Source: Halichondria panicea (lineage: Eukaryota; Porifera; Demospongiae; Suberitida; Halichondriidae). From it: a stretch of 64,000 bases of DNA. The notes under the pieces are model-generated. The model did no database searches. It was given only the letters and a program-made list of their open reading frames with translations, and had not been told where the DNA came from. The stretch is taken from the NCBI RefSeq assembly GCF_963675165.1, contig NC_087377.1:7643122-7707121 (forward strand). The letters run 5' to 3'. This document shows, piece after piece, positions 1 through 64,000 of this stretch. Both the position numbers and the translations under genes were made by a program. Position 1 is the first letter of the stretch; every line of letters starts with the position of its first letter.

Positions 1-65
1 CAGTGAACCAGTTAGCTAGCTGGAAGCGCCTTTTTTTCGGGACTCTCGTACATCATTAGCCACTT

Positions 66-795
66 TTAGTCCTGTATCCGTCTTCTTCTTTCTTTCATTT
101 TTTTCTTTGTGTTGATTTGGTGTAGGAGAACTTCGTATGGGTAGTTTTTGTTTTGCGATGCTATTAAGTCAACAAGGGGTTTTGTCACCTGTTGTGATGC
201 TTTATATTGATCTTCTGCCAACGACGCAGGATTTCCTATATTTAAACCTCCTAGGCGAGCAGGGAGGGCAAATAGACTCCTCTCAAGATCGTTGGGTGCC
301 TCTCTGCCTATTAGTTTTGGCAGCAAGGTGGTTCGAATAGAATTCTCCAGGGGAAGCAGTAGTTGGTCAATGCCTGGGGTAGTTCTTGAAAGGTAAGACC
401 ATTTACTTACAAGGCCGTAAGTGATAGCACCGTAGGCTGCATGTGGTTGGCTGTCTGCCATTTTCGACAGTTTTCAATCTCCGGTATCCACTTTTCCTGT
501 GACAAAATCAGATATGAACTCCTGCTTGCCAATCGGGGAACCTATATATAGCACTGGTCTTCTTTCTGTGGTGATGTTGACCTCAAAATCCCCAAATATC
601 TGAGAGGCGGTGGAGAGGGAGCCCATCTTTAGTGACTAGCCAAGTTTTCTTGGGGGTTAACAAAGTAACCAAAAGGTGGACCCAGTTTTGCCAAGTTGTC
701 CCACCATTAATTTTCTTCAGGTCAGAAATTTTACCTGCAGCAGTGGCGTCATCAGCGCACCAGATTTGTTTTAGGTCATGTGTTTCCGTCGTCAA
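66..795 (-). pseudogene. retroelement reverse transcriptase remnant
   Basis: Two minus-strand open stretches (795 to 583 and 461 to 66) read as consecutive parts of a reverse transcriptase. The first holds a CADD catalytic box (context IWCADDATAAG) followed by KTWLVTKDGLP. The second holds PHAAYGAITYGLVSKW and ARLGGLNIGNP, which are typical of the C-terminal part of the RT family that is abundant in sponge and cnidarian genomes. The two parts are not in one frame, and neither has the N-terminal fingers region. This is a decayed retroelement, probably cut by the window edge. Family level is fairly sure; the exact clade is not. Confidence 0.75.
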
Positions 796-830
796 TCTGG
801 GGTTTTGTTGCTAAGGTATAGAAGGGCATT

Positions 831-1072
831 GCCAAAGGATCTCCTTGTGTGGTGCCCTCTTGAGAAACCAGGGTGTTGGCGCCTAAAAGAGATCTGTGCT
901 TTCTCTGTAGATGTTAATTAGAGCAGTGGAGAAGGGGGGGGGGGGCAAAGAGTTTAAATGTTCCACCAAAAACAGAACAAACTACCAAATTTTTTTTCTT
1001 TTCATAATTATATATACGCAGAAGTGGTTTCTATGCTGGTTTCTATATGCAGCAAATGGTTTTCAAGGCAAC
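831..1072. other. no gene seen
   Basis: A short gap between the retroelement remnant and an inverted-repeat element. It holds a run of 12 G (934-945) and otherwise AT-rich sequence. I see no open frame or RNA gene in it. Confidence 0.5.
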
Positions 1073-1995
1073 TAGTTATTACATGGCAATTCGTGCCACA
1101 AACAGTTTATTGGCCCTTGTAGTAGATACTGATCTCGGGCCTAAAGGCCCTGCTTGACCACAATCTACTACCGGGCCAATCAGAGGAGGTACGACACGGT
1201 CACATGACCAGCCAAAAGGATTATGAATATCATTAACTTGTGATGAAATCATTCAAGACTGTGTACATGTACTTTGATAGTGGATTGGTTTGGCGTGTAT
1301 CTTTCAAGAAATACCGTGACTTGACGTTTCTAAGGTTGATTGTTGGGCTTATGCTGATGTGAAACAGCTTTTCAACCAACCAACACTTAGATTTTGAGCA
1401 GGGTCATACAGGGGGAAAGGGGGGATATCCCCCCTAACCCCCCCCCCCTTTGAAGTACTAGTTGTATGACTAAGTGTCCATAGCTGGGTATTGAGTTGAA
1501 CTTTTTTTTAGCAAAATTGTCTGGTTACTTTCTCATTTCCCCCTCTACTTCAAAATCTTGTATGACACCCTGTTGAGATATTATTGTGTTTTAGTTGTAG
1601 CTTGAGTGTTTAATAAGTTTCGTGCCTGCATTCAGGAATCACTGCCAACATCTGAGCCTTGATTCTTACAATAAATCTAACTGGTTGATTGTTGGCCTTA
1701 TGCTGATGTGAAATAGCTTTTCAACCAACCATGCACCACTTAGATTTTGAGATATTATTGTTTTAGTGCAGACCTAATTCTGTTTTAGAGTGTTTAATAA
1801 GTTCCGTGCCTGCATTCAGGATATAGGATCACTGCCAACATCTGAGCCTTGATACTTACAACAAATCTATACTTGTAAAATTCTAGCTACTAGCCAGCAA
1901 CAAATTGCAGCCACGTGAGCTTAACCGAGTGTTGTACCTCCTCTGCGGGCCAATAAACAGCTTGTGGCACTCATAGCCATGTAATAACTATTACA
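1073..1995. mobile_element. non-autonomous element with ~45 bp terminal inverted repeats
   Basis: The left end (1073-1116, AGTTATTACATGGC...) is repeated in reverse complement at 1950-1993. The interior has a local duplication: 1331-1390 resembles 1681-1750 (TTGATTGTTGG...GCTGATGTGAAA), and 1605-1675 resembles 1792-1868. No transposase frame is visible, so this is a MITE-like element. Its outer flank GAGGAGGTACGACACG also occurs in another element at 51821-52043. Confidence 0.7.
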
Positions 1996-2730
1996 TATAG
2001 TGTAAGCTTGCTTGTGCATTCAGTGTTTAGGATACATTATATTTTGTGTGCATGCACAGAGTGTTTCGAAATTCTTATCCAACTTATTCCCAGGCGCCCA
2101 TCCAATCACGACTATACCCGGGCTCCACTATATAGTATGCTATAAAAGGTGTACGTGTCAATGCACTATTATTGCTTATATGCTGTATTTACTCTCGTAT
2201 GCATGCATCCATGGCAGGTTCGTATATAATATTTTTTTATCTGTACAATGTAAGTCACGTTTGTGAACTGTATGAAAGTAAATTTTGGCACTTGACACTA
2301 CAAACTAGGCTAGAAGTAGTCTGCAAGAATTTAATTAGCTAAAGGTCAATATGGCAAGTGGTTTCAACATTATCTTATTCACAGCCACCTTAACATATTC
2401 GAGGCTAAGCTGCTGCCACCAACTAGGCTAAGCTGCCGCCACTTTTGAGGTTAAGCCACCACTACCAACTAAACACCGCCATGCATGCACCTCTACATTT
2501 TGGCACTATTCACCTCTCAGACACAGTTGTATGATTGTGTACAATGTATCGATTTGAAAAATGAAAGTTATAGTGTCGTATATTATTTTGATCTTTACCA
2601 GTCCCTACACCATGCATAATCATTGTTCATAATTATATGTATTATTATGCTGCATTGTAGCTGTACTAGAGTCTATACATCATACTATAACTAGACTGTA
2701 TTTTCTTAGATCTATATACTATATGCTTTG
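1996..2730. other. upstream region of receptor relic A
   Basis: This AT-rich stretch precedes the signal-peptide exon of locus A. At 2401-2480 it has a diverged short repeat built on GCTAAGCTGCTGCCACCAAC. The block ending TGATCTTTACCAGTCCCT (about 2588) recurs at the same relative position upstream of C (about 13510), so it is part of the duplicated gene unit rather than unique sequence. No convincing promoter motif can be named. Confidence 0.4.
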
Positions 2731-2925
2731 ATGGATGATTACACTAGTTTGACATTCCTTCTGCTTGCAATTGCATGCAGGGACATTCACTGTAGCTGTA
2801 AAAGGTAAGTTAGCTATATGCATGGTCTCTAGGCATTATTTTGCTATTCTGCAATTAGGTCCCAACATCACCTTGTGTTTGTAATGTTACCATAATTATT
2901 CAGAGATTGTGGCTGTAATGATAGT

Positions 2926-3064
2926 ACCGTAAAAACTCGATTTAAAGCGACACTTTTAAATAATTATGTTTTGGCAAAAGTAAAGTTTTAATGTACACAA
3001 AAAATTATATGGTGCTATATGGGCGAAATGTCCAAGGGTCGCCTTAAATCGAGGATTTACGGTA
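2926..3064. mobile_element. MITE with ACCGTAAAAACTCGATTTAAA ends
   Basis: About 138 bp in intron 1 of locus A. The left end ACCGTAAAAACTCGATTTAA is answered on the right by TTAAATCGAGGATTTACGGT. A larger relative lies at 13712-14106 in intron 1 of gene C. It has no coding capacity. Confidence 0.75.
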
Positions 3065-3308
3065 CCGTATAGCGGGAAATTTTCATGGGGTGCAAAAATT
3101 TCCTGTATAAGTTTACGCGAAAATAAACTGGGAGACTTGATCTCCCACGCACCGGTATTTCACATGCAAAGCTCTTGGTGGGTGCATGCATGGGTTTCCT
3201 GGATTGAAACGCGAATATTAGAACCCATGAACATTAATTTCTGCTGAGGTCTCTAGGGCCAAAATAATAGCAAAAGTTTACACCAGCAAAATTTTCCCGC
3301 TATACGAC
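3061..3308. mobile_element. MITE with CCGTATAGCGGGAAATTTTC ends
   Basis: The left end ACCGTATAGCGGGAAATTTT and the right end AAAATTTTCCCGCTATACG are inverted copies. The interior carries a block (CTCCCACGCACCGGTATTTC, CATGCAAAGCT) also found in the other copies at 6512-6722, 30360-30575, 32402-32641 and 63387-63610. This is a short non-autonomous foldback family spread through the window. Confidence 0.8.
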
Positions 3309-3677
3309 AATGGCTCACAATTTGTGGCCAGTGTATATAGATACGTTACAATACCGTCTTTCTTCTAATTACAGTACCACCCTAATTAAGAAGCGCGCCA
3401 GCCACCAATTGAGCGGCAATGGAATTATATTTTTCTGGGGCTTATATAATATGTAATTATTAGAAAGAAATAAAACGGCCTAAAATCAATAATCCCTAAA
3501 TTATAATTCATACATTTAACTCATTATAACCTTGTTGCACGGCTACTATCACTCTACATTCTAACGTCTAATTACACTAGCATCACTCCAATAAGTATAA
3601 GTGCCAAACTAGCTATTTGTGTGCGCGCCATGCACTGTAAAACCACAATTGTGTCGCTGCAATTAGAAGAAAGACGA

Positions 3678-3721
3678 TAGATCGTATAATATCAAAATAG
3701 ATCGTATAATATCAAAATAGA
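3678..3721 (+). repeat. two tandem copies of a 22 bp unit
   Basis: The unit GATCGTATAATATCAAAATA occurs twice head to tail in intron 1 of locus A. Confidence 0.8.
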
Positions 3722-6511
3722 TCTATTGTGCCTAAATGGACAACTGAAAGTAACACAGAAATTTGTTTATAATTATCATTTTTACACTTAATAAGAAGAC
3801 TATATTTACCCCTATCTAAGGTAGTGATCATGATGTACAGTATAATTATAGGCACTTTCTGTCTGCCTAATACCTTATAGTCTATAGTGTGTATATACTG
3901 ATCACACAGCCCAACAGTTTACAATTGAGCCTGAGTCAGTGGTACGAGCCGAGGGATTATTGGCAGAGTTTAAGTGCCTGTCTCCTGGAGCACTAGCTCA
4001 CCCTTGGTTTGTGGATGGCATTGAGTCTACAAGCCCTAACAGTTCATCTGAAATCAGAGTAGCTGGAGGTATTTCAGGTCGTCCCTCATGATCAGTGCTG
4101 ACCATCCCAGCCAGTTTACAGTTCAACAACAGTGTCAATCAGTGTGCAGCAATTTCAGTGAGTAGTGTAGTGTTCTCAAGGAATGCAACATTGATAGTAG
4201 TTGGTGAGTTGATTATAATTATTTGTAGAGAGTACACCTATAGACACGGTTGCCTTAATTTAATGAGGCCTTTTTTCAGAGCGTGTATCTATTGAAGTGG
4301 TGAATAGTGAAACCCACCTTGCTGTCTCTGTGACGAATAACTTCACTCTGAATAATGTTACCTATCGTGTGGACATCTCGCTTACTGCTCTGGGCACCAA
4401 TGAGATGGTTGCACTTCCTCCTCTAAATGGACGAACAAATCAAGCACAGCTTAATTTCGGATACCCTAACCACACTGTCTGTGATATATTCACCTTCATT
4501 ATGACTCCAATTAGTGAGTCAGGAATAGAAGAAAGAGATCCAGTGAACCTGCAGTCCCTGCATGGGTTTTTCCTACGAGTATAACAGGTATACTGCAGTA
4601 CATTTTGTATATTGATATTTTGCACTCAGCTCTGCATGTGTTTTTCCACGTACAGGTGATAGATAGCATTGCCCCACTCATCAGCCAGAATGAAGATGTG
4701 TTGATGAAAATAGTGACTCTCATTGATGTGGTAACTGGAACTTCACCATTATAGTATTAATGCTCCATTTTGCAGGTGCCTAACTGCCGCAACTTCACTC
4801 ATTACCGAATATACTCAGCTGCTCTGCCAGGTCCCATCACCGAGATCATACAATACCCGTTGACTGTGCTGAGTTTCCCTCTTCCCTCTGACATAATAAC
4901 CAACATCACTGTCACACTTACTGCACTGGGGGGTGTTAAACTGATATTCCAAAACATAGCAATATACGTACGCTATAATAAGTATTGTATTGTAACAATA
5001 ATTATAATGGCTAATTGTGTACATGTTTTATCCTTGTAGAAACAACTGATGTTCAAAATTTGACAGTGAACATTTGCCCTGAAGGAAACTGTATTAGTGT
5101 GAGCATTGAGTATGTGAAGGTACCCTCTCTCCCGGAGCTCTTGTCTGTGTGATACGTATCACTGATGGAGAGTTGGATTTTGGTAGCATAAAAGTAATTA
5201 CCATACCTCATAGCAGGAGTGAAAATTTCACAATATTAGCTGTTCCCAGTGGAAACTACAGAGTGATTACGTTTGATCTTGAACGCAATTTTCTGCCGAG
5301 AATGCCCATCTCAATAGCAGCTGACAGCAGGGACATATCTATTACGGTGTCCTCCGAAGATGGAGGTATTTCTGTACATGCATGCGTATAGTGTCACTTG
5401 TTCTATTCATTTTGTAGGACAACCGGCCAGTAGTGAGGGTGTTTCTGCCACAAAGCTGCCCAACGGAGATGGTGTCCTCAGGAGATGGAGGTATTTCTGA
5501 TCATGTGTATATATAGTGTCATTAATTTTGTATATAGGACAACCTCCCAGTTGTGAGGGCATTTCTGTCACAAAGTTGCCAAATGGAGATGCATAAGTGA
5601 CTTGTGCTGACCCTGATGTCGTTTGTCTTGTTTTGTTTCAGTCTACCATCAATCTCGACAGAATTTTAGTTGCTCTCATTGACTCATTTGCAAGTTCAAC
5701 GACCTTCTCTGTCAGTGATACCTTTGCTAATGGCCATGTGATAGTCTACTCTTGGAATAGCTCACAATCCATCTTCGACGGGAAGGTATCAATCATTAGG
5801 CAACTCAATCCACCAACAAGTGAGTGTATTTGGTAGCTCATTCATACTGTTTACTGTGTTGTGTATATACAGGTGCACCTTCTACTTTGTTTCCTACCGA
5901 TCCCACACCTGTTACTGGGTCCCAATTTCCATTGCCCAGAGTAATAGCTGGTAAAGCGAATAGTATTAAATGTGTAGCTAAAATACACCTATATAATTTA
6001 TAATAGGGATAACTGTGGTGGTGATTCTGCTATTGCTTGTAGTCATTGTTGTTGGTGTAATTTGTCTAAAAAAAAGAAAAAAGAAGGTAAATAATAATTT
6101 AAGTCATGTACGTTGCTAGATACAAATACATTGACCTTGATGCGCAGTAACTGTTCAAGCTCCTGAGTCAGACGGACAAGTGGATTGATGCTCAACGTTT
6201 CCAGGAATTGAGCAGACCAACGAAGCTTATGCTCCAGTACTCAAGAAAAACATTGCTTATGAGCAAACAAAGAAACCGCGGAGACAGAGGATTGATAACT
6301 CACAAGCCCCGGTAACAATAGAGGGAGAGTATGAGAGCATTGAGCCAGCTCATGAGTACGAGGATGTGCTCCCGAAAACTAATTAATTATATCTCAACAT
6401 TTTTGACTTTACAAAACTAAATTTAAATGGGCATGGCCTGTCCTCCATTATTAAACTGCCTTATTTATTATTTTGTGGTCACAATCTTTTGTAGACAATT
6501 GCAAACCAGGT

Positions 6512-6722
6512 ACCGTATAGCGGGAAATTTTTGCCAGGGGAAAGTTTTTTGGCTCCAGAGCCTCAGTATTCATGGGATCTAATTTCGCGGTTCATTGCCA
6601 GGAGACCACACCCACCAATAAGCTTTGCATGTGAAATACCGGTGCGTGGGAGTTTATCCTAATTTTAATTTCCTGCCCTCGAAAAACGAAAACCTTCCAC
6701 CTCACGAAAATTTCTCGCATAT
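6512..6722. mobile_element. MITE, CCGTATAGCGGGAAATTTT family
   Basis: It starts ACCGTATAGCGGGAAATTTT and ends with CACGAAAATTTCTCGCATA, with the same inner block as the copy at 3061-3308 but in the opposite orientation. Confidence 0.7.
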
Positions 6723-6937
6723 GCATGAATAACTAGATAATACACTAATGAATAATTATAGTTTGAACAGATTCGTAGATCGAGGCTAGAAGAAAATATT
6801 CAGCTTTGACTTCCTATAATTATTTATACTTAATTCACCATGAACACATAATTATATGCATGTACTAGCTATTAATTAATAATTATTACACACAATACTC
6901 CAGCAAAACGAGTGTTGCAAGCGTGCGCTTGCTTAAT

Positions 6938-7078
6938 GCCTCTCACCATGTTTTTGCTTTCACTCTGGCATTTGCTGAGCAGCAGTCGATCGTTGTTGTG
7001 AAGTAACTTTCCTCTCGCCATGTTTTTGCTTTTACTCTGGCATTTGCTGAGTAGCTGTCATTTGTTGTGAAGTAACTT
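6938..7078 (+). repeat. tandem duplication, ~70 bp unit
   Basis: Two adjacent copies of CCATGTTTTTGCTTT...CTCTGGCATTTGCTGAG...TTGTGAAGTAACT (6938-7008 and 7010-7078). The start of the unit is also present at 32863-32893. Confidence 0.75.
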
Positions 7079-7309
7079 TTTAAGTGCTGCCTTATAGGGA
7101 AGTGGGAGGTGTTCATGCTTATTTAAGTACATGTACTCAAATGGGAATACATGCACTTTGTTGACACAAGGGTATAGTAAATTAAAGCTAACATTGTTGT
7201 TATACTTGCAATAATTATTATTGCATGCTAAAGTGTGGTACAGGAATGACCTCATAAGAATAAGTGCGGCCTGGGATAGAGGCTATAGTTAATATGCTTT
7301 AACTGCATC

Positions 7310-7465
7310 CCATTAATCACAACAATAAAATCACAAAACCTGCTGCACACGATCCTTGCCAGAACGCAAATAGTTAGATCGCAAAAGATCAATTTTTCTG
7401 CTGATTTGGCTCATTTGCAATTAAGGTTTTTCACCAGCAAATATTTTGGTATAATTAGCTAATAT
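7310..7465. mobile_element. partial element of the TTTGCGAGGATTGATCA family
   Basis: It shares ACAATAAAATCACAAAACC, CACACGATCCTTGCCAGAACGC and CTGATTTGGCTCATTTGC with the complete element at 42131-42354 and with copies near 18110-18300, 41695-41880 and 62591-62680. The left terminus is missing here. Confidence 0.55.
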
Positions 7466-7909
7466 GACCACTGCTTGTCTTTTCATTAGTTGATATGGCT
7501 ATTTCTGTATCAATTCCTTTTTTAGTAACGGCAATAAATTAAGCTGTTGTGTACGATGTTTGTTTTTAGTCGTCCAAACTGAAGATGAATGTTCATACAC
7601 ATTCTCTATTGAGTGCACTTTTTCCATACATGGTTGTGGTTGGGGTTGTCATAGTAGCATTCCGTAAACTGGTCAGCTAGAATGCATTCTTGTATTTGAT
7701 GATACTGTCAATGACAACGTGCAATTACTGGACCGGATGTGATACGGGATTAATTGCTGCATGTACACTCTCCAGTTGTTAATAACACATCATAAAAATG
7801 ATTATAGTAATAATGGATCAGTATACAGACAATTTTTACAATAATCGCATGTTCTCCTATTATTCACTGTGATTCGTACAGTAATTAATCGCGTATTCAG
7901 TAATTGCAC

Positions 7910-7968
7910 GTCATCAAGGCAGTAATTGCACGTCGTCATTAACGACGTGCAATTACTGCCTTGACGAC
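7910..7968. repeat. 27 bp near-perfect palindrome
   Basis: Arms 7910-7936 and 7942-7968 match at 26 of 27 positions around a 5 nt loop. The core is GTAATTGCACGTCGT. A related palindrome lies at 19928-19982 in the duplicated spacer. Confidence 0.85.
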
Positions 7969-9411
7969 CGCACGTTCGAATAACGGCTGCGGTAAATTTT
8001 TTTACTGAAACTGCAGCTAAAAATGTCCTTAAAACTGCATCACAAACGATTTACAATCAATAGTATGGCTACTCGTGCAATAAGGGATTATCATAACAAG
8101 CACTGGCACACGCTCTTTATAATAATTATGATTAGAAACCTGATATAAAGTTCAATGCATGCAATCAACGTAGCTATATAGACCAACCACTATATAGCTA
8201 CTGATCGACACATGCAATTAGTCACCCAAATCAAACTCAAGGAAGAGGAAAAATAGCAAAAATCAGAAACAGGACATGAGCCAGATAGTCACTGTAAATA
8301 ATAGATTTGTCCTCTGATGTCTCACACTATAAGCAAAACATTGCAAACCTGTTCCTGATCAAAATATCCTGTGTTTACATCGTTATTATTATAGTTGCAT
8401 AATTAAATGTCTATACAATTAAGTGCACTAGCTATAGTGGACACCCATTCATACAGTGCACTTTTTATGTTCTTAGCTATAGACTATAACATGACAGGGT
8501 TCATGACGACTTCATATACTGAAACTGTATACAACTATAAACACTGCTCTGACAAAGTACTACGCATGATATTTGGTTTCAGCATATACAAGCCTGGAGG
8601 GACCTTGCAGACCAATTATATAATTATAATAGGCTAACTGCAGTGTCAGCAATAATTATCGAGCACTGTGCTGCACAATAATTATACACGACTGTGTAGC
8701 TCAAGGCTCTTTATCTATTTTAGCCAGACACCTCAGTGTGTTTTCATAACTATGACCAGGATGACAATTCTCCCTACTATCACTGCAACAAACAGATCTT
8801 CCCTAGAATAATTATTGCTACACACCTTATGCAGATATCACTATCCAAACTGTACACTGCATCTGCCGTGATAAGAGTCTGGCCTGCAGACACTTCGCCC
8901 ATGTATAGTGAATGGTAGTAAGTTGCTACATAGACAAACACATTGCATGAACAATCCAAGAGCGGAGAGGTACAAAATGTAGCAATGCAATGTGAGCTAA
9001 GAGATAAATAAAAAGATGGCATATGCATCAAAACAACTTGCATGTGCTAAAGACGACTGCCTTGGAAACACAAACATGCCTTTTTACAAGAGCCAGAAAA
9101 TTAGCAAATAGGTTGTTCAGTCTGAGTTTCATGCCCGGATGGTGGGGCTGTAATGATTTAATCGACAAAATATATATGTATCACCTCAAGTCAGTTCCAT
9201 CCGTGAGAAAATGAGGAGAGTCAGGTCTGAGCTGGGATAGGGTAACACGTACACCTACGTACTCAGTCTTGAATTGTATCCAAAAGATAATACTATACAG
9301 TGCACCTGGGATATGATGGAGGGTAATAGTTAATTAACATTAATTTTGTATACATTACTCATGTTACTTGAACAGGTGAAGAGCTAGAGATAGATGGCCT
9401 TGTAGATATAC

Positions 9412-9493
9412 GATTGGTAAAGATCACACTAGATCTAGAGCTATTAGTCAAGATCTAGTCACTAGATCTAGACTAGTGTGATCTTTACCAATC
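9412..9493. repeat. palindrome, GATTGGTAAAGATCACACTAG arms
   Basis: Arms 9412-9432 and 9473-9493 are perfect inverted copies, about 200 bp upstream of the B start codon. The same foldback is present at 21882-21952 upstream of D. Half-arms (TGATCTTTACCAGTCC) occur upstream of A and C. Confidence 0.85.
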
Positions 9494-9697
9494 CTATAAC
9501 TCTAGTATGCTGTCATGTCTTGTACACTAAACAGTGAAGTAAAGGTGAGACTCAGAGTGATCTGAAGGGAGTATGGGTGTAGATTGTGTTGTAGCTTGTG
9601 TTGCCATTCATAGATATGGCTAGTAGATCTAGTAGCTATAATTATAGATCTATTATGTAGATCTACAGTGACACAGCTTCATGCCGCACGCTCTGAC

Positions 9698-12600
9698 ATG
9701 ATGGACAAGAGTTTGACAATGTTGACATCTTTCACTTTTCTTTTTATGGCAGGGTCATTCATCATAGCTGTAAAAGGTAAGGCTGTTATGTTACATTGGT
9801 AGTAAATACTGCTGCATACAAAATAATGTTGCCACAATAGAATCTACTATTCTACATGTAGATCGTATACTGAGTTTCGAGTGCCTAATTACTCAATTGC
9901 GAACGACATTGTATAAGCCTGGATACTATTGGGAATTGCACGTGAAGCATACTAATTGTATGCTCCTTGCGAGTCAGATCACTCTTTCATTTGCAACCGC
10001 TATACATAACTATAATTATATGCAGCCAGAGATTGTGACTCATAATTATAGTCCAGCATGTGATGCTCCTCTGCATGCATCAGTACCACCACTATTGGCA
10101 CACTTTTGATCCATTTACAGTTAGTTTCTGCTAGGGTACCTCAGCTTATAGTTTTTGTCGGTGTGTGTGCGAGCCTATACTGAATTATTATCTCCCCAGA
10201 ATCTCTGTACACAAATCAAATTGTGTGCTACCAAATTACTGGTGTGCATTGTACTTTTAAATTACCAATAAACTGCTGAACTACAATAGACCAGTTGCGC
10301 ATAAGGCATGAGGAATTTAATTTACCGTGACGTCACGATTGGCCTGCTCCGGAAAATTCACTTTACTGGCAAATCAATGTAAAAATTGCACTGCATGCAC
10401 TTTTACCAGAGTTCATTGCATCGTAAAGATCTGTTTATCTATTTAAACAACGTACAGCTAGAGAGTAAGAATTTCTACTGCATGTGGAGTTTGAAGTAGC
10501 TCTAGAAAGCAAGTTGAACTGGAGATATAAGCGGAATGAGCTAAATTCTGGAGTAAAGAGATGCCTGTAAAGAGATGCCTGGCAAGACCTGCTGCCTCCG
10601 TTTATAAGATGGGTCCCCAGATCTCTTTGTACTGCTTCTCAGGGAAGAGTAGAAAGTAGTTGGAAGTGTTAGAACGTCCAAGATTCGACTGGGTAGGTTT
10701 CTTTCATCACCAGAAGAAAGTGTCTTTAAAGACTCTCAAAGATGGTTTTACTTTATGTTCTTGAAGTTCTAACACTTCCAACCACTCTATTACATGACTG
10801 TATTATTTTGTTGCTAATTTAGACAGTGATGTCTGATTGACCTGACTTATAATAATGATTATACTCTTGATTTAGTACAGTAACCCATAACGATGTCCTT
10901 CCAATATTTTCTCACAGCTCAGTTCACAGTGCAGCCATTGTCAGTGGAGAGAGCTGAGGGACTGGAGGCAGTGTTCAGGTGTCAGTATCAAGCGGAGGGA
11001 TTGACTGTTACTTATGATTGGGCAATAAACAATACCATACTCGGAGCAGATACAGAAACTGTTAGAGCACGTCCACCTTCATCTCCTGGTGGACCAACCA
11101 CACTGATAGTCTTGGCCACTTCACAGCACAACAACTCTGTTGTTCTGTGCCGTGCTACAATTAGTAATGGTATTGTTTTTGTAAGGTCTGAATTATCGAT
11201 CACAGCCACTCTAACTAATCATGGTGAGTTAGTAACTATATAATGATGTGTATAAGATTTTGTAGGCATTTCCCTGTAGGAACGGACATCACTGACGTTC
11301 TGAATGCTCCAAACACCATTACCGTGATGTGGAATGCTCTACCTCTCACTGAGTACTGTGTGGACATCACCAGGACAACTCTGGACTCGACTGAAACAGC
11401 TGTTCTTGATTCTGTGTGTGGATTCACTAATGAGTACACCTTCACGTACTCCAACTCCATCAGTGTGTGTGACAGATTCTCCTTCACTGTGACTCCTACT
11501 GAAGGAGAGATGAGGGGAACAACCAGTGAACCAGATACTGGGTTCTTTACGAGGGCAGAAGGTGTGTTGTATTGTTACATCCACACTTGTTATTCTTCTA
11601 TTCACAATGTACATGTATATTGCAGGTAGTGGAGAACAACGTCGTATTCGTGAAAATGGAGGGAATAAGTTAGTCGAGTTTGAGAGTCATTGTATAGTAT
11701 AAGAGATGCACATGTAACAAAGCTAACGTTCTCCAGGTACCAAGTTGCACAAGGTTCACTCGGTATCATGTGGACTCTGACTTATTGACTCCCTCCATCA
11801 GCCGTTCAATCACGGACCCTTTGTTTGATGGCTCACTCAGTTTCTCCCTCCCCACTGACAAGATGACAGAATACAGTGTCACACTGACAGATGAGAATAG
11901 AATAGACCTCGTGTTTGAAAATATTCCAATCAGTGAGTCAATCACGTTCATTTGAACAGATAAAAAGGTGTCTCTATCAGGTACATTTGACGTTCAAGAC
12001 CTCCTAGTGTCTGAATGTCCTGGTGGTGGTGGTATTTGTGTGAACATTGTGTATGTTGAAGGTACTGTCTCTCCCGGAGCTCTCGTCTGTGCAGTTCGTA
12101 TTATTGGTGGAGTGTTTGATTTTGCTAAAATGAAACTAGTTACCATCCCTCGGAATTCTATTGAGAATTTCACCATTCCTGTTCCTAGTGGAGAATACCG
12201 AGTGATTACCTTTGATCTGGAGAGCAACCGTTTACCAAACATGCCCATCTCTATGGTAGCTCTCAGTCAAGACATTATGACAGTGAACTCTGGTGGTGAA
12301 GGTACGTGCTCCGTGTGTTATTGCTGTGCTATAATCATAGTCATTTACTATAGACATTACCAGTCCACCACCCAGAGAGGGCATTAGTGCTACCAAGCTA
12401 ACAAATGGGGAGGTTAGTGTGACCTGCTCTGATTCCGCTCGGAATTGTCTAGTCTTGTTTAAATCCACCAGTATTTTGGACAGAGTACTAGTTGGTTTCA
12501 TCAACGCTTCTTCAACCTCAACTGTCCTCTCTTTAAATGACACCTTTGGTGATGGCTATGTGGTGGTGTACTCTTGGAATAGTTCACAGTCCATCTTTAA

Positions 12601-13394
12601 AGGAGAGGTATCGCTCATTATGCAACTGGATCCACCCACCAGTAAGTACCTCTGTAGATTTTCAGAACTAACATAATTATTATTCAATGTTTTTCTATTG
12701 CAGCTGCTCCCACTACATCTCCAACATCTGATCCACAAACAGACCCACCTCCTCCTGATATGGAGTCCCTGCCAACACCAGTTATCGTTGGTAGGTTTCT
12801 AGCGCTGTAAAAGTGTATCATAATGATTCTATCCATTCACTGTCACAGCAGCAGTTATAGCTGGTAAGTCAATACCTACAGAGCACTGACTTTGTATAGC
12901 ATGAGAAACCATCAGTTTTGTAAATATCTATGCCGTTTACTTTGAATGGATTCAGGTTAAGGTACACTCTAAAAGAATGGTTATCATGCACATTTTTAGG
13001 TTTGGTGATTCTGCTATTGCTTGTGGTCACCGCTGTTGGAACTGTCGTTGTGATTTTAAGGAAACGGAAACGAAATGAAGGTACCAAAATCATTTGTCAA
13101 CTTGTCTTGAACAATTGACATGCAGTTGAGGTTCCAGAGTCAGATGGAAGAGTGGATTGGTCATCAACATTTGCAGGGATTGAGCAGCCCAACGAAGCTT
13201 ATGCTTCAGTACTCAAGAGGAACATTGCCTATGAGCAGACAAAGAAACCATGGAGACAGAGGATCGATGACTCACAAGCTCCGGCAGCAACAGAGGGAGT
13301 GTATGAAAGCATTGAGCCAGTTCATGAGTACGAGGATGTGTTGCCTCAGGGAAAAGCAAGTCGTGAAATTATGTTAACATTAACTGAAACTTAG
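9698..13394 (+). CDS. receptor B: type I Ig/FN3 membrane receptor with short tyrosine tail
   Basis: Exons: 9698-9776 (signal peptide), 10918-11223 (Ig; Cys in FRCQY and VLCRA, Trp in YDWAIN), 11280-11561 (FN3-like), 11626-? (linker), 11737-11932 (second FN3 half), 11981-12301 and 12354-12641 (two unrecognised domains), 12704-12790 (Pro-rich stalk), 12849-12863 (5-residue exon), 13000-13080 (transmembrane helix then RKRKRNE) and 13126-13394 (tail). Most introns are phase 1. The tail has YASV, YEQT, YESI and YEDV. The usual exon-4 donor is deleted: D has GCCACTGTGAGT where B has only AGT. Read-through reaches TAA at 11700-11702. A weak GTATAA at 11697 would keep frame and give about 664 aa. It is therefore either a receptor using a weak donor or a truncated secreted form. 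Start: first ATG of two adjacent ones. Confidence 0.75.
11626..11702 (+). other. exon 4 of B with deleted splice donor
   Basis: The acceptor at 11624-11625 and the reading GSGEQRRIREN...KLVEF match exon 4 of D (28338-28402) and F (53565-53629). In D the exon ends at GAGGCCACT before GTGAGT. In B nine bases, including the donor G-T, are gone, so the frame runs on through SHCIV to TAA at 11700-11702. Skipping the exon would change phase and stop soon after. Confidence 0.8.
13126..13394 (+). other. short cytoplasmic tyrosine-tail exon (B)
   Basis: This is the reference copy of the short tail: VEVPESDGRVDWSSTF, then four tyrosine sites (NEAYASVL, AYEQTKK, VYESIEP, HEYEDVLP). YESI and YEDV resemble the acidic pYEEI-like sites favoured by Src-family SH2 domains. 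The exon is almost identical in C (17361-17623), D (30056-30322), D' (31664-31932), G (fused) and A, across both ectodomain types. Confidence 0.75.
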
Positions 13395-13627
13395 TTTTAC
13401 CCTACCAGATTTTATACCGCTTTTAATTTTATCCCACAGTTACATGCAATTGTACAATGTATCACTACGATTATACATCATAGATCTAACATGTAATTAT
13501 TACTATTGTGATCTTTACCAGTCCCTTTAATGTACTAGATAACAGTCCCTGGCCCTATAGTCATACTATAGATCTATGATTCATTTTCTACTACATAGCT
13601 ATAGCTTGGCACACCTACTATGCTTTG
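13395..13627. promoter_or_regulatory. 233 bp gap between B stop and C start
   Basis: Only 233 bp separate the B stop codon from the C start codon, on the same strand. The stretch holds the 3' UTR of B, the promoter and 5' UTR of C, or the gap allows read-through. The block TGTGATCTTTACCAGTCCCT at about 13506 is shared with the region upstream of A and G. No polyadenylation or TATA signal stands out clearly. Confidence 0.4.
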
Positions 13628-16600
13628 ATGGATGACACTAGTTTGACATTCCTTCTGTTTGTGGGGACATTCACCATAGCTGTAAAAGGTATGTAAGTAA
13701 GTAGACTAGCTACCGTAAGACCACCTCGCTCCAAATATAGCGACACCCTCAGCCTCGAGCTCAGGCAATTTTCTGACCTCTAAAAGTCAGTCTCGCTCAG
13801 CCAGCCCCATTATTTGAACGCTGAGGTCGATAACAATTTTAATTGTGGCTGGTGCAAGACTATCTAAAAGTAGCAATTACAAAAAAATAATGTCACATCC
13901 TAAACGGAGGTAGATTATTAGAGCCACACACGTACCCTAGCCTCGATTATAGCCCACTAGAAAATACATGTTTTTTATGCGGCCTGAAATCGAGATTAAG
14001 ATGTCCCTCTAAATATGCGACACCAGGATACCAACATAATTTTTCAACGCGACCTGTGGAATCGTAATTATTTAAAAGTGTCCCCTTAAATCGTGGTATT
14101 ACGGTATGCATGGTCTTGGGATTATTTTGCTATTCAGAAATTCTTATCGCAATTGGGCCCAATATTATTAATTTATTATTGGTATATACTCTTGCTATTT
14201 ATAGACTAATGCTACCACAATTGAGATTGTGGATGTAATTAAAAGAATGTGGCAGACTGATGGCCCATAGTGTAGTTTTCTTCTAATTACAGCGCCACCA
14301 TAATAAAACGCTCCAGTGGCAAGTAAAGTCTGGAATTATTTTTATTGGTGGGTTATTAGAACACAGCCTAAAATCGTTCAACGCTATCTATACGTACACA
14401 ACGCGTACAGTTGATCCATTTATAGCCCAGCTACTATCATGTACTTTTACATTAACTCTAAGTCCCACTCCAATAAGCGCCAAACTAGATTTTTCCCCTT
14501 GTTCTATTTGTGCGTTGCTGTATATAATTAGAAGAAGACGATAGTTATAGATGTAACATTTACTGTATTATCAAATTATTAGGTCTGTTGTGCAATAATA
14601 GGAGTACTATTTCGAAACATACACAAGAAGAGTACTATTAATTTTTTGTTCGTATCATAATTATAGGTATAATTATAGTGATGTACATAATTATATTCAA
14701 TTGGCCTTTCCATCTTCCTAGTACTATACATTATCGTGCATGTACACAGCCCAGCAGTTTACAATTGAGCCTGAGTCAGTGGTACAAGCCGAGGGATTAT
14801 TGGCAGAATTTGAGTGCCTGTCTCCTGGAGCACTAGGTCATATTTGGTTTGTGAATGGTATAGGGTCTACAAGCCTTACATCTGAAATCAGAGTAGTTGA
14901 AGGAAGTGAAGGTCGTCCCTCAGTGCTGACCATTCCAGCTAGCTCACAGTTCAACAACAGTGTCATTCAGTGTGCAGCAGCTTCAGTGAGTGGTGTAGTG
15001 TTCTCAAAGAATGCAACCTTGATATTTGGTGAGTGATGTATTTGTAGAAAGTATGCCTTGAGTTGCTGTACTTATTTTCTCAGAGCGTGTAATTCTTGAG
15101 GTGTTGAATGGTGAAACCAAAATTACCGTCTCCGTAATGAATAATTTCACTATGAATAACCTCGCCTATCGTGTGGACATCTCCCTGGTGCCTCTTGTCA
15201 CCAATGAGATGGTTGCGCTTTCTCCTCTAAATGGGATTCAAAATCAAGTGCAATTTAATTATCAACAACTTAAGAACCACACTGTCTGTGATATATTCAC
15301 CTTCACTGTAACTCCAATTACTAGTGAGTCAGGAATGGAAGGAAGGTCCAGTGAACCAGTCACTGGGTTCTTTACACGAGTAACAGGTACTGTGTGAATT
15401 TATTAAATGTGTTTTAAGGTTGACGATTACCACAGATAATAACAATGTCGCTCCCCTCATCAGTCAGGGAAGAAATGTGTTGAGGAAAATAGTACATCTC
15501 GGTGGTATGGTAAGAGACGTATTGACTGTAAGACACACTTATTCAGCTCACCTCACAGGTACCCAACTGTACCAGCTTCACCTCCTACCAAGTGACCTCT
15601 GACATATCACCACCCATCAATAAGACCATCGAAGATCCCCAAATGATAAATGTCTCTCTTCCCACTGACCGGATAATCAACATATCTGTGACATTTACTT
15701 CGATCATGGGTGTGCGCCTCATATTCAAGGACATGCTAATCAGTAAGTCATGTTATTCAGTAGTAGTTACAGTAGAACCTCAATTATCCGGCCCTCTATT
15801 ATCTGAAACCTCGATTATCCGGCTTGGCAATTTTTTCTGAAAATGGGCGTGTTCCTTAATGCGCATGTACAATTACCTGCTGTTACCGTGGACACAGGCA
15901 TGTTTATTTTTTGCCAGAGTTTCATCTAGTGGGGGGGGGTTAACCTTCCCCCCCCCCCCCAAATACTCATCTTCTCCCCCAAAATGTGTGTATATAATAA
16001 TGACATCATCACATTAGTACTGTCTATGATGTGCAATATGTAACTAGATCTACTGTAATGCACTAGTATGTAATAATGGGTGTGATCAACACATGTGGGA
16101 GTAGCCAAACATTTTGCGGCGTGCGTAAACCTTCCCCCCCCCCCCAAACTTTTAATCCTAGATGAAACCCTGTTTGCGCCACAGACACTGCTGTTTATTA
16201 TCAAGACATGGTGGTTTATCCATTCGATTATCTAGCATATTAAGTTATCTGGTCTGCCTCTGGAACCAAAGTGTCCGGATAATTGAAATTCTACTGTATT
16301 TAATATTTACAACATTTTCCATAGGAACAACTGATGTTCAAGATTTGAGTGTGGACGTTTGCCCTGAAGGAAACTGTGCGAGCATTGAGTATGTTGAAGG
16401 TACCATCTCTCCCGGAGCTCTTGTCTGTGTGATAGGTGTATTGTCTGACAACTCATTGGACTTAGAAAGCATAAGGCTGCTGCCAATTCGACGGAATATA
16501 AGTGACCATTTTACCATCCCGGTGGCTGTTAGTGGAAATTACAGTGTGGTTGCATTTGACCTTGAGAACAACAATATGAGTGTACCAAGAATTCCCATGT

Positions 16601-17623
16601 CTGTGGCGGCTGACGATGAAACTATGTTTTTGAGTAATGGTGAGTCGACCAGTGTGTCAATCTTGTACATGTACCTTCTTTTGTAGTAATTTATTTTTGG
16701 TTACCATTTCCTCAGAATCTTCCAGTGAACCAAATTCTCCACCTAATTCTGAGGGCATCACTGTCACTAAACTATCAAATGGAAGTGCTGAAGTGACCTG
16801 CACTACCACTGGCCAGAGTTGTCTAGCGTTGTTTCAATCTAAAACCTCTCCAACCTCTCTTGATCCGATGGTGATGATTGGTTTTATTGAATCACCTAAT
16901 GACAGAACCACTGTCACTCTTAATGCCACTTCCGATGTTTATGTGGTAGTGTACACTTGGAACAGTGATTCTGGTGAGACCATCTTTGATGGGAAGGTAT
17001 CCTTCATTAGTCAAGTGGAGCTACCAACTAGTAAGCCCAGAGTTAGTTTCAGTTCAGAATTGTATGCACTCTAGCTTTTGCAGCTCCTCCCCCTACACAA
17101 TCACCTCCTGATACTACTGGATCTCCAGTTCCATCGCCCATGATAGTACTAATAGCAGGTGAATGGTGGCAATTTATGGCTGGCTGCATGTGTACATTGT
17201 ATTTTGTCTGTTATAAAGGTATCATAACCGTGGTCGTGGTACTGCTTCTCCTGATAGTCACCGTAGCTATTGTTGCATGTAGCCGTGGTTATTGTGAAGA
17301 GAAAACAAAGAGGTGATATCAATTAGTTAAATTTTTTCATGTCACTTCTTCTCAACACAGTTGAGGTTCCAGAGTCAGATGGAATAGTGGATTGGTCATC
17401 AACATTTGCAGGAATTGAGCAGCCTAACGAAGCTTATGCTCCAGTACTCAAGAGGAAAATTGCTCATGAGCAGACAAAGAAACCACGGGGACAAAGGGTC
17501 GATGACTCACAAGCCCCGGCAACAACAGAGGGAGAGTATGAAAGCATTGAGCCAGTTCATGAGTATGAGGATGTGTTGCCTCAGGGAAAAGCAAGTCGTG
17601 CAAATTATGTTAACGTTAACTGA
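13628..17623 (+). CDS. receptor C: type II Ig/FN3 membrane receptor, tail out of frame
   Basis: Exons: 13628-13688 (signal peptide, MDDTSLTFLLFVGTFTIAVK), 14750-15028 (Ig; FECLSPG, HIWFVNG, VIQCAA), 15084-15386 (FN3-like), 15436-15509 (linker), 15559-15742 (second FN3 half), 16325-16639 and 16716-17030 (two unrecognised domains), 17084-17158 (Pro/Ser stalk), 17219-17312 (transmembrane helix) and 17361-17623 (tail). All ectodomain exons are open and in phase. Compared with G, the TM exon has a 7 bp insertion (GTTGCAT, about 17272-17278), so splicing at the normal donor gives phase 2 and stops at TGA 17362-17364, about 567 aa without the tail. A weak GTAGCC donor at 17279 would restore the tail frame. 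The tail exon itself is intact, so the loss is recent or bypassed. Confidence 0.75.
13712..14106. mobile_element. MITE in intron 1 of C
   Basis: It starts ACCGTAAGACCACCTCGCTCC and ends CCTTAAATCGTGGTATTACGGTA, an inverted pair related to the ends of the element at 2926-3064. The interior has further inverted blocks (TCGATTATAGCC) but no coding frame. Confidence 0.6.
15770..16296. mobile_element. Tigger/pogo-like non-autonomous DNA transposon in intron 5 of C
   Basis: Terminal inverted repeats CAGTAGAACCTCAATTATCC (15770) and GGATAATTGAAATTCTACTG (ending 16296), flanked by TA on both sides. These ends match the pattern of the pogo/Tigger group, which inserts at TA. The interior carries C-rich and G-rich runs in opposite orientation (about 15931-15960 and 16130-16148). 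No transposase is present. Confidence 0.8.
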
Positions 17624-18579
17624 CAGATTTCTACATTTATTTTTATCCCACACATTAATTTGTATACCGTATAGCGGGAAATATTCGCTGGTGCACATTT
17701 TCACTATTTGCATGTGCTACAGAGCCCTCAGCAGAAATGTTCGTGGGTTTAACTTTTAGTATTCGCGTTTCAATGGCAGGAAACCACACCCACTAACAGC
17801 TTTGCATGTGAAATTCATTAATTGTTAGTGGCCCTGTAATTAGAAGTAACTGTAACTGTGTATGATCAAATGTGCTTAGTTTGATCTACACGTATTGTGC
17901 ACTTCACCAGAATGGACAACTGAAACACACACACAATAATATTTACACCTTAATGATAGAGGAGTACTATTTTTGCTATCAAAGGTATACCCCTCCGGTA
18001 GTGATGTCAATTAATAATAATGTGTACTAGACGTATTAGAGATGTGCGGTCTGGGATATATACGCTTCAACTGCATCCCAATCAATCAATCGCAATTCAC
18101 ATGCTAGAATATTTTGCAAGCATCAAACATAATATTATGCGAACATTGCGAGCTAGGATTGATCACAACAATAAAATAGCAAAACCAAATTAGTGCTGCA
18201 CACGATCCTTGTCAGAAAGCAATAATTAGATCAATTTTTCTGCTGATTTGGCTTATCAGTTTTTCACCAGCAATATTTTAGTAATACAATTTATACGGCT
18301 TGTCTTTTCATTATTTGACATTTCTTTTTTAGTCACGGTTTAATAATAAAAGCTGTTGTGTAAGATGTTTGTTTTAGTTTGACTTTATTTATAGTTGTCC
18401 AAACTGAAGATGAATGTTTATACACATTCTCCATTGAGTGCACTTTTCTATACTACATGGTTGTGGGGTTGTGGTTAATTGTCATGGTAGCATTCCGTAA
18501 ACTGGTCAGCTTAGAATGCATTCTTGTATTTGATGATACTTTCCAGAGACAATCATTTTCTCCAAATGTGCTTATATAT

Positions 18580-19610
18580 GGAACGCCGTTTGCGACAAAA
18601 TTCAGGCAGAATCTGATAGGCATGTGCATCCAATATAAAATCGATTTTTGAAGATCGATTTTTAATAATCGATTTTTTACAGTTGATTTTCGATTTACAC
18701 GTGAACGATCTTTGACAATCGATCTGATAATCGATTTTTGAAATTCGATTTTTGATAATCGATTTTTGAAATTCGATTTTTGATAATCGATTATTGAAAT
18801 TTGATTTTTGATAATCGATTTTTGAAATTCGATTTTTGATAATCGATTTTTAAAAATCGATTACAAAAATCGCAATTGATTGATATACTAGCCTCGAATC
18901 CAGGCCGATTAAAATGGATTCAAGGCTACAGTTAGGCCGCCCTTGAAACTCAGAACATGCACAAACTCCTTCTCCGCGGCCTGGAATCAAAGCTTGGCTT
19001 GGTTAGCTATCTCACATGATAGACTATAACGCAAAAGCGAAACATTATTGTTTTTTGGAACCATTAAAAAGGAGGGCTATAAGTCACAGTAAAAATCATT
19101 AATTTTAGAACTGCTCAGTTGGTGCTATCTTATTTAGTTTCTTCATGCACCCATTTTTGTATGCTTTCTCGCCAGCACTGTTTTATTTGGCCATCTTGTG
19201 TGTGCTTAGAGAAAGAGCTGAGAAAGAGTTTGGTGATTCCAGATAGAATAGAAGTCATGAATAGTGGCTTCTTCAATGGATAGTATCACGTGATACAGCT
19301 TTAGACAGGGGCCCCCCCAGCCCACCTTCAGAGCAGTTCTAAAATCGATTATCAAAAATCGAATTTCAATAATGATTATCAAAAATCCATTATCAAAAAT
19401 TGAATTTCAATAATCGATTATCAAAAATCGATTATCAAAAATCGAATTTCAAAAATCGATTATCAGATCGATTGTCAAAGATCGTTCACGTGTAAATCGA
19501 AAATCAACTGTAAAAAATCGATTATTAAAAATCGATCTTCAAAAATCGATTTTATATTGGATGCACACGCCTATCACATTCTGCCTGAATTTTGTCGCAA
19601 ACGGCGTTCC
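18580..19610. repeat. 1 kb palindrome rich in ATCGATTTTTGA satellite
   Basis: The left arm (about 18580-18862) begins GGAACGCCGTTTGCGACAAA. The right arm (about 19342-19610) ends with its reverse complement. Inside the arms a unit of about 28 bp (TTGATAATCGATTTTTGAAA...) is repeated several times (18720-18860 and 19340-19480). The 480 bp centre includes a CGAATCCAGGCCGATT block. The whole is an insertion relative to the A-B spacer, right after the block ending TATTTGATGATACT. Confidence 0.85.
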
Positions 19611-19927
19611 ATACTTATAATCTTGCTGTACATTGTTTAGTATACTCTTCTCACACTTAAAAATTGGTTACGGCTCACCGATCATGCTTGTCATCTCAGC
19701 AGAAACTGACACAAATAGTCTGTTATTCAGTGATGGAGCAGTCTTGTGATAATAGACTAGGATAATTAATAGAATGGCTAAGAGTGCAATATGGGATTAA
19801 TAAGCACAAGTAACAAGCAATGGCAAGGCTACTAATTGCACGAATAACCACACTATTCGTGTATGATGAAGTTCTCTGCAGTTTTTATTAACAATTTCGT
19901 CCGCAGCTGTTATTCGAAAACAATCCG

Positions 19928-19982
19928 TTGTCATTGACAGCGTGCAATTACTTGACAGGTAATTGCATGCTGTCAATGACAA
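19928..19982. repeat. 23 bp palindrome
   Basis: Arms 19928-19950 and 19960-19982 match at 22 of 23 positions around 9 nt. The core is TTGTCATTGACAGC. It corresponds in position and sequence to the palindrome at 7910-7968. Confidence 0.8.
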
Positions 19983-21634
19983 TGTGCAATTACTGGACCG
20001 GATGTGACACGGGATTAATTGCTGTATACTCTCCAGCCACTAATTGAGAATTTGGTGTCTACAGATCATCTTTTAGGAAACTATATATACGTAGACCTAC
20101 GTAGTCATAGACCTAATTAATACCTTGATTTTCAAGTTCAGCAAAAGTTCAGAACAGTTTCAATAATGTTGAATACTCAAAGCTGAGAGGGTATCCAGAG
20201 TCTGGAAGCAGGATGAAGTCTTCGAGATCAATGCCACACATTCTCGAAGAGGTAAAACCTGTACAGAACAAGCAAAACAAGGGTTGTAAAAATCACTGAC
20301 CCGGCAATGCACAGTTGAGTTTAACTCACCATAATTGCCCGAACTACATAAAGTATGAATGACATAGATAAGTTTTTATAGTGTGTTATAATACTTCTTA
20401 TGCATGTGCGATTTATTGATTTATTGATCAGAAACCTAGCTGACATAATAATGCAATAATAGACCACACAATTAGTCACCCAAATCAAACTCAAGGAAGA
20501 GGAAACAGGATATGAGCCAGACAGTCACTGTAAATAATAGATTTGTCCTCTGATGTCTCACACTATAAACAAAACATTGCAAACCTGTTCCTGATCAAAA
20601 TATCCTGTGTTTACATTATAGTTGCATAGTCTCTATAATTAAGTGCACTAGCTAGTGGACACCCATATACAGTGCAACCATTCATACAGTGCACTTTTTA
20701 TGTTCTTAGACTATAACATGACAGGGTTCATGACGACTTCATATACTGTAACAACAGAAACATGAAACTGTATATACAACTATAGACTAGCTAGTGGACA
20801 CCCATTCATACAGTACACTTTTTATGTTCTTAGACTATAACATGTCAAGGTTCATGACGACCTCATATACTGAAATATGAACACTATAGACACGTACTGC
20901 TCTGACAAAGTACTACGCATGACTATTTGGTTTCAGTATACGTGAATTAAAGAACATGCATATATACGAGCCTGAGGTACCTTGCAGACCAATTATATAA
21001 TTATAATAGGCTAACTGCAGTGTCAGCAATAATTATCGTGCACTGTGCTGCACAATAATTATATACACGACTGCATGTATAGCTCCTTTATCTATTTTAG
21101 CCAGACACCTCAAGTGTGTTTTCATAACTATGACCAGAAGTGCATGACAATTCTCCTACTATCACTGCAACAAACAGATCTTCCCTAGAATAATTATATT
21201 GCTACACACCTTATGCAGATATATATCACTATCCAAACTGTACACTGCACCTGCCGTGATAAGAGGCCGGCCTGCAGACACTTTGCCCATGTATAGTGAA
21301 TGGTAGTAGCTTACCACACGGACAAACACATTGAACAAACACAGAGTCACAAAATGTAGCATTACCTCATTACCTTGTGACCATTGTGAGCTTAAAAAGA
21401 TGGCATATGCATCAAAACAATGCATGTGCATACAATTAAAGACGACTGCCTTGGAATCACAAACACGCCTTTTTACAAGAGCCAGAATATTAATTACGTA
21501 TAATTATGTTGTTCAGTCTGAGTTTCATGCCCGGATGGTGGCGCTGTAATGATTTAATCGACACAATTATATATCACCTCAAGTCAGTTCCATCCGTGAG
21601 AAATGAGGAGAGACAGGTCTAGTCTGGGATAGGG

Positions 21635-21730
21635 TACCCCGCCGCGCCTAGACTCGCAAGCCGTCACTGTTGCAGGCGAACAGTTCGCCTGCAACAGTGA
21701 CGGCTTGCGAGTCTATGCCGCGCCGGGGTA
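21635..21730. mobile_element. GC-rich near-perfect palindromic insertion
   Basis: Arms 21635-21681 and 21683-21730 pair around a single base. The inner 33 bp are a perfect match (ACTCGCAAGCCGTCACTGTT...). It interrupts the spacer block that is continuous at about 9230-9250, so it is an insertion. Its GC content is far above the surroundings. Confidence 0.85.
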
Positions 21731-21881
21731 GATCTAGATCGGCATGCACACAATCTTGAATTGTATCCAAAGATAATACTAGACAGTGCACCTGGGATAT
21801 GATGGAGGGTAATACTTAATACATTAAAGGGTGAAGAGGTGGCCTTGTTAGCTTCTTTAATAGTTCTGCAAGACTACGATT

Positions 21882-21952
21882 GGTAAAGATCACACTAGAT
21901 CTAGAGCCTTAATAGTAGTTCACTAGACATCTAGTGTGATCTTTACCAATCC
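21882..21952. repeat. palindrome, second copy of GATTGGTAAAGATCACACTAG foldback
   Basis: Same arms as 9412-9493, with a different loop. It sits in the duplicated upstream region of D. Confidence 0.8.
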
Positions 21953-22573
21953 TATAATTGGCTGTGGCTAGCTGTATTAAATATAAAAGTACTACTGTCG
22001 TACAGTATAGTAAAGGTGAGTGATCTGAAGGGGGGTATGTGGGTGTAGATTGTGTCTAGCTGTTGCCATGCATAGATATGCATATGGCTAGATCTAGTCT
22101 AGTCTAGACTGATCTATCAGGTATTAAGGTACCGTAATTAAACTATGTACCGTATATCTTCTAATTTATCGGACAGTAAAAAATAATTATTTTGGAAATT
22201 GTCCGGGTATAATTGGAACAGATTTTTATAGAGCGTGTCCGGAATAATTAGAACAAGCAAGCAGCTGCATGCGAGCTCAGTGGCGTATCCAGCTAGGGGC
22301 TCAGGGTGCTCAAGCACCCCCCTAAGCTTAACATTAATTACTGCAACTTACTGGATAGCTGGGAGCTGAGCCTGAGCTTGCACTACAGAGCTTAGTCTGG
22401 CCACGCCCTCCCATACTTCGTATATGGTCGGGTGAACTTGCAATGAACAGTTCGTGCAGACACCCCAAGATTTTCTTGGGGTGTGAAACCGCTTGTCAAG
22501 TGCCTTGTGGGCCGTTGTGGCCTGTTGTGTAAACTGTTACGTAAGCTATTGCATCACGAAAAAGTAGCTAGAT

Positions 22574-22882
22574 ATGGGCCTCTACTGCTGTTTGTGTGCG
22601 AATGAGTCTCTGGACAACCGAAGGCGAAAGAAGCTCAATGGTCATAGCTGTTCTGAAGCAAGAGAAGTACTTGTGCAGCTCCTTCCAGTACCTCTGCATT
22701 GCATCCCTGAAACGAGTGCTAGTGACAGTATATTGTGTCACCAGTGCGAGAAACAACTGAAGAATGTCCATGCTCAACAAGAAAAGCTATGCAAGGTAAA
22801 GAAGGAAGCAACAGAGCTAATAAATGGTCTGCTTTCAAGACATGCAGAAGATAACTTAACCACCACCGCCAAAAAGAAGTAG
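22574..22882 (+). CDS. small zinc-finger-like protein inside the 4.8 kb element
   Basis: This 102 aa frame begins MGLYCCLCANESLDNRRRKK and contains two Cys pairs: CCLC near residue 5 and LCHQCEKQL near residue 56, with HSCSEA between them. The spacing recalls an N-terminal treble-clef or ZAD-like DNA-binding domain as found in transposon-derived proteins, followed by a Lys/Glu-rich helical segment. A related frame with the same start (MAACMDCYESAPDRRRRRK) lies in a different element at 49545-49970. No catalytic domain follows: after the stop at 22880 comes a PPVSAATIP-like repeat in non-coding frame. It is probably the first exon or a fragment of a larger element-encoded protein. The family call is tentative. 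Confidence 0.45.
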   Translation: MGLYCCLCANESLDNRRRKKLNGHSCSEAREVLVQLLPVPLHCIPETSASDSILCHQCEKQLKNVHAQQEKLCKVKKEATELINGLLSRHAEDNLTTTAKKK

Positions 22883-23084
22883 AGTTATGCAGGAACCCCC
22901 ACACCACCCATTCCATTATCTGTTTCAGTACCAACCATTCCACCAGTGTCAGCAGCAACCATTCCACCGGTGTACGTGTCAGCAGCAACCATTAAAATAA
23001 GAACCATAAGAAATATTGTCTCGGAAAGGAGGGGAGGCAATTAAAGTAGGATCGTCTATACATAACCTTCTACTGACAATGTAA

Positions 23085-23714
23085 AATGTTTCTGTTGTAG
23101 AGGTAGCAGTAAGTGCGTGAACACCGACATTGTCTGGAATGAGGCTCCTTAAATCTCCAATCTCGCGACTCGAAAATCATCTCCCCAGGTTTTAACACAA
23201 TGGGCTTCATCAACTACTACTGCAACGAGATTCTTTATATACGGTGGTGACAGAAGCATATTTCGAAAAATACCCTTCGCTAATATGCTCTCTGGGGAGA
23301 TGAACACCAACTGAGCTTCTCCTTTCAGTACTCTGTTAATAGCACTACGGTCTGTCTGAGCTTCTCCAACGTATTCCACTGTCAATCCTCCAGCTGCATA
23401 CTTTTTTTGTTGATCCATCATCAGCGAAGTGAGAGGACTAATACAAAGTACAATGCTTCCAGATGTTCCTGCAAAACAGAAAAAGGCGTATATATAGGTA
23501 CACTCATACAGCAATTTTAGTTCACCTTTCAATTGGTCAAAGGCCATAGGTAATGCAGCAAAGATTACTGACTTTCCATAGCCGGTTGGCAGTGACACAA
23601 ATGTGTCCTTTCCTCCAATGATTGAGCTTTCATTTGCTCTGGCTTTAAATAATGGATCCCAATTGCTCTAGCACTCTCAATTATCACGTCTTGCATCTTT
23701 ATGTGTCTTTCCAT
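23085..23714 (-). pseudogene. RecQ-like DNA helicase fragment, frameshifted
   Basis: Reading from ATG at 23714 downward: RAIGIHYLKPEQ, then a frameshift near 23630, then GGKDTFVSLPTGYGKS (Walker A, motif I), an intron (23525-23469, GT-AG), IVLCISPLTSLMMDQQ (motif Ia), LVFISPES (Ib/Ic region), VVVDEAHCV with WGDDFR (motif II, DEAH box of the RecQ type), a second frameshift near 23160, then EIGDLRSLIPDN and ALTATSTTET (motif III). Motifs IV to VI and the RQC domain are absent, so it cannot be an active helicase. The retained intron shows the fragment came from DNA, not from a processed mRNA. RecQ-like copies of this kind are numerous in sponge and cnidarian genomes. Confidence 0.8.
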
Positions 23715-25865
23715 AGTCTTGCACTATAATTATGTACTAAATCTTGAAAGTCATAAACTAAATGTTCCACACTGATTTTTGGCCACACCTGTACCCATTC
23801 AGTGATTGCATGAATTTCACCACACAGTGGGTAACACCCACCACTACACCTACACTATTTGGTTAACACCCAATTATCACTACTAGGTTATCTAACCGCG
23901 GCACTTAGGGCCTGACACGAGTGGTGATAGTGAAGTTCACCAGACTCTTGCAAAGAGGCTGGAAATCGAGACTATACAGAGCTAGCTAGAGCTCGCAGAA
24001 GAGTTTTATACTGTTGGAGACCACACCCTTCAGATATCCAAGTTTCCTGAGCATGCGTACTGTGACTTATTAGTACAAGCCAAAAGTCTGCATCAGGAGG
24101 TTGTTCCCTGTCAGTGTCTATATAATTCAGAAAGCACCAGCAGAGGACTAGAAACTAGACTACGAGGTAGAGGACAAAGAATCTTAAACAATGGTTTTGA
24201 TACAGATTTTCTTGGTGATATACATGTAGTATAATTATTGTGCACTCTGCCTGTCAGCTGCTCAGCAGAGAGGCCGTCTTTCAGTGGTCTGAAGAGAATA
24301 AAGACAGCAGTACAATCACACACAGAACGATCGACTAACTGGACTAACTTCTACACATACACCATAACATACCTGTAGATAGTGATAATAGCTATAGAGA
24401 TGAGTCAATTGTAGCATATAATACTCTATCTATGGTTGTAGGCAATGCATGGTAGATGTTCTTTATCAAGGTGTATCCCCTGTCATGCGCAGTAGAGGTG
24501 GGTGTGGCTTCCGGTGCGTGAGCGGACCTCAAAAAATTTCGCGCTGTCGCACAACCTGAGCACCCTCCTACTGATATTCCTAGAAACGCCACTGGTCAGC
24601 TAGCTAAGTTTAATAGAACAGTGTGCGACTGAATAGTTGCACTAGCTATCTAAAACTAGCTACTCAAAGCTATCTAACTGCAGCACTCTAAGTCTTACTT
24701 GCCCTCTGTGAATGCATAGATTAAGAAGGGAGAGGGATTGGAAACGCAATAGAACAGGATGAAACCATCCGTGTTACGGCCTCGAAAAACCAGGCCACCC
24801 GGCTTGAATCGAGGCTATACCAAAGGTGGCTGGCTATGAGTAGCAAAAAGACAGAAGACAGGGCTGATGAGCAGCAAATGTGATCGTTCCTGCATACATG
24901 CTGTAGGGGAGAGCTTGTAGCATCAGCCAGATTGAGCAAAACTCTCCTCTGGATCTCACCTAAGACACTATAGGCTCTATAAAGACAAAATTATATATTA
25001 TTATGCCTGTTGGCCATTTGGAAATAACAACTGTCTATTGGCCATTATTATTGTGATATTTATGACATTTTTGTGAAATATAAACTGAAATGAAGCTTGT
25101 ATGGAAAAGTTACAAAAACAAAAAAACTACGAAAAAAACTTTCTTGTTCTTTTATGACTTTTTAACTTATATAGGGATCCCATAATCTTTCTGAAGTTAT
25201 TTCTTTCTTGTATTTGCCTGATGATGTTGGAATTTGGGTCTTCAAGGCATATCTGCATACACAAACAGTCGACATGTTAAACGTTTACCTACTAAATTGA
25301 GCAAGGTGTAACTTCTCACAAGAATGCATTCAGGTCATAGAAATAAGCCATTACGATGAACCTATTCCTATGCTTGGCCTATAACTAAAAATTGTGAAAT
25401 TATAACCTCTTCACCTCTGCATAGAGGTACAAATAAACACATAAATTAATTAGCGTAGTTGATACTTGAAATCAGCAACAGATGTTTTTCAATCAACACC
25501 ATTGTGGCTCATTACAATCACTAATGGAATACTTTGAAACACTATATACTTTTTCTAGGTTAAAGATTATTTAAACTCTGGTTCTAGGGAGAAAAAGCAT
25601 ATAAAAACTCACAAAAGTGTTGTAGGGTCGTCTTGAAACTCAAACTTGGACAAATTTACAACTAATGTGGTTCCAAATGATGAACACTAGAGATTTATAG
25701 GCTGGGTTGTACTCAGCCTAACTTTAGAAGCTGGAGAAGAGGAGTTTTAGCATGGTTTTAGTTGCTGCTGGAGGTTAACGCCCACTGCCTATTGCACTCT
25801 GAACCGTAACACGGATGGTTTCAAGAGGCAACGTTGGAGTCATTGTCGCACGTGATCCCGTTTCG

Positions 25866-26318
25866 TTAACTACTAGTCTCGAGGCCAGACTCCTCCCGGG
25901 AGAGAGTCTGGCAAACAGAGTCACTTTTCTTGGTTTTCAGACAGTCAAAAGTGGGCGTGTCGGAAATGGGCGTGGTTACGATGCTAAAACTGGCTGGCTA
26001 TTATCTCTACTCCTATACAGATTTAGTGAGATTTGAAAGATTCTCTGTACTTGAAATAAAATTTTCTAGTTGATGTATACAGGAATTTAAGTTAGCCATT
26101 GCCTACTGGAATAGTTTTAAAAATGACAAAGGTCAAGTACTATCAACCTCCTCTGTGAAGTGGAATCATGTGACAGTTTAATTGCATTCTTGCGAATCTG
26201 ATTGGAGATGTCAAATTTTGACATCTGAACCAAGAAAAGTGACTCTAAATGCCAGACCCTCTCCCTGGCACATGTCAGATCACGTGCAAGGGAGTGGTCT
26301 GGGGCCAGACTAGTTAAC
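25866..26318. repeat. nested inverted repeat with TCTGGC...CACTTTTCTTGGTT arms
   Basis: The left arm (25866-25952; GTTAACTACTAGTCTCGAGG, then AGAGTCACTTTTCTTGGTT) is answered by a diverged reverse complement at about 26215-26318. It sits within the 4.8 kb element. Confidence 0.6.
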
Positions 26319-26757
26319 TCAGAGGAGGCTGGAACCACTTGACCTTAGCTAATTAAGGTCACTAATTGGATTTATCCAAACTTCTCTTGCAGACTACTTC
26401 AAGCCTAGTTTTTAGTGTCTATCAGTTTAAAACCTTATTTTTCAGGGGGGGTCAAATTTTATTTTCGCCAATTTTGCTCAGAAGCAGAGATACAAGTCTC
26501 AAAGCCAGTATGCAGTGACCTCGAGAACAAGCCGCTCATGATATCGAGGCTAGTGCAAGAGCAAGACTTTTGATTGTATCTCTGCTTCTGAGCAAAATTG
26601 GCGAAAACAAAATTTGACCCCCCCTAAAAAATAACGTTTTAAACTGATAGACACTAAAAACTAGGCTTGAAGTAGTCTGCAAGAGAGGTTTGGATAAATC
26701 CAATTAGTGACCTTAATTAGCTAAGGTCAAGTGGTTCCAGCCTCCTCTGAGTTAACT
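26312..26757. mobile_element. foldback element with ~184 bp arms
   Basis: The left arm 26312-26495 and the right arm 26574-26757 are nearly perfect inverted copies (ends AGTTAACTCAGAGGAGGCTG; inner end AGAAGCAGAGATACAA), with a 78 bp loop. It is nested in the 4.8 kb element. Confidence 0.85.
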
Positions 26758-26979
26758 ACTCAATCTATGGTGAATGTAAACTCCACTTTTCAAAGTATTG
26801 TCCGGATATTTAGAACAATTAATGTAGAGTATCCGTTGTATTAGAACAACGAAAATTGCCCAAAAGAGTGTCTGGGGTAATTAGAAGTGTCCGATAAATT
26901 AGAAGATATACGGTATTAGAAATCATATCTATCATAAATCATATCTATGATTAAATCTTCCACACAGCTTCATGCTCTG

Positions 26980-29900
26980 ATGGACAAGGGTTTGACATCT
27001 TTCACTTTTCTTTTTATGGCAGGGTCATTCATCATAGCTGTAAAAGGTAAGGCTATTGTGTTACATTGGCAGTACACATTAATTTCAGAATACTGCTGCA
27101 TACAAACTGAACAATGTTGCCACAAGAATACTATTCTACATGTAGATCGTATACAGAGTTGAATTGCACGTGAAGCATGCTAATTGTATGCTCCTTGCGA
27201 GTCAGATCACTCTTTCATTTGCATCCGCTATAAATAACTAGTATAATATGCAGCCGGAGATTGTATAGTCCAGCACGTGATGCTCCTCTGCATGAGTACC
27301 ACCACTATTGGCACACTTTTGGGTCCATTTTCAGTTACTTGCTGCTAGGGTACCTCAGCTTACAGTTTTTGTCAGTGTGTGTGCGAGCCTATACTATTAT
27401 CTCCCCAGAATCTTAACCCTGCATATGGAATATAATATACACAATGTATGTAGATCTGCACATATAAATTGGTGTGCATTGTACTTTTAAATTACCAATA
27501 AACTGCTGAAATACAATTTCATGACTGGTTGCTAATTTAGACAGTGATGTCTGATTGACCCGACTAATAATAATGATTATACTCTTGATTAAGTACAGTA
27601 ACCCATAACGACGTCTTTCCAATATTTTCTCGCAGCTCAGTTCACAGTACAGCCATTGTCAGTGGAGAGAGCTGAGGGACTGGAGGCAGTGTTCAGTTGT
27701 CAGTATCAAGCGGAGGGATTGACTGTTACTTATGACTGGGCAATAAACAATTCCATAGTCGGAGTAGATACAGAAACTGTTAGAGCACGTCCACCTTCAT
27801 CTCCTGGTGGACCATCAAGACTGACAATCTTGGCCACTCCACAGCACAACAACTCTATTGTTCAGTGTGTGGCTACAATCAGAAATGGCTTTGATATTAT
27901 ACAGTCTGAAGTATCGACCACAGCAAATTTATTTGTTTATGGTGAGTTAGTAACTATCATTATGTAAGGTTTGTTAAGCATTTCACTGTAGCAACGGACA
28001 TCACTAACGTTCTGACTGCTCCAAACACCATCACTGTGATGTGGAATGCTCTACCCCTCACTGAGTACTGTGTGGACATCACCAAGACAACTCTGGACTC
28101 AACTGAAACAGTTGTTCTTGATTGTGTGTGTGGACTGGCTAATGAGTACATCTTAACGTACTCCAACCCCATCAGTGTGTGTGACAGATTCTCCTTCACC
28201 GTGACTCCTACTGAAGGAGAGATGAGGGGAACAACCAGTGAACCAGTTACTGGGTTCTTTACAAAGATAGAAGGTGTGTTGTATTGTTATATCCACACTT
28301 GTTATTCTTCTATTCACAATGTACATGTATACTGCAGGTAGTAGAGAACGACGTCGTATTCGTGAAAATGGAGGGAATAAGTTAGTTGAGTTTGAGGCCA
28401 CTGTGAGTCATTGTATAGTGTAAGAGATGCACATGTAACAATTAAGCTAACCTTCTCCAGATACCAAGTTGCACAAGGTTCACTCGGTATCGTGTGAACT
28501 CTGACCTATTGACTCCCTCAATCAGTCGTTCAATCACGGACCCTCTTCTGTTTAATGGCTCACTCAGTTTCTCCCTCCCCACTGACAAGATGACAGAATA
28601 CAGTGTCACACTGACTGATGAGAATGGAATAGACCTCGTGTTTGAGAATATTTCAATCAGTGAGTTCAATGAGGCGTGTTCTGATGTTTATTACGATTCC
28701 CTTCTTAGGTACATTTGACGTTCAAGACCTGCTAGTGTCTGAATGTCCTGGTGGTGGTGGTATTTGTGTGAGCATTGTGTATGTTGAAGGTACTGTCTCT
28801 CCCGGAGCTCTCGTCTGTGCAGTTGGTATCATTAATGGAGTGCTTGATTTTGCTAACGTGAAACTGGTCACCATCCCTCGGAATTCTATCGAGAATTTCA
28901 TCATTCCTGTTCGTAGCGGAGAATACAAAGTGATTGCTTTTGATCTGGAGAATACCAAGTTACCAAGAATGCCCATCTCCATGGTAGCACTGAGTCTGGA
29001 CGTTATAGTGAATTCTGGTGCTAAAGGTATGTGCTCTGTGTGTAAATATGATTTTCTAGTGGCTATAGAATCTTCTTTGTAGGAACCAGTCCACCACCCA
29101 GTAGTGAAGTCGTTAGTGCAACCAACTTATCAAATGGAGATCTTGAGGTGACTTTCTCTGACTCTGCTCGGAATTGTCTAGTTCTGTTTAAACCCATTTT
29201 GGACAGAGTACTACGTGTAGTTGATTTTATCAACACATCTGAAAGCTCTACTGTCGTTGTTTTTCGGAAGGACACCTTTGGTGATGGCTATGTGGTGGTG
29301 TATTCTTGGAATAGTTCACAGTCCATCTTTGAAGGAGAAGTATCGCTCATTATACAACTGGATCCACCCACCTGTAAGTGCCTCTGTGGATCAGAGCTAA
29401 CATCATTCATTGATTTTTCTTTTTTCTATTGCAGCTGCTCCCACTACACCTCCAACGTCTGATCCACAAACAGACCCACCTCCTCCTCGTATGGAGTCCC
29501 TGCCAACATCAGTTATCGCTGGTAGGTTTCTAGTGCTGCAAAAGTGTATCATAATGATTCTCTCCATTCACTGTCACAGCAGCAGTTATAGCTGGTAAGT
29601 CAATGTACCTACAGAGCACTCACTAAGTCTGTTTGTGTTGAGTTTGACCTTCATAAAGTTGTCATAACTTATGAAGCCATGATTGACCACATAACTTCCG
29701 GGGTCGAACTCAACGCTTTTTATATGAGAATATAAGCATGGACACCTCTTAAAAAGGACAACCTCCGTATACAATGTTTTAAGGCAGCACTCAGTACAAT
29801 AACACATTATTCACCGCAATAGACTTTAGTTTGTAAAATAGCATATTATGACGCAGTTTGTGAATATCTACAGTTTACTTTGAATAGGATTCGTACACTC

Positions 29901-30005
29901 CAATAGTATGGATGCACATTTTTAGGTTTGGTGATTCTGCTATTGCTTGTGGTCACCGCTGTTGGAACTGTCGTTGTGATTTTAAGAAAACGGAGACAAA
30001 AATAA
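26980..30005 (+). CDS. receptor D: type I Ig/FN3 membrane receptor without tail
   Basis: Exons: 26980-27046 (signal peptide, MDKGLTSFTFLFMAGSFIIA), 27636-27941 (Ig; FSCQYQ, YDWAIN, VQCVAT), 27992-28273 (FN3-like), 28338-28402 (linker), 28461-28659 (second FN3 half), 28709-29026 and 29083-29373 (two unrecognised domains), 29435-29521 (Pro stalk), 29580-29594 (5-residue exon) and 29926-30005 (transmembrane). Every ectodomain exon is open and in phase, about 569 aa. After the helix and RKRRQK the frame meets TAA at 30003-30005, where a 4 nt insertion also changes the phase. The tail exon at 30056-30322 survives only as a remnant. In the second unrecognised domain the first Cys is Phe (VTFSDSARNC instead of VTCSDSA). 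A transposable element ends 65 bp before the start codon. A tail-less receptor or an early pseudogene. Confidence 0.75.
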
Positions 30006-30055
30006 TGAAGGTACCTAAATTATTCGTTAACTTGTCTTGAACAATTGACATGCAG

Positions 30056-30322
30056 TTGAGGTTCCAGAGTCAGATGGAAGAGTGGATTGGTCATCAACAT
30101 TTGCAGGAATTGAGCAGCCCAACGAAGCTTATGCTCCAGTACTGACGAGGAACATTGCCTATGAGCAGACAAAGAAACCACGGAGACAGAGGATCGATGA
30201 CTCACAAGCCCCGGCAACAACAGAGGGACAGTATGAAAGCATTGCAATAGCCAGTTCATGAGTACGAGGATGTGTTGCCTCAGGGAAAAGCAAGTCGTGC
30301 AAATTATGTTAACGTTAACTGA
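30056..30322 (+). pseudogene. stranded tyrosine-tail exon of D
   Basis: It still encodes VEVPESDGRVDWSSTF and the YAPV, YEQT and YESI sites. An insertion after YESI (AATAG region, about 30245) shifts the frame and stops before YEDV. It lies behind the TAA of the TM exon, so it is out of use unless that stop is bypassed. Confidence 0.8.
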
Positions 30323-30359
30323 CAAATTTACCCATTTATTTTTATCCCACACATTTCTA

Positions 30360-30575
30360 TACCGTGTAGCGGGAAATTTTTGTGGTGCACATTTTCACTA
30401 TTTGGCTATAGAGCCCTCAGCAAAAATGTTCATGTGTTCTAGTATTTTGCGTTTCAATGCCAGGAAACCACACCCACCAATAGCTTTGCATGTGAAATAC
30501 CGATGCGTGGGAGTTTATCCCATTTTCGCGTCTTCTTTTTGCCCTCACCTCACGAAAATTTCCCGCTGTACGGTA
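30360..30575. mobile_element. MITE, CCGTATAGCGGGAAATTTT family
   Basis: It starts ACCGTGTAGCGGGAAATTTT and ends AAAATTTCCCGCTGTACGGT. Same inner block as the copies at 3061 and 6512. It lies 38 bp after the D tail remnant. Confidence 0.8.
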
Positions 30576-30743
30576 TGCGATTGTACAATGTACCATTCTA
30601 TCAATTTTTACAAAACTTACATTTACATATGTATTCTTAGTGTGGATTGTGTTATTATATGTAATATTTACCAGTCCCTCTGATTATAGATGAGTGCATT
30701 GTTAGCTGTTACTAATTTACTTCTACATAGCTTGGCACACCTA

Positions 30744-31932
30744 TTCTTTGATAGGTAATTACACTAGTTTCCTCTGCATGAGTACAACTATTGGCACACC
30801 GTTACTGCCATGCTAGGGTACCGGCTTACAGTTTTAATTTGTCAGTATGTGTGTGAGCCTATACTGAATTATTATCTCCCCAGAATCTCGACCCCGGAAA
30901 ATGTGCCCATGTAAATCTGTACATAATAAATTGTGTGCTGTCAAATTACTGTACCTTTAAATTACCCTTACATTATATCTGAATGAACTGCTGAAACACA
31001 ATTTACATGTTGCTTAATTTATAGACATAGGGATATCTAGTAAAAAAGATAGGCTCGTACTCTTGATTAAGTACAGTAACCCATAACGACGACTGGTGCT
31101 AATATTTCTCACAGCTCAGTTCACAGTACAGCCAGTGTCAGTAGAGAGAACCGAGTGACTGGAGGCAGTATTCAGGTGTCTGTATCAAGGGGAGGGATTG
31201 ACTGTCACTTATGATTGGGCAATAAACAATTCCTTAGTCGGAGCAGATACTGAAACTGTTAGAGCTCGTCGACCTTCATCTCCTGGTGAACCAGCCACAC
31301 TGACAATCTTGGACACTTCACAGCACAACAACTCTGTTGTTCAGTGCCGTGCTACAATTAGTAATGGCTTTGATACTGTAAGGCCAGAAGACTAGTATCG
31401 ATCACAGAAACTCTAACTGTTCGTGGTGAGTCAATAATTATATTGATTGTCTTGGTATAATTAGTTTCTTTTAGAGACGGTCCTCACTCATCTTATTGTT
31501 GCACCGAATACCATTACCGTGATGTGGAATGCTCTACCTCTCACTGAGTACTGTGTGGAGATCAACACTGGTGTGGGAACTGTCGTTGTGATTTTAAGAA
31601 AACAGAGACAAAATGGAGGTACCTAAATCATTTGTCAACTTTTCATAAACAATTGGCATGCAGTTGAGGTTCCAGAGTCAGATGGAAGAGTGGATTGATC
31701 ATCAACATTTGCAGGAATTGAGCAGCCCAACGAAGCTTATGCTCCAGTACTCAAGCTCAAGAAGAACATTGCCTATGAGCAAACAAAGAAACCACAGGGA
31801 CAGAGGATCGATGGCTCACAAGTCCCGGTAACAACGGAGGGAGAGTATGCGATCATTGAGCCAGTTCATGTGTACGAGGATGTGTTGCCTGAGGGAAAAG
31901 CAAGTCGTGCAAATTATGTTAACATTAACTGA
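30744..31932 (+). pseudogene. locus D': recombinant, internally deleted type I receptor
   Basis: At 30744-30770 a stump of a type II signal exon (CTTTGATAGGTAATTACACT, start codon destroyed) runs straight into type I intron 1 sequence. The Ig exon 31115-31425 has TGA at 31156-31158 and a later frameshift (about 31390). Exon 31475-31618 begins as FN3-like (TVLTHLIVAPNTIT) and after EINT jumps into the end of the transmembrane exon (GTVVVILRKQRQNG): a deletion removed everything between, nearly 2 kb by comparison with F and D. The tail exon 31664-31932 has TGA in place of the Trp of VDWSS but is otherwise open. A clear pseudogene. Confidence 0.85.
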
Positions 31933-32138
31933 AACTTTCCCACACAGTTGTTTGACGGTACAATGTATCTACCCATATTTGTACAAAACTGAAAATGAAA
32001 GTTATAATTGTACACAGGAGTGCATCATAACATGATTCTAGTGTCTTACTATTGTGATCTTTAATTAAAATTTAATACTAAATCTAGAATGTGATTCATT
32101 TTTCTACTACATAGCTAGCTTGGCACACCTATGCTTTG

Positions 32139-35100
32139 ATGGATGATTACACTAGTTTGACATTTCTTCTATTTGTGGGGACGTTCACCATAGCTGTAAA
32201 AGGTACGTAAGTAGCTATGCATGGTCTAGGCATAATTATTTTGCTATTCCTGGTCCAGAAATGCATGGTGATACTCTTGCTATTTTATAGGCTAATCTCT
32301 GGATAATTATCGTTACCACAATTATCCAGAGATTGGCTGTATATATAAAATAATGTGTTTGACCGTATTATCTAATGGCCCACATTTGTGGTTAGTGTAG
32401 ATACTGTATAGCGGGAAATTTTCGTAGGTGCACTTTTTGAGGGCAGAGCAGTTACGCAAAAATTAAAACTGGGCTAAATTCCCACATGCAAAGTTCTTGG
32501 TGGGTGCATATGGTTTCCTGGCATTGAAATTATATTAGAACCCACGAAAATTTCTGCTGAGGGCTCTGGAGCCAAATAGCAAAAAGGGTGCTAATAATTA
32601 TTTCCCCGAAAATTTCCCCGCTATATATAATTTATACGGTACTGAATGGGGGCTCATATAGTTGTATTTTTCCACCCACACCACACCACACCACACCACA
32701 CACTTCACACACACACCCACATGTTACACTCACCGCCACTATACGGTAATACCGGTACCGGTTTTCTTCTGATTACAGTGAGAAAGTGCTCCAATTGAGC
32801 GGCAAGTAAAGTCTAATGGCGCGCTATTAGAAACTAGTGTTCAAGCTGGCGCTGTGCTAATGCCTCTCGCCATGTTTTTGCTTTCGCTCAAAAGTATTAG
32901 AGTGTTATCTATTATGAATTTTATATTAAAGTTAGCTTATCTATATAAAGTCACTGAGAAGAAAAGACTTATTTACATGCATCTATTGTTGTTGTATTAT
33001 ATATGTGGCTTACCAGGACCTCCAGAAAGAAGAAAATTGATTCTTGTTCAGCCTCGATAACAGACCGCCAGTGAATGTACTTATACTCGAGGCCGGTAAT
33101 ATTTTGTGCAGTAATAGCAGAGATACAAAAGAAAGGGGATTGGAAACGAAATTTTTACGAAATTTTTGCGTGAAGCATTCCGTGTTATAGGGCGTGACTA
33201 AAACTACAAAGGAGGATTATATTTATAGTCAGCATGCTCATTACCTGTCTTGACTGCTCTACAATGTGCTGTACATAGAAACAGTGAAATTGATAATCTT
33301 TAATGTTGATTTTTCTAAAAAGTAAAGAGAATTTAGCTCTAAAAAGTCGACTAAGCCATGCAGCCACTATTACTAGACAAATAAATGCTATGCAAGAAGA
33401 AATAGCCTTTACTATGAAGTCGTAGGAGGGACAGGCCCGTGGTGTGTCTAAAAGTATACTAAAGCAGTTTGAAGGACTATACTGCAAACGTTTATGAACA
33501 GTACAGCTTATTTACAGCATAAAGCCATTCTATGTAGCACTTAGATACATAATAACCAAGTCAAGCAATGTCCTTTGCTGTTTTGACTTCACAGGAGGGA
33601 CAGAGAAAAGTTGACACAGAGTAATTCAAGCTAAACTCAAAAAAATTGGAAACAGAGTAAAGACAACGGACTTAGAGCTTGTCAGTGGTATAAGCTTACT
33701 TCTCTCAAGTATCTCCCAGGCCCTGAGTGATCTCTAGTGGATAGGAGAGCTAGAAACCAGGGATACAAAACCGTAGCGCAGTCCTCCATGTAATTATTTG
33801 CGAGCGCAATGATTACACGGAGTGCTTCACCCCTTTTACATAGGGCGTGGGCGGTCGTTTCCAATCCCCTTTCTTTTGTATCTCTGGTAATAGTTAGCGT
33901 GTGGGCGGTGGAACATGAATATTTGTGACGTTTACATTCTTGTGGCAGCGTGACATTCCTCACGCACTGGGACAACTCTCAACACGGCAGCTTGCCAGTC
34001 CCTTTCTCCCGAGAGAAGGGGAGTGGTTTCCAGTCTAACACACACACACAGTCAGCTTTACCGTATCCATGACATCATTATAAATGAAACGGATATCAAT
34101 GTCTTACAACTAAATGCAAAATAAGAATACTGATAAATATACTACAATTTACGATTACCAAGATTCTTGGTAATTCTGGCGCATGCGTAAACAGTGTATA
34201 CCAGGCCGCCTTTCTCAGCGGCCTGGAATCGAGGCTAGCTTTACTATATCCCTCGTGCGGCTACGCCTCGAGGCATAATAACAGCCTAAAATCAATCAAC
34301 GCTATTATCGATCCATTGCTACTATGCACTTTACGTTAATTCTTCCTAATGCTATAACCCTTTCCTTGGCAATCTGTTGTAGAAATTACAACAATGGGTA
34401 AGGAATCTTTATGATGAATTAGATGAAGTTGTATGTGAGCTCCTCCCTGACAAACAAACTGTAGTCTAGGTAACGGCCTTATCAGTCAAGTAGGCTAAAA
34501 ATCTGTGTCCTTTGATGTAAGCTTTGATGTCTCTTTGTGCATATGTAGTTATAAAAAAAAAAAAAAAAAAAAAGAAACCTTTGACTAGCTAGGAAGAGTA
34601 GCAGCAGTAGTAGTAGGAAGAGTAGCAGTAGTAGTAGTAGCAGTGCAAACAGGACTAGACTAGATTAAAAAGTTGGTGGAAAGAATAACTGACCGTTTGG
34701 ACGTCACCTGGCTGCCAGACTTTCATCTGGACTCTTCCCCCTGAGTAGCTGGCCTTTCTCTAAGCCACAAAACTGAGCAAGAAGCTGAAGAAGCAGCTAG
34801 ACAGAGACATGTACCTAGCCTTGAGAATTGGGAGGCGTGGCTCAACTAGTTAGCCCAGCCCAGAGGAATTGTTACCATGGGTACTGAACAACCGTAGAAG
34901 TAGGGCTACCCCTGGCTTTACTGAATTAACTAGCTGTGTCTGCTGTCTAGTTGGACCAGATTTAGCTAGATAATGGGGTAGAGAATAGTTGAGCGGTGCT
35001 GTGTGTAGCTTGAACTGTACTGGCTGGCAAGAATCTAGTAAGCACCCTATGCACTGATAACTTGTCAGAATGGAGGGTATGTTCTAGGGATCTGGACAGC

Positions 35101-38100
35101 TGTACATCTAAAGGAGCCAGGGAGTGCCAATCATCTTCTCCCAGTCTCTGACACGCTAAAAAAAAAGGAGCTAGAACTGGGAGTCCCAGCTAGAATTGCT
35201 AGCCTGATCTAGAATGACATGGAGGCGTGGTGAGGCGGGATCCACACTAATCGACCTAAAGACGCTCCTGTTCCAGATTTCACGAATGGCAAGGAAAGGG
35301 ATAAGCGCCTGTTCTATTAGTGATTAGAAGAAACGATAGTTAGATGCATGTGCAAATTTACCTGAATGGACGATAAAACATACACAATTAATGTAGAAGA
35401 GTACTATTAATTTTTTGTTCCTATCAAATTAAGGTATATATAGTGATGTATATAATTATTATACATAATTATATTCAAATTGGCCTTCCTCTCTTCCTAT
35501 AGTACCATACATTTATCATGTACACAGCCCAGCAGTTTACAATTGAGCCCGAGTCAGTGGTACAAGCCGAGGGATTATTGGCAGAGTTTGAGTGCCTGTC
35601 TCCTGGAGCACTAACTCATCCTTGGTTTGTGAATGGCATTGAGTCTACAAGCCCTGACTTCTCATCTGAAATCAAAGTAGCTGGAGGCACTTCAGGTCTT
35701 CCCTCAGTGTTAACTATCCCAGCTAGCTTACAGTTCAACAGCAGTGTCGTTCAGTGTGCAGCCGTTTCAGTGACTGGTGGAGTCTTATCAAGGAATGCAA
35801 CGTTGAAAGTTGGTGAGTAGTGTAATTACTTGCAGAGTGTACATCTTGACACACAGTTGCTTTCAATGAGGTCTTTTTTCTCAGAGCGTGTATCTATTGA
35901 AGTGCTGAATGATGAAACCATTACCGTCTCTGTGACCAATAACTTCACAATAAATATCCTCTCCTATCATGTGGACATCTTTCTCACTACTCTGGGCTCT
36001 AATAAGATGGTTACACTCCCTCCTCTATATGGGATTCAAAATCAAACACAGTTTAATTACGGGCAACCTGATAACCACACTGTCTGTGATATATTCACCT
36101 TCACTGTGACTCCAATTAGCGAGTCAGGAATGGAAGGAAGATCCAGTGAACCAGTAATTTACTTCTTTACAGCAATTAGAGGTTCTGTGAATGTTTTATT
36201 GAACGTTTATGCTTGACAATTACCACAGATAATAACAATGTCACTTCCCTCATCAGTCAGGGAGGAAATGTGTTGACGAAAATAGTACATCTCAGTGGTA
36301 TGGTAAGAGACGTATTGACTGTAGTAAGATACATTTATTCAGTACACCTCTATAGGTACCCAACTGTACCAACTTCACCTCCTACCAAGTGACCTCTGAC
36401 ATATTGGCACCCATCAATAAGACCATCGAAGACCCCCACATGATAAGTTTCTCTCTTCCCACTGACCAGATAATCAACATCTCTGTGACACTTACTTCGA
36501 TCACGGGTGTACGTCTCATATTCAAGGACATGCTAATCAGTAAGTCGTGTTATTCAGTAGTAAGTATTACATGCTGATTTTAACACAGGAACAACTGATG
36601 TTCAAAATTTGATTGTAGACGTTTGCCCTAAAGAAAACTGTGCAAGTATTGAGTATGTTGAAGGTACCCTCTCTCCCGGAGCTCTTCTCTGTGTGATACG
36701 TATCATTGATGGAGAGTTGGATTTTCCAAGCACAAGACTAGTGCCAATTCGACGGAATATGAGTGACAATTTTACCATCCCGGTGACTGTTAGTGGAAAT
36801 TACAGTGTGGTTGCATTTGACCTTGAGAACAACAATTTGAGTGTACCAAGAATCCCCATTTCTATAGCGGCCAACGATGAAACTATATTTTTGCTCAATA
36901 GTAAGTCGGCTATTATATGTCAGTGTTGTACATATATTTTTTTGTGTGCTGTGCCATATCCTCCCAAAAAATTGTACTCGCAGATAATTGGCATTAAAAC
37001 CGCTTGCGAGTAATTGAAAAATTTAATTTCACAACTTGAGCAAGAATTTAATTTAATTAATTTTTAAGCTAAATAGTGAAATCGCAAACAAATCAGGCTA
37101 CCTGTGAAAATATGTCACCTTAAGGTAATTATAAGTAGACAAAAGCAACCTCTCACGAGCGGACCTTCTGGATTCCGGACAGCGGACAATCTTTGTGCAA
37201 AACTTCCTCTTATAACGGACAAACAGAAAATTACACATGTATATTTTATGTCCATATGGTATTATGTTATTGCTATAAATCGTACTGCCATACTGCAAAG
37301 CATGAAAGAATTATGCTTTATATCTTTGATTTTAGCAAGTTTCTTACTTATCGTACTTTTTGAACTAGAATTAGGGTCTAATTATAATTATACATGAATA
37401 CTATCTTGATATGGCAATTTGAATGAACCTTCAAAAAGAGACTAGGACAAACACTCTGCCTCCAAAGTGTCCTTTATTCGGAGGTTCCATATAGTGCTTT
37501 CGCAGGTTGACCTCAAACCTCAAAAATTCTGTCATTTGAATTTCTATCGTCATATAATTATAACAACGCAATTTGTGAACATAATTATTTTTGCTAGATA
37601 GTACTGTGTTAATAAAGTTGTTGGGTTCCCTTTTCCTCAGAATCTTCCACTGAACCAAATTTTCCACCTAATACTAAGGACATCACTGTCACTAAACTAT
37701 CGAATGGGAGTGCTGAAGTAACCTGCACTATCACTGGCCAGAGTTGTCTAGCATTGTTTCAATCTACAAACTCTCCAACCTCTCTTGATCCAATGGTGAT
37801 GATTGGTTTTATTGAACCACCTAATGACAGAACCACTGTCACTCTTGATGCCACTTCCGATATTCATGTGGTAGTGTACACTTGGAACAGTGATTCTAGT
37901 GAGACAATCTTTGATGGGAAGGTATCCTTCATCAGTAAGCCAAGAGTTAGTTTCAGTTTCAAAATTGTATGCGTTCTGTTCTTCCTCTTGCAGGTCCTCT
38001 CCCTACACGAGTACCTGACAGTACAGAGTTTGGATCTCTGCCCATACTAATAGCAGGTGAATGATGCAATTCACGGCTGTCTGTGTATATTTTTGTCTTT

Positions 38101-38447
38101 TAAAAGGTATCATCACTGTGGCTGTGGTACTGCTTCTCCTGGTAGTCATTGTAACTATAGTAGCCGTAGTTATTGTGAAGAGAAAACGAAGCCGTTTTAC
38201 AGAATCAAATGGGAGAGTAGATTGGTCATCAACATTTGCAGGAATTGAGCAGCCCAACGAAGCTTATGCTCCAGTACTTAAGAGGAACATTGCCTATGAG
38301 CAAACAAAGAAACCATGGGGACAGAGGATCGATGACTCACAAGCCCCGGCAACAACAGAGGGAGAGTATGCCAGCATTGAGCCAGTTCATGTGTACGAAG
38401 ATGTGTTGCCTCAGAGAAAAGCAAGTCGTATTAACATTAACTTATAG
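32139..38447 (+). CDS. receptor G: intact type II Ig/FN3 membrane receptor with short tyrosine tail
   Basis: Exons: 32139-32202 (signal peptide, MDDYTSLTFLLFVGTFTIAV), 35528-35812 (Ig; FECLSPG, HPWFVNG, VVQCAA), 35885-36181 (FN3-like), 36229-36302 (linker), 36356-36539 (second FN3 half), 36589-36900 and 37641-37934 (two unrecognised domains), 37994-38056 (stalk), 38107-38447 (transmembrane plus tail). All phases agree, giving 637 aa with no stop. The last exon is special: the TM and tail exons of the other copies are fused, reading IVKRKRSRFTESNGRVDWSS, so the final intron is gone. The tail has YAPV, YEQT, YASI and YEDV. The exon-3 donor is GTTCTG, weaker than GTACTG in C and E. Start only 207 bp after the D' tail. 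Intron 1 (3.3 kb) and intron 6 are enlarged by repeats. This is the best candidate for an active short-tail member. Confidence 0.8.
32402..32641. mobile_element. MITE in intron 1 of G, CCGTATAGCGGGAAATTTT family
   Basis: It starts TACTGTATAGCGGGAAATTT and ends GAAAATTTCCCCGCTATATA...ACGGTA. A CCACA/CACAC simple repeat follows at 32674-32725. Confidence 0.75.
33118..33886. mobile_element. 769 bp element with CAGAGATACAAAAGAAAGGG inverted ends
   Basis: The left end CAGAGATACAAAAGAAAGGG (33118) continues GATTGGAAACG and GTGAAGCATTCCGTG. The right end has the reverse complement of all of these, ending 33886. It lies in intron 1 of G. The minus-strand frames inside (33487-33185 and 33975-33682) match nothing I recognise. 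The GGGGATTGGAAACG core is shared with elements at 24728-25830 and 40127-40626. Confidence 0.75.
34553..34650 (+). repeat. A21 run followed by AGT/AGC trinucleotide repeat
   Basis: A run of 21 A (34553-34573) is followed at 34588-34650 by two rounds of GGAAGAGTAGCAGCAGTAGTA. Intron 1 of G. The A run could be the tail of an inserted retro-copy, but no body is recognised before it. The rest of the intron up to 35527 shows no gene. Confidence 0.65.
36901..37640 (+). other. enlarged intron 6 of G
   Basis: This intron is about 75 bp in C but 740 bp here. It contains a GCGGACCTTCTGGATTCCGG block at about 37160 and an inverted-looking GAGGTTCCATATAGTGC block at about 37481, which suggest a decayed TA-type element. 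No coding exon was seen. Confidence 0.5.
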
Positions 38448-38525
38448 TTTTGTACCAGATTTTACCCCTTATAACTATTAATTAACTTATAATTTTGTCC
38501 CACACAGTTGTGTAATTGTACAATG

Positions 38526-38716
38526 TCAAGGGGATATGAAGAGAAGAGGGCATGCAAATCACTATTATAGTCTAACGTGCGAGCAAGAACTGGATTCAAT
38601 CTATCTGCACATGTACTTTACACAAAATCAAATAGATATTACTGTACTTTTCCAGTAAATTCCACCGCCCACAACAGTTTTTGCTCGCAAGCCCTCTTCT
38701 CTTCATACGCCCTTGA
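38526..38716. mobile_element. MITE with TCAAGGGCGTATGAAGAGAA ends
   Basis: Left TCAAGGGGATATGAAGAGAA and right TTCTCTTCATACGCCCTTGA form an inverted pair. A second copy with the same ends is at 41397-41631. It sits just after the G stop codon. Confidence 0.8.
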
Positions 38717-39101
38717 CAATGTACGATTCTATCAATTTTGTACGCCAAACTATTTCTTTTTCTATTTGTCCGCCACTGGCTATAAGACAGTATATATAGT
38801 TAGATGATCACTGGACTGGACTACACTGCATGGACTCACCTTTGACCTTATGTAAATAAGAAAATGATTATGTACTTGGAGATGGAAGCATTAGATGGTA
38901 TTTAGCAAAGTAGTGCTGGAAAATCTACCTTTAGTTAGTACATCAGTCATGCATACGGTCTGTTTGAAAATTAATGGTTGCACAAAAATTAATGGATCAT
39001 TCGTACAAGAATTTGCACCAACAAAAATTACCCGCTATATAATTATACTGTATAATAATTATAATTATAATAGACCACTCTTAAAATCTAAGACTTATTT
39101 T

Positions 39102-39288
39102 TAGACTTGAACTTTTGGCATCGATCGTTTTTAACAATAATCATGGTTGATCATTACCCACTATTCGCATGCAGCAAAATTCATCACAATAATTATAATC
39201 AATGTGTGTATAAAAGCTAGCTATTAGTAGTTTTATGTTATGTAGCTTTGGCACCTCCACCGAGGCATCAGCACCTGCGGTGCTTTCA
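39102..39288. mobile_element. 187 bp repeat, copy 1 (GCACCTGCGGTGC block)
   Basis: It matches 45137-45321 in reverse complement over its whole length (AACTTTTGGCATCGATCG... to ...GCGGTGCTTTCATT). A partial third copy is at 40820-40890. A short mobile repeat without coding capacity. Confidence 0.75.
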
Positions 39289-39349
39289 TTATTATAATTA
39301 TGGAATGGCATGAAAATGGCATACATAAATGAATATTGTTCGTTGTTAA

Positions 39350-39800
39350 CATTATTGTCTCAAACGCTTAAATTATAGTCAAACACTTAATACTACCGAA
39401 GACAACTTATGGAGCACCTCGCCACCTGCATGCATGAATACAGCAAACAATGTATTATAATTCTGTACACTTAATACTTTGACATTCATTATAATTCTGT
39501 ACACTTACTGCTTGACATTCATTATACCTCGGTGTGCATGTAACTTCCAGTATATCATACAGTCATGCAATGGTAAATTTAGCACACATGTTGTATAAAT
39601 TATAGTTAGAAACATATAGTACTAATTGACTTCAAGTAGTATAATTTATACACGTATATACCGTATACCGTGTTGTTTTCAAGAGTCCTCCACAAACATT
39701 GCTAACAGCGGATGCAACGTGCATTGACATAAGGTATAGCGTGAAATTTATGTTTTATATATAGGTAATTCTATTGAAAGTTAAGTGCCTTGAAAATTTC
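39350..39800 (-). pseudogene. 3' end remnant of the long-tail gene E (inverted copy of F 3' end)
   Basis: Read on the minus strand this matches 59870-60240 of F. It includes the acceptor and terminal exon (39425-39379), which reads GGEVLHKLSSVVLSV against GGEVLHPVSSVV in F. A second matching block, 40890-41260, corresponds to the intron of F at 57340-57660. The death-domain exon itself is not found between these blocks. So E once had an F-like tail. Confidence 0.7.
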
Positions 39801-39821
39801 GTGCATAAGAAGAGAAGAGTA

Positions 39822-40037
39822 TCAAACTACTGATTCTTGCCCAAGGTTGGCTTGCTTATGCTTCGCAGCAGCTTCTTTGTATGAAGCGTTTACCATTAGT
39901 AATGCATGCATAATGGTTATCCAAATGCGTTGAGCAAAGTGCAGTTCTTTGCTGCCTCCAAGTTCATCACCTGACTGGACTTCTGCAATCTGATTGGTCA
40001 AGACGGAATTCCGTCTTGGCACATAAAACGATGACAA
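39822..40037 (-). other. unrecognised 71-codon frame
   Basis: Begins MSSFYVPRRNSVLTNQ and ends AAAKHKQANLGQESVV. The composition looks protein-like (a mixed helical pattern), and it lies between two blocks of the E 3' remnant where F has its death-domain exon, but it does not resemble that domain. It may be a captured fragment or chance. Confidence 0.2.
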
Positions 40038-40126
40038 GAGTGCTCAGACGGTGTTCCAAAGGAACGGCGGCTGATTCATGAGACTAACCTGTACCATGGA
40101 TATCTGCGTGTGTACTGTTATTGTAC

Positions 40127-40626
40127 CATAGATAGAGTAGAAGGGGATTGGTAACGGAAGTGGTTCACGTGATGTTTTACAATGAAGTCTATGTAGAGTT
40201 CAGAAACAATCCGTGTTTCAACTGAGTCTATGCATGCGTCTCAAAGACCCCTCTAGCACTTAAACAAATGCCCCCTGATGGTGAGTATCATTTGGAAACG
40301 AAGAAAATACAATCTTGATTGTCATGAAGTAGCTAGTCTAACACAGAGCGATTTTTCATGCTTGTGTCAGTTTAGCTACTACGATATAGCTAAGGTTGTG
40401 TCACTAAGTAGTGTGCTGTGTCCCAAATGGCCACAAGTATTTAATGAAGTTGATGTTTAGAAGCAAAACTGCTCGTGGACTTTTTACAGACAGCAAAAAC
40501 AATTCTCATGAATTATTATTCATGTTTAGACCCCACGTTGGAAATAAGCCTCGATTAAAACCGCGGGGAAACACGGATGGTACTTCGAGGGTACCTCGTT
40601 TCCAATCCCTCTCTACTCAATCTATG
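40127..40626. mobile_element. 500 bp element with GAGTAGAAGGGGATTGG inverted ends
   Basis: Left CATAGATAGAGTAGAAGGGG and right CCCTCTCTACTCAATCTATG are inverted copies. The interior includes ACACGGATGG near the right end, as in the element at 24728-25830. No coding sequence is recognised. Confidence 0.65.
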
Positions 40627-41396
40627 ATTGTACTACCTCGTGCAGTTGTACATGTATGTATTCCCTCGAGGAATACATAGAACTGCCCTCGGCAGTACAA
40701 ATCCAATACACCCTTGATATCCATGGTACAACTATTACATGTATAGCCTGTTATTGAGACAATAATTATATCTGTATGTGTTTTGCCAATCATAATTTCC
40801 TAGAGTAATAAGTTCAATATGAAAGCACCGCGGGTGCTGATACCTCAGTGGAGGTGCCAAAGCTACATAACATAAAGCTACTAATAGCAGGGCATAACAC
40901 GTACATGTGTAAGTTATTGAGATATCTAGCCTCTCATGATGAAATGGAAAGTAGTCCAACTAGTTACGAAAACTACCAACAAAGATTTTGAAGTTACACT
41001 ACATATGTACACACATGCAACTGTCAACAGACTCCACTTGGGGAATTAGCTGACACGTATACAGTGACACATATAAATGTATGTACTTCAAACAAACTAC
41101 TATAAAGTAAGCACTATCCCTAAAATTTACTCCCACAGTGACATAATTATAGTAGTGCACATAATTTTATACTACTTGACACCTTTGCCAAAATGTCTGC
41201 ATGAAGAATTGAACAGGTTATAGAGGTTATCATTCAGGGGCTCCACTGTATACTGTCCCACAAATAAGTTTGTTTCAGAGTATTCACACTATATAGTAGC
41301 TAACAGATAACACAAGTTTACAACGTACCTATCACCCCTGAGTAGTATTTGTACCATTGTGAATTCATGGTAATTACTGCTCAGTCATAATTATAC

Positions 41397-41631
41397 CAAG
41401 GGCGTATGAAGAGAAGAGGGCATGCAACTCACAATGTATACTGTGTATGCGTCATATTATTGATGAGTCAGCAGGATATACTATATTTAGTCATGATTTA
41501 GCCAACCGTCCACTAGGGAATAAAGGCTAGCCAGAGTATAAAGTGCACATGCAATACATTCTTTAGACATAAACCTCCGCCCATTTGATAGATTGTAGTT
41601 GCATGCCCTCTTCTCTTCATACGCCCTTGAT
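41397..41631. mobile_element. MITE with CCAAGGGCGTATGAAGAGAA ends, copy 2
   Basis: Left CAAGGGCGTATGAAGAGAAG and right CTTCTCTTCATACGCCCTTG. Same family as 38526-38716, with a different interior. Confidence 0.85.
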
Positions 41632-42130
41632 TATATCTAAAGACACACAAATTATATAGCCAGCCGGTAAAATAGTTCAAGTGATACATGTATGTACCGT
41701 ATACTGTTACTATAGAATGTTTTTTGAGCATCAAACATGAAAAACTTTGCAAGGGTTTATCAATAAAATCGCACACCTAAAATTAGTATGGTAAATTAAT
41801 ACACATAATCCTTGCCAGAGCACAATAGGGTCAATTTTTCCTGATTTGGCTCATTTGTAAAGGTTATTCACCAGCAAACTAGAGCACTAAAGTGCAAACC
41901 CTCGGCTGGTGACATGATTACAAAGAAACCAGAAGTTAAGAACTAGGTAGTTACTGAGCTGTCTAGCCCAGCAACTCAGAACTAAACCAGAGCGAGACAT
42001 GCTGAAACATTTGAGAACAGAGTTTTATGGTACATAGATATATGCACCGTGGACTAGGATCACAGTAAAGAAGCCTGGAGTCTCAGAGAAGTATGGCTCC
42101 TGGAGTAGGATTCCAGAGTCTCAGTCAGCT

Positions 42131-42354
42131 ACCGTATTACTAGAATGTTTTGCGAGAATCAAACATTTGCGAATTTTGCGAGGGTTGATCAATATTGTCG
42201 CAACAATAAAATCCGCAAAACCTATTTTATTACTAGTAAATACACACGATCCTTGCCAGAACGCAATAGTTAGATCGCAAAGGGTCAAATTTTCTGCTGA
42301 TTTGGCTCATTCGCAAAGGTTTTTCACCTGCAAAATATTCTAGTAATATGGTAT
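42131..42354. mobile_element. MITE with ACCGTATTACTAGAATGTTT ends
   Basis: Left ACCGTATTACTAGAATGTTT and right AATATTCTAGTAATATGGTA are inverted. The interior has TTTGCGAGGGTTGATCA and TCCTTGCCAGAACGC. It is the complete copy; partial copies lie at 7310-7465, 18110-18300, 41695-41880 and 62591-62680. Confidence 0.8.
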
Positions 42355-42423
42355 TACAGAGACAACATCCAGTCACAATTCTAGCTTTCTATTGTAGTGA
42401 ACCTTTTCCATTGTTCCTGGTAC

Positions 42424-42665
42424 GGGATCACTTCATCTGCAAGTAATAAAGGCCATAGTGTAGCTAGCTCAACGTGCAAGTTCAAGCTTTTATTCGACAA
42501 TGAAGCTTTAACATCAAAATCTGCCACTATTAAAAACTAATAACTTGTTATGTGAAGGCTATCCACGCTGTAAACGCAGCGCTATGATATCCAGGTGAGT
42601 AGATTCAGAATACACAAACAAACCAACAGACTACTATACCTGTGGCCGCCCACGCGCGCCTCGGG
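42424..42665. repeat. left arm of an inverted repeat bracketing gene E
   Basis: The sequence (AACTTGTTATGTGAAGGCTA, CAGGTGAGTAGATTC, CAAACAAACCAACAGACTAC) is present in reverse complement at 48022-48300. The two arms enclose gene E and lie 5.4 kb apart. Confidence 0.8.
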
Positions 42666-42919
42666 TAAATATTCTAGTAATACGTTCAGTAGTGCGAAAT
42701 TGATGGGCTTAATTTCTCCACGAAAATTAGGTCCATGAAATGCTTAGAGCTAACATAAGACGCAACTTCATTAAATGACGTTGCGTCTTATTTTAGCTAT
42801 TTGGTCAAATTTTGACCAAATAGCGCAAAATTTCGCGCTATTGTTAAAACCATGGCACCACTTTTGTTGTAGAGCTGCTTTTCAACCATTTAAGCTACTA
42901 TGTGGTGAACGTAATCGAA

Positions 42920-45900
42920 TCATGAGATCAATACATTCCATACATTACCTAATTCATGAATGTAGCTGGAATGCAACACCTTGTTGCCTCGTTTGCCTTT
43001 CTTCACTCGATACAGAATAACAATAACGATGACAATTATCGCAATGACCAGAATCAGAGTAACAACAATGACTGCAGAGAGAGAGGTCACGACTATTAAT
43101 GCTAGCATGTAAAATAGGCAATGGAACGCAATCATATACCACACGTACTTGCTTACCTATTATTATTACTATGGGCGGTGGAGGTTGAGGTGAAGACAAT
43201 GATGGAGATTCCGTACTGTCAGGAGGTGATTGTGTACGGGGAGGACCTGCAACATTAAGAATAGAGCACATTATAATTCTGAAACGGAAACTAACTCTTG
43301 GCTTACTGGTTCGTAGCTCCAATTGATCAATGAAGGATACCTTCCCATCAAAGATGGTCTCACCAGAATCACTGTTCCAAGTGTACACTACCACATAAAC
43401 ATCAGAAGTGGCATCAAGAGAGACAACAGTTCTGTCATTAGGTGGTTCAATAAAACCAACCACCACCATCAAATCAAGAGAGGTTTTAGATTGAAACAAT
43501 GCTAGACAACTCTGGCCAGAGGTAGTGCAGGTTACTTCAGCACTTCCATTTGATAGTTTAGTGACAGTGATGCCCTCAGAATTAGGTGGAGAACTTGGTT
43601 CAGTGGAAGATTCTGAGGAAATGGGAACCCAACAACAAGTAAAATAGTTCGAGCTCGATCATACGGTCAAGGTGTGTGCACACGAGATCAACTTTCATGA
43701 GATCAACTCCCAAATTTCAGTGTAACGTACCCTATATTTAATATAACAAACACGTTCAGAGGAAATTTCAGGCCATTATACAAAGGCAGCCTTTGTGTTG
43801 AGGGATTGCTTTTGTACTAACGATCACTTTTTTCATTATTAAAATATCGTTGTTAGTTCTTGGCTGATGTGATTGAAAGTGAATGATCCAAGTTAATTTG
43901 TACTACATGTAAGTGCATGAAATAGTCCACTAGCTCGTCAATGTCAAGCCAGGCTATTAACAAATGTCAATGGACAAAATGCCACAGATACCATAAAAAT
44001 ATACGTCTCTTATTTTCGTGTAGATACACCCCTCGAAGTCTTTCCTATAGCTCTTCAACTGTTCCTGAATTCTTGATGATTGAGCCATTGAGAATGAGTG
44101 TGCATTGTGCTAAATCTATAGGGGTTTGTTACTCAATACCTGTCAACCTTTGGCATGGGCGCATAGCTAAGAAAGTGAGGCCAACACCTTTAAAAAGTTA
44201 ATTTCTGGATAACAAGATTAGAGTTGATTTGAGTTGATTTCAGGAGTTGAGTTGATCTTATGAAAAGTTGATTCTGTGAGAGTTGATCTATTGACAGTCG
44301 ACCTCATGCAAAGTTGCTCTGGTAGGAATTATCTCTTTGGAGTTGATCTCATGAAAGCTGATCTCGTGTGAGGCAATCTATAAAACGCACACCACAAACG
44401 AATGTACATGTACATGTACAAGACTGAGAGCCGACTCACCATTGCTCAAAACCGTAGTTTCATCGTCGGCCACTATAGAAATGGGCATTCTTGGTACACT
44501 CATATTGTTGTTCTCAAGGTCAAATGCAACCACACTGTACTTTCCACTAACAGCCACCGGGATGGTAAAATTGTCACTCATGTGCCGTCGAATTGGCACT
44601 AGCCTTGTGCTTTGAAAATCCAACTCTCCATCAATGATACGTATCACACAGAGAAGAGCTCCGGGAGAGAGGGTACTTTCAACATATTCAATACTCGCAC
44701 AGTTTTCTTGAGGGCAAACGTGCACAATCAAGTTTTGAACATCAGTTGTTCCTGTGGAAATCATTGTAAATCAAATCAGCATTGTAAAGCCCCGTTTACA
44801 CAAGGCCTTTAATCTTGGTTGGAATCCAGATTAAACCTATCCGCGTTTGTGTAAACAGGCTCCGGATTAGCCAACCTACCTCTAAAGCAGAGGAGGTACC
44901 ACACTTTCTTGGCTTCATGTATTGCTCAAGGTCTCTATGGCTAGCTACGTATATTGTTTCTCCAGCTGAGGTCCTCGTCAATATATTTATGAAGGGTGCA
45001 GCTAGTGCTCTCACCTCTTGTAGCAAGCATATCTCGTAACTGAATAGGGGTTCACTGGTGTTCAGCAAAGGAAACAGTTTGATCTAGGTCTAATCTATAT
45101 ACTACCCTTGACTTTGAAAAGCCTCAGTCACAGAATAATGAAAGCACCGCGGGTGCTGATGCCTTGGTGGAGGTGCCAAAGCTACATAACATAAAACTAC
45201 TAATAGCTAGCTTTTATACACACATTGTTATTGCTGCATGCCAAATATAAATCTAGTGGGTAATGATCAACCATGATTGTTGTTAAAAACGATCGATGCC
45301 AAAAGTTCAAGTCTAAAATTAATGGCTGCAAGTCAGCAGAGCCTTGCAGCTCTCTGCTCACTCTTGCAGCTACCAATAGCTAGCGTTCTAGTACAGAGCT
45401 AACTACTAAGTTGAGTAGTAACACTCGGTGAGCAAGTTTTGCTACGGACTCTTCTGAAAAGGCTGCAATGGCATTCCAAGTAAGCAAAACTAGGCATAAC
45501 TCGAGAACGAAGCATTATTTTGCAAATCCACGAATTAAAATCCAAGTAAACATGACTAGAAGCCTATAGAAACTCTTACTTGCACTTGATTCATCCTTGA
45601 GCAGCTGTAGCAGTCTACATAGACACACACACAAACACACTACCGTATACCTCGCTTGCGCATGCGCACCGAGGCATAATTAACGAGTTATTATGAAGAA
45701 CACACTAAAACTAAGATTGGAATACAATTAAAAGAGATATCACGAGATGTTGTCGTACCGCTTAGCTGTGAGTAAACACAAAGGGCTAATTCTGAGGTGT
45801 TGTTTATGTTTTTGCGCAAATGCAAGTAGTGGTCGTTTTACTATTTTACTATGCCCACTATACTCAGACAAATCAGACCCGGATTTGACCCAGATTAGGC

Positions 45901-47131
45901 GTCGTGTAAACAGGGCTTTATACTACTACCAGGAGTGCTACTGAATAACATGACTTACTGATTAGCATGTCCTTGAATATGAGGCGCACACCCGTGATCG
46001 AAGTAAGCGTCACAGAGATGTTGATTATCTGGTCAGTGGGAAGAGAGAAATTTATCATTTGGGGGTCTTCAATGGTCTTATTGATGGGTACCAATATGTC
46101 AGTGGTAACTTGGTAAGAGGTGAAGTTGGTACAGTTTGGTACCTGAGAGGTGAGCTGAATAAGTGTGTCTTACAGTCAATACGTTTCTTACCATACCACC
46201 GAGATGTACTATTTTCTTCAACACATTACCTCCCTGACTGATGAGAGGAATGACATTACTATCTGTGGTTTTTTTGTCAAGCATAATTATATAAACACAT
46301 TAAAGATAATATTCACAGTACCTGTTACTTGTGTAAAGAACCCAGTGACTGGTTCACTCTGATTTCCTTCCATTCCTGACTCAGAAGTAATCGGAGTCAC
46401 AGTGAAGGTGAATGTATCACAGACAGTGTGGTTCTTAAGTTGTTGATAATTAAACTGCACTTGATTTTGAATCCCATTTAGAGGAGGAAGTGCAACCATC
46501 TCATTGGTGACCAGAGGCACCAGGGAGATGTCCACACGATAGGCGAGGTTATTCATAGTGAAATTATTCATTACGGAGACAGTAATTTTGGTTTCACCAT
46601 TCAACACCACAAGAATTACACGCTCTGAGAAAATAAGCACAGCAACTCAAGGTATACTTTCTACAATACACCACTCACCAACTGTCAATATTGCAATCCT
46701 TGAGAACAACACTGCACCACTCAGTGAAAATGCTGCACACTGAATGACACTGTTGTTGAACTGTGAGCTAGCTGGGATGGTCAGCACTGAGGGACGACCT
46801 GAAGTACCTCCAGCTACTTTGATTTCAGATGAAAAGTCAGGGCTTACAGACGGTGTGCCGTCCACGAACCAAGGATAACCTGATGCTCCAGGAGACAGGC
46901 ACTCAAACTTTGCCAATAATCCCTCGGCTTGTATCACTGACTCGGGCTCAATTGTAAACTTTTGGGCTGTATTATTATGACGTACATGGCGGCGGTTTGT
47001 CATTGCATGTAAAATATTTATAGTGACACATGTATATGTATCATACCTTCAATAACTGTGATTGTAAGAAATAGCCCAACTACAATGCACAAGGCAGTTG
47101 TCTGACTTGCTATAGCTGCCACCAACTCCAT
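42920..47131 (-). CDS. receptor E: type II Ig/FN3 membrane receptor with truncated long-type tail
   Basis: Exons on the minus strand: 47131-47047 (signal peptide, ALCIVVGLFLTITVIE), 46966-46679 (Ig; FECLSPG, YPWFVDG, VIQCAA), 46624-46322 (FN3-like), 46262-46192 (linker), 46142-45959 (second FN3 half), 44751-44440 and 43612-43307 (two unrecognised domains), 43246-43157 (Pro/Ser stalk) and 43101-42920 (long transmembrane helix, YRVKKGKRGNKVLHSS). All phases agree; about 606 aa. The helix and juxtamembrane resemble F, not C or G. F splices at CATTCCAG/GTACAA, but here that donor reads CTACAT, so the frame continues through YIHELGNVWNVLIS and stops at 42920. Intron 5 holds a 1.1 kb element. The gene faces F head to head. 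Confidence 0.8.
44220..44372. repeat. degenerate GAGTTGATCTCATGAAA tandem repeat
   Basis: Eight or so diverged copies of a roughly 20 bp unit (AGTTGATTT, AGTTGATCTTATGAAA, AGTTGATCTCATGAAAG) in intron 6 of E. An inverted pair of the unit lies at 43687-43712 (CGAGATCAACTTTCATGAGA). Confidence 0.7.
44785..45920. mobile_element. 1.1 kb element in intron 5 of E
   Basis: Left TAAAGCCCCGTTTACACAAG and right TCGTGTAAACAGGGCTTTA form the ends, with inner blocks AATCCAGATTAAACC and GGATTTGACCCAGATTAGG. It carries a nested copy of the 187 bp repeat (45137-45321). The corresponding intron of G is only 49 bp. No coding sequence is recognised. Confidence 0.7.
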
Positions 47132-48021
47132 CTACAAGAGCTACAATAAAAATAGTTTGACTCTAACTATGGGTTATAAAATTCATTACTAGCTTGTCGT
47201 CTGATATCGGCTGTGGTCCTTGTAGATTCACGATCAGCTATAGCGCTAAATGTATAATAGCTAAATTAAGTCTTGCTATTCATAAAATAGTTAGCGTAGT
47301 CTACTTTCTTAAACCTGCTAGAAATGAATTTAATATTTCCTGAGAAAGGGTTATTAGGATAAAACACGTGATGATCCAATTACTCGTCCAAAGCATGAAG
47401 CTGAAGCTATGCATAATAATTTATAAGTGAATATAATTATCACTTGGTACCTATAAAGGAGGATTCAACACACCTCATCACAACAAAAGAACTCTTCACA
47501 ACCTCCAACTTGACTGAAGTCTTTAATTTATTGCCTCCATTTCCAAGAATGAGATATCGAATGAGATATCGTATAATTCATCTCTGCTGGTAAGTGAGTA
47601 TAATTATAGAGACAGACAAAATTATTAGAAACACATTGTTGTTATGCCTCGAGGCGTAGCCGCACGAGGGATACGGTAAAGCTGACTGTGTGTGTGTGTG
47701 TGTGTCTGTTCCAGCTGTAACTGCTCAACGGTTGCAATGCGACGAAAACTAACAGCTTCTATAGGCTTCTAGCCACGTTCTCTTGGATTTTGATTCATGG
47801 ATTAGCAAACTAAAGTTTCTTTCTCGAGTTATGGCTAGTTTGACTCACATTGAAGGCTGTTGCAGTCTCTTCAGAATCTTTCATTTACATGTAGCGCCTT
47901 AACATTACTATACCAGTGCTGTTGTGTATAGTGTGATTGACCACTCTTTAGTAGCAGCATAATTATAATTATTATGTTCTTTTGTGTGCTTCGATCAACT
48001 CCTTGTACAAAATACGTATTA

Positions 48022-48300
48022 TTACCTGAGGCCGTGCCGCGGCCAGCGGGTATAGTAGTCCGTTGGTTTGTTTGTTAGTGTATTTTGAGTCTACTCACCT
48101 GGATGCCATAGCGCTGCATTTACAGCATGGATAGCCTTCACACAACAAGTTATTAGTTTTAAAAGTCGCAGATTTCGATGTTAAAGCTTCGTTGTCGTAT
48201 AAAAGCGAGCAAAAGCTAAGAAGCTAAGAAGCTTGAACTTGCGTTGCCTAGACATGACCTTTATTTGAGGTACATTGTAGATCTATTATTTGCAGCTGAA
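48022..48300. repeat. right arm of the inverted repeat bracketing gene E
   Basis: Reverse complement of 42424-42665, including GTAGTCCGTTGGTTTGTTTG and GAATTTACTCACCTGG-like blocks. It lies 0.9 kb upstream of the E start codon. Confidence 0.8.
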
Positions 48301-49034
48301 GTGAGCCGGCCTTTATCGGTCTCTATTAAAAGTACGTTGTTGCTTCTTTACTCCGCTGGTTTTTATAGATTTATTTATTGCACTTCAGTGCTCTAGTAAT
48401 TATAGAGATGCTAGGCAAATTTGACAAGATACTACCAACTACTGGACCTACTCGATATAATTATACATCAAGTTTAAATTACCCCATATCTAACTATAGA
48501 CTACAACTATAAGTAAGCTCAACATTACCTTTGGACTACTCTATGATATCTTTGGCTTGTATAGCTAGCTCGATACTCACAATTTTGATGGGGAGTGGAC
48601 GCCGTGGCCAAAAAAAAACTTATTTGTGAAAATGGAGAATAAGGTGGTGACTTACTGACAGCAATCAGCCTGCACGGTGACTCTTCTCAACTGCATGTCC
48701 TATTCAGTCTAGCGTACGTTTCAGTGGAGCAGTTTATATAAATAGAGCATCAGTGATAACCATCGCCACAGGTACGTGTTGTAACTGCTGCGTCCAAGGA
48801 GGTAATTTAGTTAATCACTGTCTCCAGTCTGTAGCCTTTGAACCTGCTGCAGGAAAAATAAACATATAACCACCCAATTCTTTGAGTGACCATAATTATT
48901 GATCTACAGAAAATGCTGAATTTTAAAACACCCTGACAAACTTATATTTTGTACTTTATTGATAATAGTTTAGTCAGAATCCAGTTAAGACATCTTGGAC
49001 CTGAGTACGTATAGATCTAAGTCAATGTCTTATG

Positions 49035-49400
49035 TTTAGATCTATGATCTGTAGGCTCACCTTACAAGAAATCATAATCAAGAGAAGAAGACATAGATAC
49101 CGGTGTAGAAGCGATATGGGGCTCCCCCCCATTTCACCCGGGCCCTAAAACGCTAGCGATTTGTTTAGATCTATGATCTGTAGTTTCACCTTACAAGAAA
49201 TCATAATCAAGAGAAGAAGACATAGATACCGGTGTAGAAGCGATATGGGGCTCCCCCCCATTTCAGGGCTAGATCTATGATCTGTAGGCTCACCTTACAA
49301 GAAATCATAATCAAGAGAAGAAGACATAGATACCGGTGTAGAAGCGATATGGGGCTCCCCCCCATTTCAGGGCCCCCGGGCCCTAAAACGCTAGCGATAC
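49035..49400 (+). repeat. three tandem copies of a 105-129 bp unit
   Basis: Each unit starts TAGATCTATGATCTGTAG (about 49037, 49166, 49270) and contains CACCTTACAAGAAATCATAA and a GATATGGGGCTCCCCCCC motif. Copies 1 and 3 end with GGGCCCTAAAACGCTAGCGA; copy 2 lacks this. The copies are nearly identical, so the array is young. Confidence 0.85.
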
Positions 49401-49526
49401 ATGTAGATGCTGGTATTATAAAGGCAATAATTATATTCAGGGGGCCAGACAGAATATCTCAGGGGGGCTACATTTAAATGTCAATCAATAGCATAGCTAG
49501 CTAGCTGAATATATCTAGGTAGATAG

Positions 49527-50136
49527 TAGTCTCGAATACCCGCCTCAACCTAAAAGCTTGAGTCTGGTCAAACTCACATATGAACTTTGTTCTGCACAGT
49601 CAGCAAAGTCAAGTGGGCTACACGCCCACAAGCATAGTGATAAAGCCACAAGCCACCGCATGTTAGGGACAGAACATACACAGAGGGCTATATCAGACAG
49701 TGTATCAATTAAGGCTAGGAGTTGAAAGCCTACGAGAAAAACACTGAGCTTGAAGCCATCATAGCACAGAGCTAGAGGGCCATGAAACCATGGTCGACGG
49801 TCACATTCACATAAATGAGCATTTAGGCTGTTAATTTCGACAAGGTGTTCCAAAGGTCCTGTTGCTAGTCTGGAGAGTTCTAGTATCACATCCTTACAAC
49901 TCTCTCCATGAATTTTCCTACGTCGCCTTCTGTCAGGAGCTGATTCGTAACAATCCATGCATGCTGCCATGGCGGTTAGCTATAATGATATTCATGTAGA
50001 CTATAATTTTATTCATGTTCCACACCCACTTGTGGTCAATTAAATGTCCAAGAAATTCCTGGACACACTTGAACCAAACCTCAATGTGAGTTTGACCAGA
50101 CTCAAGCTTTTAGGTTGAAGCGGGTATTCGAGACTA
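49527..50136. mobile_element. 610 bp element with ~50 bp inverted ends
   Basis: Left TAGTCTCGAATACCCGCCTC to TTGAGTCTGGTCAAACTCAC and right the reverse complement, ending CGGGTATTCGAGACTA at 50136. It encloses a minus-strand zinc-finger-like frame. Confidence 0.85.
49545..49970 (-). CDS. zinc-finger-like fragment in the 610 bp element
   Basis: A 141 aa frame beginning MAACMDCYESAPDRRRRRKI, with HGESCKD and LNAHLCECDRR. The Cys pattern CxxC...C...CxC and the Arg-rich stretch match the start of the frame at 22574-22882, so the two belong to one protein family. After about residue 58 the sequence turns hydrophobic and Leu-rich and is unlike the other copy. It is probably the N-terminal exon of a larger element protein read into non-coding sequence. 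Its ends overlap the inverted repeat. Confidence 0.35.
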   Translation of the reverse strand: MAACMDCYESAPDRRRRRKIHGESCKDVILELSRLATGPLEHLVEINSLNAHLCECDRRPWFHGPLALCYDGFKLSVFLVGFQLLALIDTLSDIALCVCSVPNMRWLVALSLCLWACSPLDFADCAEQSSYVSLTRLKLLG

Positions 50137-51673
50137 GGTAGATAGTCCAAAACTGAACAAAAACATTGAGTGTGTGTATTATCTGTATCTGTTATAGGCT
50201 GAGAGCTGAGGCTAAGAATTCACTACTAGACCAAGGTGAGCTACAATAGATCTAGAGATTTTAAGGTAGAGGGAAGTCACCAGAAAATGTTGCTAAAAAA
50301 AGATACCTTTACTAGTATGGTGGTCTTATCAACTGGCACCTATTACATGTGTGTGACCCTCACAATGATTAATGTGATTATTGATCATAATTTTGGTACA
50401 TGTACAGTGTACGTACGTAATTAAGGTTAGGGTAGTTTCACCCCTGCAAAATGTATAGAGTACCTATGAATATCATTATCGCTACCCTCTGGAAGGTACT
50501 TAGCTATAATACATAATTATAGATACCAATAAAGCTTGCTTGAAGTATTTACTGCTCTTATAAATTGACGCAAAAAATAATCTATTATTTTACTGCAGTT
50601 TTGATGCCCTAAAAAGCATGAATCTCTATGTTGAGAGTTTTATCTAGAAATAGTTGCCAGTGGCCTCTGCTGTGTCATCTTTCAGCCTGTAAAATCGCTC
50701 TAAGCGTTCGTATCAGCACACAACCGAAATTCACTTAAATAGAGGGCGTTTTACATAGAATCATTGTAAAATCCATCGGAAATGGTTGTCACTGTCTGTT
50801 TATTGCCGTGCATAAGTGATGTTTGATGCTTATTTTCTCCAACAAAAATATCTCTATGTCATGCATTATTTTGTGAAGTGAAGTACAAAAGTTAGCTAAC
50901 TGCTAATACCCTCCAGTGCTCTATTAATTATATGTACGTTCTGAATTGAATTTCCTGCAAGTTTGTATCAACGAAATCAGTTTTTGTTAATACCGTAAAC
51001 GATGTCATTACATGCAGCGCCATGATAATTATTATAAGCTCCAATTAATTCAGCATCAGCATAATTTTTGAGGCCCTAAAAGAAGCGCTTACCGTTGCTG
51101 AAATTTTTTTTCTGGCGCTTATAAAAAGGCTTGTTTGAGAAATCAAGATAATTATAGGCATCTTTGACTTCCTTCACACTTTGAACAGTTGTCTGACCAT
51201 AGCTACAGTCCATGAATGTTGTTCACAAGTCAGCTCTCAACGTTGCAGCTTGCTAGCTACTATAGCTAGCAAGTAAAACGGACTAGACCACACCTATTTT
51301 CTCTAAAATGTCTATACTAGCTGTACAACATAAACGCCACCGTAATTTAGGCGCCAGCTAGGCTGAACGCACTTTTTTGTGTTCTAAAAGATGCGCCCCT
51401 CAGAAGTGGAATCATTTTTTTCTGCCACGTAATTACATCAATTACAGTAGCCATATTCCGAGCGCACGTCAAGCCTTTAAAAACCGATTCAGCATTATAA
51501 TTATCAAGCGATGTATACTGATAATTTTACTTCACTGACAAAGGATCGATTCAATTTAAGTGGATGCTTATCTCAAAACCAGGATATAATAATTATTATG
51601 AGCTATTTTGTACACTGCGTAAGTCCTGTCCTGTGGTACTTTACTTCTGTAGGTTTGTGTGCCTGGCATCACA

Positions 51674-54600
51674 ATGGAGGCCCTACAAGTGTTGACTGTC
51701 ATTATCATAGTGCTCACATATCTGATTGTTTCTGGAGAAGGTTTGCAAATACATTTACATAAGGCCATCATTTCCCGCTTGGTAAAAGTGTAAAAGTATG
51801 CCTCTTTGTCTGTCATTATTCAGAGGAGGTACGACACGAGTACCTCGATTAGGCTTGGTCACATGAACAATTACCATATCTACATGTACAAATCATGTAT
51901 GATAACGCTTTCAATCTAAACAGAAGTTATGGCACACAAAGTTAGCCTAGCTTTCAATCCATTCAACAGTGAAGTCTTGTTGCATACATGTGACATTAAC
52001 TCAATTTTAGCCTAATTGAGGTACTCGTGTCGGGCCTCCTCTGGTCATTATTGCTGTAAAGCATTGACACACCCCTTAATTTCTTAATCATAGTTTCTTA
52101 GTCATAATTATGTACGTGCTCTTTTTTGGTTAAGAATTTCAATAACTTAATATTCATTGTTCCCCCCCCCCCCTCATGTCCTTTCCATTTTAATGAGCTA
52201 ATGAATAATGACCAAAGGAATGTACTTTGTCTGGCTTATTAAACATGGGGTTGTTACGGTAAACAGTTTGCTCATGAATATGTTTGAAGTACATACATGA
52301 TAAATATATCATTCTGTATGAGAAGTACAGTGTATCAATCTTCAAAACATCTTTCAGTGGAAGCTCTGAGCGATCATCAAGTTACTAGAAACAACACAAA
52401 CTAGTAGTCATTTTTAACTTCCAAAAACACTTCTAGCTCTGTGTTCTTACTCTTATACGATGCTTTTTACCATTTTGGAGGGCAGCTCGAAGTGTTTTTT
52501 TCTTTCCAAGCCAAGAAACTCTCACAAAAATTAATATGTAGACTAAAATGGTGGTCACAGCCAAGGAAAACATGAGCTTTCAGCAAAATATCTCTTCGAG
52601 CCGCCCTGCATATAGTGAAGCTACAGTAGAACATCTAGTAAAAGTGTCTATTGGAGCAACTACTGCGTTTCAGCTGGACTTTCAGCTCATTCTAGCTGCT
52701 CACGATCACTAGATCTAGCTCAGACATGAATAATTAATGAGCAAACAGTTTACCGTAGCAGGTACTTGAAGTTATAAAGTATTTGTTGCGTGCAGTAATA
52801 ATTATGTGCACACTGGTCACTATTTATGTAGTATTGCAATGATCAACTGTTTGTGTGTTTGTTCTTATTTCTCACAGCTCAGTTCATAGTACAGCCAGTG
52901 TCAGTGGAGAGAGCCGAGGGACTGGAGGCAGTGTTCAGTTGTCAGTATCAAGCTGAGGGATTGACTGTTACTTATGATTGGGCAATAAACAATACCATAC
53001 TCGGAGCAGATACAGCCACTGTTAGAGTACGTCGACCTTCATCTCTTGGTGGACCATCAAGACTGACAATCTTGACCACTCCACAGCACAACAACTCTAT
53101 TGTGTATTGTGAGGCTATAATCAGAAATGGCTCTGATCGTACATTTGTGATTTCATCCACAGCATCTCTAGTTGTTCGTGGTGAGTCAGTAATTATATCT
53201 TGATTGTCTTGGCATAATTTGTCCTTCTTTTATTACAATAGAGACGGTCCTCACTCCGTTTATTGTTGTACCGAATGCCATCACCATGATGTGGAATGCT
53301 CTACCTCTCACTGAGTACTGTGTGGACATCAACACGACAACTCTGGACTTCACTGAAATAGTGGCCCTTGATTCTCTGTGTGGATTCACTAATGAGTACA
53401 TCTTCATGTACTCTGATAACAGTGTGTGTGCCAGATTCACTGTGACTCCTACTGATGGAGAGATGAGGGGAACAACCAGTGAATTATGTACCGGGTTATT
53501 TACGAGAACAGAAGGTGTGTTTATGATATTAATAGTATTACACTTCTATAATATTATTATGCAGGTAGTGGAGAACAACATCGTATTCTTGAAACTAAAA
53601 GGAATAAATTAGTCAAATTTAGGGCAACTGTGAGTGATTCAATTTTAGGGTTAGTGTTAGGGTTAGGGTTAGCTGTTTGTTACGTTGGTAAGAATGCATT
53701 TTTAGTTTGTTGAGTTCTCTCTAACATTTTAGGTTCCAAGTTGTAGAAACTTCACTCGGTATCGTGTGGACTCTGACCTATTGACTCCCTCCATCGATCG
53801 TTCAATCACGACCTCTCTTCTGTTTGATGGCTCACTCAGTTTCTCCCTCCCCACTGACAAGTTGACAGAATACAGTGTCACACTGACTGATGAGAATGAA
53901 ATAGATCTCGTGTTTGAGAACATTTCAATCAGTAAGTCCATCACGTTTATTTTGAGCTGATAAAAATAGTGTCCGTGATAAATATCTCTATCAGGTACTT
54001 TTGACGTTCAAGACGTCCTAGTGTCTGAATGTCCTGGTGGTGGTGGTATTTGTGTGAGCATTGAGTATGTTGAAGGTACTGTCTCTCCCGGAGCTCTCGT
54101 CTGTGTGATACGTGTCGTTAATGAAGTGCTTGGAGAGCTTGACTTTGCTAACATGAAACTGGTTACCATCCCTCGGAATTCAAGTGAAAATTTCACCATT
54201 CCTGTTCCTAGTGGAGAATACCGAGTGATTGCTTTTGATCTGGAGAACAACCATTTACCAAACATGCCCGTCTCTATGGTAGCACTCAGTCAAGACAATA
54301 TGACAGTGAACTCGACTGGTGAAGGTAAGTGCTCCATGTGTTTTTGCTCTGCATTATAGAGACTATAATAAGAATTGTCATTTACTTCACCGTAGACATT
54401 ACCAGTCCACCACCCAGTGAGGGAATTAGTGTATCCAATTTAACGAATGGAGATGTTAGTGTGACCTGTTCTGACTCTGCCCTGAATTGTCTAGTCTTGT
54501 TCCAATCCACCATCTTGGACAGAGTGATTGTCGGTTTCATTAACTCTTCTGAAGTCTCAACTATCCTCTCTTTAAATGACACCTTTGGCTATGTGGTGGT

Positions 54601-54926
54601 GTATTCTTGGAATAGTTCACTGTCCATCTTTGAAGGGAAGGTATCGCTCATTATGCAACTGGATCTACCCACCAGTAAGTGCCTCTGTAGATTATCAGAC
54701 ACTTGGTGATCACTTATTCCGCTTCCTCCTCATTCCTATTGCAGCTGCTCCCACTACACCTCCAACGTCTGATCCACAAACAGGCCCACCTCCTCCTCCT
54801 GATATGGAGTCCCTGCCAACATCAGTTATCGTTGGTAGGTTAAAATGTGTTAGTGCTTTAATATTATCTTTATCCCTTATACCGCCTATATCTTTACCAT
54901 GATATACAGTAGATAATTCAGCTCTT

Positions 54927-54960
<34 letters not shown>

Positions 54961-57900
54961 ATTCAGGCATTATTGTTCCCTTGGTTTTGATAATGATACT
55001 AATGATGGTGATCATTATTATTGTTCTGGGGAAGAAAGTCAAACGAGGCGGCAAGGTGTTTCATTCCAGGTACAATCATTACCAGCAGTATGTGAGAATT
55101 AATGTGGTTGTCATGTGCTGCATCATCTAATTTAAAAGTGTTCAAACCATTTGCTAGCATTCATGCTAATTATGATCTACAAGCAATCTAATTAGAGACA
55201 TTACTGAGTGGGTGCATGGTCACATTAGCGTGATTGAAACTGAAGTAATTAGGGCTGTTTTACAACAATATCTGTTTAACAAGAATCGTGTGTTTACATT
55301 CGTAACTTATAATAATTCTCTTGATTTACAGTAACTCTGAAGGCGGCAGTGTGGTGAGTATTACACTTTATGTTGCAATGATAAACTCTCTGCACGTGTT
55401 TGTGCTGATAATGCACTAATGTGTTTTGATAGCCCCCACACGTAAGAATACTTTCCCAGTTCATAGTGTAGCTTCCTTGTTTAGGAAACGTTTTTATGTT
55501 CACTCATGAGCTAATGCTATATGGTTTCGTATTAGCAACGTCCTGTGTTCATGTTTCAATATCCCCCTCAGTGACAACTATATTTGCCAACATGTAGATA
55601 CTGATTTGTATTAATTTACCGCGTGTGATTTATAGGTACATGTATAGAATCAAGGAGTGTCTACTCTTGATAGATTATGATGTGTGTTTCAAGCCAAAGC
55701 CCTTTCACATGTTGTTGTTTCCACTATCAGGTCCCTGAGGGCCTTGCTTGAATGAGTATGTTTAATGTGTATTGTCTACAGGATGTGGGTGCCTCAATAA
55801 CATCTAAAGTAGCATTTTACGATGTCGCCCGCCCTGAGCACATGTCTCTGGAACGCAACACGGCTGACACTGACGATACACCTCCACCAGGTTATGATGT
55901 CGTGCGTAAAGAGAATTTGCCAAGTCCTGAATATGAAACTGTACCATCGGCTAAGGCAGGCAAGCCTACACCCACCACCAGTGAGAACCCTCCACCCCTT
56001 CCCCCTACCATGCTACGAGGAGACAGTGATGCACCTGATCTACCACCTGCCTACAATCCTGCCGTGGATAACAAGAGTGTTGTTGTTATGTCAGTGGAGA
56101 ACTCTATCAGCCACGGTGTGGAAAATCAGTCAGTAGATGAGGAGGTTGATGAGTCATTGAAGATAGATCTATCAGTCAGCGACACAGAATATGATGGTAC
56201 TACAGAAGAGGCCATTGGTAGTACTGAAGTTCAACCAGATGTTGACCGTGTAGACACAGTTCAATGTGCAGAGAGTGGAGCTGGTAACAATGTTGACCAT
56301 GGTGGACAAGAGGCAATGATCGCTGCGCAGGTGAGGGTACAAGTAAATGTTTTCTGTGACGCTTTCTCCTTTGTCTCTTTTACATGATTGTGGTTTTTTG
56401 TAGCGCGTTTGTATACGTGTATACACACTACAATAATTCAGTACAATCAGTGTTTCATGCAAACATTTGCTAAATGAAATCGTGCGTGACAATATGTGCA
56501 TGCATGGTTACAGCCCATTGAGCAGGATACAGCTGCATGTGTATTATAATACCCTTGTTGAGTTGTTGGCCATGTGTGTTTATGTGTGTTGTGTGTCTTC
56601 ACACAGCATCTGGTGATCCCTAAGTGTGTAAGGAAAAGCACCTGTGGTACATTATTGTACATTATTATAGTGTGTCCAAATAAGCTCATTGGCAGACAAA
56701 TGGACACAAAGCGCTCATTGTTACTTAATGCCAAATATAGTTCTGTCCCGGCCTACCGTACACTGTAGCTCCGTTGCTTCATGCACGTACAATGCTACTT
56801 ACATTGTACTGATTATTACCATTTTTGTGAAGTGCCAGTGGTCTCCTCTGTAAGCACCACAGCATTTTCTAAACCTTCATCTCCTTGTATCATGGGAGGG
56901 GGAAGGAGTAGAGGGTTCTCACTAACGGTGAATGTAGGTTCGCCTGCCTTAGCTAATGGTATAGTTCCAGGGAAGGAAGCTCTACATGTCGGAAGCCTCC
57001 GTGCTTGAATACAATGACATCTTTTATAGTAATAGTAATAATATTAGTGGGAAAGTACATATTACTTGTCTCAGTCTGTGTCCCAATGTCCTCAGGACTG
57101 CGTAATTATAGTAGACAGGAAGTATTTTTACAGTAATTATTAGCACCCCACCCACTCCCACGCAGCACCAGTACACGCTGGTGGTTCCCAAGCCAGCCAG
57201 CAGTGATGCCAAGGTGAAGGACTTATGTACCGTCATTTATTCTGTGGTAGACAAGGAAAAACTCAAACCAGTCATCCCAACACCAGGTACTAGTGCATGT
57301 GTATACAATGAATGCCTTAATTGTGGGACGGTATATATATATACATGCAGTGGAGTCATAACCTGTTCAATTAATAGTGTTTCAGGCAGACATTATTTTT
57401 GGCAAAGGTATCAAGTAGTATACATGTATACTGTAGATACACACTATTATTATTATGGGAGAATAAATTTTGGGGATAGTGCTTACTAGTACTTGACATA
57501 TACGTGTCAGCTAATTCCCTAAGTGGAGACGGTTGACAGTTTCATGTGTGTACATGTAGTGTAAACTCCAAAACTTTGCTGGTAGTTTTCAAAACTAGTT
57601 GGACTACTTTCATCATGAGAGGCCAGATATGTCAATAACTTGTACATGTGTTATGCCTTGTCTTGTAGTTGCCAAAGCACAAGGGCAGTACATTCCGGTA
57701 GAGACCAGGCCAGCCAGCAGTGATACCGAGGTGATGGACTCGACCAAGGTCGTCTATGTCGTGGTGGACAAGGACAAACTGAAACCACTAGATCCGAACG
57801 ACCCACCAGGTAGGTCACTCTTATCCACTCTGAATATACCCTCTGACCTAATTTCTACCTACCTACTTATTCTTTGAAAGTGTTTGTTGTTTTTTAGAGC

Positions 57901-60233
57901 GTCTTTATCACAATGCTCATTCCCTTAATCCCACTTGCCGACTAAACGGAAAATGAATCTCAAAGCCAATCAAGTTTATTGCCTCTCATGCAACAATTAC
58001 TTGAAATTGTTGTTTTGGGTGTTTATAATGTTATTATATCAATATTCCCTACCGCATTCAAGTGTCATCCTTTCAGGGGTGAGAATTTACCTCCACATAT
58101 ACATGTATATAAATTAGGTTTTCTATGCAATATTAGAGGAAATGTTTCTCTTATTCCGTACTTGATTGGCTGTTTACTGTTATAATTGTATTTGTGCATG
58201 TTTTCTTAGAGGACATTTTTCCCTTATTTGGTGCTTTATAGATTCACTGTTGTTCAATTGTAGTATGACCGGTAGTTGTAGTCAATGAAACAACTTTCAT
58301 TGTCTCCCCTCTCCAGCTCTTCCACCACGACGCCCTGTCACTAATACTGAGCTGCACACAGAGAAGACACTAGGTGGGTGGTTAGTATACTTATAGCGGG
58401 TAATTTTCGTGTGGAAAAATATTCGTGGTTGAAGGTCTGCATGACCACGAATATTTTACCCACAAATGAAGCATTTTACCCCTTGAAAATTACCCGCTAC
58501 ATGTATATGGTACTTACACGAAGTAGTTTTTAGAGTGGACACCCCATAAATTATTGTCTTGTTTTCTAATTATGTATTGTACAATGTAAGTCACTTTAAA
58601 CTGTGGGAAATTAAATGTTGGCACTGTCGTTCGTCAAGTGGTAGTTAATACAATGTCATGATTGGTTCCACATTACACTAATTCCCAAGAGTTCATGCAA
58701 TGCAGGTGTATCATGATTGTGTGTACAAGTGTAATATTGACTTGTGACTCTAAGAAACACATGTATACAGATAGCAGATTTCTGAATAACTGGCTATACA
58801 TAATAAATCTGTATAGTGCCAAAATACATGGGCTTGTTTCCATCAATATGCCAATAATTATGTCCATTGGAATTCATTCTCCCTCCAGCCCTTCCACCAC
58901 GACAACGCCCCCCACCACCACCGCCCACCCACGAGACGCTCATGGATCTGTTACACCCCGTTGTTAAAAAGTGGGAGGATATCGCCAAAGCACTGAACAT
59001 TGACGAGGACAGAGTGGATGAAATCTTCACTAATAATGAGAATGAATATCTCCGGCTATACGAACTAATGGAGTATTATTTTACAAACGTCCATTGCAGT
59101 CACTCTTGGGAGGAGATGGTGCGAGTGCTGACAGAGATAGGGGAGCATGGTTTGGCTGAGAGAATAAAAGCAGATAAAATACAAGGTGTGTGTGTTTGGT
59201 ACTCGTTAGAATGAGTGGCATTGCATTCTTGTCAATGATTGCTCATAACTTGCCCCATTTACACCCAGCACCAATGTATTTAAGGGGTGAATCCCTTTAA
59301 CCTTCAGTGTAAATTCTCCCAAGTGATACGAATTGTAGCTTGCGTGCAGTTGTAAGAGTTCTGTTTTCGTTGTGTGGTAAACACGTGTCTATACTACCCC
59401 ACAATGCAAGCATTCCAGTTTACACAAAAACAACGTACAGCTTACACAAGAACCAAGAACACCGTACAGCTAAAATAATAATCAAGTGTATATCATACAG
59501 CTTACACAAGAACAACGCACAGCTAAAATAATGTGCATTGATATACATGTAGCCTGAGAACGAGTGTTGTACATGTATGAAGTATACATGCAGGCACAGG
59601 CCCCGAGGGCAAGCTGCCTGTATTAATAGCACAAGGATTCGCATGCTATATATACATGGGACTGTGTGACTTTTTTTACACACTTGTTGATGTATGGTTA
59701 TTTGATGATACGATGCACTGCAATATCGCATGTGGTCTCGTGTAATAATTATTGGTGATGTAATGTCCGAGGGCTAATTATTGTACTCGTGCCAATAACT
59801 AATACTAGCAGTGTGTCAAGAAGAGCTCCACCATTGAATTGAGCCATTGCATTCGTATTTGTATTCTGTATTCTACCTATACTACCATATTGTGCGAGGT
59901 ACTTAACTTTCATGGAATTATCTACAAAACATACATTTCGCTCTATACGTTATGTCAATGCACGTTGCATGCGTCAGTGTTTGTGGAGGACCCTTGAAAA
60001 CAACACGCTATATGGTATACGTGTATAAATTATACTACTTGAAGTCAATTACTATCAAGAGTTCATTAGGAATCCTAATGACCTAATGAACTCTTAATAC
60101 TATGTCTCTACAATATGTGTGCTAAATTTGCCATTGCGTGACTGTATGGAGTGTACAGATTTATAATACATTGTTTGCTGTATTCATGCATGCAGGTGGT
60201 GAGGTGCTCCACCCGGTGTCTTCAGTAGTATAA
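51674..60233 (+). CDS. receptor F: Ig/FN3 transmembrane receptor with tyrosine/proline-rich tail and death domain
   Basis: Exons: 51674-51740 (signal peptide MEALQVLTVIIIVLTYLIVS), 52878-53180 (Ig, type I), 53242-53514 (FN3-like), 53565-53629, 53733-53931 (second FN3 unit), 53995-54324 and 54396-54674 (unrecognised), 54745-54834 (stalk), 54967-55069 (transmembrane, then KKVKRGGKV), 55332-55353, 55433-55441 (tentative 9 nt exon), 55782-56330 (YDVA, YDVV, YETV, PPLPPT, PPAY), 57166-57286 and 57669-57809 (duplicated tyrosine exons with IYSVV and VYVVV), 58317-58373, 58889-59185 (death domain) and 60196-60233 (GGEVLHPVSSVV, stop). All phases agree; about 980 aa. The death domain implies a cytosolic adaptor or caspase-like partner. 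The terminal exon is supported by its inverted copy at 39425-39379. The small exons and 3' end are less sure than the ectodomain. Confidence 0.8.
51821..52043. mobile_element. MITE in intron 1 of F
   Basis: Left CAGAGGAGGTACGACACGAG and right CTCGTGTCGGGCCTCCTCTG are inverted, followed inward by TACCTCGATTAGGCT and AGCCTAATTGAGGTA. The same end sequence flanks the element near 1182 and 1930. Confidence 0.8.
53645..53672 (+). repeat. interstitial TTAGGG repeat
   Basis: TTAGGG TTAGTG TTAGGG TTAGGG TTAG in intron 4 of F. This is the animal telomere unit in a short internal tract. Confidence 0.85.
54930..54957 (+). repeat. (CT)n tract before the transmembrane exon of F
   Basis: About 14 CT units end 9 nt before the acceptor of exon 54967-55069 and so form its polypyrimidine tract. 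Confidence 0.85.
55782..56330 (+). other. large cytoplasmic exon of F
   Basis: 183 codons, phase 0 at both ends, directly after the small juxtamembrane exons. It has three spaced tyrosine sites (FYDVARP, GYDVVRK, EYETVPS), proline-rich segments (ENPPPLPPT, an SH3-type ligand), a PPAY motif (a WW-type ligand) and an acidic C-terminal half. The pattern is that of a docking platform; no folded domain is recognised. Confidence 0.7.
56881..56970 (-). repeat. inverted copy of part of the large cytoplasmic exon of F
   Basis: The sequence GGGGGAAGGAGTAGAGGGTT to GCCTGCCTTAGCTAATGGTA is a diverged reverse complement of exon positions 55933-56024 (GCTAAGGCAGGCAAGCC... to CCCCCTACCATG). Because it sits in the next intron, the pre-mRNA can fold back on its own exon. 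Confidence 0.8.
58387..58507. mobile_element. short foldback in intron 15 of F
   Basis: Left TATAGCGGGTAATTTTCGTG and right GAAAATTACCCGCTACATGT, with inner inverted TATTCGTGGT / ACCACGAATATT. A relative of the CCGTATAGCGGG family. Confidence 0.75.
58889..59185 (+). other. death domain exon of F
   Basis: After a proline run (ALPPRQRPPPPPP) comes a six-helix-type death domain: TLMDLLHPVVKKWEDIAKAL, DEDRVDEIF, YLRLYELMEYYF, HSWEEMVRVLTEIG, EHGLAERIK. The conserved features are the helix-2 Trp followed by LA-like IA (WEDIA), the helix-3 acidic turn, the W in helix 4/5 (SWEEMV) and the final GLAERI. About 80 residues, the usual length. Intron phase 1 at both ends. Confidence 0.85.
60057..60095. 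repeat. small palindrome in the 3' region of F
   Basis: Arms AAGAGTTCATTAGG (60057-60070) and CCTAATGAACTCTT (60082-60095). It is absent from the inverted copy at about 39620, so it is an insertion on the F side. Confidence 0.75.
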
Positions 60234-62684
60234 GTGTTTGACTATAAATAATGTTAACAACTTCATTTATGCCATTTTCCTGCCATTATAATTATTATCA
60301 TAATAATATAATTAATAATCATAATGTAAGCACCTTATCCTAGATTAGTATTCTTTTTGTGATTTACTGAACATAGCGTGCACTCCTCTTGATAACGTAT
60401 TGATTGCTACATTGAAATTTTTATCAATAGTTTTCTGACTCTTTGTGTTGTATTGAAAACTGTATAGTGTATGCTCATAAATCGATTCGGTATAATCGTT
60501 AATTATTTAAAGAATTTTCACGCCCAGTAAACAATGTTAATATAATTATTCACTATGTAAGAATTATAGTACCACACCCAGTATGCGAATGCATTAATTA
60601 TTACATTACGCAGCAGTCATATTTATTGGGCTGTGGCTGATGTACATCTTAAAACCATTAATTGAACAGAAATTCTCTGCACAAGATCGATGTTTGCTGT
60701 ATCACAAGGATTGTGATACCCTCCCTCCCATGAAAATGCGAAAACCTATTTTGGCTTTATTGCACACAAATGCAGGACACCCGCCTGGCAATTAATTATA
60801 TACACGACTTCATGAACGGGACTAACCAACCACGCCCATTCACCTGGTTGTTGAACGGTTAAATATGTTGACACAATAATATTATGGCAACAAATATACT
60901 TAAGTTAATGGAGCGTTGTTTTCCCACAGAATGATGTCTATAGCCTCCTACGTAGTATGTCTTAAATCAGAAGCTAAAGTGGGCATGGAGATAATTAACA
61001 AGTAGCTAGCATGACAATAATTATTGTGTATATAGCATATATATAGTCATACACATGCAGTCCCTTCGGTGTTATTGATTAAGCTATAGGGTAACGTTGT
61101 TGTGACATAAAACAATTAATATTATCATATACAGTGCATGGAACCCCTCTACGTATAATGGACACCTTTGGGGAACAATGTTTTGGCCTTTATACAGAGG
61201 TGGCCTTTGTTAAGAGGTTGTTTTGTACATAAACTATTCATTTGGGACCTGGGTGCCTGGCCGTTATACAGTATAGCAACTGGCCTTTATTCAGAGGTGG
61301 TTGTTAACAGAGGTTCCACTGTACATATACATGCAGTGCATATCCAGATTAATTTGTGAGTTGTACTGAATGTATCTCTCATAGTAGGTGAATGAATTAT
61401 AAGCTAACAACAATAATTATACAAAAGTTGTTATATTGGGAAACCATTTAATTAGGTGAATGGGCCGGGGACGGTGATGAGTCACTTCAGGCAACAGATT
61501 GCGAACAGTTTGCCGTAGAGATCAAAGAATTTTTTAAAGATTTATCATTTCTTTGTTATTCTAAACCACACTACACTGGCAGCTGAGTTTAGTGAACTGA
61601 TCAGACATGCAGTCACCCTGCTTTTACAATAAAGTCCAAGAACGTATCCATTTTAATTTCCAAATGACTCTATTTCGATGATTTCCCCTCCTTTTCCTAG
61701 TGTCGTAACCAGTAAACAGTAAAACAGAGCTAATAGCAAACAGTATTAATTGTATGCAACGAAGGTGATGTTCAGAGGGGTCGAACCACACTGAACATCT
61801 GTGTAGAACACCTCATGATCGATCAGTTGCTTGCAGGCAATTTGTTTTGTATAATTATAAGGCGACAAATTGCCTGAAAGTTCCCTGGTCTATGGTGTAT
61901 TAGTCATTATGCAACTAGCTATATAGGCTCTGATAAATTATGCTCGAAAAATTTTTTAGCATAATAGGTGTCTAAAGAATAATTGGGCATTAATGTTCAT
62001 TTTTGGTAAAGATCATTACATTAAGTTTTGCATAACATGGCAAAAAATGCATATCATATGCATGGATCAGTTCAGGTCAAGTCAGCAAGATAACACTGAG
62101 AATCATAAATTATTATTAATGTCTTGTGTCAGTTGTGTGCTGTGTTTATAATTATAATTATGTCTATATAATTATACGTCTTAATTTCGTCTATAATGTT
62201 GTTGCATGCTAATATTAAGCCTCCCACTCACTTATGTCTCAGGGGTGAACCCAAAGAACCCTCTCTGGATCTGCCGTGTAAGGCTATAGTTATATTGTGC
62301 GAGGAATAATAGGCGATTTGATGGACTTGAGCATAAAACATAAATAAATTGGTATAAACATCAGGAGCACATGAAATAAATTGCTATAACACCCTTAGCA
62401 TAGAGTATAGCTGCATGGCCATGCATATTGTATTTGGAACACTTGTGACTAATTGGCCAGGTTCTCCAGACATTAATTCACACAAGCAGTGTCCATGCAC
62501 ACTCGCAGAGAACTGAAGAGGGTGCTGGGTGGGGGGAAAACCAAATGAACGACTTGGCATAATAATTATATTGCTGAAAAATTCTACTACCGTATTACTA
62601 GAATGTGTTGCGAGTATCAAACATTTGCGAACTTTGCGATGGTTGATCAATTCGCAACAATAAAATCCGCAAAACCATAGTAGT
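60234..62684. other. no gene seen
   Basis: AT-rich sequence after F. Contents: a TA-flanked element at 61132-61321 and a partial ACCGTATTACTAGAATG element at 62591-62680. I see no coding or RNA gene. Confidence 0.5.
61132..61321. mobile_element. TA-flanked MITE with CAGTG...CCACTG ends
   Basis: Left CAGTGCATGGAACCCCTCTA and right ACAGAGGTTCCACTG, flanked by TA. The inner block GGCCTTTATACAGAGGTGGC is repeated at 61270 and a decayed relative is at about 43760-43830. A pogo/mariner-like end pattern. Confidence 0.7.
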
Positions 62685-63245
62685 ACAAGTGCAAAAAACA
62701 TTTTTGAAAAAATAGGGAAGAGTAGGGCTGGAAGAGCATGTGCATGCATTGAAGTAACAAAAAGTTCGAAAACAAGATCGTGGGTTTGTAGTCTTTGCAT
62801 GCTCCAACTAGTTGGGAGTGGGGCTCAATCTTTACGATCTTTACCAGTTGGGTCCAGCACTACTTCTCGTTCACCTTTTTCTTTATGCGAGGCGTTCGAT
62901 CCCCATTTGACCATCAACTTGCATGTGTTTCGATACAGGAGACTTTTCTTTCCACCAGGGAGGACCAGCACCGAAACACATAGTGTATAATTACAAGAGT
63001 GCCGCATGAATAGCACTCCTGAATTTGAGACTCTACAGATGAGCCCTGCCCACCAAAACTCAAAGTAGTGCTGGACCCAACTGTTAAAGATCGTAAAGAT
63101 TGAGCCCCACTCCCAACTAGTTGGAGCATGCAAAGACTATATACCAACCCACAATCTTGTTTTCGAACTTTTTGTTACTTCAATGCACATGCTCTTCCAA
63201 CCCTATACTCTTCCCCATTTTTTCAAAAATGTTTTTTGCACTTGT
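62685..63245. mobile_element. foldback element with ~180 bp arms
   Basis: Arms 62685-62867 and 63063-63245 are near-identical inverted copies (ACAAGTGCAAAAAACATTTT at the ends; GTTGGGTCCAGCACTACTT at the inner ends). The loop of about 195 bp has no recognised gene. Confidence 0.85.
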
Positions 63246-63386
63246 TTGCAAACTTTTTTCACTGCATGCATGCATAGAGTGGTCCTGGGAGGCCACGTAA
63301 CTTGTTAATGGGTGGTTTTTTTAGGGTTACCAATCTTGTGCACTCCCTTTTTGGTTTGAACAGCTTATCCAACATGCAACCATAGA

Positions 63387-63610
63387 TACCGTATAGCGCG
63401 AAATTTTCGAGGCACTTATATTTCGTGGATTGGCCTCTAAAGCATTTCGTTGCACAATGTTCGCGGAATGACTGCTTACCGGAAGCCACGCCTTTGCACG
63501 TTATAGCAGGTATTTCTAATTAAAGAACAATTTTTATGGACTTAATTTTCGTGTATGATTGCTAACCCACGAAATCTGTGAGCCCCTCGAAAATTTCGCG
63601 CTATACGGTA
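63387..63610. mobile_element. MITE, CCGTATAGCGCGAAATTTTC ends
   Basis: Left TACCGTATAGCGCGAAATTT and right AAATTTCGCGCTATACGGTA, a perfect terminal pair, with GGAAGCCACGCC inside. The GCGC variant of the family seen at 3061. After it, 63611-64000 shows no gene. Confidence 0.85.
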
Positions 63611-64000
63611 GTCTACTTCTCACCATTATTTTTTTCACAAATACACTTGTTTGTACACTTTTTTCTTATAGGTACCAGCACATAGATTCTATGGTGCTAC
63701 CTAGATCAAATATCTTCAGTATATAGGTGGCATTACCATAGTACTATGATAAAAAAGAAAGCTGCTCAGATAAGAGCTTGTGTCAACTTAACTTGCATGC
63801 ATGCGAGGAGCTAGCCTAGCCTCCTTCACCGGTGCGGCCGTCTAAGAGTGATTAAGTGCGGCCTAGGATCGAGGCTAGCAAGGAGCATTAACTGGAGCGG
63901 TAAGAATCGACAGTGCAAAACACTACTGTTGCTATAGATCTCAAGTGGTTGCTAAGATGCGACAGAGAACAGTACGGTGCCATTAGTTTGTCCAGTGGAC

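Follow-up and report, generated by a model that had tools for sequence, protein, structure and literature searches.

The stretch of DNA analysed here (the window, 64,000 nucleotides) corresponds to C1:7643122-7707121 in the 131 Mb assembly of the demosponge Halichondria panicea (Suberitida). Its plus strand carries, at positions 51674-60233, a gene designated gene F, whose 16 exons are spliced in the predicted model to a protein of 977 aa without internal stop. All 15 introns have GT-AG borders and the exon phases are consistent throughout, in agreement with the original prediction of one open frame with phase-consistent splicing. From N- to C-terminus the encoded protein consists of a signal peptide, an Ig domain, an FN3-like domain, the product of a linker exon and of three beta-rich exons, a T/P-rich stalk, a transmembrane (TM) helix, a basic juxtamembrane segment, a Y/P-rich tail, a death domain and the terminus SSVV (Table 1). 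Hydropathy peaks coincide with the signal peptide and with a single TM helix at about residues 534-557. The ALPPRRP sequence of exon 14 is presumably an SH3-ligand-like motif. The C-terminal SVV is common to gene F and its relatives P0001 and P0023 (P0017 and P0027 end otherwise), and we take it to fit a class I PDZ ligand. In the intron 3' of exon 11, a minus-strand fragment (56879-56965) resembles residues 630-658 of the gene F tail and is perhaps a relic of an inverted duplication.

Table 1. Exons of gene F and copies of the same family in the window (positions are those of the window)
Feature	Position	Strand	Basis
Copy A, short tyrosine tail	3915..6383	+	family match in window
Copy B, short tyrosine tail	10917..13391	+	family match in window
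Copy C, short tyrosine tail	14755..17620	+	family match in window
Copy D, short tail broken after YESI	27635..30258	+	family match in window
Copy D', truncated ectodomain and short tail	31093..31929	+	family match in window
Copy E, short tyrosine tail	35509..38444	+	family match in window
Minus-strand family copy; juxtamembrane gene-F-like, tail traced no further	42923..46961	-	family match in window
Gene F, exon 1: start codon and signal peptide	51674..51740	+	hydropathy, splice phase
Exon 2: Ig domain, V-like; relatively most diversified of the exons compared	52878..53180	+	Ig_3 14 bits, sub-threshold; fold from a family member's model
Exon 3: FN3-like domain	53242..53514	+	BLASTP of paralog P0001 vs P0025
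Exon 4: 22-residue linker exon, required for frame	53565..53629	+	splice model; also in P0001
Exon 5: beta-rich ectodomain unit	53733..53931	+	splice model, structure prediction
Exon 6: beta-rich ectodomain unit	53995..54324	+	splice model, structure prediction, Foldseek
Exon 7: beta-rich ectodomain unit	54396..54674	+	splice model, structure prediction
Exon 8: T/P-rich stalk	54745..54834	+	splice model
Exon 9: TM helix and basic juxtamembrane	54967..55069	+	splice model
Exon 10: short juxtamembrane exon	55332..55353	+	splice model; match in P0001
Exon 11: cytoplasmic tail with YDVA, YDVV, YETV, PPAY, proline-rich runs	55782..56330	+	splice model, motif scan
Exon 12: tail exon with VIYSVV (ITIM-type consensus)	57166..57286	+	splice model, motif scan
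Exon 13: tail exon with VVYVVV (ITIM-type consensus)	57669..57809	+	splice model, motif scan
Exon 14: ALPPRRP	58317..58373	+	splice model
Exon 15: ALPPRQRP and death domain	58889..59185	+	Pfam Death, genome search, profile
Exon 16: C-terminus SSVV and stop	60196..60233	+	splice model; SVV end also in P0001, P0023

A profile search of 58889-59185 against death-fold families, proposed as a check of the original prediction, placed the Pfam family Death above its cut-off of 22.6 bits (31.5 bits for the exon 15-16 piece, 26.0 bits for the whole protein). A six-frame search of the genome with the same family recovered the gene F death exon at 31.4 bits (E 2.2e-5). The H. panicea genome is rich in death domains, since at least 148 Death matches at E up to 1e-3 were obtained from 150 of 503 candidates scored. 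At least 31 of the death-domain matches listed lie at C12:1.04-2.08 Mb, consistent with another expanded death-domain family. Searched alone against PDB by phmmer, the gene F death domain gave a best E of 0.57, and a profile of nine death domains matched ankyrin-2 (7e-4), THO complex subunit 1 (0.0011), FADD (0.0023) and RIPK1 (0.0072). These nearest solved relatives are all weak, and do not name a partner.

Assignments in the ectodomain are less direct. The Ig match is sub-threshold (Ig_3, 14.0 bits, Pfam cut-off 30), and the domain has the Ig fold, disulphide cysteines and core Trp of the Ig superfamily. No Pfam FN3 family was called on gene F itself; in the relative P0025 the whole-protein fn3 score is 26.0 (cut-off 25), with no single stretch passing alone. 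The 'two unrecognised domains' of the first description are coded by exons 5-7 and predicted to be beta-rich; they are probably further FN3/Ig-like units. The 22-residue exon 4 is an addition to that description. Structure prediction of the ectodomain, also suggested at the outset, succeeded in part: the AF2 model of the relative P0019 is of moderate quality (mean pLDDT 52.7), with low global TM-scores and only the first Ig domain well placed. The list of Foldseek matches was headed by Ig-FN3 chains of LAR-type phosphatases, contactins and cytokine receptors. For the full paralog P0001, the AF2 model was too poor for use (mean pLDDT 34.7), and the lack of death-fold entries in its best 50 Foldseek matches is uninformative at that quality.

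Pfam searches of gene F at E up to 5 found no TNFR cysteine-rich repeats, LRR, TIR, TSP1, ZU5 or phosphatase families. Membership of the TNF receptor superfamily (TNFR repeats), of the UNC5 receptors (TSP1 repeats and ZU5 domain) and of the sponge Ig-TIR receptors (TIR) was rejected on these grounds. Kinship with receptor tyrosine kinases was set aside on a weak argument: the kinase matches listed (129 of 1749 candidates scored) all lie outside C1 6.9-7.75 Mb.

The same architecture recurs in NCBI-predicted H. panicea proteins, among which the main-family members are located on C1. An Ig-FN3-type ectodomain is joined to a death domain in four of these relatives (P0001, P0017, P0023 and P0027), two of which score below the Death cut-off. 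A single-pass TM helix and an intracellular death domain occur in one product in the gene F model and in P0001, P0017 and P0023, all of them predictions. The closest is P0001 (LOC135338850 isoform X2, 993 aa), with 81% identity over 100% of the gene F length, TM helix and death domain included, a similarity between predicted proteins that exceeds chance. Its death-domain exon is letter-for-letter equal to the exon at C1:7305263, and its Death score of 21.6 is just under the cut-off. P0017 (LOC135338765, 1264 aa) scores 25.4 bits, its death-domain exon being that at C1:6966045; 3' of this domain it has eight near-identical repeat copies, each starting NNCDESTQASV. Among the protein-search matches (roughly 8000 candidates sharing most words scored per search), there was neither an NCBI model of gene F itself nor a relative from outside H. 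panicea, so that absence elsewhere does not follow.

More distant members keep the combination as well. A copy on C8, spliced independently of the annotation, shows the gene F arrangement of parts. It is 37-39% identical to four C1 proteins, and 98% identical over 100% to P0023 (LOC135340097; Death 23.0 bits, above the cut-off). The domain order that had been read from gene F, including one TM helix and a C-terminal death domain, is thus borne out by Pfam, by the NCBI relatives and by this C8 copy. P0027 (LOC135342390) shares with P0023 43% identity in the Ig-FN3 part and 28% in the segment from the VVYA motif up to and including the death domain (E 8e-11), with a Death score of 18.3, under the cut-off; its close relative P0028 had no Death match at E up to 0.1. 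The persistence of both the Ig-FN3 and the death-domain end at such divergence speaks for use of the combination. In P0002 (LOC135338914) the long tail is otherwise colinear, but terminates in HETSLITV, and no death domain was found in the forward-strand frames of the 6 kb read at its locus (L042). P0024 (LOC135340080), also on C8, is related to the C8 gene and has an additional Ig domain (37.6 bits); its tail contains YEGL-x8-YEVV, with ITAM-like spacing but V as the last residue. The short-tailed P0015 (LOC135339333 isoform X2, NCBI-predicted) lacks a TM helix separating the stalk from the tail (its best late 21-residue hydropathy is 1.1), suggesting that TM-less splice forms may exist in the family.

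Gene F is not solitary. The gene F ectodomain (exon 4 to TM) has 157 matches in the genome, and the 143 listed matches at C1 6.91-7.70 Mb were grouped into an array, leaving out 7 on C8 or C2 and 7 unlisted. They represent about 57 loci in a region of 0.79 Mb, with 30 loci on the plus and 27 on the minus strand, by a grouping rule that may split or join genes; fragments and loci with stops are among them. For the short tail, as found in window copies A-E, the genome has 74 matches (all 78 candidates scored): 52 at C1:6.91-7.75 Mb (48 loci), 19 at C1:3.44-3.70 Mb, 2 on C2 and 1 at 8.72 Mb. A short tail lies within 3.5 kb after 41 of the 57 ectodomain loci; as two of these loci share one, this makes 40 tails. 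With the same limit, four of the remaining loci have a gene-F-like long tail, two a long tail plus death domain, and ten neither. The full death-domain form is clearly intact in three array genes including gene F, P0017 having been missed by the 3.5 kb limit; other copies of the death exon are located at C1:7612689 (open, shortened), 7554705 (partial) and 7747856 (with stops). The first reading did not include that gene F is one of about 57 ectodomain loci, mostly with a short tyrosine tail, that seven other copies lie in the window, and that the death domain is a minority tail. The observation on gene F itself is confirmed; its interpretation was right in kind, albeit too narrow, and is partly supported.

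Some copies in the window deviate from this form. At 30240-30260 copy D leaves the conserved short-tail frame after YESI, where the near-identical P0010 continues into EPVHEYEDV; this break reflects either a broken copy or an assembly error. Copy D' passes from the start of the FN3-like exon directly into the TM/juxtamembrane region, and most of its ectodomain is gone. Elsewhere in the array, loci L034 (C1:7349234-7352581) and L035 (C1:7484629-7487976) are 96.2% identical over 2979 bases, suggesting that duplications were recent or that haplotypes were set in tandem by the assembly. The second array at C1:3.44-3.70 Mb contains 19 short-tail matches with 46-72% identity, and the genes read there (L041 at C1:3577001-3583000, P0025 and P0026) encode (Ig-FN3)x2-TM receptors. 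The same short tail is thereby found on a different Ig-FN3 ectodomain.

The tails are characterized by several conserved tyrosine sites. In 14 short-tail proteins (12 from the main and 2 from the second array), YA[PST]V was found in 13 (lost in P0026), YEQ[TI] in 13 (lost in P0015) and YE[DE]V in all 14. YESI or YASI is present in 12 of 14 and missing from both second-array proteins, which weakens the YESI/YEDV pair as the defining short-tail motif. Strict ITAMs (YxxL/I-x6-12-YxxL/I) occur in 0 of 23 tails and were rejected; in the short tail, YESI-x5-YEDV (YxxI-x5-YxxV) is ITAM-like, but departs from the motif in both spacing and last residue. Long tails have YDVx and YETV sites plus at least one VxYxx[VLI] site (ITIM consensus) in all eight proteins examined. 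The two ITIM-type sites ([SIVL]xYxx[IVL]) of gene F are reached in 18% of shuffles (0.18), no better than chance; values for P0001, P0002, P0017 and P0018 are equally unremarkable (0.10-0.43), and those for P0023, P0027 and P0028 are 0.008, 0.024 and 0.0025. SH2 domains were identified at 71 places in the genome (all 89 candidates scored).

Divergence between copies is unevenly distributed over the protein. The comparison comprised the window copies and 20 fetched loci, after removal of copies with coverage <80% or stops and of near-identical pairs (dS up to 0.02). Among 17 gene-F-like copies (136 pairs), mean dN divided by mean dS is 0.82 for the Ig exon, and dN exceeds dS in 29% of these pairs; the corresponding ratios are 0.54, 0.56, 0.47 and 0.34 for exons 3, 5, 6 and 7 (18-19 copies), and 0.34 for the short tail (14 copies). 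Correspondingly, pN/pS is 0.83 for the Ig exon (bootstrap 0.71-1.00; 16 copies resampled), 0.59 (0.49-0.68) for exon 3, 0.64 (0.47-0.88) for exon 5, 0.60 (0.51-0.71) for exon 6 and 0.43 (0.40-0.46) for exon 7. The Ig value stays below 1, and its interval overlaps with the one for exon 5 and touches the one for exon 6, so that relaxed constraint could still account for it and positive selection is not proven. Four or more residues occur at 20 of the Ig sites, and 18 of these sites are concentrated at positions 52-66 and 97-113 (32 of 101 codons). These correspond to strands C to C'' and F-G in the P0019 model, partly alternating beside the core residues Trp57 and Cys100. The C and F-G strands form the usual binding face of the Ig superfamily. 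In exon 7, gene F has 92.8% identity to the short-tail copies at 6994459 and 7467322, versus 83.3, 85.2 and 85.6% to the three long-tail copies in the comparison. Exon 6, by contrast, is similar to both classes: its nearest long-tail copy (95.7%) leads a short-tail copy (95.1%) too slightly for exon 6 to serve as a mark of kinship with the long-tail copies. An exchange of ectodomain exons between the tail classes would produce such a mosaic.

We propose that gene F encodes a single-pass surface recognition receptor in a tandem-expanded Ig-superfamily cluster with alternative tails, a few of which end in a death domain; we assign this reading a probability of roughly 0.6. The cluster is best read as a diversifying family of recognition receptors with exchangeable tails and a putative immune or allorecognition function. 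The N-terminal V-like Ig domain, most variable between copies on its C/F-strand face, would bind ligand, and the FN3-like units would serve as a stalk. On this common ectodomain are placed alternative tails: mostly short ones with YA[PST]V, YEQT, YESI and YEDV-type sites, and in a minority a long one with YDVx/YETV and VxYxx[VLI] sites and putative proline-rich ligands, followed in a few members by the death domain. Ligand binding could lead to clustering, to phosphorylation of tail tyrosines by Src-type kinases and to docking of SH2/SH3 adaptors. The death-domain members may then associate with the death domain of a partner (FADD-, RIPK- or Pelle-like), giving a death or NF-kB type output. 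The link from recognition to death or NF-kB type signalling that had originally been envisaged for gene F is plausible.

What such receptors would recognize can be read in several ways. It is quite possible that the array constitutes an innate receptor repertoire against microbes or symbionts, diversified by an arms race and unrelated to allorecognition. In the available parts of the published reports, H. panicea individuals differ in the immune receptor sets that they express (PMC8242945), and Ig and death-domain genes of other sponges react to microbial signals (PMC6208332). The expansion and recent duplication of the array would fit as well, but sequence does not separate this reading from allorecognition.

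More tentatively, the array could be a self/non-self (allorecognition) complex, in which long- and short-tail members act in opposition and death-domain members execute rejection by cell death. As far as the accessible text of these sources goes, linked Ig receptors with tyrosine tails occur in the Hydractinia Alr and Botryllus fuhc complexes (PMC12065747, PMC11999971), and one sponge allograft paper concerns a death-domain protein; the alternative tails on a common ectodomain and the divergence on the Ig binding face point in the same direction. Against it stand the lack of a canonical ITAM in the tails scanned, the weak ITIM statistics of gene F and, in the same partial sense, the sponge aggregation factor as the published candidate and an Amphimedon graft study with no significant enrichment of apoptosis or adhesion genes (PMC5450542). 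Bolder still, and in our opinion rather doubtful, is the proposal that the 6.9-7.75 Mb array and its sister at 3.44-3.70 Mb form a sponge histocompatibility complex, in which tyrosine tails oppose each other and a subset is wired to the death domain, so that mismatched contact could kill cells in the contact zone. If true, self/non-self recognition by Ig receptors with tyrosine tails would extend beyond cnidarians and chordates to sponges.

It is unlikely that the family represents UNC5/LAR-type adhesion or guidance receptors expanded for tissue patterning instead of immunity. The Foldseek ranking of Ig-FN3 chains and the UNC5 precedent for an Ig ectodomain with a C-terminal death domain would agree with such a role, but gene F has no TSP1, ZU5 or phosphatase family at the Pfam threshold given above, and dozens of copies with diverging Ig domains fit conserved patterning poorly. 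Finally, a decaying or optional death-domain exon, with most products ending earlier as in LOC135338914, is improbable, for despite that protein's terminus, the frames at its locus and the partial or broken death-exon copies of the array, the domain is intact in gene F, P0001, P0017 and P0023 and recognisable in P0027.

The array is of interest in that the receptors of sponge self/non-self recognition are unsettled, and it offers a mapped locus with named genes in a common species, a testable candidate. Wiring Ig recognition directly to a death domain would provide a short route from contact to cell death. Among the papers listed from the open-licence PMC literature, none describes the array in its title or at the start of its abstract.

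Among known systems, the accessible parts of the literature describe in Hydractinia clustered Ig-superfamily TM receptors, the Alr family of 41 genes, with ITAM/ITIM motifs on candidate genes, and in the fuhc locus of Botryllus a fester family and an Ig family with ITIM and hemITAM motifs (PMC11999971, PMC12065747). Hydractinia and H. panicea both have a clustered family of Ig-superfamily TM receptors, but these belong to different phyla, and FN3-like units and a common short tail occur in the sponge array. Alr receptors have, to our knowledge, no death domain. With fuhc the likeness lies, in what is accessible of those sources, in linked receptor families with tyrosine-based signalling; no death domain is mentioned there, and the sponge array lacks a canonical ITAM and has an uncertain ITIM case. 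A review states, in its available part, that the proteins proposed for allorecognition show no conservation between sponges, cnidarians and ascidians, the cnidarian and ascidian systems converging on ITIM/ITAM-type tails.

In sponges themselves, Ig-TIR receptors combine Ig with an intracellular TIR domain; the accessible text of the reports gives one for Aplysina aerophoba and two or six for Dysidea avara (PMC6208332, PMC12909245). A death-domain protein, DD2, has been described from Geodia, according to the part of that source available (PMC5793068). The Ig-TIR receptors resemble the array genes as TM receptors in which Ig is coupled to an immune adaptor domain inside the cell, but have TIR instead of a death domain and number only a handful. 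The rise of DD2 during sponge allograft rejection is reportedly the subject of one paper.

Vertebrate paired Ig receptors (KIR, LILR, SIRP, PIR) have a common ectodomain with alternative tails, and are clustered and fast-evolving. The sponge array resembles them in these properties, but differs by the absence of a canonical ITAM, a weak ITIM case and a death-domain tail, and homology is not claimed. UNC5 netrin receptors have extracellular Ig, one TM helix and a C-terminal death domain; gene F differs in having neither TSP1 nor ZU5, and the sponge family is largely expanded. We know of no other clustered receptor family in which Ig recognition is joined directly to a death domain. The new element is the family as predicted here, an array of Ig receptors that is expanded in a sponge and whose alternative tails include one with a terminal death domain.
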